From Oscillospiraceae bacterium (GTDB lineage Bacteria > Bacillota > Clostridia > UBA1212 > UBA1255), in the NCBI GenBank assembly GCA_015069185.1, contig SVJB01000003.1:101402-165401 (forward strand): DNA of 64,000 nt. Reading direction: 5' to 3'. Made by a program: the position numbers and the translations under genes. Shown here piece by piece: positions 1 through 64,000 of this stretch; position 1 is the stretch's first letter; every line of letters begins with the position of its first letter. Under the pieces are notes generated by a model. The model searched no databases, was not told the DNA's origin, and worked only from the letters and a program-made list of their open reading frames with translations.

Positions 1-393
1 GGATCTGCAAAAGGTGTTATGTGTGTAGGCTCATCCGGCCTTGGACTTATGTCTGAAGATCCGAAACAGTTTACTGCGTGCTTATTACTTACGCTTCTTC
101 CAAGTACTCAGGGTATTTATGGCTTCGTTATTGCGTTCATGCTTCTTAATAAAGCAAATGAAATAGGCTTTGATGCAATTACTTTATCACAAGGACTTCA
201 GCTTTTTGCTGCTGCTATTCCTGTTGGTATTGTGGGACTTGCTTCGGGTATTTTTCAAGGTAAAGTTGCAGCTGCTAGTATAGCTCTTGCAGCTAAACAG
301 CCCAAACATTGGTCTAAAGGTATGATTATCACACTGACCGTTGAAATGTTTGCTCTGTTTGGATTCTTAATTTCTATTTTCATGATTGGATGA
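1..393 (+). CDS. ntpK: V-type ATP synthase subunit K (proteolipid), 5' end outside window
   Basis: Open frame from base 1; hydrophobic c-subunit protein (LLPSTQGIYGFVIAFML, IFQGKVAAASIALAAKQP); first gene of a V-ATPase operon. Confidence 0.9.
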   Translation, partial: GSAKGVMCVGSSGLGLMSEDPKQFTACLLLTLLPSTQGIYGFVIAFMLLNKANEIGFDAITLSQGLQLFAAAIPVGIVGLASGIFQGKVAAASIALAAKQPKHWSKGMIITLTVEMFALFGFLISIFMIG

Positions 394-397
394 TATA

Positions 398-997
398 ATG
401 ACTGATAATTTATCAAGAATAATAGAAAAAATAATATCAGAAGCTCAGGATAAGGCAGATGAGATTCTAAAAGATGCCCGTGCTCAGGCACAGCAGATTA
501 TGGAGCAGGCCGCTGAAGAGGCACAAATGCGTAATCAGGAAATAGTTTCAGTTGCGCAAAATGAGTCTCAAGCACTTAGAACGCGAATTGAGTCTAGCTT
601 TAATATGCAAAAAAGAAGTAGTGTTTTAAGTGTAAAGCAAGAAATAATAGCTAAAGCATATGAACAGGCATTAGTACATTTACAAGGAATTAACGATGTG
701 GCATATTTACAGATGCTTACAGACTTTGTAGTAAAGAGTGCAGGCTCGCAAAGCAATGATCCCATATATCTTATTTTATGTGAAAAAGATATGGTAAGAG
801 CCGCTTCTATAGTAGACAGCTGCAGTAAGGCGCTAGCAAATCGGCAAATAAAACTTGGCGATAAAACAGTTAATGCCACAGGCGGATTAATTGTAAGAAT
901 TGGAGATATAATGCAGAATTACACATTTGAGGCTATTATTGATAGTATCAAAAACGATTGCGACATTGAAGTGTCTAAAATACTTTTTTCAGAATAA
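398..997 (+). CDS. ntpE: V-type ATP synthase subunit E
   Basis: Coiled-coil N-terminus (IISEAQDKADEILKDARAQAQQIMEQA), operon position; likely start at second Met (398), just after the K stop. Confidence 0.85.
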   Translation: MTDNLSRIIEKIISEAQDKADEILKDARAQAQQIMEQAAEEAQMRNQEIVSVAQNESQALRTRIESSFNMQKRSSVLSVKQEIIAKAYEQALVHLQGINDVAYLQMLTDFVVKSAGSQSNDPIYLILCEKDMVRAASIVDSCSKALANRQIKLGDKTVNATGGLIVRIGDIMQNYTFEAIIDSIKNDCDIEVSKILFSE

Positions 998-1006
998 GGA
1001 GTAGCT

Positions 1007-2038
1007 ATGCCCGGTAGTGAGTTATATGCATATGCAGTAGGACGAATAAGAGCTATGGAAAACAGGTTGTTTGATAGAAGCTTGTTGGAGAGAATGATCG
1101 ATGCACCATCTTCTCCGGCTTGCCTTGCTATGCTTACTGAAGCTGGATATCCTACCCCCGAAGGAAATGATATCCCAGCGGTTCGTGCGTATATAAAAAG
1201 TTTGGATAGCTATGAATTAAGTGTAATCCATGAACTTAAATCATTTTCACCGGAGCCAGAGCTTTTTAATATATTCGCATTGAAAAGAGATTATTTCAAT
1301 GTGAAAATATTACTCAAAAGCGCAGGTAAAGAACTTGCTATACAAGAACTTCGTGATGGTGGTGTTCTGTCTACAAAAGAAATAAGAAAAGCTTTTATGG
1401 ACGGTGATTATAGTAAATTGCCCGCAAATATGCAGAAGGTTTTATCTGATGCAGGAAAAATAATTGCCCAGAGTGAAAATGTTCAATATGCAGACTTACT
1501 TCTCGACAAAGCTTATTTTGACGACTGTAGGGATCTGTGCAAGAGAGCTCAAAGACCCGATACTCGTAAATTTTTGAAGAAGTTTATAGATATAGAAACA
1601 GATCTGTTTAATCTATCTACTATGATGAGGATAAGAAAAAGAGGACTTCAGGAAGATATTGCAGTTACCCTTATGGAAAAAGCCTACGTATCCGGAGCTC
1701 TTTCTCAAGATTATATGATCCAGATGATAAGAAGCGATGATGCAAACATCAAACTATCTCTTGAAAAGACAGAATACGCTAAGCTGGTTACTGAAGGCTT
1801 GAACAGATATGAAATAACGGGTAGTTTATCTCATCTTGAGAAGCTATGTGATGATTATATAATGGCTTTTCTTATAGAAGCCGGTAAAAATGCCTTCGGC
1901 ATTGAAGCCTTATTCGCATATTTTGTAGGAAAAGAACGTGAAATTACAAATATTCGTCTTGTTTTAATAGGTAAACTTAATGATTTACAGCCAAATGAAT
2001 TAAGACAACGAGTAAGAGATTTGAGAGTAAAAAAATAA
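1007..2038 (+). CDS. ntpC: V-type ATP synthase subunit C
   Basis: 343 aa, V0D/AC39-like, between E and F. Confidence 0.85.
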   Translation: MPGSELYAYAVGRIRAMENRLFDRSLLERMIDAPSSPACLAMLTEAGYPTPEGNDIPAVRAYIKSLDSYELSVIHELKSFSPEPELFNIFALKRDYFNVKILLKSAGKELAIQELRDGGVLSTKEIRKAFMDGDYSKLPANMQKVLSDAGKIIAQSENVQYADLLLDKAYFDDCRDLCKRAQRPDTRKFLKKFIDIETDLFNLSTMMRIRKRGLQEDIAVTLMEKAYVSGALSQDYMIQMIRSDDANIKLSLEKTEYAKLVTEGLNRYEITGSLSHLEKLCDDYIMAFLIEAGKNAFGIEALFAYFVGKEREITNIRLVLIGKLNDLQPNELRQRVRDLRVKK

Positions 2039-2055
2039 GTCGGGAAAGAATCAAT

Positions 2056-2376
2056 ATGAAAATCGGAGTACTTGGTGACAATGAAAATGTAATAGGATAC
2101 AGAGCGCTGGGATTTGATGTGGTTAGTTGCGATACAAAGGAAGCTGCTGAACAGGGACTTAAGAAGCTTGCGGAAGAATGCGCAGTTATATTTGTTATAG
2201 AAGAAACATCTTTGCTGATTCAGGATGCTATTGCCCAGTATCATCAGCAGAAAATACCTGCTGTAATACTAATACCGGGCGGTAATGGATCTACAGGTAT
2301 TGGAATGAAGGCTTTGAATCTTCAGGTAGAGAAAGCGGTTGGAAGTAATATTTTGGAGGATAAAGATAATGATTGA
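2056..2376 (+). CDS. ntpF: V-type ATP synthase subunit F
   Basis: 106 aa, [22 protein letters not shown] start and operon context. Confidence 0.88.
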
Positions 2377-4138
2377 AGGTACAATTGTTAAAATATCAGG
2401 ACCACTCGTTGTTGCAAGTGGAATGGCGCAAGCTAATATGTACGATATGGTTAAGATTGGAGATATGGGTCTCACTGGTGAAATATTAGAGATTCATGGT
2501 GACAAGGCTTCTATTCAGGTATATGAAGAAACTGCAGGCCTTTCTTTGGGGCAGAAAGTAATATCAACCGGTATTCCTCTTAGCGTTGAGTTAGCTCCCG
2601 GCTTAATCAGAAGCATATTTGATGGTATACAAAGACCTCTTGAGAAAATGTACGCTATTCAGGGACATAATATCGCCAGAGGTATTAATATTCCTTCTAT
2701 TGACAGAGAAGCAAAATGGCTATTCAAACCTGCTGTCTCTGTAGGAGATTATGTTGTGCCAGGAGATATAATCGGAACTTGTGATGAATCAGAAATAATA
2801 GAACACAAGATTATGGTCCCTAAGGGTGTCTCTGGTACTATAACAGAAATATACGAAGGAGCCTTTACTGTTATAGAAAAGATAGGTTCTGTAACACTGG
2901 ATAGTGGCAACCAGGTAGACCTTAAGATGTTACAAACCTGGCCGGTGCGTGTAGGTAGACCATATGCCAAGAAATTATCTCCTGATATGCCATTAGCAAC
3001 AGGACAACGAGTAATTGACACAATGTTTCCTATCGCCAAGGGTGGTGTTGCAGCAGTTCCCGGTCCTTTTGGTAGCGGTAAGACCGTAGTACAGCATCAG
3101 CTAGCAAAATGGGCAGATGCACAGATCGTAGTTTATATCGGTTGCGGTGAACGCGGAAATGAAATGACCGATGTACTTAATGAGTTTCCTGAATTAAAAG
3201 ATCCAAAAACAGGTAAATCTCTTATGGAAAGAACAGTATTGATTGCTAATACTTCGGATATGCCGGTTGCTGCAAGAGAGGCATCTATATACACAGGTAT
3301 TACAATTGCTGAATACTACAGAGATATGGGATATGATGTTGCTATTATGGCCGACTCTACATCAAGATGGGCAGAAGCTTTAAGAGAGTTATCAGGACGT
3401 CTTGAGGAAATGCCGGGTGAAGAAGGTTATCCTGCATACTTAGGCTCACGCTTGGCACAGTTCTATGAAAGAGCCGGTCGTGTTATTAGTCTTGGCTCAA
3501 AGGGAAGAGAAGGAACACTTACTGCAATTGGCGCTGTATCTCCGCCCGGAGGCGATATCTCAGAACCTGTTTCACAAGCAACACTCAGAATAGTAAAAGT
3601 ATTCTGGGGACTTGATTCGTCACTGGCATATGCAAGACATTTCCCCGCGATTAACTGGCTTAACAGTTATTCATTGTACACAGATAGTCTTGCAGATTGG
3701 TATGAAGAAAATATTTCGAAAAGATGGAATACTAAGAGACTTCTTTTCATGCAGCTACTACAGAAGGAAGCAGAGCTTCAGGAAATTGTTAAACTGGTAG
3801 GTGTGGATTCTTTATCTGCTTCTGATAGATTAATATTGGAAGTGGCCAGAACAATCAGAGAAGACTATCTGCATCAAAATGCTTTTCACGAGATAGACAC
3901 ATATACTACGTTTAAAAAGCAAAACAGCATGATGGATTTGATAATTGCATATTATACACTTGGCTCGGACGCCTTGAGGCGTGGTGTAAACTTTAATAAA
4001 ATTGAGAAACTTGTAGCCAGAGAAAAAATAGGTCGTATTAAATACGTTCCTGAAAATGACATTGATAGAGAAGTAAAAGCAATTTCAGACATGATGAATA
4101 GCGAGATAACTCAGCTCATTTCTCAAATAGGAGGATAA
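2369..4138 (+). CDS. ntpA: V-type ATP synthase subunit A (catalytic)
   Basis: Walker [23 protein letters not shown]; likely start [12 protein letters not shown] at 2369, overlapping the F stop. Confidence 0.96.
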
Positions 4139-4139
4139 T

Positions 4140-5519
4140 ATGTTTAAAGAATATAAGACAATTTATGAAATAGCAGGGCCTCTTATGATGCTTAAACAAG
4201 TTACAGACGTAAGTCTTGGTGAGTTAGGTGAGATTAAGCTGGCAAATGGTGAAAAAAGACTCTGTAAAGTGTTAGAAATTGACGGTACTAACTGTATTGT
4301 ACAGTTATTTGAAAATTCAGCAGGCATAAATCTTTCTGAAAGTACAGTCAAATTCTTAGGTCATGGAGTAGAACTTAATGTATCTCCTGATATATTAGGT
4401 AGAGTCTTTGATGGAATGGGACGACCTATAGACGGAGGACCGGAAATCATTCCTGAAAAAAGACTTGATATTAATGGACTTCCTATGAATCCTGCTGCAA
4501 GAGATTATCCTTCTGAATTTATACAGACAGGTGTTAGCGCGATTGACGGACTTAATACTCTTGTAAGAGGGCAGAAGCTTCCTATCTTCTCAGCATCAGG
4601 TCTCCCGCATGCAAATCTTGCAGTACAGATTGCCAGACAAGCTAAAGTACTTGGCACAGATAGCAACTTCGCAGTTGTATTTGCAGCAATGGGAATTACA
4701 TTTGAAGAGGCGAATTTCTTTATAGAAGACTTTAACAAAACAGGCGCTATTGATAGGACTGTTTTATTTATGAATCTGGCAAACGACCCGGCAGTAGAAC
4801 GTATATCAACTCCTAAAATGGCTCTTACAGCAGCAGAGTATCTTGCTTTTGACCTTAACATGCACGTACTTGTTATTATGACAGATATAACGTATTATGC
4901 AGAAGCGCTGCGTGAGATATCGGCAGCTCGTAAGGAAGTGCCTGGACGACGTGGATATCCAGGATACCTGTACACAGACCTGGCTACACTTTATGAGCGT
5001 GCAGGACGTAAGAAAGGAATAGACGGAAGTATTACCTTGATACCAATTCTTACAATGCCGGAAGATGATAAAACCCATCCTATTCCTGACCTTACAGGAT
5101 ATATTACAGAAGGACAGATTATTTTAAGTAGAGAATTACATCGTAAGGGTGTGGTGCCACCTATCGATGTACTTCCATCCTTATCCCGTCTTAAAGATAA
5201 AGGTATAGGAAAAGGTAAGACACGTGAGGATCATGCAGACACAATGAACCAGTTGTTTGCAGCGTATTCGCGAGGCAAGGAATGCAGAGAATTAGCCACA
5301 ATCTTAGGTGAATCTGCTCTTTCTGAAACAGATAGATTGTATGCACAGTTTTCGGAGAACTTTGAAAATCTTTATGTTTCACAAGGCTTTAAGACAAATA
5401 GAAGTATTGAGGAAACTCTGAATATAGGTTGGCAACTGCTTAAAATATTGCCAAAATCAGAACTTAAGCGTATCAGAGACGAATACATTGACAAATATCT
5501 TGAAAAGGATGGTAATTAA
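4140..5519 (+). CDS. ntpB: V-type ATP synthase subunit B
   Basis: [63 protein letters not shown]. Confidence 0.96.
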
Positions 5520-6154
5520 TGGCACGTCTTAATGTTAACCCGACTCGTATGGAGTTGACAAAACTGAAAAAAAGGCTGATGACAGCAAGGCGAGGACACA
5601 AACTTCTCAAAGATAAAAGAGATGAACTTATGAAAAGGTTCATTGAGATTATTAAAGAAAACCAGAAGCTGCGTCTCAAATTGGAAAACATGGCAACCGA
5701 TGCATCTAAGAGCTTTGTAATGGCAGGTGCATTAACTTCTCAGGAAAGCTTAGCCGAAGCGCTTTCTTATCCTTCGTGCAAAGTTGATGTTCAGGTATCT
5801 GATAGAAATATAATGGGAGTAACTGTTCCGGAGTTTTCGTATAGTATCAAGGAAGGAAGCAGCGAGCCGTATAGCTATGGTTTTTTAAATACAAGCAGTG
5901 AACTTGACAGTGCCGTTTTTAAAATGCATAATATGCTTTCGGTGCTTTTAGAACTTGCCGGAGTAGAAAAAGCTGCCCAGCTACTTGCTGTGGAGATAGA
6001 ACACACAAGGCGAAGGGTAAATGCACTGGAATATATTATGATTCCTCAATTGGAGGAAACTATAAAATATATAACAATGAAAATGGAAGAAAACGAAAGA
6101 GGCAATATAACAAGACTTATGAAAGTCAAGGATATGGTCCTCGAAAAAAAATAA
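5519..6154 (+). CDS. ntpD: V-type ATP synthase subunit D
   Basis: [37 protein letters not shown] is typical of subunit D. Confidence 0.94.
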   Translation: MARLNVNPTRMELTKLKKRLMTARRGHKLLKDKRDELMKRFIEIIKENQKLRLKLENMATDASKSFVMAGALTSQESLAEALSYPSCKVDVQVSDRNIMGVTVPEFSYSIKEGSSEPYSYGFLNTSSELDSAVFKMHNMLSVLLELAGVEKAAQLLAVEIEHTRRRVNALEYIMIPQLEETIKYITMKMEENERGNITRLMKVKDMVLEKK

Positions 6155-6178
6155 AATAACCGTTGAAAGGAAATTGTA

Positions 6179-9100
6179 ATGAGCGTTAGACGTATTTATG
6201 TGGAGAAAATGGAAGGATTGGATGTTGCTGCAAGCGGCCTCCTGGCTGATATCAGAGAGAATTTAGGTGTAAAGAATCTTGAATCTTTAAGAATCCTTAT
6301 AAGATATGATGTTGAGAATATCAGTGATGATATTTTCAACCAAGCAAAGACAATAATATTTTCTGAACCTAATGTAGATTATACATACGAAAATAGTTTT
6401 GAAATGCCTGAAGGAGCATATTCCTTTGCAGTTGAATATTTGCCTGGACAATTCGATCAGAGAGCAGATTCAGCAAGTCAATGTGTACAGATATTAACAC
6501 AAGGTATCAGACCAAACATCAAAGCAGCTACAGTTTATGTTCTAACAGGAAATATCAGTAATGAAGATATTTCAAGAATCAAAGGTTATTGTATCAACCC
6601 TGTAGAGTCAAGAGAAGCATCTAGTGAGATTCCTGATACTCTTGACATGCAACTTGATATTCCTACTACTGTTGCCACTGTAGAGGGCTTTATTGAGAGT
6701 GATGAAGCAGGAATTGCAGACATCAGAAAAAAGTATAACATTAATATGTCGGTACAGGATCTTAGCTTCTGTCGCGATTATTTTAAAAATCAGGAAAAAC
6801 GCAATCCTACAATTACAGAAATAAAAGTTATTGATACATATTGGTCAGATCACTGCCGTCACACCACATTCCTTACTCGCCTGAATAATATTGACGTTGA
6901 AAACAAATTGGTAAGAGAAGCTTTTGAAGAATATCTTAAGGTGCGCAGCGAGCTTTATGTAGGTCGCAATAAAGATATTTCACTAATGGATATTGCTACG
7001 ATCGGTGGTAAATATCTTAAGAAAACAGGCAAAGCTACTAATCTTGACGAGTCAGAAGAAATTAATGCTTGTAGTATTAAAGTAAAGGCTGATATTGATG
7101 GCAAAGAGCAAGATTATCTTGTAATGTTTAAGAACGAAACTCACAATCATCCAACTGAAATTGAGCCCTTCGGTGGTGCAGCAACATGTTTAGGCGGTGC
7201 TATTCGAGATCCATTATCAGGTAGATCTTATGTATATCAGGCAATGCGTGTTACAGGAAGCGCAGATCCTACTGCTCCTGTAAGCTCAACAATTAAAGGT
7301 AAACTTCCTCAAAGAAAGATTACAACAGGTGCTGCTGCCGGATACAGCTCATATGGTAACCAGATAGGTCTGGCAACAGGTCATGTAAGAGAGATTTTTC
7401 ACCCGGGATATATGGCAAAACGTATGGAAATTGGTGCAGTTATTGCAGCTGCTCCTGCTGAAAACGTTATAAGAGAGCGTCCTGATGTTGGCGATGTTAT
7501 TATTCTCCTTGGTGGTAGAACAGGCCGTGATGGTATTGGTGGTGCTACAGGTTCTTCTAAGGAACACACAACAGAGTCTGTAACAACATGCGGCTCGGAA
7601 GTTCAGAAGGGTAATGCACCTACAGAGAGAAAACTCCAGAGACTTTTCAGAAATCCTGAAGCATCACGTCTTATCAAGCGTTGTAATGACTTTGGTGCAG
7701 GCGGTGTGTGCGTTGCTATAGGCGAGCTTGCTCCGGCTCTCGATATTAATCTTGATTTAGTCCTTAAAAAGTACGAAGGACTTGATGGTACTGAACTTGC
7801 TATTTCAGAATCACAAGAGAGAATGGCTGTAGTGGTAGCTGCCAAAGATGCAGACAAGTTTATGGCTCTTAGTAGCAAGGAAAATCTTGAATCAGTTAAA
7901 GTTGCTCAGGTCACAGACTCAGGCAGACTGAAAATGATGTGGAATGGCAACACAATTGTAAATATTTCACGTGAATTCTTAGATACAAACGGTGTGACAC
8001 AGGAAAGTGATATATATGTTGGAGCATCTGATAGTGCAGCTTTAGTTGCAAAAGCAAAGAAAGGTGAATTTGCAAGCTGGAATGAAATGCTGGCAAACCT
8101 TACTTGTGCTTCACAAAAAGGCTTAGAAGAACGATTTGACGCAACAATCGGTGCTGGTACAGTATTAATGCCATATGGTGGAAAATATCAGATGTCACCT
8201 CAGGATGGTATGGCAGCAAAGATTCCTCTTGAAAAGGGTGACACTACTACAGGTACTATTATGACATTTGGTTATGATCCTTATATTTCAGAAGCAGATC
8301 CGTACCTTGGTTCAGTTTACGCAGTTATCAGCTCACTGGCAAAACATACTGCTATGGGTGGTTTGTATTCAGATGTAAGACTTACATTCCAGGAATATTT
8401 TGAGAAGCTTGGCACTAAAGCTCAAACATGGGGTAAACCTTTTGCAGCGCTTCTTGGTGGACTTCATGCACAACTTAAGATTGGTATTCCTGCAATCGGC
8501 GGTAAAGACTCAATGTCAGGTACTTTCGAAGACATACATGTACCACCAACGCTTTGCTCATTTGCAGTTTCTGCCTGTGATGTGAGAAATGTTATCTCCA
8601 CTGAGTTTAAGAACGCAGGTAGCAATGTTATTTTATACACAATGCCTGTTAGTGAAGACGGTATGCCTGATATGGATAACCTGATGGCAGAGTATAGCAA
8701 TATCCACGCTCTTATGCAGCAAGGTAAGATAGTAAGCGCTAAGGTTGTAGAACGTGGTGGTATAGCACATAGTATCTGTATGATGGCCTTTGGTAATAAA
8801 AATGGCTTTGTGTTCGATAAAAACGCATGGAGCAAGTTGGAAAATAGCATTTTTGATGCTCAATACGGAGATATTGTTCTTGAACTTGCAAGTGGCGTTA
8901 GCTTAGAAGAACTTAATCTTGGCCAACAGTACATTCTATTAGGTAAGGTAACAGATAGCGGTATTATAGAAGCCGGCGACAGCAAGCTTTGTGTAAATTC
9001 ACTTATGGACAGCTGGAGAGGAAAGCTTGATAAGGTATTCCCTGAACTTGGTAAGAAGCTTGACGTAGCTGATAGCGAAGCTAACATTGAGCTTTTCACA

Positions 9101-9934
9101 GTGAAAGAAAAGAAAACTGCTTCTATTAAGATTGCAAAGCCTCGTGTGTTTATCCCTGTATTCCCAGGAACTAACTGCGAATATGATTCAGCAAAGGCTT
9201 TTGAAAATGCAGGCGCAGTAGTCGAGACACTTGTATTTAAAAATATCACTTCAAAAGATATTGAAGAAACTGTACAGGCTATGACAAAGCTTATTAATAA
9301 CTCACAGATCGTTATGCTTCCGGGTGGATTCAGTGCCGGAGACGAGCCGGAGGGTTCAGGTAAGTTTATTGCAACTGTATTCCGTAACCCTGCAATATCA
9401 GAAGCTGTCTCAAACTTACTCAAGAATAGAGACGGCTTGATGCTGGGTATATGTAACGGTTTCCAGGCTTTAATTAAGCTCGGCTTAGTACCTTACGGCG
9501 AGATAAAGACTTTGGATAAGAATGATCCTACACTTACATTTAACACAATAGGAAGACATATATCACGTTACGCGTATACAAGGGTAACATCTAATAAGTC
9601 ACCGTGGCTCTGGGGTACAGAGGCAGGCGATATGCATGCAATTCCTATTTCACATGGAGAGGGAAGATTTATTGCAAATGACGAGGTCTTGGCAAGACTT
9701 ATTGCAAATGGACAGATTGCTACACAGTATGTAGATGCTAACAATAACGTAAGCATGGATCCTTTGTGGAATCCTAACGGCAGCTGTCTTGCTATCGAGG
9801 GAATCACAAGTGAAGATGGCAGAGTGCTTGGTAAGATGGGTCACTCAGAGAGAATGGGCGCTAATATCGGCAAGAATATTCCTTATAACAAGGATCAGAA
9901 ATTGTTTGAATCAGGCGTAAGATATTATCAATAA
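6179..9934 (+). CDS. purL: Phosphoribosylformylglycinamidine synthase, single-chain with C-terminal glutaminase
   Basis: 1251 aa; SDHCRHTTF, NETHNHPTEIEPFGGAATCLGG; C-terminal GATase (FPGTNCEYDSAKAFENAGA, GICNGFQALIKLGLVP). Confidence 0.96.
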   Translation: MSVRRIYVEKMEGLDVAASGLLADIRENLGVKNLESLRILIRYDVENISDDIFNQAKTIIFSEPNVDYTYENSFEMPEGAYSFAVEYLPGQFDQRADSASQCVQILTQGIRPNIKAATVYVLTGNISNEDISRIKGYCINPVESREASSEIPDTLDMQLDIPTTVATVEGFIESDEAGIADIRKKYNINMSVQDLSFCRDYFKNQEKRNPTITEIKVIDTYWSDHCRHTTFLTRLNNIDVENKLVREAFEEYLKVRSELYVGRNKDISLMDIATIGGKYLKKTGKATNLDESEEINACSIKVKADIDGKEQDYLVMFKNETHNHPTEIEPFGGAATCLGGAIRDPLSGRSYVYQAMRVTGSADPTAPVSSTIKGKLPQRKITTGAAAGYSSYGNQIGLATGHVREIFHPGYMAKRMEIGAVIAAAPAENVIRERPDVGDVIILLGGRTGRDGIGGATGSSKEHTTESVTTCGSEVQKGNAPTERKLQRLFRNPEASRLIKRCNDFGAGGVCVAIGELAPALDINLDLVLKKYEGLDGTELAISESQERMAVVVAAKDADKFMALSSKENLESVKVAQVTDSGRLKMMWNGNTIVNISREFLDTNGVTQESDIYVGASDSAALVAKAKKGEFASWNEMLANLTCASQKGLEERFDATIGAGTVLMPYGGKYQMSPQDGMAAKIPLEKGDTTTGTIMTFGYDPYISEADPYLGSVYAVISSLAKHTAMGGLYSDVRLTFQEYFEKLGTKAQTWGKPFAALLGGLHAQLKIGIPAIGGKDSMSGTFEDIHVPPTLCSFAVSACDVRNVISTEFKNAGSNVILYTMPVSEDGMPDMDNLMAEYSNIHALMQQGKIVSAKVVERGGIAHSICMMAFGNKNGFVFDKNAWSKLENSIFDAQYGDIVLELASGVSLEELNLGQQYILLGKVTDSGIIEAGDSKLCVNSLMDSWRGKLDKVFPELGKKLDVADSEANIELFTVKEKKTASIKIAKPRVFIPVFPGTNCEYDSAKAFENAGAVVETLVFKNITSKDIEETVQAMTKLINNSQIVMLPGGFSAGDEPEGSGKFIATVFRNPAISEAVSNLLKNRDGLMLGICNGFQALIKLGLVPYGEIKTLDKNDPTLTFNTIGRHISRYAYTRVTSNKSPWLWGTEAGDMHAIPISHGEGRFIANDEVLARLIANGQIATQYVDANNNVSMDPLWNPNGSCLAIEGITSEDGRVLGKMGHSERMGANIGKNIPYNKDQKLFESGVRYYQ

Positions 9935-9955
9935 TAATTATACGGGAGATTTTGT

Positions 9956-10750
9956 ATGAATATTGGATTTATTGGCTCAGGAAACATGGGCGGTGCGATT
10001 ATTAAAGCGGTGGCTACACAAAGTAGCCATACGCTGTATGTATATGACAAGGATACAGCAAAGCTAAACAGTCTGGCAAGTGAATACAGCGTTAATGCTG
10101 CGGGAAATATAGCGGAAATTGTTGAAAAGGCTCAAGTGATTTTTATTTGTGTAAAGCCTGTTGCTATCGCTGCAGTACTGCAAGATATTAAAAATTCTCC
10201 CGGATATGAAATGAGAACTTATGTTTCGATTGCGGCTGGTGTAAAGGTTAATGTATTTACAGATGCTCTTGGGGAAATACAACTTGTACGTACAATGCCT
10301 AACTTGCCTGCAATGGTCAAAGAAGGCTTTACTGTTGCATATTTTCACAATATGTCTGAAAAATATGAGATGAAGGCAGCTCTGATGGAGCTTTTCAACA
10401 TGTTCGGTAAAGCGATTTGCGTTGACAGTGAGAAGTATGTTGATAAGTGTATTTCTGTTACATCGAGCAGTCCTGCATATATTTGTATGATGATAGAAGC
10501 AATGGCAGATGGCGCGGTGAAGGCTGGATTTGCCAGAAAAGATGCTATAGAGATGGTGCTACAAAGCGTATATGGTACTGCAAAGTATTTAATGGAAACG
10601 GGTATGCATCCGGCGGCTCTCAAAGATGCTGTTTGCTCACCTGCAGGTACTACCATAGAAGCTGTGGCCAGCTTAGAAGAGTCTGGTTTCAGAGCGTCTC
10701 TGATTAATGCGATGGAAAGATGCGAGAAGAAAGCAGAAGGTAAGATATGA
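9956..10750 (+). CDS. proC: Pyrroline-5-carboxylate reductase
   Basis: IGFIGSGNMGGAI; SSSPAYICMMIEAMADGAVKAG; CSPAGTTIEAVASLEESGFR. Confidence 0.94.
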   Translation: MNIGFIGSGNMGGAIIKAVATQSSHTLYVYDKDTAKLNSLASEYSVNAAGNIAEIVEKAQVIFICVKPVAIAAVLQDIKNSPGYEMRTYVSIAAGVKVNVFTDALGEIQLVRTMPNLPAMVKEGFTVAYFHNMSEKYEMKAALMELFNMFGKAICVDSEKYVDKCISVTSSSPAYICMMIEAMADGAVKAGFARKDAIEMVLQSVYGTAKYLMETGMHPAALKDAVCSPAGTTIEAVASLEESGFRASLINAMERCEKKAEGKI

Positions 10751-11772
10751 ACAAAGTCCTGTTATATACTGATGGAGCTTGCTCAGGTAATCCGGGTCCC
10801 GGTGGATACGCTGCAATACTAGTATGTGGCGCATACGAGAAAGAAATAAAAGGCGGGGAGGCTGAGACTACCAATAACAGAATGGAGCTGCTGGCAGTAA
10901 TTGAAGGACTTAAGTGTCTTAAAGAAAAATGCGAAGTAACTGTATATTCAGATAGTTCATACGTAATCAATGCTTTTACAAAAGGCTGGATATATTCATG
11001 GCAGAAGGCTGGGTGGAAAAGAAAAGACGGCCCTCTTAAGAATGTTGATCTTATTAAAGAATTATACGAGCTTAGTTTCAAACATAAAATAACATGGGAA
11101 TGGGTCAAGGGCCACGCTGATAATGAGTATAACAACAGATGCGATAAAATGGCGGTTGAGATGAGCGCTCAATATGGCAAACCAACAGTTGAGAAGGCAG
11201 CTGTTGATAAGCCGGCTGTACGCGATATGATATACGAAGGCGAACTTGTTGAAAAAGAAATTAATTCTGTAAATTACTTTTCCGGCAGGGTTTTCAACGT
11301 AGATGTACTTGATGTTCAGCTGCCGGATAACAGAACATCAAAGAGAGAGATTGTCCGTCATTTAGGTGGTGCTGCAATCGTAGCGCTGGATGATGAAGGT
11401 AATATTTACATGGTAAGGCAATATAGAATTGCAACCGGCAGAGTGATGTTGGAGATTCCGGCAGGAAAGCTGGAACCTGGCGAAGATCCTATGGATTGTG
11501 CCACAAGAGAACTTACTGAAGAGACCGGTATGAGAGCAGGAAAGGTTACGAAGCTTTGTTCATTCTATGCTACACCGGGATACTGTACGGAGAAGTTGCA
11601 TATTTACCTGGCAACAGAACTTACTCAGCATAATCCGCACAGAGACGAAGGCGAGTTCCTGCACATTGTTAAGATGCCTTTTGACGAGGCATTGGAGATG
11701 ATCCGGCAAGGAAAAATAGAAGATGGCAAGACTATTAACGGAATACTTATGGCCAAAGCTTTCTATATGTAA
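10747..11772 (+). CDS. RNase HI domain fused to Nudix (ADP-ribose pyrophosphatase-like) domain
   Basis: N-terminus LLYTDGACSGNPGPGGYA, TTNNRMELLAVIEGL, YSDSSYV, VKGHADNEYNNRCD (RNase HI DEDD); C-terminus Nudix box GKLEPGEDPMDCATRELTEETGM. Confidence 0.9.
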   Translation: MNKVLLYTDGACSGNPGPGGYAAILVCGAYEKEIKGGEAETTNNRMELLAVIEGLKCLKEKCEVTVYSDSSYVINAFTKGWIYSWQKAGWKRKDGPLKNVDLIKELYELSFKHKITWEWVKGHADNEYNNRCDKMAVEMSAQYGKPTVEKAAVDKPAVRDMIYEGELVEKEINSVNYFSGRVFNVDVLDVQLPDNRTSKREIVRHLGGAAIVALDDEGNIYMVRQYRIATGRVMLEIPAGKLEPGEDPMDCATRELTEETGMRAGKVTKLCSFYATPGYCTEKLHIYLATELTQHNPHRDEGEFLHIVKMPFDEALEMIRQGKIEDGKTINGILMAKAFYM

Positions 11773-11788
11773 TATATGATGGTATAAT

Positions 11789-11822
11789 GTGTAGAATGTA
11801 ATAAACATTTTACACATTTTTT
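11789..11822 (+). terminator. Putative rho-independent terminator after rnhA-nudix
   Basis: gtgtagaatgt-aataa-acattttacac hairpin (one G-U) followed by attttttc. Confidence 0.6.
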
Positions 11823-11839
11823 CACAAGGAGGAAGATAA

Positions 11840-12730
11840 ATGGAATATATCCTATCAACAGATAAAATTTCTAAGAAATACAAGAAATGTCTGGCAGTAG
11901 ATCAAGTGAGTATTCATATAAAAAAAGGTGATATTTACGGATTTATCGGTAAGAATGGTGCAGGAAAGACCACTTTCTTAAAAGTTATAAGCGGTCTTAT
12001 ATATCCGACTGCCGGAACTATGAATGTACCTGCAAAGATGGGAGTGCTTATTGAGAGTCCCGGATTCTATGGAAATATGACAGCCGTTGAGAATGTAAGG
12101 CTTAAAATGAAATACGCAGGGTTGGAGGATAACGGAGGCGCCTTAGAATTAGTTAAGCTCGTAGGCTTGGATCCTGATAGCAACAAGAAGGCGAGTGATT
12201 TTTCTCTGGGAATGAAACAACGTCTTGGTATTGCATTGGCTCTTGTTGGCGATCCTGAATTGATGGTGCTTGATGAACCTATAAATGGCTTAGATCCACA
12301 AGGCATAGTCGAGATGCGTGATATCATTATGAAACTTAATCAGGAACGAGGCATAACATTTATCATTGCCAGTCATATTCTGGAAGAATTATCAAAAACA
12401 GCCACTCGATACGGCATTATTAACGAGGGCAGACTGATTCTGGAAATATCAAATGAAGAGCTTAACGAGCGATTGTCAGAGAGAATAGTGATGAATGTTG
12501 ATGACATCGTAGCTGCATATAAAATACTTACAGAAAAAGGATATAAATCTGTGAAAAGAGATGCACACGGGCAACTATATGTATTTGATAATGGTGCAGA
12601 TAGCAGTGAGATAGTAAGGGCACTGGTGCTTGGCGGCGTGCGGGTATACACAATCCAAAAACACAGAGAATCCTTAGAGGAGTTCTACCTGAGTGTAACA
12701 GCTAAGAACAGGGGAGGTGCGGCTCAATGA
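11840..12730 (+). CDS. ABC transporter ATP-binding protein
   Basis: Walker A GKNGAGKTT, signature FSLGMKQRLGIALAL, Walker B LMVLDEP. Confidence 0.94.
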   Translation: MEYILSTDKISKKYKKCLAVDQVSIHIKKGDIYGFIGKNGAGKTTFLKVISGLIYPTAGTMNVPAKMGVLIESPGFYGNMTAVENVRLKMKYAGLEDNGGALELVKLVGLDPDSNKKASDFSLGMKQRLGIALALVGDPELMVLDEPINGLDPQGIVEMRDIIMKLNQERGITFIIASHILEELSKTATRYGIINEGRLILEISNEELNERLSERIVMNVDDIVAAYKILTEKGYKSVKRDAHGQLYVFDNGADSSEIVRALVLGGVRVYTIQKHRESLEEFYLSVTAKNRGGAAQ

Positions 12731-13542
12731 AAGGCGTGATAAAAGCCGATATAAGCAGAATGGTACGCAACAAGCTAACATGGATATTCATAGTTATATC
12801 TGTTGCAGGTGTGCTGATGACAACAGGTATGTATGCGCTGATGACTTTACTGGCAGAAAATATACCGGCAGATGAGGGCGGCGCTATGATGGGCGCGTTT
12901 GCTATAAATAGTTATGAAACACTTTTTGCCGGTACGTATAATTCTGATGTTTTAATTCTCATTGTAACAGTAATGGCCGTGTTATTTGCCAGCGCACCAT
13001 ACAGAAGTGGTTTTATCAAGACAATCAGTGAATACGTAAAGCCAAGATACAAACTGATTGTTTCTGAATATGTTTGCATATTTATTTACAGCGTAATAAT
13101 TGCCTTTGTGGCAGGAATAGCTGCTTTCTTGTTTGGAGGACTTATGTTTAAGGGCCTCTTTGCCTCTGTTACTACAAAGCTGTTACTCAAACTACTGGGA
13201 TTCGTTGCCGGCCATAGTTTATTACTTGGCACATTTGCGTGTATGATAGTTGGCATGACAAATGTATTGAAGAATACTGCTCTGACTCTGATTAGCAGTC
13301 TACTATATGCATCAGGCTTTGGTACTATGATTTACCAGTTAATCTCGATAGCACTCTTCCGACTTAATCTTTGTTCGGAGAGTTTTGCATTGGCGGATTA
13401 TACAGTTATTGGTAATATATATGGCATGACAGCAGATTCTATGGGAGATGATATAATCCGTGTTGCAATTGTATGTGTCATTGTGGCGCTATTATCTATG
13501 ACTGTATCCTCATTGATGATAGAAAAGCAGGATATAAAATAA
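12727..13542 (+). CDS. ABC transporter permease (ABC-2-like)
   Basis: Overlaps ATPase gene by 4 nt; multiple TM segments. Confidence 0.8.
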   Translation: MKGVIKADISRMVRNKLTWIFIVISVAGVLMTTGMYALMTLLAENIPADEGGAMMGAFAINSYETLFAGTYNSDVLILIVTVMAVLFASAPYRSGFIKTISEYVKPRYKLIVSEYVCIFIYSVIIAFVAGIAAFLFGGLMFKGLFASVTTKLLLKLLGFVAGHSLLLGTFACMIVGMTNVLKNTALTLISSLLYASGFGTMIYQLISIALFRLNLCSESFALADYTVIGNIYGMTADSMGDDIIRVAIVCVIVALLSMTVSSLMIEKQDIK

Positions 13543-13563
13543 TCAAAGAGAATTATATAATAA

Positions 13564-13596
13564 TAAGGCAGCAAGGATTTAAATCCTGCTGCCTTA
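13564..13596. terminator. Bidirectional terminator hairpin between convergent permease and SASP genes
   Basis: taaggcagcaaggattt/aaatcctgctgcctta inverted repeat with a single bulge. Confidence 0.65.
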
Positions 13597-13614
13597 AGTT
13601 TTATCCGGTAAAAC

Positions 13615-13791
13615 TTATTTGTTCTTGTTGTTCTTAGCATACTGCTCAAAAACTTTTTGTGTGATTCTGCCACCAATAGAACCATTCTCTCTTGAAGTCT
13701 TGTCACCGTTATAACCATGATTAAGCTGAACACCGAGCTCATTTGCTACTTCATACTTCATCTGATCAAAAGCACTGTTTTTCTTTGCCAT
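13615..13791 (-). CDS. Alpha/beta-type small acid-soluble spore protein
   Basis: Reverse strand translates to MAKKNSAFDQMKYEVANELGVQLNHGYNGDKTSRENGSIGGRITQKVFEQYAKNNKNK (58 aa); classic KYEVANELGV and GYNGDxTSRENGSIGGR SASP motifs; absent from supplied ORF list. Confidence 0.95.
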   Translation of the reverse strand: MAKKNSAFDQMKYEVANELGVQLNHGYNGDKTSRENGSIGGRITQKVFEQYAKNNKNK

Positions 13792-13901
13792 TCTTTCTCA
13801 CCACACTTATTTTCTGTTTGACGCAAAGTTTCTTTGTGAAAATCACTTTGCATCTATATTTTGTTCCGATAAGTGTGAAATATTCTGTAAAAAAATGGAA
13901 A

Positions 13902-14663
13902 TTACATAAGGTGGCTTACCAACATTGCGAATGGCTTTGTAAATAGTTCCATAAGTATTTGTGTAGGTTTGCCCAAGAAGAATGAATATACTCCTGGGAC
14001 AAAGTACAATAATGCTATAAAACCTACAAAAATGAATAAATTATATTTCTCAATATTGTACAGACTGCGGGCGCATCTATACGGAAGAAAATTAACTATC
14101 AGTCTGTAACCATCAAAGCCGGGCAACGGCAGCAGATGGAAAACTGTAAGCGCAATGCCAATCCATACCATTTTCATGAGCATTATAAGGAAGCATGTAT
14201 ATACAACCGATCCTTTACCAATATCTAACATATGCTGTAGTAGTTCCCAGGGGGCATTAAGATAAGGCCAGAAACCTCCTGTATATACTAAATCAAAAAA
14301 TGATCCGATATAGTAAAGTAAGAAGAACAAGAAAGAGGCAATAAATGCAAATAATAAACCTCCTACGGGGCCCGACAAAATCTGAATTGCCGTATCTCTC
14401 TTTATATGTTTATAATTCTGAGACTGTGTAGGTATTACTTTTCCAAAGCCGATACCACAGAATATTAAACAAATAAAGCCGATTATATTAATATGTCTTA
14501 ATGGGTTTAACGTAAGAAAACCACTTAAAGCCGGTGTATCATCACCTAACCTTTTTGCTGTCCACGCCTGCGCATAGCCTCTGAAAGAAAAGAAAAACAT
14601 ATATGCAGGTATGCTAAGTAATATTAATACTATATTTGAAGAACTAAAAGCATTTTGTAACAT
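13902..14663 (-). CDS. Site-2-protease/M50-like membrane protein lacking the HExxH residues
   Basis: RGYAQAWTAKRLGDDTPALSGFLTLNPLRHINIIGFICLIFCGIGFGK, SGPVGGLL, LLPLPGFDGYRLI align to S2P-family proteins, but HEYAH is RGYAQ. Confidence 0.8.
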   Translation of the reverse strand: MLQNAFSSSNIVLILLSIPAYMFFFSFRGYAQAWTAKRLGDDTPALSGFLTLNPLRHINIIGFICLIFCGIGFGKVIPTQSQNYKHIKRDTAIQILSGPVGGLLFAFIASFLFFLLYYIGSFFDLVYTGGFWPYLNAPWELLQHMLDIGKGSVVYTCFLIMLMKMVWIGIALTVFHLLPLPGFDGYRLIVNFLPYRCARSLYNIEKYNLFIFVGFIALLYFVPGVYSFFLGKPTQILMELFTKPFAMLVSHLM

Positions 14664-14775
14664 TGTTGCCTCCTGTGAAAAACAAATTATATTATAAAAA
14701 TATTCTTCGTGGAAAGTATAACACTAAACGCATGTTCTCGCAACTTTGATGAGAAAATCACATTTTTACAATTAA

Positions 14776-14829
14776 AATATAAGATATTTGTCAAAAAAGA
14801 TTGACTTTTTCTGGCAAATATCTTATATT
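14776..14829 (+). promoter_or_regulatory. Promoter embedded in a large inverted repeat upstream of the PadR-like regulator
   Basis: Perfect 15-bp arms AATATAAGATATTTG (14776-14790) / CAAATATCTTATATT (14815-14829); TTGACT-17-TATATT at 14801-14829. Confidence 0.65.
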
Positions 14830-14917
14830 ATTAAGCAGTTTATACTTTGGGATTGTATAGACTGTTAATAATAAGTTAATTGATGATATCACTTGTTGAA
14901 ACGAAGTAAGAAAGAGC

Positions 14918-15271
14918 GTGATTAGTGTGGGTTACGAAAATACAATTGGAGAGAATTTAAGATTTGGTATTACAGAGATGCTTATACTTAAGTTGTTATC
15001 CGAAGAAGATAAATATGTTTATCAGATTGCACAGGATCTTGGTGTACGTACCAATAAAGCATTTGATTTTAAAGCTGTTGCATTATATTTACCGCTATAC
15101 CGTCTGGTCGAGAGAGGTCTGGTAGAGGAACGCAAAGAAATGGTTGTAGGCAAGCGTTTTCGTAAATACTATCACCTGAATGATACAGGAAAGATATATT
15201 TTGAAGCTGTTCAGAAAGAATATCGTAACATGGCAGCCGGCGTCGATATGATTATGGAATGGGATAAATAA
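14918..15271 (+). CDS. PadR-family winged-helix transcriptional regulator
   Basis: TEMLILKLLSEEDKYVYQIAQDL...LYLPLYRLVERGLVEERKE...RFRKYYHLNDTGKIYFE. Confidence 0.8.
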   Translation: MISVGYENTIGENLRFGITEMLILKLLSEEDKYVYQIAQDLGVRTNKAFDFKAVALYLPLYRLVERGLVEERKEMVVGKRFRKYYHLNDTGKIYFEAVQKEYRNMAAGVDMIMEWDK

Positions 15272-15306
15272 ATATCGACAAAATATTTTTTATAATGTAC
15301 TATATA

Positions 15307-15338
15307 ACAATCGCATATATGTGCGGTTGTTTTTTTTG
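15307..15338 (+). terminator. Rho-independent terminator
   Basis: acaatcgca-tatatg-tgcggttgt stem followed by eight T. Confidence 0.75.
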
Positions 15339-15358
15339 AATTAAAGGTGGAGTAAAAC

Positions 15359-17221
15359 ATGGCTGACAAAAGAGAATTCTTACCTGTTTCACAGGAAGAT
15401 ATGGAAAAAAGAGGCTGGAAAGAGTGTGATTTTATATTAGTAAGTGCAGATGCTTATGTGGATCACCCTTCTTTTGCCGCTGCTATTATAAGCAGAGTCC
15501 TGGAAAAGAATGGATACAGAGTAGGTATTATAGCGCAGCCTGATTATAATAATCCTGAGTCGGTGACGGTGCTTGGCAAACCAAAATATGGCTTCCTTGT
15601 CAGTGGTGGTAACATGGACACTATGGTAAGTCACTATACTGTTGCCAAGAATAAACGTACATATGATTATTATTCACCGGGTGGCAAGATGGGTTACAGA
15701 CCGGATCGTGCTACTATTGTATATACTAAAATGATACGCCGTAAGTACGGAAATATTCCCATAATAATAGGCGGTATAGAGGCATCTTTGCGACGCATGG
15801 CACATTATGACTATTGGAGCGATCGGGTTATGAAATCCATTCTTATCGACTCTAATGCAGATATTATATCATATGGAATGGGCGAGAAGTCTATTGTAGA
15901 GATTGCAGATTGCCTGCAAGGTGGATTGGATATTAAGGATATTACTTTCGTCCGTGGTACAGTATATAAGACTAAGAATATAGATAATGTAACAGACTAT
16001 ATCATGTTGCCGTCTTTTGAAAATATATTAAATGATAAGAAAAAGTTTGCAGAGAGCTTTTATATACAATATTGTAATACCTCGCCTCAAAATTCAAAGA
16101 CACTGATAGAACCATATGCAAATATGTATATAGTACAGAACATTCCTGCAGAGCCTCTTACTACCCGTGAAATGGATAGTGTGTATTCTTTGAAATATGT
16201 AGGAGATTACCATCCTATGTATGAGGAACAAGGTGGCATCCCTGCTATTAAAGAAGTAAAATTCAGTGTTATTTCAGGCCGTGGTTGTTTTGGAGGATGT
16301 AGCTTCTGTGCACTTACTTTTCACCAGGGAAGGACTGTACAGACTCGTAGCCATGAGTCTATAATTGCCGAGGCTACGCGCCTTACATGGGACAAGGATT
16401 TTAAAGGGTATATTAATGATATCAGTGCACCTACTGCCAATTTCAGGAAACCTTCATGTCAGAAGCAATTAGAGCATGGTGTTTGCAAGAAACGGCAGTG
16501 TTTATTCCCCAAACCTTGCCCAAATATGGAGGTAGATCATTCGGATTTTATATCACTCTTACGTAAGATGCGTCAGATACCGGGAGTTAAGAAAGTATTT
16601 ATCAGATCAGGTATTAGGTTTGACTACTTGCTTGCAGACCCGAAATGTGACAGTCTGATTAAGGAATTATGCGAACATCATATAAGTGGCCAGCTTAAGG
16701 TGGCGCCGGAGCATGTAAGTGATAATGTGCTACGACACATGGGTAAGCCTCGTGTGAACGTTTATAATGAGTTTGTTGAGAAATATAGGAAAGCTAACCA
16801 GCAATTGGGTAAGCCTCAGTATGTGGTGCCGTATCTGATGTCATCCCATCCCGGCTCTACGCTTAAAGACGCTATAGCTTTGGCTGAGTATTTAAGAGAA
16901 ATAAAGTATTCACCGGAACAAGTGCAGGATTTCTATCCGACGCCATCTACAATATCTACATGCATGTACTATACGGGATATGATCCCAGAACGATGGAGC
17001 CGGTATATGTTGCCAGAAGTAGCGGGGAGAAAGCAATGCAACGTGCATTGATACAATTCCGCAATCCGAAGAACTACGATTTGGTACATAAAGCGCTCTG
17101 TCTTGCAGGTAGGGAAGATTTGATAGGCACAGGGCCTAAGTGTCTTATACGTGAGAAATACGTCAAATCCTCTTCTCGGCCTTCTGGTGCAGGCGGTAGA
17201 GGACGTTCAAAGCTTCGATAG
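15359..17221 (+). CDS. YgiQ-family radical SAM protein
   Basis: [16 protein letters not shown] radical SAM CxxxCxxC; full-length UPF0313-like N-terminus ([14 protein letters not shown]). Confidence 0.93.
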
Positions 17222-19793
17222 GAGTCAGCTCCTGTACATTGATTTCTTTAAGCTCCGCAATGATTTCATCTTGCATTACAGTATTTGCTGTATAAGCAAG
17301 CAGGTCCATATCGGAGCTTATTTGTGTTTTAGATGATTTACCTGATTTTTTACCGGCTTGAATATTTTGATTATCTATTTGTGCCAGGATTTCCTTTGCT
17401 CTTGCAGTTACAGCTGTAGGTATACCGGCTAGTGATGCTACACTAATACCATAGCTTCCATCTGCACCACCGCGTTTTATTTTATGAAGGAAAGTGATAT
17501 CTTCGCCTTTCTTTTTTACAGTCACGCAGTAATTTTTCACAGCAGGTAAAGATTTTTCTAGTTCTGTGAGTTCGTGGTAATGTGTGGCAAACATTGCGCG
17601 GCATTTAAGAGAATTAACAATATATTCCAATACAGCCCAAGCAATTGACAGACCGTCAAATGTACTGGTGCCGCGGCCGATCTCATCCAGAATCATAAAG
17701 CTGTTTTCTGTGGCGTTTGACAGAATATTGGCAACTTCTGACATTTCTACCATGAACGTACTCTGACCGGATGCCAGGTCATCTGATGCGCCTACACGGG
17801 TGAAAAGCTTATCCACTATTGATATTTCGGCTTCGCTTGCAGGCACAAAGCAACCTGCCTGTGCCATTATGAGCATTAATGCCACTTGACGCATGTATGT
17901 GGATTTACCAGCCATGTTAGGACCGGTAATGACAAGCATCATATCTTCTGCGTCGTTTATATAAACATCGTTAGGCACGAATTCACCGTTTCCGATAACC
18001 TGCTCAACCACAGGGTGTCTGCCGTCTTTTATAGATATGACTTTACCCGATGTGCCCTGAGGGTGAATTATAGGCTTGCAGTAATTATTTCTGTCTGCTA
18101 CTTCAGCGAAGCTCAGTAGAGTATCCAGTATAGCCAGAGAATCTGCTGTAAGCTTGAGTGAGTCTGCGTATCCTGCAGCAGTATCTCTTACATCGCTAAA
18201 GAGCTGACTCTCTAAACGTATTAATCTTTCTTCGCCACCGATTATCATGTCTTCCATTTTCTTAAGCTCGTCGGTAATGTAACGCTCATTATTTACGAGA
18301 GTTTGCTTGCGAATATATGTAGGCGGTACCAGATCTTTATACGAATTTGTGACCTCTATGTAGTAGCCAAATACTTTGTTGTAGCTGACTTTAAGATTCT
18401 TAATTCCTGTCTTTTCTCTTTCTTGAGCTTCGTATGATGCAAGATATGTTTTACCGTTTGTTGTTACTTCACGATATTGATCTACCTCTGCGCTATAGCC
18501 TGCGCGGATATATCCACCATCTTTGAGCAGTGCAGGTGGATCATCTACAATGGCTGCTTCTAAGAGTGAGTGAAGCTGGGGCAGAGGATCAATGGAGCCA
18601 ATCAAGGTGTTAAGGAGCGTAGCCCGTTGGCTGTAAGGGGAGAGAGTCTCTTTTATGTAAGGGAGCTTGCCTAGTGAGTGCCTTAATGACACCATATCAC
18701 GCGGAGAGGCTGTACCCAGCAGAATTCTGCCCACTACACGCTCTATGTCATATATTCCGTCAAGGAATTCACGTAGCTGACTGCGTAGCATAAAGCCCTC
18801 TTTGAAAATACTAACTGCGTCCAGACGTTCGTTTATAGCATCAACATCTATAAGTGGTTGATCTATCCATCTTTTAAGACATCTGCCGCCCATAGAAGTT
18901 ACTGTTTTATCAATAACCCACAGCAGGCTGCCTTTCTTTTGTTTATCTCTCATGGTCTGACTGATTTCCAGATTACGTCTGGAAGAAGCGTCAATTGCCA
19001 TGTATTCATCAAATTTATAGTAAGAAACTTTGATGTTCTTATCCAGCGACATTTTTTGAGTGTCTTCCATGTAACGGATAAGTGTACCGGCTGCTCTGGT
19101 GCGTAGCTCGTCTTGCTTGCAGCCATTGTCATTCAAACTTTGAACCGCAAGATCATAATCAAAGAATTCTTCAGGAAGTACTCCTACGTATGCACGACTG
19201 ATTGTGTCTGTAAATGTTCGAATTTTATTTATTGATTCAGATTTATTATTTATAATAATCTCTGCAGGCGCAATTCTGGCAATCTCATCTGCCAGATGAT
19301 TGTAGGTACGACCAAATGTGAGGGAAGTAGCATATAGCTGTCCCGTTGATATATCTGCAAAGGCCAGTCCATACATAGAGCGAAACTCAAAAATCGACAT
19401 AATATAATTGTTACCGCGGTGCTCAAGCATCTTGTCTTCTACAACTGTGCCGGGAGTATATATCCTTACAATATCGCGTTTAACAATACCTTTGCAGGTT
19501 GCCGGATCTTCTAACTGCTCGCCGATAGCAACTTTATAACCCTTGCTTATTAATTTACTTATATATGAGAGTGCTGCGTGGTATGGAACACCACACATAG
19601 GCGCTCTCTCTTTAAGTCCGCAGTCCTTGCCTGTAAGTACAAGCTCCAACTCCCTGGAAGCTGTCACTGCGTCATCAAAAAACATTTCATAAAAATCTCC
19701 CAGCCTAAAAAACAAAATACAATCCGGACATTTTTTCTTAACGTCCAGATATTGTTTCATCATTGGAGTAACATTTGCTTCAATATCAGGCAT
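17163..19793 (-). CDS. mutS: DNA mismatch repair protein MutS
   Basis: [64 protein letters not shown]. Confidence 0.97.
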
Positions 19794-19825
19794 GGGAGTA
19801 AACCTTCTTCATTATATATTTGTAA

Positions 19826-20203
19826 TCAGTGGCAGCCGCCGCATGATGAACAGTTGCCGCTGCATGAAGAGCCACCGTTAACAAAATGAGCGATAATCTC
19901 GTTGATAGTCTTCATCATAGACTCAAAGCCTTTCTTACCATCAAAGAAATCTTTTGTAACGCTATATTCGTTGAGTTCTGTCTGCTTTGCCAGAAGCTGA
20001 TCTCTGATAGCTTCTAAACTTTCTTTGCTCTCGTCTTCTCTGGAAGCACGAACCATCTGAGCCTGAAGCTCACGATATTCGCTCATAAGAGTCTGAGCTT
20101 TTTCGTCCTGCATCATAGCAAGCTCTGCATTTTTAAGAGTAATATATGCTGCGCTGTTTACAATAGCTTCGCCTAATTGAGATGCTGCATCTACATAATC
20201 CAT
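19826..20203 (-). CDS. YlbF-family (RicF-like) regulator with Cys-rich C-terminus
   Basis: Helical YlbF-like body (AAYITLKNAELAMMQDEKAQTLMSEYRELQAQM); tail GGSSCSGNCSSCGGCH. Confidence 0.8.
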   Translation of the reverse strand: MDYVDAASQLGEAIVNSAAYITLKNAELAMMQDEKAQTLMSEYRELQAQMVRASREDESKESLEAIRDQLLAKQTELNEYSVTKDFFDGKKGFESMMKTINEIIAHFVNGGSSCSGNCSSCGGCH

Positions 20204-20399
20204 AAAAAATCCTCACTTTTCATAGTGTATTTCGTTCATGGTGAACTTACATATTTTACCACGAGAAATAAGATTTTACAATGTGAAAAAGCTGGGTTTG
20301 GACTGAAAGTTAATTGCATTTTTAATATGACAGAGCTGTTAGTTTAAAAAGTACCCTGCTTTTTCACCATAGGGTGTGAAAATTTAAAAACTCACATCT

Positions 20400-20493
20400 A
20401 GTTTTTGAATTATTGCTTGAAAAATTCAAAAACTGCATCTGTTTTTTGAATTATAGCCCGAAAAATTCAAAAACTGCATCTGGTTTTTGAATT
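20400..20493. repeat. Short array of palindromic repeats (2.3 units, 41-bp period)
   Basis: 35-nt units agtttttgaatt...aattcaaaaact at 20400-20434 and 20441-20475, half unit 20482-20493, separated by gcatct(g) spacers. Confidence 0.8.
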
Positions 20494-20578
20494 CAGGACA
20501 GGCTTCATTAAAAAAATAAATATAGTTTACAACTTGCTTTTTCAACAAATTTATTGTTAAATAAGTCGAGGCGATTTT

Positions 20579-21760
20579 ATGATATACAAATCGATACAGC
20601 AGACCGCAATCAGATTAGGGGTCAGCGAGAGAAGTGTTAGAAGATGGGCTATAGAGGGAAAGATTCCGGGCGCACACAAATTAGGAAGAGACTGGCTGAT
20701 ACCGGCAGGTATTACTGGTCCATCTTCATATGTCGAAAAAGATGCATCAGGAATAAGACAACTTATGAGAGTTCCGCTACCCTTTGTGCGAGGATCTTTT
20801 GAGCCCGGTCATGCTCTTGAATATATAGACAGTTTAAAAGATGAAGATGACAGAAATATCGCCACTGGCGAATATTACTATTTCATAGGCAAATGTAGCA
20901 AAGCGGTTGATGTACTAGACCCATATTTGTGTAGTCCTGACCCAGCGCTTAGATTCACATCAGCTCTTATCTGTTTCTTTGCCAGCTTTGCGTTGGGAAG
21001 GCAACATCTTTCATATTTAACTAAAGACCAGCTTGAGAAACAAATAGAAGAAGGTCTTAATAGTGAAGCAGTACCGGAACTGCATGCTCTTGGCGTTCTA
21101 GTACTAAATATCGTGTATGTATTGATGCATCTACCTCATGATAATCTGCCACTATTGGAGAATCATATCGCATATCTTCCGGAGGGACTTAAGGTTCTTG
21201 GAACATATTTAATGGCATACAAGGCATACCTGAGACGTGAATATGATAAGGCTCTTACTATCGCAGATGTTACAGCAGCGATGTTCAAAGATCCCTATCC
21301 AATAGGAATGTCTCATATTCATATAATCGCTGCAGTAGTTTTGATGAACATGAAGCGCCCTGAGGCGGCCAAAGACAGATTTATGAAGGCCTGGGAGTTA
21401 CTCAAGGATGATGGCATGATAGAAGTTGTATCCGAACATCTTTGGATATTACAGGGCATTCCCGATATATCACTTAAACAGCTGTATCCGAAAAATTATA
21501 ATACCATAATGGATCTTTCTGGAAAGCACATGAGCGCATGGGCCAAAATTCACAGCGAGATAATGAACAAAGAAGTCAGAGTGCATTTGTCTGCTACCGA
21601 GGTTACTATCGCTCTCATGTACGATAGAGGCTGGAGCGCCAAAGAGATAGCAATCCATCTTAATTTTTCGCAAGCCACGGTGCGAAAATACATACAGATT
21701 ATATATGAGAAATTGTCCATCCGTGATAAGAAAGAGCTAAGAGAGTTTATGCTTCATTGA
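20579..21760 (+). CDS. Transcriptional regulator with N-terminal excisionase/MerR-like HTH and C-terminal LuxR-type HTH
   Basis: N-terminus QQTAIRLGVSERSVRRWAIEGKIPGAHKLGRDWLIP; C-terminus LSATEVTIALMYDRGWSAKEIAIHLNFSQATVRKYIQIIYEKLSI. Confidence 0.85.
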   Translation: MIYKSIQQTAIRLGVSERSVRRWAIEGKIPGAHKLGRDWLIPAGITGPSSYVEKDASGIRQLMRVPLPFVRGSFEPGHALEYIDSLKDEDDRNIATGEYYYFIGKCSKAVDVLDPYLCSPDPALRFTSALICFFASFALGRQHLSYLTKDQLEKQIEEGLNSEAVPELHALGVLVLNIVYVLMHLPHDNLPLLENHIAYLPEGLKVLGTYLMAYKAYLRREYDKALTIADVTAAMFKDPYPIGMSHIHIIAAVVLMNMKRPEAAKDRFMKAWELLKDDGMIEVVSEHLWILQGIPDISLKQLYPKNYNTIMDLSGKHMSAWAKIHSEIMNKEVRVHLSATEVTIALMYDRGWSAKEIAIHLNFSQATVRKYIQIIYEKLSIRDKKELREFMLH

Positions 21761-21872
21761 TTGTTAACATTTATAAAAAGAACGTTTTGGCCGTAAACGG
21801 ACATAAATTGTGTCCGTAAAGTGTGTTATGACACGTATTTATCTGAATATTTTAGCTTGATGAAAAGGATTT

Positions 21873-21925
21873 CCGGTGAAAAGATATCAATTTCTTCAGA
21901 GGAATTGATATTTATTTTTCACCGG
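21873..21925 (+). terminator. Long interrupted hairpin, possible terminator/attenuator
   Basis: ccggtgaaaa...atatcaatt-loop-aattgatat...ttttcaccgg, followed by gatttttat. Confidence 0.5.
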
Positions 21926-21975
21926 GATTTTTATATAAATAGGTAAGGTCAATAAAACTAGAAGGAGAGACTTAT

Positions 21976-22278
21976 ATGACCAAACCCAAAAAACGAATTT
22001 TTTCATTAGATGGAGATACCGTAGAAGTAATATACTACTACGATGAGTCTTGTGGGAAACATTTAGGAGATTATCCAGATTTTGAATCTCACCCCAGATA
22101 TACTCCTACAGGCAGACCTTGGGTAGATGTAACCATGACAGGGTGTGAGTTCTCTGAAACAGAAGAGCAAGATTGCGGATCTTGCAGATATTTACAAAAG
22201 GAAAAGACTAACGATATTATCGGAGTTTGTGTTCATGAAAAAAGACGACTTGCAGTGTCGGGAAAGGACGAACAATGA
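21976..22278 (+). CDS. Small Cys-containing hypothetical protein, translationally coupled to giant adhesin
   Basis: 100 aa, upstream aaggagag, CGSCRYLQ...GVCVHEKRR; ATGA overlap with next gene. Confidence 0.65.
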   Translation: MTKPKKRIFSLDGDTVEVIYYYDESCGKHLGDYPDFESHPRYTPTGRPWVDVTMTGCEFSETEEQDCGSCRYLQKEKTNDIIGVCVHEKRRLAVSGKDEQ

Positions 22279-25200
22279 AACGCACAAATTTATTTAACAA
22301 AGCTATATCAATGCTGCTGGCAATTGTCATTTTCATAATGACACTTCCAATGCTTGCGCTTCCAACTGTTATTGCAGAAGGTAGCGATAGAGTGGCTGAT
22401 ACATCAACTATGGACGGTTGGAAGAAATTCTTCGGGCCGGACGTTCTTAGTACAGAATACGCGGGAGGTGTGTGGACAGATAAATCTGTTTTCACCAGCA
22501 GTGATGCCTTCCAGGGCACGGGTATTACACTTACAGATGATGGAAGGAGCTTCTTGGTTGCGCTGTCTGCTATTGCTTCTAATACATCAATATCCGGATA
22601 TTCTAATAAACCTACTGATACAATGTTTGTGTTGGATGTGTCAGGTTCAATCAGCAGTGCTGTTGCAACCCAAATGGTAAATGCGACAAATAAGGCTATT
22701 AAAGATTTGATGGATACTAATATAAACAATAGAGTGGGTGTTATTCTCTATTCCGGTTCAAGTTCTTCGTATACCAACTCAACTGCTGCTGTAACGGTGT
22801 TGCCACTTGGTAGATACAATACAACAAGTATGAGTGGAAATTATCTTCAGTATAGTAATGACACTATATCTCTTCTGAGAAATGTTACTGATGCATCTAC
22901 AGGCAGACGTCCCAGTTCGACAAGTAAACAGGTCACAGGTGCTACATATATTCAAAAAGGTGTTATCGCTGCAATGGACGCGTTAACATCAAGCAGTACA
23001 ACTGTAAACGATGGTGCTGCTACACTTAAAAGATCTCCTGTTGTAGTCCTTATGTCTGACGGTGCGCCTACTCTCGGTGCATCTGACTTTACAGCTCCGG
23101 GACAGTATAATTTAGGTTCGGGAAGTTCTACTACTGACGCTCTTGGATTTGTAACACAGCTATCTTGTGCATATGCTAAGGCAAGCATAGAGGAACATTA
23201 CGATAATGACTGTATATTTTATACATTAGGATGCGGTATTAATGATATTAGTGACGGAGATGATAAAGCTATTGCTTTAAGTGTGCTGGATCCTAAGACG
23301 TCTACAAGCGCTATTAACCAATTCTGGACATCATATAATAGTGCATCTACAGGTGGTTCTGTAGCACTTAGTACAAGAGTGGGAGTGACAAAGATTGCAA
23401 CAGCGCTCAGCCAGAATTATTCAGATGCATATTTTGAAGCATCTGGATCAAACGATACTTCTTTGTCGCAAAGCTTAGCTGATGCTTTTGATCAAATCGT
23501 ATATAATATTAAGCTTCAGTCAAGATATTATCCTACGTTAGTAGAGAATTATGAAGACTTTGAAGGTAATATTTCATTCATTGACAAAATCGGTGAGTAC
23601 ATGACAGTGTCCGACATTAAGGGAATCCTTCTTAATAATACACTTTTCTCAGGTGAGATGCTGTCTAAGAACTTTGTTGATGACAGCGATGCTTTTGGTA
23701 TAGAGGGTAATCCTACTGAACTTGGTATGGAATTCGTGTCTGCTGTACGTACCAGACTTGGTCTTAGCAGTGACGATGAAGCTATTAAATTAATAAAGGA
23801 TGCATATACTCATGGTCAGATTTATTATGATCCTGTTACAAAAGAATTCAGCAACTACATAGGTTGGTATGCAAATAAAAATGGTGAATTTTTAGGTTTC
23901 TGGTATGATGGTATCACAACAATGCCCGATCCAAGCGATTCATCCCTTACAGACGCAACCAGACCGGCATATATTATTAAGTCATATGGCTTGTTAGGTG
24001 AGGTTGATGCATCCCATGGTGTGGCAGAGACAGACATGATGTATGCCACAATTCAGGTGCGTAAAGATATATCAACAGGCGAGGAAATGGTAATCTTTGC
24101 TGTTCCGGCTGCCTTAATTCCTATCGTATCTTATGACATCAGCTTAACAGGTACAAATAACGAAATCCTTTCTGATCTGACAGTATCAGGAGCAACATCT
24201 CCTATTCGCTTGGTATATGAGGTGACACTCCGAGATGATATAGATGAAACAAACGTAACAGAGCTTGTTGATGACGGCTATGCATATATTAACAGTGACG
24301 GTACATACAGCTTCTATACAAATAAATGGTCAAACAGTGTAAATGACACTAAAGTAAACACTTACTCATATTTTGAGCCTTCAACTCAGAATGAGAGATA
24401 TTATTATACAGCTGATTCTACAGTGTATGCAGATACAAACGGAACTGTTTTCAGAGGTACTATTGATTCAAATGGAACGTATTACCGTCAGTTCAACGTA
24501 TATAAGAAAGTTGGTAACGCTTTTGCTATCGTTCCTACATATGAGCCTATTTCTGCTCAGTCTCTTGCAAAAGCATTAGTTCAGAATGATGGCAGTTATG
24601 TTATTCCTGCAGGTACCATTCACAGATATCTTGATAATATCAGTGTGCCCAAGGATTCAGATGGCACTACCACAAATAACAAGACTCTGACTAATGCATA
24701 CGTTGACTATCCTATAATTGAGGTAGATGACAATACAGGTCGTTTCTACGTTGCAGCGGTACAAGGAAACAACGGTAAATTAACTTTAGTACCTGAGACA
24801 GGAATTAAGATTACAAAGAAAGTAACCAATGCTGTTCCCGGTGCATCAGAAGACTTTATATTTAATATTGTAAGCAACAACCAATCTGAAAATAAGCAGT
24901 ATGACGCTATTTTGGTTGACGCAAATGGCAATAAGCAGGACACGTCAGTTACATTTGCAAGCGGTAGAGCTTTGGTTACTCTCAAAGATGGTGAATCTAT
25001 TTATATCACAGGACTTGACGCAGGTAACGTATATCTTGTTTCAGAGGTGGCAAGCGAGCATTATAAAGTATCTGCCGTAAATGGTGATGCTACTAAAGTA
25101 AATGCACAGATTACTGTTGCAGAACGCCAGATTATAGAAGCAACGTTTGAAAACTCTCCCCGTGAAAAGGGTAGTGTAATCATCAGTAAGGAAGTTATTC

Positions 25201-28200
25201 ATGAACTTGGTTCTGAATATGTAATTCCGGCAAACAAAATATTCCAAATTAAGGTTACCCTCAGTGATGTGAATGTGGCAAACAAGACATTTGAGGCTAT
25301 TCACTCTGGTAATGCAAGTATTACATCTGTAACAACTGATGCAAACGGAAGCTTCGTAGTTACTCTTAGCCATGATCAGCAGATTGAGATTAAAGGACTT
25401 TATGAAAATACGGTTGTAACTGCTGAGGAAATTAATACACCTTCAGGTTTTACTCCTGCATATTACGAAGGAAGCAACCTGGGAGATGGCGTTATATATG
25501 TTGTTGCAAACACTGTTTCAGACATTGTAGTAGTAAATAGCTACGAAGCAAAGGAAGTATATCCTGTTAATATCACTGTTGGCGGCGACAAGATTTTCAC
25601 AGGTAGACCTGATAACGCATGGGAAGATACAGATACATTTACATTTGAACTTCAGAAATACGTGTCAGGTACATGGCAGACAGTTAACACACAGACGGTA
25701 AACAAAGATAATAAAGCATTTGACTTTACAGCGTTTATGCAGAAGGAGCCTTTTGCAGCACCGGGTACATATTCATACCAGATTATTGAGACTACAGGCT
25801 CTATAAGTGGTGTTACATATGACAGAAGCATCTATACATTTACTATACATGTAAGCGATAGTGATATGGATGGTCAGCTTGAGATAGTTAATGTTACAGA
25901 TGACGGAGATGGCGCAGTAACTTTTGATTCTGCAACAAACACCTGGAAAGTATCTGAGAGTTTTGTTAATACATATTCAACAACAGGTAGCGCGACGGTT
26001 ACGCTTGATGTAAACAAAACTTTGGTTAATCCTTCTCAAAGCACTTTAGTATCTGTAGCAGGCTTCAGATTCGGTTTGTATGATACAGCCGGCAATCTTG
26101 TATATACAACACCTATGACAGATGCTCTGGGTAAGGCTCGTCTTGTTATTAATTACACACCAGGTGATATCGGCACATATTCATATGTACTTAAGGAAAT
26201 CGTGCCGGACAACAAAGTGACAGGTATGACATACTCACAGCAGGAATATGATGTTACAATCGTAGTTGGTGATGATACTCAAGGTGGTATTACTGCTACA
26301 ATTCAGGTTGGCAGCGGTAGCGTAGGGGAAGGTGCTCAGGCGGCTTTTGAGAATACTTATACAGTAGGTTCTGCAACATTAGAACTTAATGTTACTAAGA
26401 ACATTACAGGTATAGATCTTGTTGCAAATGCATATGCATTTAAGATTGTTGATTTGCTAAGCGGTAATACTGTAGCCACAGGCACTAACGATGCATCAGG
26501 CAAAGTCACTTTTGATAAAGCTATTACATTTGACAAAGTTGGTCAATATGGTTTTGCTATAACAGAAGAAGCAGGTACAGCAGGTGGCGTTACATACGAT
26601 AGTACAGAGTACAGGATAATGGTCACTGTTACAGATGATGGCAGTGGCGTACTTAAGGCATCATATGTTATTACATCTCACTCAGGCCAGAATATAGTAT
26701 TCAATAATACATATAAGGCTGATGAAACATCATTGATGATCTCAGGCACTAAGACATTAAATGGCAAACAGCTGCTTAATGATATGTTCAGCTTCAGTCT
26801 TGTTGAAACAGATGCGGCTCACAACGTTATAGCGGGCGGCACAGAACGTAGTGCTATTAACAGAGCAAACGGTACAATTTACTTTGATGGTATTACATAT
26901 ACAAAAGCAGGACTTTATTACTATACAATTACAGAAAATGCTGGAAATATTCCAGGTGTTGTATATGATAAGACTGTATATTATGTAACAGTTGAAGTTA
27001 CAGATAACAAAGAAGGAAAACTTATTGCTCAAATCAGCTCTATTGAAGATGCAAATGGCAACGCTAAGACAGCAATCAGCTTTATTAATAATTATGTACC
27101 TGCACCTACAGACGTAATTGTATCTGGCGATAAAGTATTAACAGGCAAAGTACTTACAGATGGTATTTACACATTTGAGATTTATGAAGCTACAAGCGAC
27201 TGGACAATATCCAATACAGCTCTTGATACAGCGATTAATGTAAACGGTGAATTCATTTTCAGCGAGATTGAGTATACAAAAGCCGGTACATACAGATACA
27301 TTGTTAAGGAAGTAAATGGCGGTAAAACAATTGATGGTGTTACATATGACGCGACAGTATTTGCTGTAACAGTTATTATTACAGATAATGGAAACGGACA
27401 ATTTGATACACAGATTCTCTATGCAGAATACTACGGAGATTACACAATCCCTGTTAACTCAATGGTATTTGAAAATACATACCAGATCAGAGATGAGATT
27501 ACAGTTGATATAAGCGGAACAAAAGTATTGACAGGCGCTACACTTAATGCAGGCGACTATGTATTTGAGCTCTTTGAAACAGATGCACAGCGGATTATTG
27601 CAGCCGGTGAAAATTACATGTCGTCAGTATCCAACGCCGCAAACGGAAGCTTTTCGTTTAGCCTTAAATATACAGCAGTTGGTACATATTACTATGTAGT
27701 TCGCGAAGCTAACAGTGGTAAAGTAATTAATGGCATCACTTATGATGACACAGTATACTTTGTTACAGTTAATGTTACAGATAACGGCAAAGGCGGCTTG
27801 GCACACACAGTATCTATCGTAGATAACAATCAGGCAGTTGTTGACACTATGGTGTTTACTAACAAATATGAAGTTGTAGATCAGGTTCAGGTTGACATCG
27901 GAGGTACTAAAGTACTTACAGGTAAGACTTTACAAGACAGCATGTTTACATTTAATCTGTACACAGCAGATGAGTCATGGACAGTTGGTTCATTAGTAGA
28001 TTCGGCTACAAATATCAGCGGCAGATTTGACTTCTCTACACTTTTGTTCGACAACGCCGGTACATATTACTACGTGGTACGCGAAGCAAATGGCGGCCTT
28101 ACTGTTGACGGTATTAAATACGACAGCGGTGAGTATAGAATCAAAGTAATAGTAACAGATAATGGCGCAGGCAAATTTGATGTAGTAACTACAATGACTG

Positions 28201-31200
28201 ATGAGACAGGTGCAAATGTAACTGACATAGTATTCGAGAATGCATATAGCGTAAGCGGTAATGTTACAGTATCTCTTAGCGGTAATAAAGATCTTGTAGG
28301 TAAGGAGCTTACTGCTGGTATGTTCAGCTTTGAACTTGTACAGAATGCTTCTGCGATACAGACTGTAAACAATAATGAGGATGGTACATTCAACTTTGCC
28401 ACACTTACTTTCACACAGATTGGCACATATGTATATCTCATCAGAGAAGTAAATGGTGGATCTACAATTGATGGTGTTACATATGATAATACAGTATACA
28501 CTGTAACAATTAATGTGACAGATAATGGCAAGGGTAGCCTGGCAAGTGAGATAGTGATCACAAAAGACGGCCAGAAAGTTGACTTTGTAATATTTGAAAA
28601 CGTGTATGTAGTAACAGGCGAAGTTGAAGTTAACGTTGGCGGTACTAAAGAATTTACAGGCGCAACTCTGGAAGCTGACAAATTCCTGTTTGGCTTGTTT
28701 GAATCCAACAGTAGCTTCGCAGTTGCAAATGAGCAGCTTCCTATCATTACTGCCCGTAACTCTGCAAACGGAAGTTTTGCCTTTGACGCACTTAAATTCA
28801 ATAAAGCAGGTGCATACTACTACGTTGTAGAGGAAGCTTATAGAGGTCAGGTAATTGATGGTATTACATACGACTCTAACAGATATCTGATTACGGTTAT
28901 TGTAACAGATAACGGCAAGGGTAGCTGGGATGCAGATGTTACAATTACAGATTCAAATAAGAATGTTGTAAATGATATAGTGTTCAGAAATGAATACAAC
29001 GTAACAGGGGATGCTGCTGTTACAATTGATGGTAGCAAGACTCTTACAGGTAGAGATTTACCGGATGGTGCTTTCTTCTTCGAACTCTATGCATCAGACG
29101 CAAATAAAACAACAGGTGCTCTTATTGAGTCTACAAGAAACTTCTCAGGTAAGTTTACATTCAGTACAATTACTTACACACAAGAAGGCACATACTACTA
29201 TCTGGTTAAAGAAGCTTACAGTGGTCAGGTAATCAGCGGCGTTACATTTGATGACAGTGTATTCCACGTAACAGTTACAGTTGAAGATAACGGTGTTGGC
29301 GGCCTTGCTGTTACTAAAGTAATCAAAGACAAGAACGATCAAGTGGTTGACGCTATTGGCTTTACAAACAGCTATGCAGTAACTGGTTCCGTATCAGTGA
29401 TATTAAATGGCCTCAAGCAGATTACAGGAAAAACCCTCAAAGCAGGCGAGTTTACATTTGAACTAGTTGAAGAGGGCAAGATAGATGCTATAGAGACAGT
29501 ATCTAACAACGCAAACGGCGAATTTAGCTTTACATCACTCTCCTTCACACAGATCGGTGAATACAAGTACGTTGTATACGAAGTAAATGGCGGTAAAGTG
29601 ATAGATGGTGTTACATACGATGCAATTAAATATTACATCACAGTTAAAGTAACAGATAATGGCAAGGGTGGCTTAGCCGCTGAAACTGTAATTGTTAGCA
29701 GCAACAATGTTACAGTTGAGACAATGCGATTTAACAACTCATATAAAGTAAGCGGCGCTGCAACTGAGACCTTATCAGGTACTAAAGTTCTTGAAGGAAA
29801 AACTCTTAAAGCAAATGATTTCTCCTTTGAACTGTACAAGGTTGGACGCACATATGAAATCACACCAGGTAGCTTACCAATTGAAGTCGTGAAAAATATT
29901 GCGAACGGCAACTTCACATTTGCTACATTAGAGTTTGTTGAAGTTGGTACACACTTCTATATCATAAAAGAAGTAGATGGCGGTAAAACAATCGATGGTA
30001 TTACTTATGATTCAGCTGAATATCGTGTAATGATCGATATATCAGATGATGGTAAGGGCAATCTTATTAAAAAAACAACTATTACTGATGCAAATGGAAC
30101 AGCGGCTGATGTTATTTTCACAAATAAATACACTGTAACAGGCAGTGTGACAGTTGAACTTGGCGGCAAGAAACAGCTTACAGGTGCAGAGCTTAAAGAA
30201 AATATGTTTACATTTGAACTCTTTGAGACTGACGCAAGCTTTGCTATCGCAGATGGCCAGGTAGCAATTCAGACTGTGGCAAACAGTGCAAACGGAACAA
30301 TCAGCTTTGATGGACTTACTTTCACAAAGATAGGCACTTACTACTATGCGATACGCGAGGCAAACGGTGGCAAACAGATTGCCGGTATTACATACGATGA
30401 TGGTATGTTCTATGTGACAGTCAGCGTAACTGATAATGGCGTAGGTGGTATGAATGTTCAGTACTCAATTACTGATGAAAATAAGCAAGCTGTAAGTGAA
30501 ATGTTATTTACTAACACATATAGCGTAAGTGGCGAAGCTCAGGCTGATATCGGCGGTACAAAAGAGCTGACAGGAAGAGAGCTTAAAGACGGCGTGTTTA
30601 CATTTGAACTGTATGAATCAGATGAAAACATGACTCTCATCTCGAAACTTGACGAGGCACAGAACTATGCAGGTAGATTTGACTTCAGGACAATTACATA
30701 TACAGAGCTTGGCACATACTACTATGTTGTTGTTGAGGTAAACGGCGGTGAGAAGATTGACGGTATCACATATGACAGTGCGAAATATCTGGTTGTAGTT
30801 ACTGTAAGCGACAACAAGGTTGGCGGCATGAATGTTGATATTGCGATCACAAAGGATGCCGCGCAAGTAAGCGAGATAGCATTTGTGAATGTATATGAAG
30901 TTACAGGCAGTGTTCAGGCCGAGATTACAGGTAACAAGCAGCTGAACGGTAACTTAACACTCAAGGGAGATGATTTCGTATTCGAACTCTTTGAACAAGG
31001 CAGCACAACAAGCATTGCTACAGCTAAGAATGACATAAATGGATTATTCAAGTTTGATACTCTTAACTTTACAGCAGTAGGTGAGTACGTTTATGAAGTG
31101 CGCGAAGCAAATGGTGGTCAGATTGTTAATGGTATCAAGTACGATGGAACTGTTTATACAGTTAAGATTACTGTTGCAGATAACGGTGTAGGTGGTCTTA

Positions 31201-31778
31201 ATATCACAGTTCTGTACATGAACAACGCAGGTGAGAACGTCACTGATATTACTTTCGTAAACGAGTACAGTGCGCAGGGAACAAGTATAGAGATTGGCGG
31301 TACTAAGAAATCTGACGGATTTGAGCTTATAGATGAACAGTTTGAGTTTGTACTCTACGCAGCAGATTCTACATGGGCTTCCGGCGGCGCTATTGAAGCA
31401 GTAAAGAACTATGCAGGCAAGTTTGTTTTCACGAAGCTTGAATATACGCAGGCAGGTAATTACTACTATGTTGTCAGTGAGCTTGGCGGCGGACAAAAGG
31501 TTGATAAGATCAAATATGACGCTACGGTATATTATATTACGGTAACTGTTACAGATAACGGCTTGGGTCAGCTTGAAGCTAATATGACAATTGCTGCTGC
31601 AATAGACGGCTCCGTACAGGTTGAGAACATTGAATTTGTGAATGTTTATGAAGCGCCACCGATCAATCCTGAGACGGGCGACGGTAATGAGCTGCTAATG
31701 TGGCTGGCGATTGTGGTAGTGACAGGTAGTATGTTTACACGAATCGTAGTTTCTAAGAAGAAGGAACAGGAAGTGTAA
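22275..31778 (+). CDS. Giant (3167 aa) cell-wall-anchored surface protein: signal peptide, VWA domain, about 16 tandem Spy0128/FctA-like isopeptide domains, NPETG sorting signal
   Basis: Signal peptide MKRTNLFNKAISMLLAIVIFIMTLPMLALP; VWA MIDAS FVLDVSGSIS; repeated GTKxLTG...YYYVVxExxGG..IDGITYD..Y.VTVxVTDNGKGG...FxNxY; C-terminus NPETGD-TM-KKKEQEV. Confidence 0.9.
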   Translation: MKRTNLFNKAISMLLAIVIFIMTLPMLALPTVIAEGSDRVADTSTMDGWKKFFGPDVLSTEYAGGVWTDKSVFTSSDAFQGTGITLTDDGRSFLVALSAIASNTSISGYSNKPTDTMFVLDVSGSISSAVATQMVNATNKAIKDLMDTNINNRVGVILYSGSSSSYTNSTAAVTVLPLGRYNTTSMSGNYLQYSNDTISLLRNVTDASTGRRPSSTSKQVTGATYIQKGVIAAMDALTSSSTTVNDGAATLKRSPVVVLMSDGAPTLGASDFTAPGQYNLGSGSSTTDALGFVTQLSCAYAKASIEEHYDNDCIFYTLGCGINDISDGDDKAIALSVLDPKTSTSAINQFWTSYNSASTGGSVALSTRVGVTKIATALSQNYSDAYFEASGSNDTSLSQSLADAFDQIVYNIKLQSRYYPTLVENYEDFEGNISFIDKIGEYMTVSDIKGILLNNTLFSGEMLSKNFVDDSDAFGIEGNPTELGMEFVSAVRTRLGLSSDDEAIKLIKDAYTHGQIYYDPVTKEFSNYIGWYANKNGEFLGFWYDGITTMPDPSDSSLTDATRPAYIIKSYGLLGEVDASHGVAETDMMYATIQVRKDISTGEEMVIFAVPAALIPIVSYDISLTGTNNEILSDLTVSGATSPIRLVYEVTLRDDIDETNVTELVDDGYAYINSDGTYSFYTNKWSNSVNDTKVNTYSYFEPSTQNERYYYTADSTVYADTNGTVFRGTIDSNGTYYRQFNVYKKVGNAFAIVPTYEPISAQSLAKALVQNDGSYVIPAGTIHRYLDNISVPKDSDGTTTNNKTLTNAYVDYPIIEVDDNTGRFYVAAVQGNNGKLTLVPETGIKITKKVTNAVPGASEDFIFNIVSNNQSENKQYDAILVDANGNKQDTSVTFASGRALVTLKDGESIYITGLDAGNVYLVSEVASEHYKVSAVNGDATKVNAQITVAERQIIEATFENSPREKGSVIISKEVIHELGSEYVIPANKIFQIKVTLSDVNVANKTFEAIHSGNASITSVTTDANGSFVVTLSHDQQIEIKGLYENTVVTAEEINTPSGFTPAYYEGSNLGDGVIYVVANTVSDIVVVNSYEAKEVYPVNITVGGDKIFTGRPDNAWEDTDTFTFELQKYVSGTWQTVNTQTVNKDNKAFDFTAFMQKEPFAAPGTYSYQIIETTGSISGVTYDRSIYTFTIHVSDSDMDGQLEIVNVTDDGDGAVTFDSATNTWKVSESFVNTYSTTGSATVTLDVNKTLVNPSQSTLVSVAGFRFGLYDTAGNLVYTTPMTDALGKARLVINYTPGDIGTYSYVLKEIVPDNKVTGMTYSQQEYDVTIVVGDDTQGGITATIQVGSGSVGEGAQAAFENTYTVGSATLELNVTKNITGIDLVANAYAFKIVDLLSGNTVATGTNDASGKVTFDKAITFDKVGQYGFAITEEAGTAGGVTYDSTEYRIMVTVTDDGSGVLKASYVITSHSGQNIVFNNTYKADETSLMISGTKTLNGKQLLNDMFSFSLVETDAAHNVIAGGTERSAINRANGTIYFDGITYTKAGLYYYTITENAGNIPGVVYDKTVYYVTVEVTDNKEGKLIAQISSIEDANGNAKTAISFINNYVPAPTDVIVSGDKVLTGKVLTDGIYTFEIYEATSDWTISNTALDTAINVNGEFIFSEIEYTKAGTYRYIVKEVNGGKTIDGVTYDATVFAVTVIITDNGNGQFDTQILYAEYYGDYTIPVNSMVFENTYQIRDEITVDISGTKVLTGATLNAGDYVFELFETDAQRIIAAGENYMSSVSNAANGSFSFSLKYTAVGTYYYVVREANSGKVINGITYDDTVYFVTVNVTDNGKGGLAHTVSIVDNNQAVVDTMVFTNKYEVVDQVQVDIGGTKVLTGKTLQDSMFTFNLYTADESWTVGSLVDSATNISGRFDFSTLLFDNAGTYYYVVREANGGLTVDGIKYDSGEYRIKVIVTDNGAGKFDVVTTMTDETGANVTDIVFENAYSVSGNVTVSLSGNKDLVGKELTAGMFSFELVQNASAIQTVNNNEDGTFNFATLTFTQIGTYVYLIREVNGGSTIDGVTYDNTVYTVTINVTDNGKGSLASEIVITKDGQKVDFVIFENVYVVTGEVEVNVGGTKEFTGATLEADKFLFGLFESNSSFAVANEQLPIITARNSANGSFAFDALKFNKAGAYYYVVEEAYRGQVIDGITYDSNRYLITVIVTDNGKGSWDADVTITDSNKNVVNDIVFRNEYNVTGDAAVTIDGSKTLTGRDLPDGAFFFELYASDANKTTGALIESTRNFSGKFTFSTITYTQEGTYYYLVKEAYSGQVISGVTFDDSVFHVTVTVEDNGVGGLAVTKVIKDKNDQVVDAIGFTNSYAVTGSVSVILNGLKQITGKTLKAGEFTFELVEEGKIDAIETVSNNANGEFSFTSLSFTQIGEYKYVVYEVNGGKVIDGVTYDAIKYYITVKVTDNGKGGLAAETVIVSSNNVTVETMRFNNSYKVSGAATETLSGTKVLEGKTLKANDFSFELYKVGRTYEITPGSLPIEVVKNIANGNFTFATLEFVEVGTHFYIIKEVDGGKTIDGITYDSAEYRVMIDISDDGKGNLIKKTTITDANGTAADVIFTNKYTVTGSVTVELGGKKQLTGAELKENMFTFELFETDASFAIADGQVAIQTVANSANGTISFDGLTFTKIGTYYYAIREANGGKQIAGITYDDGMFYVTVSVTDNGVGGMNVQYSITDENKQAVSEMLFTNTYSVSGEAQADIGGTKELTGRELKDGVFTFELYESDENMTLISKLDEAQNYAGRFDFRTITYTELGTYYYVVVEVNGGEKIDGITYDSAKYLVVVTVSDNKVGGMNVDIAITKDAAQVSEIAFVNVYEVTGSVQAEITGNKQLNGNLTLKGDDFVFELFEQGSTTSIATAKNDINGLFKFDTLNFTAVGEYVYEVREANGGQIVNGIKYDGTVYTVKITVADNGVGGLNITVLYMNNAGENVTDITFVNEYSAQGTSIEIGGTKKSDGFELIDEQFEFVLYAADSTWASGGAIEAVKNYAGKFVFTKLEYTQAGNYYYVVSELGGGQKVDKIKYDATVYYITVTVTDNGLGQLEANMTIAAAIDGSVQVENIEFVNVYEAPPINPETGDGNELLMWLAIVVVTGSMFTRIVVSKKKEQEV

Positions 31779-31800
31779 GAAAATAAAGCGATAATATGAA

Positions 31801-31833
31801 CAGAGCTCCTTGTATATTTTGCAGGGAGCTCTG
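31801..31833 (+). terminator. Terminator after giant adhesin gene
   Basis: CAGAGCTCC...GGAGCTCTG perfect 9-bp stem followed by attttat. Confidence 0.65.
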
Positions 31834-31933
31834 ATTTTATATTAATATCTTAAAAAAGTGATAGTTTGTTAATATTATGTTGTGTTATTATACAAATAAT
31901 AAAAGCAAATGACTTGCAGAAAGAGATATTGAT

Positions 31934-34576
31934 ATGTATCATGTACTCCAATTCTTAAATGAAAATTTGGAAAGTAAGATTACCCAAAGAGAGGTTGCTT
32001 CTATGTTTGGGTATTCGATTGCGTACTTTTCTGAAAAATTTAAGTTATATACAGGATGTACTTTCCACGAGTATATGAACAGACGAAGGATGCAGTATGC
32101 GGCAAAATGTCTGATCGAGGGTAAGAAAATAACGGATATTGCTTTTGATCTTGGATACAACAGCATTAATGGCTTTAAGAAGGCATTTAAGAATGAATTT
32201 GGTATTTTTCCTACACAATATAAGAAGCAAGAAAAGGCTGACAGAAAATGTAAGATAAATCGTTTGCCGCAAAGATGTACTAAGCTTATAGAAAATGTTA
32301 CAAGTCGCAATGTCCTGCGTAAATACCGAGGCCAGTATTTATATAATTTTATGAAAGGCTATTATTCCGTTCCGATTAAGGAACGCAATCAGCGTAGGCT
32401 GCTTACAGCATCAATATGTTCCGTTATTGATAACTTCACCCCATATATTGAAGAGGAAGAATTGATTGTAGGGTACAACTATGACAACGAGGAGCAGGAA
32501 ATAAATGGTTATGCTCACAAAACAGTATCCGAATATAATTCTTTGAAAATGTACTTACAGGACAGTTTGCTGCCGAGTGGCCAGGTGGATGAAATCCTTA
32601 CCCGCATTACAGACGAGACGGATGGTTATGCACCGAATTATATGTTGTATGATGTAAATCCCGAGTATCGTTTGAGAGACGATGGTTCGGGAAAATTTAA
32701 TGATATGTACCATGATATGGCACTGAATGGAATGTGTAAGATTAATAATCATTGTATCCCAGATTATAAAATCATATTGGAAAAGGGTTTCCAAGGTTTG
32801 CGTGATGAGCTTGTAGTAAAGTTCAATGATACAAATGATGATTTTTATGGCGATTTAATAAAATTATGTCAGTCGTGTATGCGTATCGGTGAGAAATATG
32901 CGGCTTGTGCCGAGCAAATGGCGCAAGAGACTAAGAATACAACGGAGAAGGAACGGTTGCTGAAGATTGCGCAGGTGTGCAGTCGGGTACCGCGATATCC
33001 GGCAACAAATTTGTACGAGGCAATACAAAGTATATATTTCACACATATCATAAATACATGGGAAGACGGTGTAAACGCAAATTCGTTGGGCAGACTGGAT
33101 CAGATACTGTACCCGTATTATTGTAACGATATAGAAAAAGGTGTTATTAATAACGAGGAGGCATATGAGCTACTTTGCTGCCTTTGGATAAAATTGTATA
33201 AAACATATGATGTGCAGAACATTACAATAGGCGGTTGTGACAGCAAGGGTCATGATGCGGTAAATGAGCTGTCATATATGATTTTAGATTGTCTGGAGAA
33301 TATTAATTTGGTACGTAGCTTGTCTGTGCGATATTCACGTGTTACAGACAGAGCATTTATGCACAGATGTTTCTCTGTCTTGAAAAATATAAGAAACGGG
33401 CAGCCTTCATTCTGTAATGATGATGTAATGATTCCTGCTTTGGTAAGCAAAGGAATTCAATGGGAAGATGCAACTGATTATGCGCTGCTGGGATGCGTAG
33501 AGCCTACAATTCCGGGACGGGCAAATTCCCACTCATCTACCGCTAATATGAATGTAGTAAAGGCAATTGAATACACACTGGGACAGGGAAGGAGTCTGTG
33601 CCAACCGAACCTGTCTGATGGTGTTATCACTAAAGATCCGTGCTTATTCAGGAGCTTTAATGAGTTCCTGCAAGCGGTATATATCCATCTGGAACAAATT
33701 GTAAATGCTACTTGCGAATTTGTTGATTCATTAGCACAATATGTGGTTGAGCATGCCTCGCTACCGTATAAGACATTACTTACGGAAGGATGTATTGCAT
33801 CAGGGGTTGATTATGCCCAAGGAGGCACTAAATATAATTACTATCAGATAATGATTTCCGGCTTTGCTAATCTTGTTGATTCGTTAGAGGCTGTACGTAC
33901 GGTTGTTTATAAAAATAAGACTCTCGATATGAAGAAAATGATCGAACATATAAAAATGAATTATAGAGATGAGAATGTTAGAAATATATTTACAACACAA
34001 GCAGCAAAGTATGGAAACGGAATAAGCAAAACAGATGAACTGGCTTGTGAAATATATGAAAAAATATGTGTATGTCTTAATAATTATCAATCTGCAATAG
34101 ACGGTAACAAGAGTTTTCATCCACAATTCTTTTCTTTCTCTGATAACCAATTATTTGGTGAATATACATCTGCGACTCCTGACGGCAGATACAAAGGTGA
34201 TTTTTTATCGTATGGTGTGGCGCCTATGAACGGATGTGATATAAATGGATATAAGGCAGTGCTGAATTCGGCATCGGCTCTTCCTACCGTTATGGCAGCC
34301 GGTAATACATCGTTGATAGTGGATATGGCGCAATATGTTTTTTCAGAGACAAACCTTGACAGAATTATTGATCTGTATATGGACGCGTCGCAAAGAGGCC
34401 TTTGCAGCACAATATTCAATCTTATCAATCCCCAGGAATTAAAACAAGCTATGTGTTTTCCTGAAAAATATCCTGATGTTTATGTAAATGTTTCCGGCTT
34501 CAGCAGACGCTTTTGTTCTTTTTCGGAAAATGTCAGACGATCAATTGTACAACGAACAAATCATATTTCAGTGTAA
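31934..34576 (+). CDS. AraC-type HTH domain fused to pyruvate formate-lyase-like glycyl radical enzyme
   Basis: aa 1-105 AraC HTH (ITQREVASMFGYSIAYFSEKFKLYTGCTFHEYMNRRRMQYA...ITDIAFDLGYNSINGFKKAFKNEFGIFPTQYKK); then PFL-like domain with LLGCVEPTIPGR (33491-33505) and C-terminal VNVSGFSRRFCSFSENVRRSIVQRTNH with Gly codon at 34496-34498. Confidence 0.88.
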   Translation: MYHVLQFLNENLESKITQREVASMFGYSIAYFSEKFKLYTGCTFHEYMNRRRMQYAAKCLIEGKKITDIAFDLGYNSINGFKKAFKNEFGIFPTQYKKQEKADRKCKINRLPQRCTKLIENVTSRNVLRKYRGQYLYNFMKGYYSVPIKERNQRRLLTASICSVIDNFTPYIEEEELIVGYNYDNEEQEINGYAHKTVSEYNSLKMYLQDSLLPSGQVDEILTRITDETDGYAPNYMLYDVNPEYRLRDDGSGKFNDMYHDMALNGMCKINNHCIPDYKIILEKGFQGLRDELVVKFNDTNDDFYGDLIKLCQSCMRIGEKYAACAEQMAQETKNTTEKERLLKIAQVCSRVPRYPATNLYEAIQSIYFTHIINTWEDGVNANSLGRLDQILYPYYCNDIEKGVINNEEAYELLCCLWIKLYKTYDVQNITIGGCDSKGHDAVNELSYMILDCLENINLVRSLSVRYSRVTDRAFMHRCFSVLKNIRNGQPSFCNDDVMIPALVSKGIQWEDATDYALLGCVEPTIPGRANSHSSTANMNVVKAIEYTLGQGRSLCQPNLSDGVITKDPCLFRSFNEFLQAVYIHLEQIVNATCEFVDSLAQYVVEHASLPYKTLLTEGCIASGVDYAQGGTKYNYYQIMISGFANLVDSLEAVRTVVYKNKTLDMKKMIEHIKMNYRDENVRNIFTTQAAKYGNGISKTDELACEIYEKICVCLNNYQSAIDGNKSFHPQFFSFSDNQLFGEYTSATPDGRYKGDFLSYGVAPMNGCDINGYKAVLNSASALPTVMAAGNTSLIVDMAQYVFSETNLDRIIDLYMDASQRGLCSTIFNLINPQELKQAMCFPEKYPDVYVNVSGFSRRFCSFSENVRRSIVQRTNHISV

Positions 34577-34647
34577 ACAGAAAAAAAGTGACAGAAAAGA
34601 TGTTGCAAATCATATACGATAGTCTCAAGAAAGGCAAGGTATGATTT

Positions 34648-36369
34648 ATGAGAAAAATTATGCTACTTATTTTGTCCGGTCTGATTATAGTATTAACAGG
34701 ATTGTTACTATTAGTTTATTTCACCCCGGAAAGAGAGAAAGATAACACTACGACATATTTAATGAATGATATTCCGGAGGTGTCTCTTCCGGGAATTACT
34801 CAAGAGAGTTTTGCAGATAGTTTTAAGGTTCTTGAAGAAGCGGTAGTAGAGGCGAGTAAATCTGACCCGGTGTATGGTTTTGAATATCCGTTCTGCGGTC
34901 CGGGAGGAGCATACGGTCCTTGTTGGTGGCAATTAGATACGTCTCTGGCAACTGCAGGTGCTAAGTGGACTAATCAGGAGTTTGCTGAAAATGTGCTGCG
35001 TAACTTTATGTTAGTACAAAGAGAAGATGGACGTATACCGCTTCACGGTCCTGATAATTTATTAAATGAAGAACTGAAATGTTCTTCGCTTCCTAAACTG
35101 TTTAGAACAGCATATGAGATATTACAAAGAACAGAGGACAAGGAATTAATTGAAGATACATACGAAATGCTCAAGAAGTATCTTGATTGGTGGCTTACTG
35201 TACGTAGAGATGGAAATACAGGCTTGATACTAGGTATTGTTGAGGAATTCTTACCGGGTGCTAATGAGTTTGTGATACCTGTGGAGACAAATGTAGAGGT
35301 GATAGAAGGATGCATTGTTGTATCTAAACTTGCGGCATATTTGAATAAAAATGAAGATGCAAATTACTATAAGCAGGAAGAAGAGAGACTTAAGACTGCT
35401 ATCAATACATTTATGTGGGATGAAGCACTGGGCAGATACGAGTCTCTTAAAGGAGAAGGGAAACTGTCTATATGGTCAATTGCAAATTTTGATGTATTGC
35501 GCAATGGTATTGCAAGACAAGATAGAATAGAGTTACTGCTTAGAGATTTGACTGATGATTCATTATTCCAATGGGATACATATCCGCTTACTACAGCTGC
35601 AAAAACTGATCCACAATATAATGAGACTCCGGGCTCATACGCGGCAATCCAATGGTATGGCAGTATATGGTCACTACGTAATTATTCTATTATTGAGGGC
35701 TTAGAAGATATAGGGCGCTATGATCTTGCTGCTTATTTGGCTCTAAGAACAGTAGAGATGTTTGATAACAATTATGCCGAATTCCTGAATCCGCCGGACG
35801 GCAGCGGACACGGTGTTTTGAGATATTCATGGACAGCATCTGACTATATACAAATTATAATAGAACATATTTTCGGTATAAATTATGATGAGTTCACAGA
35901 TACACTGACAATTAGACCTATGTTAGATTCGTCGCTTAAGGGCAGAACAATATCTATCAAGAATTTACTTTTGCCTGATGGCGGTAAATTAAGTGTGATC
36001 ATCAAATATGAAGAAAACGCAGTTCGTATTAAATATGAAACAACAGGTGCGATGAATTTTAAAAAGATAATCGTATTGCCTGATAATAGTGAGGAATACA
36101 AATATGTGGTAGGAGAGGAAACCTTTGAAGCGGTAAGTAGTGATGACAATGTGGTAGTAATAGATAACGGAACATGTTGTAGCGATGAAATAATTTTCAC
36201 AGATTTTGCAGGCCTTATGGACACATACGAACCGCTTTATAATGATTTGGGATTGGATACTTCTAATGTGAACAGAGCAAAAAATATCGTGTCTATGGTA
36301 ATCTCTGTTACGAACATAGTCTGTGCACTTGCTGTTTGCTTTATTGTTTTGAAGGTGAAGGAAATGTAA
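34648..36369 (+). CDS. Membrane-anchored six-hairpin (MGH1/GH63-like) glycosidase, paralog A
   Basis: YPFCGPGGAYGPCWWQLDTSLATAGAKWTN...REDGRIPLHGPD...PGSYAAIQWYGSIWSLRNYSIIEGLEDIGRYDLA; N-terminal and C-terminal TM segments. Confidence 0.75.
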   Translation: MRKIMLLILSGLIIVLTGLLLLVYFTPEREKDNTTTYLMNDIPEVSLPGITQESFADSFKVLEEAVVEASKSDPVYGFEYPFCGPGGAYGPCWWQLDTSLATAGAKWTNQEFAENVLRNFMLVQREDGRIPLHGPDNLLNEELKCSSLPKLFRTAYEILQRTEDKELIEDTYEMLKKYLDWWLTVRRDGNTGLILGIVEEFLPGANEFVIPVETNVEVIEGCIVVSKLAAYLNKNEDANYYKQEEERLKTAINTFMWDEALGRYESLKGEGKLSIWSIANFDVLRNGIARQDRIELLLRDLTDDSLFQWDTYPLTTAAKTDPQYNETPGSYAAIQWYGSIWSLRNYSIIEGLEDIGRYDLAAYLALRTVEMFDNNYAEFLNPPDGSGHGVLRYSWTASDYIQIIIEHIFGINYDEFTDTLTIRPMLDSSLKGRTISIKNLLLPDGGKLSVIIKYEENAVRIKYETTGAMNFKKIIVLPDNSEEYKYVVGEETFEAVSSDDNVVVIDNGTCCSDEIIFTDFAGLMDTYEPLYNDLGLDTSNVNRAKNIVSMVISVTNIVCALAVCFIVLKVKEM

Positions 36370-36390
36370 AATAGAACTATATATTACAAT

Positions 36391-36663
36391 ATGGAGAACA
36401 TTTACAATGCTATAGAACCTGAATATGCTCTGTTTCCGCAGGCGGATTGCAAGAGTAGTCAATTCTATCACGGATGTTATCGCGATGTCCTTGTTCAATT
36501 ATCTTTGGCAGGTGTATCGCAATCAAAAACATATTTTATGAGTAGATATACACATGCTATGACAATTGCGCGGGATGGCACTATTACTGTTGAGAAATTG
36601 CCTATAAGAGGTACCGACCCCGGATATGAGGATTATCTGGCGGCCTTTGAACCTTATAACTAA
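36391..36663 (+). pseudogene. Possible C-terminal remnant of an MBL-fold-type protein
   Basis: 90 aa starting directly in ENIYNAIEPEYALFPQAD, which resembles C-terminal segments of clostridial MBL-fold hydrolases; no upstream catalytic part in any frame of the ORF track. Confidence 0.3.
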
Positions 36664-36779
36664 CAGGTTAGCGTATAAGGAAATACACACCGTGAAAAAT
36701 AGTGTAAAAATAGTGAAATAATAGTGAAACGATAGTGGGAATCTCTAAGCGAATGTGATATACTATATCCAGAGGTGGT

Positions 36780-37895
36780 TTGATGATTAAAGTTACTTTG
36801 ACCAACGAAATTCTAAAAAGAATATCTATAATTGATGAGAATCGGTTTTCGCTTAGGACGATTGCACTTCCACAGCCAACACAAAATCGTTTGCGTAAGA
36901 ATTCAAAGAAGAAGAGTTCCTACGCCTCTAATAAAATTGAGGGTAACCCGCTTACCGAAGCACAAGCAAACGCAGCAATGGAGGCAGATCCCCACAAGCA
37001 CTTTCTGAAACCGGAGCAAGAGATTCGGAACTACTTCTTGGCGCTCAATCTATTGGAAGAGAGACGGAAGAAGAATCTTCCGTTTTCAAAGGAACTTTTG
37101 CTGGCAGTTCAGGCAATGGTTGAAAAAGGCGCATCTAAAGAGAAAATTGGATTGCGAGGATCGACACCTCCCGGTGTCCTGTTTGCTGTGTATGATACCG
37201 AAAGTGGAGCGCCGGAGTACATTCCTCCGGAATACTCCGACATCCCGGCTCTTTTGGATGAACTGGTAGAATATGTGAACACCACCGATGATCATCCACT
37301 GATTGTTGCTGCGGTAGTCCATTATCAATTGGTAACGATCCATCCGTTTGAGGACGGAAATGGGAGAACAGCTCGGCTAATGTCCGGATACATTTTGGAT
37401 CTGAATGGCTATGGCTTTAATGGCATTGGCTCCTTGGAGGAGTATTTTGCCTATGATCCGGAAGAATACTATGCCTCTTTGCAAATGGGACTGCCGGCAT
37501 TGTATTACTCCGGGCGGGAGAATCCGCCCCATCCAGAAATATGGGTCAATTATTTCTTGCGAATGATGGAACTGTATTCTAAAAAAGTATGTGAGTTATC
37601 GCTGTCTTCAACCGAAGATGATTTGGCCGGTAGTTTATCCCATCTAAATCTTAAAGAAAAAGAATTGCTTGCATTTCTTCTGAAAAAACAACTGGCGGAG
37701 TTTACCCCTATAGAGGTCAGTAAACAGCTTGGCGTTACCAATAAAACCATTATCAATCGTTGTGCCAAGCTAACGGCAAATGGCTTTTTGATTCCCAATA
37801 TTGTCAAAGAGAGAATTCGATCCTACTCTTTGACCGAATTTGCCCAAAAAGAAGCCAAACAGATTTTGAAGAGAATTGCAATGTACCGTGATTAA
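36780..37895 (+). CDS. Fic family protein with C-terminal winged helix
   Basis: HPFEDGNGRTAR Fic motif; upstream inhibitory-type motif SNKIEGN; C-terminal HTH (TPIEVSKQLGVTNKTIINRCAKLTANGFL). Confidence 0.92.
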   Translation: MMIKVTLTNEILKRISIIDENRFSLRTIALPQPTQNRLRKNSKKKSSYASNKIEGNPLTEAQANAAMEADPHKHFLKPEQEIRNYFLALNLLEERRKKNLPFSKELLLAVQAMVEKGASKEKIGLRGSTPPGVLFAVYDTESGAPEYIPPEYSDIPALLDELVEYVNTTDDHPLIVAAVVHYQLVTIHPFEDGNGRTARLMSGYILDLNGYGFNGIGSLEEYFAYDPEEYYASLQMGLPALYYSGRENPPHPEIWVNYFLRMMELYSKKVCELSLSSTEDDLAGSLSHLNLKEKELLAFLLKKQLAEFTPIEVSKQLGVTNKTIINRCAKLTANGFLIPNIVKERIRSYSLTEFAQKEAKQILKRIAMYRD

Positions 37896-37983
37896 GTTTA
37901 CAATAAACGGTAAGAGATTAATGATGCTCGGCGATGCAGGCGGATTATATCAAAAGAGCAATAAAAGAAGAATAAAGAGTCAT

Positions 37984-38032
37984 AAGCGAAGCACCCCTAA
38001 GAAGATTAAAACTTTACAGGGGTGCTTCACTT
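37984..38032. other. Inverted repeat between fic and glycosidase B
   Basis: aagcgaagcacccct / aggggtgcttcactt, 15-nt arms with one mismatch; no T-run downstream. Confidence 0.5.
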
Positions 38033-38144
38033 ATGAAGAAAACTGTTTGATGAAATATCTGTAAATAATATAAAAAACATCTAAAAAAAGTGACAGTTCG
38101 TTTATGAACAATTTGTTACTATATGCTACGAGGAGGAAGGGTTT

Positions 38145-39869
38145 ATGAAAAGAAGTATATTACTTATTTTGTTAGCTGTAATGATGTTGTTGCCAATAAC
38201 AAGTCAGGTTCAGGCTACAGAGGATTCATCTTATTTGATTAATAACATCCCGGAAATAGTATTGCCGGTTGTTACTCAAGAGACTTTTAATGACAGCTTC
38301 AAAGTTTTAGAAGAAGCTGTTACCGAAGCAAGTAGTTCTAATCCGGTGTTTGGGTTTGAATATCCATTCTGTGGTCCCGGAGGAGCATACGGCGCTTGTT
38401 GGTGGCAATTAGATACATCTCTGGCAACCGCCGGTGCTAAATGGACTAATCAAGAGTTTGCTGAAAATGTTCTAAGAAACTTTATGTTAGTTCAACGTGA
38501 GGACGGACGCATACCACTTCATGGTCCTGATAGCTTATTAAATGAAGATTTGAAGTGCTCTTCTTTGCCAAAATTATTTAGAACGGCATATGAAATTTTA
38601 CAGAGAACAGAGGATAAGGAATTAATCGAAGATACGTATGAAATGCTCAAAAAGTATCTTGATTGGTGGCTTACCGTACGTAGACATGAAGAAACAGGAT
38701 TAGTCCTTGGCATAGTAGAGGAATTCTTGCCCGGCTCAAGCGAATTCACCATTCCGGTAGAGACTAATGTAGAAGTATATGAAGGTTGTATTGTTGTATC
38801 AAAGCTTGCCGAATACTTAAAGAAAACAGAAGATTACCAGCATTATAAACAAGAGGCTGATACTATTAAGGATGCAATCAATACGTATATTTGGAATGAT
38901 GCAAAGTCAAAATATTTATCGCTAAAGGCAAATGGTAAACATGGCCTTTCTGTCGGTGTGTGGTCGGTTGCTTGCTTTGATGTACTTAGACATTGTATCG
39001 CGACCGAAGAGAGAGTAGATATTTTATTAAGAGATCTAACAGACGATTCTTTATTCCAATGGGATACATATCCGCTTACATCTGCTGCTAAAACTGATAC
39101 TAAATATAATGAGACACCTGGGGCTTATGCCGCATGTCAATGGTATGGCAGTATATGGTCTCTTCGTAATTATTCTGTAGTAGAAGGTCTTGAAGATATA
39201 GGCCGCTATGATTTGGCAGGATATTTAGCTCTTAAGACTGTTGAAATATTTGATGGTAATTACGCTGAGTTCTTGAATCCTCCGGATGGAAGCGGTCACG
39301 GTGTTTTGAGATATTCATGGACAGCAGCTGATTATATACAGCTTATTGTAGAGCATATTTTTGGCGTTAACTATGATTCATTAACCGACACATTAACCAT
39401 CGCACCTATATTAGATTCATCACTGAAGGGACAGACAATTTCATTAAAGAATTTGTTACTCCCGGACGGAGGCACTTTAAGTGTAACTATAACTTATGAA
39501 GAAGAGTGCATAAGGATTTCTTATGAAGCAACAGGAGCAAAGGAATTTAAGAAGATTATTGCTATGCCTTCTGTTGATAAGGAATATGCTGCAGTAGGTA
39601 AGACCGTAACAAAGACTACTGTTGGTTATTCTGGCAGTCAGTATGTTGTGGATAATGGCAAGTTTTCAAAAGACGAAATTATTTTTACAGCTCCCGATAA
39701 AGTAGGCAATTATGAATATGTTGCGCCTACTGATGAGCCTGTTCTTTCAGAGAATCAAAAGACAGAATTTCCGCCTGTTTATGTGGCTGTGTTGATTATA
39801 TCCGGTGCTGTAATATTTGGTGCAGTAGCAATTATGTTTTCATATATAAAAAAAGGAAAGGAAGAGTGA
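38145..39869 (+). CDS. Membrane-anchored six-hairpin (MGH1/GH63-like) glycosidase, paralog B
   Basis: Closely similar to 34648-36369 over full length (PFCGPGGAYGACWWQLDTSLATAGAKWTNQEFAENVLRNFMLVQREDGRIPLHGPD); signal peptide and C-terminal TM. Confidence 0.75.
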   Translation: MKRSILLILLAVMMLLPITSQVQATEDSSYLINNIPEIVLPVVTQETFNDSFKVLEEAVTEASSSNPVFGFEYPFCGPGGAYGACWWQLDTSLATAGAKWTNQEFAENVLRNFMLVQREDGRIPLHGPDSLLNEDLKCSSLPKLFRTAYEILQRTEDKELIEDTYEMLKKYLDWWLTVRRHEETGLVLGIVEEFLPGSSEFTIPVETNVEVYEGCIVVSKLAEYLKKTEDYQHYKQEADTIKDAINTYIWNDAKSKYLSLKANGKHGLSVGVWSVACFDVLRHCIATEERVDILLRDLTDDSLFQWDTYPLTSAAKTDTKYNETPGAYAACQWYGSIWSLRNYSVVEGLEDIGRYDLAGYLALKTVEIFDGNYAEFLNPPDGSGHGVLRYSWTAADYIQLIVEHIFGVNYDSLTDTLTIAPILDSSLKGQTISLKNLLLPDGGTLSVTITYEEECIRISYEATGAKEFKKIIAMPSVDKEYAAVGKTVTKTTVGYSGSQYVVDNGKFSKDEIIFTAPDKVGNYEYVAPTDEPVLSENQKTEFPPVYVAVLIISGAVIFGAVAIMFSYIKKGKEE

Positions 39870-40771
39870 TTATGAAAAAAATTATTGTATGGATTGTTTT
39901 GAGTGTTGTACTTGTTATGAGTATGGGTATTAATATTCAAGCAGAGGAAACAGAGGAAACAGAGAAACTCGAATGGGTTAATATTCTGGATCGAGAATTC
40001 CCAGAGGTAGAGGATACTAGTTGGGGACATGCACGATTTGAAGATGAAGTTATTTATATGTATATGTGGCAAGACCAACCATATCAATTTAGAGTGCTAT
40101 TAGATGGGTTGGAACCAAAATTTCGTATGACAGGTAAAATTGTGCTTGAAGAAGTTACATATACTGGTGAAGACGATATTTCAGGTTGGAATGGTCTCAG
40201 AATCATATGCGGTAGCCAAGATTTCTTGAATTATAATACCGTCTCTTTATATGCGCGACATGGTGCGCATATTGTTAACCATTCAAGTGTAGGTGTAGGG
40301 CCTCTCGTGCCATATCCAGAAGGATTTGCTTTTGCAGCTGGAACGGAGTTTACATTTGAACTTTATAGAGACGGCAGATATATTATGTTTAAAATAAATG
40401 ATACGGTAATGATTGATTATACTATTTCTGAGTCTGAAGATTTTTATAATCAGGATGTATATAATAACATTGGTTTTATTGCTATTAATACAGCTTATCA
40501 AGTAGAGGATCTTAAGATTGAAGTAGAGCAGGTAGTTCCTGATGAGACTCCTATTCCTACAGAGGCTCCTGCTACACCTACAGTTGCACCTACAATTGCT
40601 CCTACAGAGGCTCCTGCAACAGAGGCTCCTGTAACAGAGGCTCCGGGGAATACCCAAAATAACAACGAGACAGATAATTACACATGGGTATGGATCGTTG
40701 CCGGAGTAGCTGCTGTTGCAGTTATTGCTTGTGTTGTAGTTGTTTTAAATAAAAATAAGAAAGGAAAATGA
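39866..40771 (+). CDS. Secreted single-domain jelly-roll-like (concanavalin-like/LamG-type) protein with Pro/Thr stalk and C-terminal TM
   Basis: Signal peptide; domain shared with next ORF (YMYMWQDQPYQFRVLL...YTGEDDISGWNGLRIICG...VSLYARHGAHIV...FELYRDGRYIMFKINDTVMIDYTISESEDF); TEAPATEAPVTEAP linker; VWIVAGVAAVAVIACVVVVLNKNKKGK. Confidence 0.65.
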   Translation: MIMKKIIVWIVLSVVLVMSMGINIQAEETEETEKLEWVNILDREFPEVEDTSWGHARFEDEVIYMYMWQDQPYQFRVLLDGLEPKFRMTGKIVLEEVTYTGEDDISGWNGLRIICGSQDFLNYNTVSLYARHGAHIVNHSSVGVGPLVPYPEGFAFAAGTEFTFELYRDGRYIMFKINDTVMIDYTISESEDFYNQDVYNNIGFIAINTAYQVEDLKIEVEQVVPDETPIPTEAPATPTVAPTIAPTEAPATEAPVTEAPGNTQNNNETDNYTWVWIVAGVAAVAVIACVVVVLNKNKKGK

Positions 40772-40774
40772 TTT

Positions 40775-42229
40775 ATGAAAATATCGACTAAAAAAATAAT
40801 TGCATTACTTATAGCTTGCATGATGACAGTTATTATGTTTTCTGCTTTGACAACATCAGCTTCTGAGGGAAATACAAACTATGAGGATATATATAATAAA
40901 AATCCTCAGCTTATGTATAATTTTGACCATGCTACAGTTGACAATGGTGATATTAATCTGCAAATGTGGAGAGATGTACCTTATCAGGTTGGAGTTCAAT
41001 TAGATAAGGCGTTAAATGAAAACTATAAGATGTCAGGTAAGATAAAGGTAAACGATGTTATAGCAACAGGAGATAATGACATATCAATTTGGAATTGTAT
41101 TAGAATTGTTGTAGGTCGCAAATCAGATAATGAATATGTTACAGTATCCATATATCGTAAGGTTGGTGTACAGATTGTAACATTTAATAATGGTGCTCTT
41201 GCCGGAGTAGGACCGATTATTCCACTCCCGGAGGGTACAGAGTTTGTAAATGGAGCAGAGATGTCTTTTGAAGTAGAGAAACAGGGCACAAAGTTATCAT
41301 TTACATTAAATGGTACAAAGGTTATTGATTATACTTTATCAGAAAGTGATAATTTATCTGACGCATCAAATAATATAATTGCATTCCAGTCAACTAACGT
41401 AGATTATACTGTGTCAAATATTAAAGTTTTAGTGGAGAAAGAAGTTGAGTCAGAAGATAAGCATACTGAATTTGTAGATATTTACGACAAGACAAATCCT
41501 CAACTCATGTATAATTTTGACCATGCTACAGTTGACAATGGTGATATTAATCTGCAAATGTGGAGAGATGTTCCTTACCAGGTTGGAGTTCAGTTGAGTG
41601 AGACACTAACTGAAAATTATAAATTATCAGGAAATATACATGTAAATGATGTTATAGCAACTGCAGATGATGATATATCAATTTGGAACTGTATTAGAAT
41701 TCTTGCAGGACGTAAATCGGATAGTCAGTATGTTACAGTATCAATATACCGTAAAGTTGGTGTGCAGATAGTAACTTTTAATAATGGTGCACTTGCCGGT
41801 GTAGGTCCGATTATCCCACTTCCGGAGGGAACAGAATTTGTTAATGGCGCAGACATGTCTTTTGAAATAGAGAGACAGGGAAGCAAACTGATTTTTACAT
41901 TAAATGGCACAAAACTTATTGACTATGTATTGTCAGAAAGTGAAGATTTTAATGATGCGTCAAATAACAATATAATTGCATTCCAGTCAACCAACGCAGA
42001 CTATACAGTATCAGATATTAAAGTTTTAGTGGAGAAGGAAGTTGTTGCTCCGCCGACACAAGAACCTACACAGGAGCCCACACAGGAGCCTACACAAGAA
42101 CCTACACAGAAGCCGGATAATCCGAATACAGGAGACAGTATGATGGATTTATTTATATACATATCTATGGCAGCTTGTGTATTAACAGGAATAATGTATT
42201 TTGCAAGAAAGGAAAAGACTAATGGCTGA
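40775..42229 (+). CDS. Cell-wall-anchored protein with two tandem jelly-roll-like domains, TQEP repeats and NPNTG sorting signal
   Basis: Signal peptide, two 198-aa repeats (NPQLMYNFDHATVDNGDINLQMWRDVPYQVGVQL), TQEPTQEPTQEPTQEPTQKPDNPNTGD-TM-RKEKTNG. Confidence 0.7.
   Translation: MKISTKKIIALLIACMMTVIMFSALTTSASEGNTNYEDIYNKNPQLMYNFDHATVDNGDINLQMWRDVPYQVGVQLDKALNENYKMSGKIKVNDVIATGDNDISIWNCIRIVVGRKSDNEYVTVSIYRKVGVQIVTFNNGALAGVGPIIPLPEGTEFVNGAEMSFEVEKQGTKLSFTLNGTKVIDYTLSESDNLSDASNNIIAFQSTNVDYTVSNIKVLVEKEVESEDKHTEFVDIYDKTNPQLMYNFDHATVDNGDINLQMWRDVPYQVGVQLSETLTENYKLSGNIHVNDVIATADDDISIWNCIRILAGRKSDSQYVTVSIYRKVGVQIVTFNNGALAGVGPIIPLPEGTEFVNGADMSFEIERQGSKLIFTLNGTKLIDYVLSESEDFNDASNNNIIAFQSTNADYTVSDIKVLVEKEVVAPPTQEPTQEPTQEPTQEPTQKPDNPNTGDSMMDLFIYISMAACVLTGIMYFARKEKTNG
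40913..40977 (+). repeat. Copy 1 of exact 65-bp intragenic repeat
   Basis: atgtataattttgaccatgctacagttgacaatggtgatattaatctgcaaatgtggagagatgt. Confidence 0.9.
41507..41571 (+). repeat. Copy 2 of exact 65-bp intragenic repeat (594-bp offset = 198 codons)
   Basis: Identical to 40913-40977. Confidence 0.9.
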
Positions 42230-43724
42230 GATTTATAATCTGTCGATGATACCCAAGGTTCAGTTCCCCGATATCAAGCAAGAAGATTTTGAAGATGCTT
42301 TTCAGGTTATGCAAGAAGCCTATGTGGTTGCATCTGAGGATGCTCCGGTATATAGCTTTACGCATCCGTTCTGCGGCCCGGGTGGAGAATACGGAGCATG
42401 TTGGTGGCAGCTTGACACATCGCTTGCTTTATGCGGCGCTAAATGGGTAAATCATAAGTTTGCAGAGAATGTGCTTCGTGGATTTACTACTGTACAGAGA
42501 GAAAAGGGGCGTATACCCCTTCATGGACCGGACGTACTTCTTGATCCGGAGCATAAGTGCAGCTCAGTGCCTAAATTGTTCCAAGCAGCTTACGAGGTGT
42601 TAGAGAGAACGCATGATAACGCTTTGCTTGATGAAATATATCCTTTACTTAAAGGCTATATTGATTGGTGGCTATCAGACAGAATAGAAGAAAAGACAGG
42701 CTTAATCTATGCGATAGTGGAGGAATATCTCCCCGGACGCAATGTACCCTTGTGCTCGCTCGAGACTAATATTGAGGTTGTTGTCGGATGCAAGGTTGTA
42801 TCTAAATTGGCTCGCCGCCTTGGTAAGATCGAAGAGGCAGAGTATTATAAGGCAAAGATGCTTCATCATTCAAACCTTATCAGAACACTTCTGTGGGATG
42901 ATGAAAAGAAGATATTTATGTCTTATGACCCTCTTACTGGTGCTTTTGAAGGAAAGATTTATTCTACTATATTTGATGTAATGAAAAACGGTGTAGCGTC
43001 AGATGAACAAATTGATTATTTACTTTCATATTTGACTGATGATAGTCTATTCCAGTGGAATACAGTTTGCTTGACTACGGCTGCGAAGACAGACAAATGC
43101 TATAACGAGACTCCCGGCCGTTATGCTGCATGTCAGTGGGAAGGTAGTATCTGGTCAATGCGTAACTATACTGTTATTGAAGGTCTGGACGATATAGGAA
43201 GATTTGATTTATCTGCTTACTTGTCATGGAAGACTGTTACGTTATTTAGCGGTAACTTTGCAGAGTTCTTAAATCCTCCTGATGGTAGCGGACATGGAGT
43301 AAAGCGCTATGTATGGACTGCTTCACAATATGTTCAGATTTTAATTGAACGTATTTTCGGTATAAGATACAGCAATTATTTAGGTTCTGTAAGTATTATG
43401 CCGAATATCCCGCCTATATGTTATGGCAAGAAACTTTCTTTGTGCGATTTGTTGCTCCCGGGTGGAGCGCGTATGGATGTAGATATTACCTCTACGATAG
43501 ATGGCTCGGAAATTACAATTAAATATAATATTACTCCTGGTGATATTAAGGATAATAAGAAACTGGTTGTTGCACTGCCATCATATGGAAACAGTTACAA
43601 GGCAGTTAGCTGTGATTATGAGGTGTGCAAACATAATCGTGGTAATATCTGTCAAACAGAATCCTTGATTACTTTGATCCCCGGTGAGAAAACAATAAGT
43701 GGAGAGGTCAAGTTTGTGAAATAA
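42222..43724 (+). CDS. Cytoplasmic six-hairpin (MGH1/GH63-like) glycosidase, paralog C (no signal peptide)
   Basis: HPFCGPGGEYGACWWQLDTSLALCGAKWVNHKFAENVLRGF...PGRYAACQWEGSIWSMRNYTVIEGLDDIGRFDL; starts MAEIYNLSMIPKV; overlaps upstream gene by 8 nt. Confidence 0.75.
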   Translation: MAEIYNLSMIPKVQFPDIKQEDFEDAFQVMQEAYVVASEDAPVYSFTHPFCGPGGEYGACWWQLDTSLALCGAKWVNHKFAENVLRGFTTVQREKGRIPLHGPDVLLDPEHKCSSVPKLFQAAYEVLERTHDNALLDEIYPLLKGYIDWWLSDRIEEKTGLIYAIVEEYLPGRNVPLCSLETNIEVVVGCKVVSKLARRLGKIEEAEYYKAKMLHHSNLIRTLLWDDEKKIFMSYDPLTGAFEGKIYSTIFDVMKNGVASDEQIDYLLSYLTDDSLFQWNTVCLTTAAKTDKCYNETPGRYAACQWEGSIWSMRNYTVIEGLDDIGRFDLSAYLSWKTVTLFSGNFAEFLNPPDGSGHGVKRYVWTASQYVQILIERIFGIRYSNYLGSVSIMPNIPPICYGKKLSLCDLLLPGGARMDVDITSTIDGSEITIKYNITPGDIKDNKKLVVALPSYGNSYKAVSCDYEVCKHNRGNICQTESLITLIPGEKTISGEVKFVK

Positions 43725-43851
43725 AACAAATAGCATGAAAAAACTTCGGATATTCTTAAATTCTGAAGTAATATAGTGATGGTAAACAAAAAAAAGTGTC
43801 TACCATCACTTTTTTTAGTATAATCAATAGAAGATATATACTACGAAAGTG

Positions 43852-43880
43852 TTGACACAAAATAGCTTGTAATGTACCAT
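43852..43880 (+). promoter_or_regulatory. Sigma-A type promoter for the Fe-ADH gene
   Basis: TTGACA-17-TACCAT; near-identical to 45490-45518. Confidence 0.7.
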
Positions 43881-43919
43881 CATGAAGTATCAAATATGCA
43901 ATAGGAGACTTTTCTTAAA

Positions 43920-45086
43920 ATGAATAGCTTTATTTATGATATCCCTGTTAAGGTATATTTTGGTGAAAATCAGCTGTGCCACTTAGGTGAAGAGCTTAAG
44001 AAATATGGAAAGCGAGTTTTGCTTGTTTATGGCGGAGGCTCCATTAAACAGTCGGGCTTATATGATGCAGTTATTGCTGAAATAGAGAAAACAGGACTTG
44101 AGCATTTTGAGCTCTCAGGTATTATGCCAAATCCACGTATTGATTCTGTCCGTGCGGGTGCAGATATTTGCAAGGAAAAGAACATGGATGTGGTTGTTGC
44201 AGTAGGGGGAGGCTCTACTATTGATGCTGCAAAATGGATAGCGGCTGGTGCCTGCGTCAGCCATGATCCGTGGGAGTTCTTTTCACAGGGAGCTACTGTG
44301 AAGCAAGCTTTACCTGTAATTACAGTCCTGACAATGGCTGCTACCGGGTCCGAAATGAATTGCTGCGGTGTTATAAGTAATCGACAGACGGGGGATAAGA
44401 TTGACCGTATGGAGCCACCGCTGCTGCCAAAAGCTTCTTTTCTGGATCCGACGGTGACGTATTCGGTAGATCGTTACCAGACTGCCTGTGGTAGCGCGGA
44501 TATATTAAGCCATATTATTGAAGTGTATTTTACGCCGGAAGAAGACCTGTATATGCTTGACTGCTTCATGGAGGGCATGATGAAGACTGTTATCAAGTAT
44601 ACTCCCATTGCCATAGCTGAACCTGAAAATTATGAAGCACGAGCTAACCTGATGTGGACATCATCATGGGCAATCAACGGATTTATAGAAGGCGGCAAGC
44701 AGCATGCCTGGAGTTGCCATCCCATGGAGCACGAACTGTCGGCTCTTTATGATATTACACACGGTCTGGGTCTGGCAATTCTTACTCCAAGATGGCTTGA
44801 ATATTGTCTTGATGAATCAAATGTATCTAAATATGTTCAGTTCGGTGTTAATGTGTTTGATATTGATCCTGCCCTAGATCCTATGGAGATTGCAAAAAAT
44901 AGTATTGATATGCTATCGGACTTCCTTTTTAATACTTTGGGGCTGGATAACACATTCACAAAGATTGGTATCAAGAAAGATGATTTCCCGATTATGGCTG
45001 CGAAAGCATGTATGAACGGAGTCTTGCCTGGCTTTAAGCCTCTTGCAGCAAATGATATAAAGAAAATATACGAAATGTGTATTTGA
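43920..45086 (+). CDS. Iron-containing alcohol dehydrogenase (butanol dehydrogenase-like)
   Basis: VVVAVGGGSTIDAAKWIAAGA; MAATGSEMN; ADILSHIIEVYF; HPMEHELSALYDITHGLGLAIL. Confidence 0.93.
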   Translation: MNSFIYDIPVKVYFGENQLCHLGEELKKYGKRVLLVYGGGSIKQSGLYDAVIAEIEKTGLEHFELSGIMPNPRIDSVRAGADICKEKNMDVVVAVGGGSTIDAAKWIAAGACVSHDPWEFFSQGATVKQALPVITVLTMAATGSEMNCCGVISNRQTGDKIDRMEPPLLPKASFLDPTVTYSVDRYQTACGSADILSHIIEVYFTPEEDLYMLDCFMEGMMKTVIKYTPIAIAEPENYEARANLMWTSSWAINGFIEGGKQHAWSCHPMEHELSALYDITHGLGLAILTPRWLEYCLDESNVSKYVQFGVNVFDIDPALDPMEIAKNSIDMLSDFLFNTLGLDNTFTKIGIKKDDFPIMAAKACMNGVLPGFKPLAANDIKKIYEMCI

Positions 45087-45097
45087 TTTTTACCTGT

Positions 45098-45134
45098 AAA
45101 AACAGGCGGCAAGATTTTCTTACCGCCTGTTTAA
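45098..45134. terminator. Bidirectional terminator between convergent adh and lipoprotein genes
   Basis: aaacaggcgg...ccgcctgttt perfect 10-bp stem with flanking A/T. Confidence 0.75.
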
Positions 45135-45150
45135 ATATGTACACTAAAGT

Positions 45151-45405
45151 TTATTCGTCGATTTCTATGCTGTAAATACCATAACCTTTATCGTTTCGGA
45201 CAAGCTCTATTTCCATTTCTATTTCCTTGTCTCCTATTTTTACATCCATTTCTTGGGTGTATGAGGAACCTCCTATATTACTACTATAATAAGTGGAGGA
45301 GAAGCCTGTGGCCTCGTCTCTTTTAATAGCGTTTTTGCAACCTACCGTAAACAGCATTACAAATATTAAGATGAAAAGTGGGATTGTTTTTATGATTCTG
45401 CGCAT
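45151..45405 (-). CDS. Small putative lipoprotein
   Basis: MRRIIKTIPLFILIFVMLFTVGCKN signal with lipobox (FTVGC), 84 aa. Confidence 0.7.
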   Translation of the reverse strand: MRRIIKTIPLFILIFVMLFTVGCKNAIKRDEATGFSSTYYSSNIGGSSYTQEMDVKIGDKEIEMEIELVRNDKGYGIYSIEIDE

Positions 45406-45489
45406 AATTGCACCTCTTGTAATTTGTCATATTCATAATACCATAGAATATATAAAAATGAAATGCTAGTGTTATTTTCAATAAAAATG

Positions 45490-45518
45490 TTGACACAAAA
45501 TACCAGGTAATGTACTAT
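45490..45518 (+). promoter_or_regulatory. Sigma-A type promoter for the acyltransferase operon
   Basis: TTGACA-17-TACTAT. Confidence 0.75.
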
Positions 45519-45565
45519 TTAATCTGCATTTTGTATAAAACGGACTCTACGGAAAGGCTTTTCAC

Positions 45566-46390
45566 ATGTATTATCGCCATAATCTTGAATATACATATCC
45601 GGATCGCAGCGACCAGCATATGTTGGTCCTTGAGCGTACACGTAAGCTACAATTAGATGAGAATTACGAATATATGCCTTCCGGTACTCTGTTTAAAATA
45701 AAGCGAGCACTCGTTGCTTTTGTGCTACATCTTATTGTGTTTCCGATAACACATTTGACACATGGCCTTCGTATATATGGGCGCAAGAATTTAAAAAAAC
45801 ACAAAAAAGAGCTTAGAAATGGTGCGGTTACTATTTCTAACCATGTATTTATGTGGGATTATCTTTGTGTGCTTAAAGCTATAAGACCACATATTTCATA
45901 TTTTCCTGCCTGGAAACCTAATCTGGAGAGTGGATATCAAGGGGCCATGCGTATTCTTGGTGCGATGCCAATTCCCGAAGGAGATATGCATGCTACCAGG
46001 GCATTTAAACGTGATTTGGATAAGGTGGTAGCCGAAGGTAAATGGCTGCATGTGTTTCCGGAAGGTGCTCTGTGGTATTTTTATCCGGATATTCGTCCTT
46101 TGAAAATCACTGCTTTTAAGTATGCTGTAAAATATGACAAGCCGTTGATTCCCATATCAATGTCGTTTCGTCCGCGTAAGGGACTTTTTAAGCTGTTTGG
46201 TAAGGGACCGTTAGTTGATTTACATATTGCAGAGCCTATTTACGCTGATAAATCTTTGCACCCCTGTGGTCAGGCAGAGGAGCTTCGGAGTAGAGCTTAC
46301 CGGATTATGCAGGAAATGAATGATATACATCCAGGAGATCCGACCTATAACGAAGACCAGAATATTGACAATTATCGTAAAACCATGTAG
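45566..46390 (+). CDS. 1-acyl-sn-glycerol-3-phosphate acyltransferase (PlsC-like)
   Basis: NHVFMWDY (HX4D) and VFPEGALWYF motifs. Confidence 0.85.
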   Translation: MYYRHNLEYTYPDRSDQHMLVLERTRKLQLDENYEYMPSGTLFKIKRALVAFVLHLIVFPITHLTHGLRIYGRKNLKKHKKELRNGAVTISNHVFMWDYLCVLKAIRPHISYFPAWKPNLESGYQGAMRILGAMPIPEGDMHATRAFKRDLDKVVAEGKWLHVFPEGALWYFYPDIRPLKITAFKYAVKYDKPLIPISMSFRPRKGLFKLFGKGPLVDLHIAEPIYADKSLHPCGQAEELRSRAYRIMQEMNDIHPGDPTYNEDQNIDNYRKTM

Positions 46391-46404
46391 TAAGGTTTAG
46401 TAAA

Positions 46405-47157
46405 GTGATGAGTAAGATAAAAAATTTCTTAATAAAAGAAAAAAAAGAAACATCGATTTTGCTGAGAAATATACCGGCGACAGTTATGACTTTGTTTGTT
46501 ATAAGTGTTGTTTGTATGAATTTGCTCGCAAACAAAACTTTGCTGCAGCTTGATTGGATCGCCTTAGATGGCGGTATTCTGGTGTCGTGGCTTTCTTTTA
46601 TGTGTATGGATATTATAACAAAACATTTTGGAGCCAAGGCATCAAATCGTATATCTGTTCTTGCTGCTGCAATAAATTTACTTACTTGTCTGATTTTCTT
46701 TATTGCCAGCGTTATTCCATCGAATGCTGATGATTACAGCGCTTTTGATGGTATTTTCGGCGGTACCTGGTTTATTTTACTAGGCAGTACTATTGCATTT
46801 CTTGCTTCTGCGATTATAAACAATATGCTTAATTTTATGATCGGAAAGATGTTTGTTAAGAATCCCGACGGAAAACTTGCGTATGCTATGAGATCGTATA
46901 TTTCTACATTTATAGGACAGTTTCTTGATAATTTTATTTTTTCAATAATTGTATTTGTAGGCTTTGCACCTGTGTTTTGGGACGGTTTTCACTGGACAGT
47001 CTTACAATGTGCGATGTGCGCTCTGACCGGAGCTGTGGCAGAGTTGATAATGGAAATTGTCTTTTCACCGATAGGATATCGTATTACATCTAAATGGAGG
47101 GAAAACTCTATAGGCAAAGAGTATTTAGATTTTATCAAAGGAGAATCGGATAAATGA
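46405..47157 (+). CDS. VUT family (YhhQ-like) membrane transporter
   Basis: ILVSWLSFMCMDIITKHFGAKASNRISVLAA and overall TM pattern. Confidence 0.75.
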   Translation: MMSKIKNFLIKEKKETSILLRNIPATVMTLFVISVVCMNLLANKTLLQLDWIALDGGILVSWLSFMCMDIITKHFGAKASNRISVLAAAINLLTCLIFFIASVIPSNADDYSAFDGIFGGTWFILLGSTIAFLASAIINNMLNFMIGKMFVKNPDGKLAYAMRSYISTFIGQFLDNFIFSIIVFVGFAPVFWDGFHWTVLQCAMCALTGAVAELIMEIVFSPIGYRITSKWRENSIGKEYLDFIKGESDK

Positions 47158-47807
47158 AAGTGTTGATTACAGGTACATCTCAAGGTATTGGTAAGGCAAT
47201 TGCGCAGCTGTTTATAAGCAATGGTCATAATGTTATAGGAATTGACAGACAGGAAAGCAGCATTGATAGTATGCAATATACTCACTATGTGTGCGATGTG
47301 AGAGATAAGGATTTGCTGCCCGATATAGATGATGTTGAGATTCTTATTAATAATGCCGGCACTCAAAATGAAGACGATATTGATATTAACCTGAAGGGAC
47401 TTATCGGTATTACGGAAAAATATGGTATTCAACCTGCTATTAAGTCCATTCTAAATATTGGCTCGGCTAGTGGCCATACCGGTGCAGAGTTCCCGGAGTA
47501 TTGTGCCAGCAAAGGCGGCGTGCTTGCTTATACTAAGAATGTAGCAATGAGAGTTGCTCCCTACGGCGCAACATGTAACAGCCTGGATCCAGGTGGTGTT
47601 ATCACGCCTCTTAATGACTGTGTTATGAATGATCCTGTTCTCTGGGCCCGAATTATGGATGAGACACCGCTTAGAAGGTGGGCTACTTGCGAAGAGATAG
47701 CGCAGTGGGTGTATTTCCTTACAGTAACTAATACTTTCTGCACAGGGCAGAATATTCTCGTGGACGGCGGTGAGTCTATTAACTACAATTTTATTTGGAA
47801 AGAGTAG
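47154..47807 (+). CDS. SDR-family oxidoreductase
   Basis: TGTSQGIGKAIAQLF; LINNAG; EYCASKGGVLAYTKNVAM; FCTGQNILVDGG. Confidence 0.9.
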   Translation: MKVLITGTSQGIGKAIAQLFISNGHNVIGIDRQESSIDSMQYTHYVCDVRDKDLLPDIDDVEILINNAGTQNEDDIDINLKGLIGITEKYGIQPAIKSILNIGSASGHTGAEFPEYCASKGGVLAYTKNVAMRVAPYGATCNSLDPGGVITPLNDCVMNDPVLWARIMDETPLRRWATCEEIAQWVYFLTVTNTFCTGQNILVDGGESINYNFIWKE

Positions 47808-47897
47808 TAGTGGCTTGTTTGCCGCCCGGTGTTAGTGGAAATTGTGAAAAGTACCAAAACTTATTAGTTTGTTAAACTCGGTGCATCGATATCCTCA

Positions 47898-48020
47898 GTT
47901 TTTTTAAATAAAAGGGGCCATATACTACAAAAACTATAGTGTTTTTTTAATAAAAGGAGCCATATACTACAAAAACTATAGTGTTTTTTGAATAAAAGAG
48001 GCGTCTAACTATAAAATTAT
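47898..48020. repeat. About 2.9 copies of a 42-43 bp tandem repeat upstream of mutL
   Basis: gtttttttaataaaaggagccatatactacaaaaactatagt at 47898-47940 (43 bp), 47941-47982 (42 bp), diverged third from 47983. Confidence 0.85.
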
Positions 48021-48143
48021 CCGATACAACTAATAACAATTTTACATTATCATCTTTCTTATACCGTCCTTGACAACCCTGCCACGAGTCATTAAAATAA
48101 TCAGGTACGACTACGTTTTTGCGGATAACAAGGTGACTAATAT

Positions 48144-50075
48144 ATGAGCAAGGTTATAGTTTTAGATGAATTAACTGCGTGTCAGATTGCGGCAGGAGAA
48201 GTTATAGAGAGACCTGCGTCGGTTGTTAAAGAGTTAGTTGAGAACTCTATCGATGCGGGCGGTACATCAATTAATGTTGAGATTAAAAGAGGCGGCATTA
48301 CATACATTCGTGTAACAGATAATGGTAGTGGCATAGAGGCTGATGATGCAGTTATCTGTTTTGACAAGCATGCAACAAGTAAGATTAAGTGTGGAGATGA
48401 TCTGGAAAATGTAGCCACTCTAGGTTTCCGAGGTGAGGCCTTGGCAAGCATTGCGGCTGTAGCAGATGTGGAGCTTATCACTCGTACGCAATTAGACGAA
48501 AATGCCACATATGTTCATATAAAAGGTAGTGACGTTCAGGAAATAGGCTCTCGAGGCGGTGCTAAGGGAACAACTATAACAGTATCGGATCTGTTTTATA
48601 ACACTCCGGCTCGTTTCAAATTCTTAAAAAAAGACCAGACAGAAGCGTCCTATTGTGCTGATGTGCTGCAGAAAATGGCGTTGGCACACCCTGAGATATC
48701 TTTTAGGCTAGTATCTTCAGGACAAGAGATATTCAGGACACCGGGCGACGGCAGCATGAAAAGTGCTATTTATTGTATATTTGGCAAGGTCATTGCTGAT
48801 AATATCCTGCCTGTATCATACGAAATGAGCGGATACAAAGTAGAAGGTTTTGCCGGAGTAAAGGATGCCGTCAGTGGCAATCGCGCACGCCAGATTTTCT
48901 TCGTTAACGGACGATATATCAAATCAAAAGTAATCACGACTGCAGTCGATGAGGCATACAAAACAGTAGTTATGAAAAATAAATTTCCGTTTATCATCAT
49001 CAATATAACTGTACCTGTGAAAATGGTAGATGTCAATGTACATCCAACTAAGATAGAAGTGCGTTTCTCCAACGAGAGCGACGTATTCAAGGCTGTTTAC
49101 AGAGGAATATCCAATGCGATTTATTATAAAGATGCTCCTGTGCCGGTTCCGGTATCTACACCAAAACCGGTGCCACTATCACAACCTGTGAAAACAGCCG
49201 GTCCTGTTACTGATAATTGGAAAATGCTTTTCCCACAAACTAAAGCAAATGAAAGTTATGTAAGAGAGGAGGCCGCCCCGCTACCTGAGTTTGCGCCTGC
49301 ACCTGCGCCAATGTCAGATCCGGCCACAATATCCACACCGGCCCCAACAAAAGATCCGGCCCCGACAAAAGAGTATGCCCCGGCGCCCGAAGCTTCACAG
49401 CCAGAAGCTTCACAGCCCGAAGCTCCACAGCCCGAAACTTCACAGCCCGAAGCTCCACAGCCCGAAACTTCACAGCCCGAAGCTCCAGCGCTTCTCATAA
49501 AGGACTACAACCATTTCACAGATGGAATTGTAATCGGACAAGTATTTAACACGTATATTATCCTGCAATATGAAGACAAAATAATCCTCATAGATCAGCA
49601 TGCTGCCCATGAACGCATAAAATATGAAGAACTTAAGAGCAGCATCGGAAGTAGTGATATACCAACAATCACCATGCTGGTACCACAAGCAATAAACTTG
49701 ACCGGCGCAGAGTATGCCGCATACTGTGAGAATCCGGGATTTTTCACAGACATGGGATTTGAGATAGACGAATTCGGTGCTAATACTATTTTGGTACGAA
49801 GTGTGCCAATGACATTAGAGCAAGCAGATCTGGAATCGGTAATCACTGAAGCACTTACCGTCAAGAATACGGTGCAGGATTCTGATGAAAAGATATTCAG
49901 AATGGCATGCAAAGCAGCAATAAAGGCTAATAAAATACTTTCACAGGAAGAAATACAAGCGCTCCTGCGTCAACTTGCAAAGCTTGACAGCCCGAATACA
50001 TGTCCTCATGGACGGCCTATAAGTGTGGAAATAACACAACATGAGTTAGAAAGAAAGTTCAAAAGATGTCTGTAA
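48144..50075 (+). CDS. mutL: DNA mismatch repair protein MutL (endonuclease-type)
   Basis: IAAGEVIERPASVVKELVENSIDAG; GFRGEALASIA; C-terminal DQHAAHERIKYEEL. Confidence 0.97.
   Translation: MSKVIVLDELTACQIAAGEVIERPASVVKELVENSIDAGGTSINVEIKRGGITYIRVTDNGSGIEADDAVICFDKHATSKIKCGDDLENVATLGFRGEALASIAAVADVELITRTQLDENATYVHIKGSDVQEIGSRGGAKGTTITVSDLFYNTPARFKFLKKDQTEASYCADVLQKMALAHPEISFRLVSSGQEIFRTPGDGSMKSAIYCIFGKVIADNILPVSYEMSGYKVEGFAGVKDAVSGNRARQIFFVNGRYIKSKVITTAVDEAYKTVVMKNKFPFIIINITVPVKMVDVNVHPTKIEVRFSNESDVFKAVYRGISNAIYYKDAPVPVPVSTPKPVPLSQPVKTAGPVTDNWKMLFPQTKANESYVREEAAPLPEFAPAPAPMSDPATISTPAPTKDPAPTKEYAPAPEASQPEASQPEAPQPETSQPEAPQPETSQPEAPALLIKDYNHFTDGIVIGQVFNTYIILQYEDKIILIDQHAAHERIKYEELKSSIGSSDIPTITMLVPQAINLTGAEYAAYCENPGFFTDMGFEIDEFGANTILVRSVPMTLEQADLESVITEALTVKNTVQDSDEKIFRMACKAAIKANKILSQEEIQALLRQLAKLDSPNTCPHGRPISVEITQHELERKFKRCL
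49386..49490 (+). repeat. 15-bp minisatellite in mutL linker
   Basis: PEASQPEASQPEAPQPETSQPEAPQPETSQPEAP; cagcccgaagcttca-type unit. Confidence 0.85.
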
Positions 50076-51013
50076 GAGCGATTATTATAACAGGACCAAC
50101 TGCATCAGGTAAGACCTCCTGCGCCATTAAACTTGCACACAAGTTAGATGGCGAGATTATTTCATGCGATTCAATGCAGATATATAAACATATGGATATT
50201 GGTACTGCAAAGCCTGACGAGGCTGAGAAGGAGGGTGTACCACACCATCTTATGGATTTTCTGGATCCTTGGGAGGAGTACAGTGTGGCGCAGTATGGCC
50301 CCGATGCCACCAACGCTATACTTGATGTGGCAAGTCGTGGCAAGACACCTATACTTTGCGGAGGCACTGGGTTATATGTTAATTGCCTTGTTGATAATAT
50401 AAGATACGATACACTTAATCTGGATACTGTTAAGGAAAAGAACCTTACAGATGAATATACACAGTATGCCTGTGAAAATGGGCCAGAAGCTCTACATGAT
50501 TTGCTTAAAGGATGGGATCCGCAGGCCGCAAGTGAGATTCATTATAACAATGTTAAGCGGGTAGTCCGAGCATGTACCTTATACAGTCTAACGGAAATGA
50601 CGCTGGCAGAACGAAATGCACTATCCCGCAGTGAACCTGCACCTGTTGATTACACTGTTTATTGTGTAGACAGGCCGAGAGATGAGCTGTATGAGAGAAT
50701 CAATTTACGCGTTGATATCATGATGCAGCAAGGATTGTTAGATGAGGTTTACAGGCTGCTTCAAATTTGCCATCATGAGGGCAAGGAACTCAGCAAAACT
50801 GCAAGACAGGCTATTGGTTATAAGGAAATATTTGAATATATGAATCCTGATACAGGCAAGTTGCGGACGGAGGATATTAGCACTGTGGCTGACAACATCA
50901 AGCAGGCCAGCCGACGATATGCCAAGAGGCAACTTACATGGATGCGCAAGCCCCAGTGGGTAAATTGGATTACAGCAGAAGACTTACTTAAAAAATACGG
51001 CATAAGTGATTGA
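50066..51013 (+). CDS. miaA: tRNA dimethylallyltransferase
   Basis: ITGPTASGKTSCAIKLA; ISCDSMQIYKHMDIGTAKP; overlaps mutL by 10 nt. Confidence 0.96.
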   Translation: MSVRAIIITGPTASGKTSCAIKLAHKLDGEIISCDSMQIYKHMDIGTAKPDEAEKEGVPHHLMDFLDPWEEYSVAQYGPDATNAILDVASRGKTPILCGGTGLYVNCLVDNIRYDTLNLDTVKEKNLTDEYTQYACENGPEALHDLLKGWDPQAASEIHYNNVKRVVRACTLYSLTEMTLAERNALSRSEPAPVDYTVYCVDRPRDELYERINLRVDIMMQQGLLDEVYRLLQICHHEGKELSKTARQAIGYKEIFEYMNPDTGKLRTEDISTVADNIKQASRRYAKRQLTWMRKPQWVNWITAEDLLKKYGISD

Positions 51014-51031
51014 GATTAATGGAGAAAAAAC

Positions 51032-54000
51032 ATGGCAAATATAAAGATTTTAGAAGCGATTACGGTAAGCGCTGAGAAAAAAATAATATTGAAAATGGAA
51101 AGTGATCAAAAGCTATCTGATATTCAGATGCGTGAATTACAGAAAAACTGGAGTGAAAAATTAAAAGGCGCCAAGGTTGAGATAGATATTACATACCCAA
51201 AGAATGAGGCGGTATATGACGCGCCGCCATTTGATATTGAGTCGCCTGTAGCTCCGCCATTTGATATGGCTCCGCCACCTGAGATGCCACCTGAGATGCC
51301 GCCTGTAGCTCCACCATTTGATATGGCTCCGCCGATAGAGGTAGAGGTAACCAACTCTTTTTCACCGGAGACTGATGAATCTGATACAGTCAAGGTATCT
51401 TTCAGCCGCGAAGCCTACTTGGCAGCGCAACAAAAGAGAAGCTCCGCTGGTTCAAACCAGGGCAGCTATTCCGGATATTCAGGCTATGGCACCAAGAAAG
51501 GTTACACAAATAAGGGTGACGGCAAGTATAACAAGAAGAAAGCCTTGACACCTGCTGAAGGAGAAGAACCTAAGAAGGATCCTGATGGTAATATTATCTT
51601 TATGGGTAAGGCCATCGACCAGGAAATCTCCAAGATGGTAGATATTACATACGATAGTGGATTTGTAGCAGTAGAGGGCAAGATTTTCGAATTTGACACA
51701 AGAGAATTAAAGAGTGGCTCATACAGCGTTACTTTCTCAATCACAGACAATACATATTCTGTAAAGGTACAGTTCTACGCAGAAGCATTTGATCTTTCAT
51801 ATATAAAAGCATATCTGACTCCGGGCAAGGGCAAGACTAAGGATGATATGGGTAATAGTTATGTGCGTGTTTATGGTCAGGCTGTTCTTGATAAGTTTTC
51901 ATCGGAGTTGATTATACGTGCTAGCTCAATTGTAATGACCAAGAATAAGGTGCGAAAAGATCTGAGTGCAGACAAGAGAGTTGAGCTTCATTTGCATACA
52001 AAGATGAGTGCCCAGGATGCGATTACAGATCCGGCTGCTCTCATTAGCTTGCTTGCAGGCTGGGGGCACAAGGCTGTAGCTATTACGGATCACGGATGTG
52101 TGCAGGCTTATCCTGATATGTTCAAGGCATTATCTGCCTATAATAAGGCAAAGGATGTGCCCAAAGAGGATCGCATCAAATTAATATACGGCTGCGAATG
52201 CTATTTAAGTGATGACGAGCTTATAGATCATGATTCTGATGAGGTGCTGACTACAAAATTAACGAAAGACCAGCTTAAGAACTCAAGAGCATGGCATTGT
52301 ATTATTCTCGTTGAAAATCTGGTGGGACTTAAGAACTTATACAAACTGATTTCTTACAGTAATTTGAAATATTACTATCGCAGACCCAGAATACCACGTA
52401 AAGAGATAATGCTTCACAGAGAGGGCCTGATTATAGGTAGTGCATGTTCTGAAGGTGAATTATATGATGCAGTGCTTAATGGAAAGTCTGACGAAGAATT
52501 ACTTGAGATGGCATCTTTTTATGATTATCTTGAGATACAACCCACAGGAAATGACATGTATCTTATCAGAAATAACAGGGTATCATCCGTAGAGGATCTG
52601 GAAAATATTAACAAGAAGATTGTATGGCTCGGTGACAAGCTTGGAAAGCTTACAGTGGCTACGGGAGACGTGCATTTCTTAAATCCTGATGATAGTGTAT
52701 ACAGAGCAGTATTGCAGGGCGGACAAGGCTATAGTGACTGCGATATGCAGCCACCACTGTACTTAAAATCTACTGATGAAATGCTTAATGACTTCAAATA
52801 TCTGGGAGACAGAGCATACGAGATCGTAGTTACTAATACAAACAAGATTGCAGATAGAATTGATATTATAAGACCTGTGCCGGACGGATTCTTCCCGCCA
52901 GTTATTGAAGGCTCAGACCAGAAGCTTAGGGAGAGCTGCTTTGAAAAGGCTAAGAGAATCTATGGAGATCCATTACCTGAAATTGTTCAGGCAAGACTTG
53001 ATAGGGAACTTAATGCTATTATTAATAATGGCTACTCGATTATGTATATAACGGCAAAGGAACTTGTGGCAGAATCTGCCAGAAACGGCTATCAGGTAGG
53101 TTCCAGAGGTTCGGTAGGTTCTTCTTTGGCTGCTTACATGGCTGATATCACCGAGGTTAACTCTCTGTGTGCTCATTACCGTTGCGGTAACACGGATTGC
53201 TTATACTCAGAGTTCCATGATGACCCAAAATATTCTTGTGGATTTGATATGGAGCCCAAGAACTGTCCTAAGTGCGGACGGCCTCTCATCCGTGATGGTT
53301 ATAACATACCATTTGAGACATTCTTAGGCTTTAACGGAGATAAAGTACCTGATATTGATCTTAACTTTGCATCAGACGACCAGCCGAACGCTCATAAATT
53401 TACAGAAGTATTATTCGGCAAGGGCTACGTGTTCCGCGCCGGTACTATTGCAGAACTTGGCGAGAAGCCTGCCAGAGGATATGTACTTAAGTATTTGGAA
53501 GCTCACGGAAAGAAAGCCTCTGATACTGAGATTAACAGACTTGCTATGGGCTTCTCTCAGTCACGTAAAACAACAGGACAACATCCGGGCGGTATTATGG
53601 TAATACCAAGAGATAAAGAAATATTTGACTTTACACCTATACAACATCCGGCAGAAAAAGTAGAAAATGATACAATTACAACTCACTTTGACTACAACTT
53701 CTTGCATGATAACATATTAAAACTGGATATACTGGGACACGATGGTCCGCAGATGCTGAAGCTTATGGAAGAATATTCCGGAATATCCAGTCTTGGTGTA
53801 GATGTTAATGATGATAAGGTTTTGTCTCTTTTCACAGGAACAGAGGCATTAGGGCTAGATCCTGAAATAATTCAGAGGTTGAATTGTGATTATGATTTGC
53901 TGCCTTTGGGTACTGCGGGAATTCCTGAAATGGGTACAGGCTTTGTTCAGAACATGATGCTCAAGGCGAAGCCCGGATCTATTTCTGACCTGGTACGTAT

Positions 54001-54814
54001 ATCAGGAGTGTCACACGGAACAGATGTATGGGCCGGTAACGCAGAGCAACTGATTGATGATGGTATATGCAAACTTTCTGAGTGTATTTGTTGCCGTGAT
54101 GATATTATGCTGTATCTTATCGGACGCGGATTGGAAAAAAAGATGTCTTTTGACATTATGGAGTCAGTGCGTAAAGGAAAGGGGCTTAAGCCGGAGTGGG
54201 AAGAGGCTATGCACGCTAACAATGTACCTGACTGGTATATAAGCTCTTGTAAGAAAATCAAATACATGTTCCCTAAAGCTCACGCTGTGGCTTACGTTAT
54301 ATGTTCACTTAGACTCGCATGGTACAAGGTATATGAGCCGAAGGCCTACTATGCAACACGATTCTCTGTTAAGGTTGATGACTTTGATGCAGAATACATG
54401 ATTCATGGTATAGATAAGGCATTTATGAAATTAGAGCATCCTGATAAACGACATTTACTTACAGGTAAAGAAAAAACTCAGGCACCGCTATATGAACTTA
54501 TTGTTGAAATGAATGCCAGAAATATTGACTTTCTGCCGGTGGATATCTATAAATCTGATGCAAAATATTTTAAACCGGAGGAAGGTGGCATCAGACCTCC
54601 TATATCTGTTTTGTCAGGTGTTGGCTTATCTCAGGCAGAGCCTATTGCCAAGGAGCGTGATCGCAGATTAGCTGCAGGTGAGAAATTCATATCAATTGAG
54701 GATTTCCAATTATCTACAGGTGTAAACAAGGGAACGATAGAGGCATTAAGAAACGAAGGTTGTTTTGATGGAATGCCGGAAACTAACTCGATTTCTATTT
54801 TTGACTGGATGTAG
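51032..54814 (+). CDS. polC: PolC-type DNA polymerase III alpha subunit apparently lacking the exonuclease insertion
   Basis: RVELHLHTKMSAQDAITDPAALISLLAGWGHKAVAITDHG (PHP), GSRGSVGSSLAAYMADITEVN, PDIDLNFASDDQPNAHK, HPGGIMVIP; 1260 aa. Confidence 0.95.
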   Translation: MANIKILEAITVSAEKKIILKMESDQKLSDIQMRELQKNWSEKLKGAKVEIDITYPKNEAVYDAPPFDIESPVAPPFDMAPPPEMPPEMPPVAPPFDMAPPIEVEVTNSFSPETDESDTVKVSFSREAYLAAQQKRSSAGSNQGSYSGYSGYGTKKGYTNKGDGKYNKKKALTPAEGEEPKKDPDGNIIFMGKAIDQEISKMVDITYDSGFVAVEGKIFEFDTRELKSGSYSVTFSITDNTYSVKVQFYAEAFDLSYIKAYLTPGKGKTKDDMGNSYVRVYGQAVLDKFSSELIIRASSIVMTKNKVRKDLSADKRVELHLHTKMSAQDAITDPAALISLLAGWGHKAVAITDHGCVQAYPDMFKALSAYNKAKDVPKEDRIKLIYGCECYLSDDELIDHDSDEVLTTKLTKDQLKNSRAWHCIILVENLVGLKNLYKLISYSNLKYYYRRPRIPRKEIMLHREGLIIGSACSEGELYDAVLNGKSDEELLEMASFYDYLEIQPTGNDMYLIRNNRVSSVEDLENINKKIVWLGDKLGKLTVATGDVHFLNPDDSVYRAVLQGGQGYSDCDMQPPLYLKSTDEMLNDFKYLGDRAYEIVVTNTNKIADRIDIIRPVPDGFFPPVIEGSDQKLRESCFEKAKRIYGDPLPEIVQARLDRELNAIINNGYSIMYITAKELVAESARNGYQVGSRGSVGSSLAAYMADITEVNSLCAHYRCGNTDCLYSEFHDDPKYSCGFDMEPKNCPKCGRPLIRDGYNIPFETFLGFNGDKVPDIDLNFASDDQPNAHKFTEVLFGKGYVFRAGTIAELGEKPARGYVLKYLEAHGKKASDTEINRLAMGFSQSRKTTGQHPGGIMVIPRDKEIFDFTPIQHPAEKVENDTITTHFDYNFLHDNILKLDILGHDGPQMLKLMEEYSGISSLGVDVNDDKVLSLFTGTEALGLDPEIIQRLNCDYDLLPLGTAGIPEMGTGFVQNMMLKAKPGSISDLVRISGVSHGTDVWAGNAEQLIDDGICKLSECICCRDDIMLYLIGRGLEKKMSFDIMESVRKGKGLKPEWEEAMHANNVPDWYISSCKKIKYMFPKAHAVAYVICSLRLAWYKVYEPKAYYATRFSVKVDDFDAEYMIHGIDKAFMKLEHPDKRHLLTGKEKTQAPLYELIVEMNARNIDFLPVDIYKSDAKYFKPEEGGIRPPISVLSGVGLSQAEPIAKERDRRLAAGEKFISIEDFQLSTGVNKGTIEALRNEGCFDGMPETNSISIFDWM

Positions 54815-54875
54815 ACAACAAAAAGCCACAAAGTTATATTACACTCTACATGTTAAACATAGAGGAGGGCTTATT

Positions 54876-55556
54876 ATGACAAAGCTATTGATTGCAGATG
54901 ACAACAGACAAATAACCTCAGTGCTTTCGGAATATGCAAAGAAAGACGGATATTCAGTTGAGGTAGCTTACGATGGGATGCAGGTGCTGGAGAAGTTTGA
55001 GAACTTTGCTCCTGATGTTATCTTGCTTGATATTATGATGCCACGTATGGATGGCTTTGAAGTTTGTCGCACCATACGCAAGACCTCTACCGTACCGATT
55101 ATTATGATTACTGCCAGAGGCGAAGATTTTGAGAAAATAATGGGACTTGATGTGGGTGCTGATGATTATATTGTAAAGCCTTTTTCCTGCGGAGAAGTAA
55201 TGGCGAGAGTGCGGGCTATTTTAAGACGTATTAACCTGACTACTGCTAATAGTAAAATATTTAAAACAGGAAATCTTATTATTAATCTTGAAAATTATAT
55301 TGTAGAGATTGGCGGCAATAGCGTAAAACTGACTAAGAAAGAAATTGAGATTTTATGGACACTGGCGACTAATACAAACAAGGTATTTTCAAGAGATAAT
55401 TTACTTGATAAATTATGGGGCTTTGATTTCTTTGGCGATAGCAGGACTGTAGACTCTCATATAAAGAGATTGCGTGCCAAACTTGATGAATATGAGCATA
55501 TTGGCTGGGAGATTCAGACAATATGGGGAGTTGGATACAAGTTTGCTGCGAATTGA
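54876..55556 (+). CDS. OmpR-family response regulator
   Basis: LLIADDNRQITSVL, VILLDIMMPRMDGFEV, GADDYIVKPF; C-terminal winged helix DSRTVDSHIKRLRAKL; start MTKLLIADD after aggagg. Confidence 0.95.
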   Translation: MTKLLIADDNRQITSVLSEYAKKDGYSVEVAYDGMQVLEKFENFAPDVILLDIMMPRMDGFEVCRTIRKTSTVPIIMITARGEDFEKIMGLDVGADDYIVKPFSCGEVMARVRAILRRINLTTANSKIFKTGNLIINLENYIVEIGGNSVKLTKKEIEILWTLATNTNKVFSRDNLLDKLWGFDFFGDSRTVDSHIKRLRAKLDEYEHIGWEIQTIWGVGYKFAAN

Positions 55557-55577
55557 GTATCAGAGGTAAATATTGGC

Positions 55578-57167
55578 ATGAATAAGTCGAGACATCACAA
55601 GAAAAGTAGATTCGGTATAGCGCAAAGGATTGCGATTCTGTTTACACTGGCTATGCTTGTACTTGTTATTGTGATTGGCGTGGCTTTTACAGTTATTTTC
55701 CGCAATCGCGCCAAGAACGACCTGAAGGAATCATCACGTGAAACGGCGGTGATTATTTCAAATCTGATGTCAAAGACGCTCACGTTATCACAGTCACCAT
55801 CTACTGTGCCACCTTACCAAAGACCGGCCGGAGGAGATGATTTCGGACGCTTGCCCGGTCAGCAATCAGATTTCTGGATTAACGAAAAAACACTGATTGC
55901 GTTTATTAACAACCTTACATCCTCGGAAGTATGGATAATAGATACAAAGCTGAATATGTTGTCGTCTACTGCTACATCAGCCAGTGCAGACATAAGTCAA
56001 GAAACAATTAAAGATATTGAACTCTCGTGGATTAATAAGATTATGAGCGAATCGGGGTATTTCATCTATACCGAAGATTTTTCTGATTCACTGGGTGATT
56101 CTTATTTATCTGTGGGAGTTCCTGTTTATGCAAGTACAGGGAATAAAATTGTTGGCGCTGTTTTGGTACATGCATCTATGGATTCTATTGATGCCGCAAC
56201 ATTTAGGGGGTTGCTTATTCTGGGTGCCAGTTCAATTGTGGCACTTATGGTAGGTCTTATCGCATCTTGGATAATTGCAAAGATTATTACAAAACCGCTA
56301 TATCAGATCAGAAACACAGCGGTTATGATTTCTGAGGGAGATTATACAATCCAGACCGGAATTAATCGTAGTGACGAGATTGGAGAGCTGGCGCTGACAT
56401 TAGATGAAATGGGCAAGAAGCTTGAGGCGGCAGATGAAGAAAGCCGGAAGCTTGAGAGGCTGCGACGTGATTTTATTTCTAATATCTCGCATGAACTCAG
56501 GACACCCGTTACTGTAATGCGTAGCTCGCTGGAGGCTCTATGTGAAGGTGTTGTTACAGATGAGGCTCAGGTAGAGGAATACCACAGACAAATGCTCAGT
56601 GAGAGTGTTTATTTACAAAGAATGGTAAATGATCTGCTTGATCTGTCCAGGTTACAGAACGCTGACTTTAAGATGAATGTAGGTGTGTTTAATCTGTATG
56701 ATTGTCTGAGTGATGCGGTGCGCAGTGCCAGACGAATTGCTTTGCAGAAAGATAAAACAGTGGAGTTTGAATATGATACTACTCTTTTCACCGTGACAGG
56801 TGATTATGACAGAATCAGGCAGCTTTTCATGATTGTACTGGATAATGCTGTAAAGTTTACAGCATTAGTTGATGATTCTCTGGCGCCGGGGGGAGAGGTG
56901 ACTCCGGAGCCTGTCAGAGTACGCTTTGAGCGAGGCATAGTATCTATAACAAATACAGGTAGTGAGATAAAGCAAGAGGAGATTCCATTTATTTTTGATA
57001 GATTTTTTAAGTCGCATAGTGAAGAAAATAAGGAAGGTACCGGCTTGGGACTTGCTATTGCTAAGCAGATTGCCTTGAGGCACGGTATTGGCGTGAGGGT
57101 GTTGTCAAAGAATAAGGTGACTACTTTCGTATTTGAGTTTCAGATGGTAAGTGATGTAGGCAAATAA
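55578..57167 (+). CDS. Sensor histidine kinase (HAMP-HisKA-HATPase)
   Basis: FISNISHELRTPVTVMRSSLEAL; LDNAVKFT; GTGLGLAIAKQI; two TM segments. Confidence 0.95.
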   Translation: MNKSRHHKKSRFGIAQRIAILFTLAMLVLVIVIGVAFTVIFRNRAKNDLKESSRETAVIISNLMSKTLTLSQSPSTVPPYQRPAGGDDFGRLPGQQSDFWINEKTLIAFINNLTSSEVWIIDTKLNMLSSTATSASADISQETIKDIELSWINKIMSESGYFIYTEDFSDSLGDSYLSVGVPVYASTGNKIVGAVLVHASMDSIDAATFRGLLILGASSIVALMVGLIASWIIAKIITKPLYQIRNTAVMISEGDYTIQTGINRSDEIGELALTLDEMGKKLEAADEESRKLERLRRDFISNISHELRTPVTVMRSSLEALCEGVVTDEAQVEEYHRQMLSESVYLQRMVNDLLDLSRLQNADFKMNVGVFNLYDCLSDAVRSARRIALQKDKTVEFEYDTTLFTVTGDYDRIRQLFMIVLDNAVKFTALVDDSLAPGGEVTPEPVRVRFERGIVSITNTGSEIKQEEIPFIFDRFFKSHSEENKEGTGLGLAIAKQIALRHGIGVRVLSKNKVTTFVFEFQMVSDVGK

Positions 57168-57393
57168 AAACTCCATTTAAAAAGTTGCGTATTCGTAATA
57201 TACTAAGCGTAAGCAATGAATTTACATTGCGGAATCAAAGATGCTGAAACAAAAATTAAAGCAAAATTGCTCGGATTGAAAAACACACCCGGACACAAGC
57301 ATTCGTTAATACAAAATTTTAATCAATAAATATCTTTATTAGACGATAAACTTTCTAAGATATTTTACTCTTGATAGTGCTAAAGATTTTCTT

Positions 57394-57680
57394 AGTTTTT
57401 GAATTTTCGCGGGTAAATTTCAAAAACTGAACGTAGCCTTGGGTGGCATCAGTGCTAGTTTTTGAATTTTCGCGGGTAAATTTCAAAAACTGAGCGTAGC
57501 CTTGGGTGGCATCAGTGCTAGTTTTTGAATTTTCGCGGGTAAATTTCAAAAACTGAACGTAGCCTTGGGTGCCTTCAGTGCTAGTTTTTGAATTTTCGCG
57601 GGTAAATTTCAAAAACTGAACGTAGCCTTGGGTGGCATCAGTGCTAGTTTTTGAATTTTCGTAGGTAAATTTCAAAAACT
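57394..57680. repeat. 63-bp tandem repeat, 4.5 units, each with a 35-nt palindrome
   Basis: Units begin at 57394, 57457, 57520, 57583, 57646: agtttttgaattttcgcgggtaaatttcaaaaactgaacgtagccttgggtggcatcagtgct. Confidence 0.95.
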
Positions 57681-57812
57681 ACGAGGGAGAAGGTTAGCAT
57701 AAAACAAATCTTAAGAAAAACAGACCCAATACCCCTACCACAAATCTTTGACACCTACCTCTTAAATATGGTATCATTTAAGGAAATTTATTTCTTCCGG
57801 GAGGTGCCTTGA

Positions 57813-59918
57813 ATGTTTGATAAACAATGGGTTTATTACAGTGAAAAAAATAAAAATGTACACGGCTCCTCGTGCCCGGATATAGACCCAGATAACAAGT
57901 ACCATTTACCGGAATTTATAAAAAATCTGCTTGCAAACAGATTATCATTAGGTAGCTTTACTTTAGATAGTTATTTTAATCCATGTATAGATAATTTAAG
58001 CAGTCCGTTTGAGATTGATGGTATGATGGACGCTGTTGACCGCATATTGATGGCTCAGGAATCAGATGAGAAAGTAACTGTATTCGGCGACTACGACTGC
58101 GACGGTATTACGGCAACATTTGTACTTTACCATTTTCTTACAAAATACATGAATATGAATGTGGATTATTATATACCAAATCGTCTTACAGAAGGTTATG
58201 GTATGTCGGAACAGTCTGTGAGGAAGATCGCAGACAGCGGCACAACGCTTATAATTACCGTAGATAATGGCATTGCAGCTGCCAATGAAATTCAGCTGCT
58301 AGCAGAGATGGGCGTTGATGTTGTTGTGACAGACCACCATAAGAAGCCGGAAATAATTCCTGATGCCTGTGCAGTGGTGGACCCGGTAAACAGTCGCGAA
58401 AACGATCCTAACAAATATCTGGCAGGTTGCGGTGTTGCCTTCAAGCTTGTATGCGCTTTGGCAATTGAGCTCGGCATACCGGAGGTTACTGAAGCATATA
58501 TTCCTGTGGTCAGCGTGGGTACCATTGGAGACAGTGTGCCGCTGCTTGGTGACAACAGAATCATTGTACGCCATGGTCTTGAACATATGGTTGACACAAC
58601 TGTAACAGGACTCAAAGCTCTATTAGAGCAGATGCCGGCCCGTAAGAATTCGTCAGGAGGCGTCACCGGATCATACATAATGTACAGCATAGTACCTAAA
58701 ATTAATGCAGCCGGCAGACTTGGCAATTCTCAAATGGCTTTAGAAATGTTGCTATGTGAAAATATGAACCAGGCTTCAGAATTAGCCACAAGACTTATAG
58801 ACGAAAACACAAAAAGACAAGAAAAAGAAAGTGAGATTGCATCGCAGGCAACAAACGCCCAAAACATACTAACCAAGGATAGCGATGCAATCGTGATTGC
58901 CTATAACAAGGACTGGCATCATGGTGTTATCGGTATTGTTGCATCCAGGCTTGTAGAAAAGTTTAATAAACCTTCTTTTGTCATGGCTGCAGCAGAGGAT
59001 AATACAATTGTAGGCAGTGGCAGATCGGTAGATGGCTTTGATCTGCATGCAGCCCTTACACATGCAAAGGAATATATCGTAAAATTTGGCGGACATGAAG
59101 CTGCATGCGGACTTACTATAAGCCTGGATAATGTACAGCCATTCATAGAAAAAATAAATGAATATGCTCAAAGCTTCACAGATAAACAACTACCACCTCC
59201 TCATATAGTAATTGATTCACTGGTAGATCCTGAAGAGCTGACTGTACAAAACATAGAACTACTTGATAAAATGGAACCATTCGGTATGGGTAATCCGGAA
59301 CCGGTTTTATGTATTCCGTCGCTTCAGGTAGAGAGGTGTAGCCTTGTAGGTGCCGACGGAAAACATGTAAAAATCAGGTTTTCGTATATTGGCAGCAATA
59401 ACGAGAAAAAATACATAGATGGCATTGCTTTCTCAAAGAGCGCATTCGCACCGCTTATCGGGAAAACAAAGAAAGCAGGTGTGGTGTTTACTCCGTCTAT
59501 CAATACATGGAACGGAGTTACCAGCGTATCACTTCTCATTACAGATATTTGCGATGGAGAATACAGTATTGATAAAGACCTTAGATGTGTGTATAATGAC
59601 GCCTATATCACTTGCCGGGGCTTTACACTGGACAGAAATATTCTGGCACATGTGTATAAAGCAATGAGCTCTGCCTCCCAAAGATTCGGACAGGATGATA
59701 TAATGAAGATTCGTGACACTTTACAAAATCACGGCATAAACTGCACCTGGTATATACTTAAAACTGCGCTGGCTGTTTTTACAGAGCTGGGATTGATTAA
59801 GAAACTTAATAAAGGTATGTATGAATGTATAGCACAACAAGACAGAGTCGACCTTGCAGCGTCAAAGATTTTCACCGGTAATACAGCACAAAGGAAAGAT
59901 AATAATGGATTACAATGA
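57813..59918 (+). CDS. recJ: Single-stranded-DNA-specific exonuclease RecJ-like (DHH family)
   Basis: VFGDYDCDGITATFVLYHFL, VTDHHKKPEIIPDACAVVDP, AGRLGNSQMALEMLL, GSGRSVDGFDLHAAL. Confidence 0.92.
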   Translation: MFDKQWVYYSEKNKNVHGSSCPDIDPDNKYHLPEFIKNLLANRLSLGSFTLDSYFNPCIDNLSSPFEIDGMMDAVDRILMAQESDEKVTVFGDYDCDGITATFVLYHFLTKYMNMNVDYYIPNRLTEGYGMSEQSVRKIADSGTTLIITVDNGIAAANEIQLLAEMGVDVVVTDHHKKPEIIPDACAVVDPVNSRENDPNKYLAGCGVAFKLVCALAIELGIPEVTEAYIPVVSVGTIGDSVPLLGDNRIIVRHGLEHMVDTTVTGLKALLEQMPARKNSSGGVTGSYIMYSIVPKINAAGRLGNSQMALEMLLCENMNQASELATRLIDENTKRQEKESEIASQATNAQNILTKDSDAIVIAYNKDWHHGVIGIVASRLVEKFNKPSFVMAAAEDNTIVGSGRSVDGFDLHAALTHAKEYIVKFGGHEAACGLTISLDNVQPFIEKINEYAQSFTDKQLPPPHIVIDSLVDPEELTVQNIELLDKMEPFGMGNPEPVLCIPSLQVERCSLVGADGKHVKIRFSYIGSNNEKKYIDGIAFSKSAFAPLIGKTKKAGVVFTPSINTWNGVTSVSLLITDICDGEYSIDKDLRCVYNDAYITCRGFTLDRNILAHVYKAMSSASQRFGQDDIMKIRDTLQNHGINCTWYILKTALAVFTELGLIKKLNKGMYECIAQQDRVDLAASKIFTGNTAQRKDNNGLQ

Positions 59919-62118
59919 GACGTACGAACAACTAAAATCGAAAATCCTCTCCCATACACCGGAGACTGACCTTACATTGCTGGATAAGGCTTTTCACCTG
60001 GCAGATGATATGCATAAGGGTCAGCTGAGAAAGTCAGGAGAACCCTTTGTGATTCACCCTGTAGCAGTATCAAATATGCTTGCTGACATGGAAATGGATA
60101 TGCCTTCAATCATTGCAGGTATGCTACATGATGTAGTCGAAGATACATCTGTCACAATAGAAGAAATCCGTGAAATGTTTGGCCAGGAGATTGCGACTTT
60201 GGTCGATGGTGTTACTAAATTAAAAAGAATCCAGACATATACTAAGGAAGAACAACATGCGGAGAACTTACGTAAGATGTTCTTGTCAATGGCTTCTGAT
60301 ATCAGAGTTATATTGATTAAGCTTGTTGATAGACTGCATAATATGCGTACGCTGCAATACGTAAATACAGATTCGCAAATAACGAAGGCAAGAGAGACGC
60401 TAGAGATATATACGCCACTAGCTCACAGACTTGGTATGACTAAGATTAAATGGGAACTGGAAGATCTGTGCTTCAAATATCTGGAACCGGATTCGTATGA
60501 ACATCTAACACAACAGATAGACCAGAACAGGGAGCAAAGAGAAGATTATATATCTAAAGTTCTTGATACGATTAAAACAAAATTAAACGAAGCAGGCATC
60601 AAAGCTTTCTTAGACGGCAGACCTAAGCATCTATATAGTGTGCACAAGAAAATGGTAAGTCAGAGTAAGACCCTTAACCAGATATATGATTTGATGGCAA
60701 TACGTGTCATCGTTGATACTGTGCAGGAGTGCTATACTGTGCTTGGTATTATTCATGAGCTATACACGCCAATGCCCGGCAGATTTAAAGATTACATTGC
60801 TATGCCTAAGGCAAACTTATATCAGTCATTGCATACCACATTGATAGGTCCTGACGGCCATCCTTTTGAGGCTCAGATCCGTACATGGGATATGCATAAA
60901 ACTGCGGAAATCGGTATTGCGGCGCACTGGAAATATAAGGAAGGTACATCTGAAAAAGAACGCAGCAAAGACTTGGATCGCAAGCTGGAGTGGGTGCGTA
61001 ACCTGTTTGATAATCAGAAGGAATTAGAAGATCCAAGCGAGTTCGTCGAGACTTTTAAAATGGACCTTTTTACAGATGAAGTATTTGTATTTACTCCTAA
61101 GGGCGATGTAAAGTCGTTGCCCAAGGGCTCTACTCCTATTGACTTTGCTTACTCAATTCACAGCGCTATCGGTAATAAAATGGTGGGTGCTAAGGTTAAC
61201 GGCGAGATTAAGCCGCTTAACTACAAACTGATGACAGGTGACTTTGTTGAGGTTATCACATCTCAGGCGGCCGGCCGTGGTCCCAGTCGAGATTGGCTTA
61301 ATATTGTAAAGAGCTCTGAAGCTAAGAGTAAAATCCGCCAATATTTTAAGAAAGAGCATAGAGATTCTAATATTGAGCGTGGCAAAGAGCTGGTTGGCAA
61401 AGAGCTAAAGCGTATGGGTTACACTATGGCGCAGTTATTTAAGGATGAGTATATAGACCCGATACTTGAGAAATATCGTTTCCATTCTCTGGATGACTTG
61501 CTTAATGTAATAGGTTTTGGCGAGATGTCAGAACGCAAGCTGATCAACTTGCTTGTAGAGGAGTACAAGAAGAGCGAATCTCAGTCGGATATCAAATCTG
61601 CTGAAGAAATTTTAAGCAAGCTTGAGGTTAAGAAAGATAAGAAAGAAAAGATACGTGAGCGTCACTCTGATAACGGAATTATCGTTAAAGGTATAGATAA
61701 CTGTTTGGTGCGCTTATCTCGTTGCTGCAATCCTGTGCCCGGTGACTCTATTGTGGGATATATTACACGAGGCAGAGGCGTATCTGTACACCGTACAGAT
61801 TGTCCTAATGTTGTGTCGATGGAGGATTCAGCAAATCGTATGATTGATGTGCGCTGGGCCAGCACCAAGATTGCTGCATCATATGTGGTGGATATTTGTA
61901 TTACCGCCATTGACAGAAGCAATCTGCTACTTCAGATTGCTAACCTTATTGCGGAGTCAAAGCTTAACATGAAGGCAATAAATGCCAGAACAACACGTGA
62001 TAACTATGCTATTATTGATTTGTCAATTGAGATTAACGACAGAAGCGAACTGGACCGCTTATCCAAGAAAATAAGCGCCTTAGAGAATGTGGTTGATGTA
62101 AGCAGAACCGTAAAATAA
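59905..62118 (+). CDS. RelA/SpoT-family (p)ppGpp synthetase/hydrolase
   Basis: HPVAVSNMLADMEMDMPSIIAGMLHDVVEDT; synthetase YQSLHTTLIGPDG; TGS FTPKGDVKSLPKGSTPIDFAYSIHS; C-terminal ACT. Confidence 0.96.
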   Translation: MDYNETYEQLKSKILSHTPETDLTLLDKAFHLADDMHKGQLRKSGEPFVIHPVAVSNMLADMEMDMPSIIAGMLHDVVEDTSVTIEEIREMFGQEIATLVDGVTKLKRIQTYTKEEQHAENLRKMFLSMASDIRVILIKLVDRLHNMRTLQYVNTDSQITKARETLEIYTPLAHRLGMTKIKWELEDLCFKYLEPDSYEHLTQQIDQNREQREDYISKVLDTIKTKLNEAGIKAFLDGRPKHLYSVHKKMVSQSKTLNQIYDLMAIRVIVDTVQECYTVLGIIHELYTPMPGRFKDYIAMPKANLYQSLHTTLIGPDGHPFEAQIRTWDMHKTAEIGIAAHWKYKEGTSEKERSKDLDRKLEWVRNLFDNQKELEDPSEFVETFKMDLFTDEVFVFTPKGDVKSLPKGSTPIDFAYSIHSAIGNKMVGAKVNGEIKPLNYKLMTGDFVEVITSQAAGRGPSRDWLNIVKSSEAKSKIRQYFKKEHRDSNIERGKELVGKELKRMGYTMAQLFKDEYIDPILEKYRFHSLDDLLNVIGFGEMSERKLINLLVEEYKKSESQSDIKSAEEILSKLEVKKDKKEKIRERHSDNGIIVKGIDNCLVRLSRCCNPVPGDSIVGYITRGRGVSVHRTDCPNVVSMEDSANRMIDVRWASTKIAASYVVDICITAIDRSNLLLQIANLIAESKLNMKAINARTTRDNYAIIDLSIEINDRSELDRLSKKISALENVVDVSRTVK

Positions 62119-62139
62119 TTTATAAAAGAGGTAAGTAGT

Positions 62140-62760
62140 TTGTTTAAATATCTGAGATTAACTAAAGGCCTGCTGGGGGCTAACACATATATATGTTACG
62201 ATGATGAAACGCGTGAGGCGGCTATTATTGATGCCGGTAATAAACCTGATGATGTAAATAATCTTGTTGTTGAAAATAATCTTGATGTTAGATATATAAT
62301 CCTTACTCATGCTCATTACGATCACATTTTTTATGTAGAGCAGTACAAGATGCTGTATCCCAAGGCTCCTGTGGTGTTACATGAAGACGACAGTAGCTTC
62401 ATGCAGAATCCAAGACTCAATGCCTCTATTTATTTTGGACCGGAGAAACGTTTCCCGGAGTGCGACGTTAAGGTAAGAGATTTGAGCCGTTTGCCTTTAG
62501 GCGGTGGTGAACTTGTATTCTATTCTACTCCCGGACACACGACAGGTTCTGTTTGTGTTCAGGCTGGCAGTCTCCTTTTTACAGGAGATACTCTCTTCTA
62601 TGGTGGCTTTGGTAGGACCGATCTGGGAGCAGGAGATATGAGCCAGATGGCTGCCTCTATTGACAGACTTTATGACATGGATCCCGAGCTCTGTGTGCTG
62701 CCAGGTCATGGTACAAAATCTACTATCGGATATGAAAAGGAAAATAATCCCTTTATATGA
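62140..62760 (+). CDS. MBL-fold metallo-hydrolase (glyoxalase II-like)
   Basis: ILTHAHYDHIFYVEQY, TPGHTTGSVCVQ, LFTGDTLFYGGFGRTDL, LPGHG; TTG start. Confidence 0.9.
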   Translation: MFKYLRLTKGLLGANTYICYDDETREAAIIDAGNKPDDVNNLVVENNLDVRYIILTHAHYDHIFYVEQYKMLYPKAPVVLHEDDSSFMQNPRLNASIYFGPEKRFPECDVKVRDLSRLPLGGGELVFYSTPGHTTGSVCVQAGSLLFTGDTLFYGGFGRTDLGAGDMSQMAASIDRLYDMDPELCVLPGHGTKSTIGYEKENNPFI

Positions 62761-63722
62761 TTGATTATATACACCCAATTAAAATCGGCAATGTTCAGCT
62801 AGAAAACAATGTGTTTCTCGCGCCTCTTGCAGGCGTGACGGATAGCGCATACCGTCTTATGTGCAAAGAGTACGGTGCCGGCCTTGTTTATAGTGAGATG
62901 ATCAGCAGCAAAGGTGCCTGTTATGATAGCGCTAAGACGCTGGAGCTTGCAGATATCAAGCCCGGCGAGCATCCTTGTGCGATTCAGATATTTGGCAGTG
63001 AGCCTGATATAATGGCTCGTAGTGCTGTGATGTTTGAGAAAATGGGTGCGGCAATGATCGATATTAATATGGGTTGCCCTATGCGCAAGATTACCTCTAA
63101 TCGTGAGGGAAGTTATTTGATGCTGGACACTGATCTGGTAGGCAGGATCGTTTATAGTGTGGCAAATGCTGTCAAGATACCTGTTACTGTGAAAATGCGC
63201 CGTGGCTATAATATAGGAGAGGAGCTTGCTGTAGATGTGGCTCTGGCATGTGAGCAAAATGGAGCTCAGGCGGTGACTGTTCACGGAAGATTCAGAGAAC
63301 AGTATTACGAAGGTTTATCAGATAGAGGTATTATTGCTAAGGTAAAAAAAGCTGTGAAAATTCCTGTTATTGGCAATGGAGACGTTGACAGTTATGAGTC
63401 GGCCTGCTCTATGATGGAAGAAACGGGATGTGACGGTGTTATGATAGGCAGAAGCTCTATGGGAGATCCACATATTTTTCACAGGATAATTAATGGGGAT
63501 AATACGCAGCTTTCTTTGGTGGAGAAGGCTCAGGATATTCATCGTCATTTGGCATATTGTGTAGAATTTAAAGGCGAGCAGGTGGCGGTAAGGGAGATGC
63601 GTAAAAATCTGCTGTGGTATATTAAGGGCATCAGGGGCGCGGCTAGCTTGCGAAACCAATTATCTCGCGTTAGTTCAATTCGCGAAATAGAAGAAGCTGT
63701 TGACAGTATTTTCACAAACTAG
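62757..63722 (+). CDS. dusB: tRNA-dihydrouridine synthase
   Basis: NNVFLAPLAGVTDSAYRLMCKEYGAGLVYSEMISSKG; DINMGCPMRKI; IPVIGNGDVDS. Confidence 0.93.
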   Translation: MIDYIHPIKIGNVQLENNVFLAPLAGVTDSAYRLMCKEYGAGLVYSEMISSKGACYDSAKTLELADIKPGEHPCAIQIFGSEPDIMARSAVMFEKMGAAMIDINMGCPMRKITSNREGSYLMLDTDLVGRIVYSVANAVKIPVTVKMRRGYNIGEELAVDVALACEQNGAQAVTVHGRFREQYYEGLSDRGIIAKVKKAVKIPVIGNGDVDSYESACSMMEETGCDGVMIGRSSMGDPHIFHRIINGDNTQLSLVEKAQDIHRHLAYCVEFKGEQVAVREMRKNLLWYIKGIRGAASLRNQLSRVSSIREIEEAVDSIFTN

Positions 63723-63883
63723 TTTCAGGATCAAAAATCAGTAGGAAACGTTTCATCTTCGCAAATTTTAATAAAAGGGTCTCGTAATCTTGTTTCTGTT
63801 ATTTTCATTTGTAAATATCTCTTGTAAAAGTGATTTGCGAGTAATAGTTTATTAGGTTTCTATAAACTGTCAATGTAGGTTTG

Positions 63884-64000
63884 TCAAACATATGTTACAC
63901 CGTCCTTGACAAAATCATCTAATACCTGTTTTGGAGATTTCCAACCTAAAGGTCTCATGGGAAAACTGTTATAGTCCCTATAGTTATAAATCTTAAGTTG
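63884..64000 (-). mobile_element. C-terminal end of a DDE transposase/integrase-core protein, truncated by window edge
   Basis: Reverse strand reads QLKIYNYRDYNSFPMRPLGWKSPKQVLDDFVKDGVTYV*, resembling integrase-core transposase C-termini (YN..PMRPLGWKSP). Confidence 0.65.

Follow-up and report, generated by a model that had tools for sequence, protein, structure and literature searches.

Within a stretch of 64,000 nucleotides from the genome of an Oscillospiraceae bacterium (hereafter, the window), a single gene joins an AraC-type DNA-binding domain to a glycyl radical enzyme (GRE). Its sequence and surroundings suggest that the encoded protein is probably a one-component transcription factor, where the GRE fold would act as a ligand sensor. 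We would give about an even chance to a fuller evolutionary account, in which a self-regulated radical enzyme became a dedicated transcription factor: the activase and the radical chemistry were lost, the pocket was kept as a sensor, and promoters of a neighbouring glycosidase cluster acquired the DNA site.

A DNA-binding domain and a radical enzyme in one chain

The fusion gene (31934..34576, forward strand, as for all features below unless stated) is one unbroken frame of 880 amino acids. The protein starts with an AraC-type double helix-turn-helix (HTH) domain (aa 1-103, positions 31934..32242), where Pfam finds HTH_18 (PF12833; aa 22-99, 72 bits) and HTH_AraC (PF00165; 57 bits), and which matches the structures of MarA, SoxS and Rob. 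It is followed by a PFL-like barrel (aa 160-742, positions 32411..34159; PF02901, 411 bits), identified by Pfam and Foldseek as the ten-stranded barrel of GREs, and by a partly decayed glycyl radical domain (aa 760-861, positions 34211..34516; Gly_radical, PF01228, 50 bits), with all three domain types exceeding their cut-offs. The AlphaFold model, built on a 35-sequence alignment, has a mean pLDDT of 88 and a pTM of 0.83; it forms helices in the HTH part and shows the whole of a GRE fold. The PDB structures that match it best are dehydratases and lyases of the GRE class (TM about 0.75, over the query), including glycerol/diol dehydratase, HypD and CutC. This architecture, which is directly legible in the sequence, had been proposed in an earlier note on this DNA, and the reading frame, Pfam and the AlphaFold model confirm it; the three domain profiles suggested there for a search (PF12833, PF02901 and PF01228) are all found in the protein.

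The earlier note had also described a retained GCVEP loop and a C-terminal glycyl loop, and both are indeed present. The first occupies aa 520-524, with the putative thiyl-radical Cys521 (codon 33494..33496, placed by alignment with glycerol dehydratase) and Glu523 two residues on, as in GREs of the dehydratase/lyase type; this Cys occurs in every member of our alignment A2. The glycyl loop, NVSGFSRRF (aa 852-860), keeps the final Phe and the would-be radical Gly855 (codon 34496..34498), a Gly present throughout the same alignment. It nevertheless departs from the pattern RVxG(Y/F)xxxF, since Asn852 (34487..34489) replaces the family Arg of RVSGF, though the Pfam Gly_radical model still exceeds its cut-off. 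Of the two changes claimed for this loop, Arg to Asn is real, whereas Tyr to Phe is no mark of decay, given that a Phe normally follows the glycine in this subfamily (RVSGFSQKF); only the first is a true departure. The window protein falls under the cut-off of every NCBIfam GRE model, as do its typical relatives (see below); TIGR01774 gives 383 bits against a cut-off of 678, and the equivalog models score far lower. The subfamily to which the fusions belong thus has no assigned reaction.

A family of fusions in uncultured Clostridia

While a scan of genome contigs with a single protein as query gave no match, an alignment-based scan did detect fusion loci. Across relatives and a species-level genome collection, the alignment search found 31 further loci that match the fusion from its first residue, and the genome of the window itself has a second AraC-GRE copy, on contig C13 and with 37% identity. 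Of the 31, twenty-eight are unbroken full-length frames; two are broken (L051 and L068) and one is shortened (L107). The hosts are nearly all uncultured Clostridia, many of them from ruminant rumen or hindgut samples. The earlier note had made its reading depend on the existence of AraC-PFL homologs elsewhere, and these 31 loci supply them. They also bear on the trivial explanation that assembly or gene calling merged two genes, an error conceivable in a draft genome assembled from a community: the identical junction, with neither stop nor frameshift, recurs in 28 full-length copies from separate assemblies, and we regard such an artefact as already refuted, with practically no probability left to it.

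Close relatives lacking the HTH exist as well (L071-L075, L078, L113 and others). In a tree of the GRE part they are partly nested inside the fused group, which requires at least five changes and implies repeated gain or loss of the HTH. We found no description of an AraC-GRE fusion in the literature within reach of our search, which lay outside most subscription journals. Two further observations concern the edges of this family. Locus L107 (8001-9530) encodes a fusion shortened to 509 aa, where the Cys-loop region is absent and the HTH, the end carrying the glycyl loop and a downstream activase are present. Unfused members of the GRE subfamily occur in Sigynarchaeota and Chloroflexota (L077, L080 and L081); their loops are intact, and none was found to have an activase in the vicinity.

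Typical fusions look like self-regulated enzymes

The typical members of the family carry the loops GCVET and RVSGFSQKF, and no full typical member lacks the Arg. A radical-SAM GRE activase is encoded directly downstream of 26 of the 29 typical fusions, often with an overlap of about 10 bp, and the three typical fusions without an adjacent activase (L053, L062 and L067) have full-length activases of the ferredoxin type elsewhere in their genomes. An unsupervised search of the 140 bp upstream recovered one motif, with a consensus of about CGCAATTTTGGAGTAGAWTT, in 25 of 25 typical regions; its information amounts to 19.4 bits versus 8.1-8.7 in shuffled sets, in upstream sequences that are related and whose flanks around the motif have diverged. 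In most typical members the motif lies about 16-18 nt ahead of a TATAAT-like -10 box, and its score ranges from 12.0 to 29.0 for the fused genes versus at most 6.4 for ten unfused relatives. At L069, where the operon opens with a lipoprotein gene and the fusion comes later, the motif stands before that lipoprotein gene. Canonical loops, an adjacent activase and a motif before their own gene that is absent from unfused relatives make the typical fusions look like apparently working, self-regulated radical enzymes.

The search for further targets of this motif, over 16-30 genomes, gave mostly matches inside genes or at background level. A stricter pattern matches 24 times in 30 genomes, mostly at the same fusion promoters, and its other matches are roughly at chance level, given a background of about 0.3 per genome. 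One single case could be a second target: at around 597-640 of L151, in the genome of L066, the motif stands before a sugar ABC permease gene, at an appropriate distance from a -10 box.

Decay of the glycyl domain in the window clade

In the GRE tree the window protein belongs to a clade of four, with support of 97/96, together with L044, the C13 copy and L063, the last two on long branches. L044, which comes from water-buffalo rumen, is 59-60% identical to the window protein. None of the four has an activase beside the fusion, with a flank of less than 1 kb in the case of L063. The earlier statement that the window encodes no GRE-activating radical SAM enzyme holds, as no GRE activase was found in it. 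An activase of this clade might be missed, given that the pieces carrying L063 and L044 are short or end with the contig, and that the window genome has a completeness of 85%. That genome encodes three activases, on contigs C14, C21 and C31, every one of them immediately next to a different GRE, and the activase model fits them except for its ferredoxin part; in the genome of L063 there are likewise only shorter activases that lack this part.

The pattern of loss within the clade is plain from the alignment. The Arg of RVSGF is replaced in all four members (by Asn, Asn, Ala and Gln), and among the 46 positions of the glycyl domain that are invariant in 30 typical members, the window protein keeps 24 (52%), made up of 13/25 in one part of the domain and 11/21 in the other. 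For the barrel, the figure is 58 of 66 (88%), and around the Cys loop 11 of 14. Three proteins outside the clade that are equally or more distant (L045, L077 and L081) keep 88-100% of the glycyl-domain invariants. The Gly_radical scores follow the same trend, with 50 bits for the window protein and 37 for L044 versus 76-85 in six typical members, and the Pfam model no longer scores in L063 and C13. Between the window protein and L044, identity is 72% in the HTH, 88% in the Cys loop and 26% in the glycyl loop, so that only the short Cys loop is better conserved than the HTH; when typical members are compared pairwise, the glycyl loop is instead the more conserved of it and the HTH. As the four members share ancestry, the loss of the activase and the decay of the loop have to be counted as one evolutionary event and not as four.

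Not everything has been lost in this branch. The Cys and the Gly persist in all four members and the Glu in three, and the window gene retains Cys521, Glu523 and Gly855, the pocket residues around them and the HTH. With these three residues intact, turnover after activation in trans is possible, and the window protein could still be an active, self-regulating trigger enzyme that makes a product and also controls transcription. The preserved pocket speaks for such an enzyme, as do typical relatives that appear fully competent, three of which manage without an adjacent activase, and the three activases available elsewhere in the window genome. Nevertheless, each of those activases stands beside a GRE of its own and lacks the part typical of this family's partners, the window protein has lost Arg852 along with roughly half of the invariant positions in its glycyl domain, and the second copy in the same genome has lost the Glu too (GCSGI). 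We therefore consider an active trigger enzyme rather unlikely.

The decaying glycyl domain could also be taken to indicate an ordinary GRE whose HTH has no regulatory role, or simply a gene in decay, the more so because some close relatives do without the HTH, which must then be dispensable. This is hard to reconcile with an HTH that is the best conserved large part of the protein (72% between the window and L044), with an 880-aa frame that has stayed unbroken even as identity between the proteins fell to about 60%, and with a motif confined to fused members; we deem it very improbable.

Other GRE loci of the window genome deserve mention. At the C13 copy (L021, 4671-7310), GCSGI stands in place of GCVEP, the glycyl loop is shortened and the neighbouring genes belong to no Pfam family. 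Contigs C21 and C14 carry near-duplicate loci (L026, 4749-8755, and L027, 3151-7166) that comprise a GRE, an activase and a zinc-type dehydrogenase of 364 aa; in the vicinity of each there are a separate AraC-type regulator gene and genes for surface proteins.

A shared motif in the glycosidase cluster

Downstream of the fusion lies a cluster of glycosidases of PF22422 and surface proteins. Glycosidase gene 1 (34648..36369), of the MGH1-like (alpha/alpha)6 type and with hydrophobic stretches at both ends, is 63% identical to the gene that adjoins the fusion at locus L022, and glycosidase gene 2 (38145..39869), of the same family, is 65% identical to its L022 counterpart. Then come two related genes, one for a secreted or surface protein without a Pfam family (39866..40771) and one for a surface protein weakly resembling sortase-anchored ends (40775..42229; NF053819 under its cut-off, 46% to L022), and glycosidase gene 3 (42201..43724; 72% to L022). 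The order fusion, glycosidase, surface protein, glycosidase is common to the window and L022, at 46-72% identity. Genes located close to relatives include GH28, GH92, GH78-type, heparinase-like and sugar transport genes, which loosely point to glycan breakdown.

Directly upstream of the fusion, 22275-31778 encodes a surface protein of 3167 aa with a vWA-like start, 16 FctA (Spy0128-like isopeptide) repeats and a C-terminal anchor. Between glycosidase genes 1 and 2 there is a Fic-domain gene (36780-37895; 66.7 bits), absent from the L022 cluster, and the 410 bp ahead of it resemble the remnant of another reading frame.

A terminator-like hairpin (31801..31833) marks the end of the surface-protein gene upstream, which makes it likely that a separate transcript begins with the fusion gene. 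The earlier note had proposed the regions upstream of 31934, 34648 and 38145 as targets of the protein, and it is exactly there that a genome-unique motif is located. The putative operators are AAAAAAGTGATAGTT (31852..31866), 82 bp before the fusion gene and ahead of a -10-like TATACA (31889-31894); AAAAAAGTGACAGAA (34582..34596), 66 bp before glycosidase gene 1; and AAAAAAGTGACAGTT (38084..38098), 61 bp before glycosidase gene 2. A fourth copy, AAAAAAGTGATGGTA (43801..43815, reverse strand), lies in a terminator-like hairpin (43775-43810) after glycosidase gene 3 and may be a coincidence. In the whole 2.1-Mb genome, the pattern AAAAAAGTGAYRG has exactly four matches, all inside a span of 12 kb in this cluster, and its reversed form occurs once; with up to two mismatches the window has 6 matches versus 0.99 expected, a result reached in 0 of 100 shuffles. 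The motif was found in and partly tested on the same sequences, and the sites at L022 are the best independent check: at L022/L044 the motif stands at two equivalent places, 82-83 bp before the fusion as in the window, and at position 2994 of L022 as AAAAAAGTGACAG, the counterpart of the putative operator before glycosidase gene 1. A near-copy of the L022/L044 fusion promoter occurs at the end of another contig of the same genome. As for the motif of the typical members, L063 retains it (13.4 bits), and the window and L044 are without it. An exact match to AAAAAGTGAYRGTT in genome G010 was set aside, as it apparently lies within a coding frame.

The elements AAAAAAGTGAYRGTT and CGCAATTTTGGAGTAG might instead be general promoter elements, read by a sigma factor or another regulator. 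They overlap the -35 region, each has a -10-like box nearby, and an element read by another factor would look identical. Yet AAAAAAGTGAYRG is confined to this cluster genome-wide, the typical motif is missing upstream of unfused relatives, and most other matches of the latter stay close to the background given above, all of which makes general elements improbable.

A proposed path from enzyme to sensor

The ancestor was probably a working, self-regulating enzyme, whose HTH would bind a motif at its own promoter, overlapping the -35 region, and so turn on both enzyme and activase. In the window branch, the activase partner would have been lost and the radical loop would be decaying, while the substrate pocket and the HTH were kept. 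The barrel would now most likely bind a small ligand, at a guess a sugar or sugar-derived compound freed by the neighbouring glycosidases, and this binding would alter the action of the HTH at AAAAAAGTGAYRGTT before its own gene and two glycosidase genes. The motifs and the conserved gene order are features of the DNA itself; from them we infer that the HTH binds these sites, and that it does so as an activator. Class II activators have sites that overlap the -35 region, and the putative sites of the fusion, similarly placed, would resemble this type of activation. Ligand sensing and the absence of turnover are in turn deduced from a decaying glycyl domain, the lack of an adjacent activase and a motif that also precedes glycosidase genes, which together favour the sensor reading for the window gene. 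The earlier note had offered two readings, an enzyme acting as its own transcription factor and a GRE fold that senses a ligand, and the comparison of sequences suggests both, in different branches of the family.

If so, intermediates of the process apparently coexist: an unfused enzyme with its activase, a fused and self-regulated enzyme with its activase, and a fused protein with a decaying loop and new targets. Their survival makes the step from enzyme to sensor a testable one. The typical members, on their side, would represent a novel GRE group from the ruminant gut in which every enzyme is tied to its own gene.

Comparison with known systems

The fusions share with the glycyl radical dehydratases and lyases of the PFL2-3 group (glycerol/propanediol dehydratase, HypD and CutC) the fold, the GCxE Cys loop and the glycyl domain, as well as, in the typical members, an activase next door. 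They differ in having an N-terminal AraC HTH in the same chain and a shorter active-site insert, and the window clade differs also in that its glycyl loop is decaying. With the AraC/XylS regulators (AraC, RhaS, MarA, SoxS and Rob) they have in common the same type of double HTH. In the fusions, however, the HTH is N-terminal and the sensor would be a radical-enzyme fold of 770 aa instead of one of the cupin type, with no accessory cupin.

Trigger enzymes combine a metabolic enzyme and a DNA-binding regulator in one protein, as PutA and NadR do. In the literature searched, with most subscription journals beyond its reach, we found no example based on a GRE. Like PutA and NadR, the fusions unite both functions in one chain, with likely autoregulation; judging from their sequences, the typical members are likely trigger enzymes, and for the window gene this status is doubtful.
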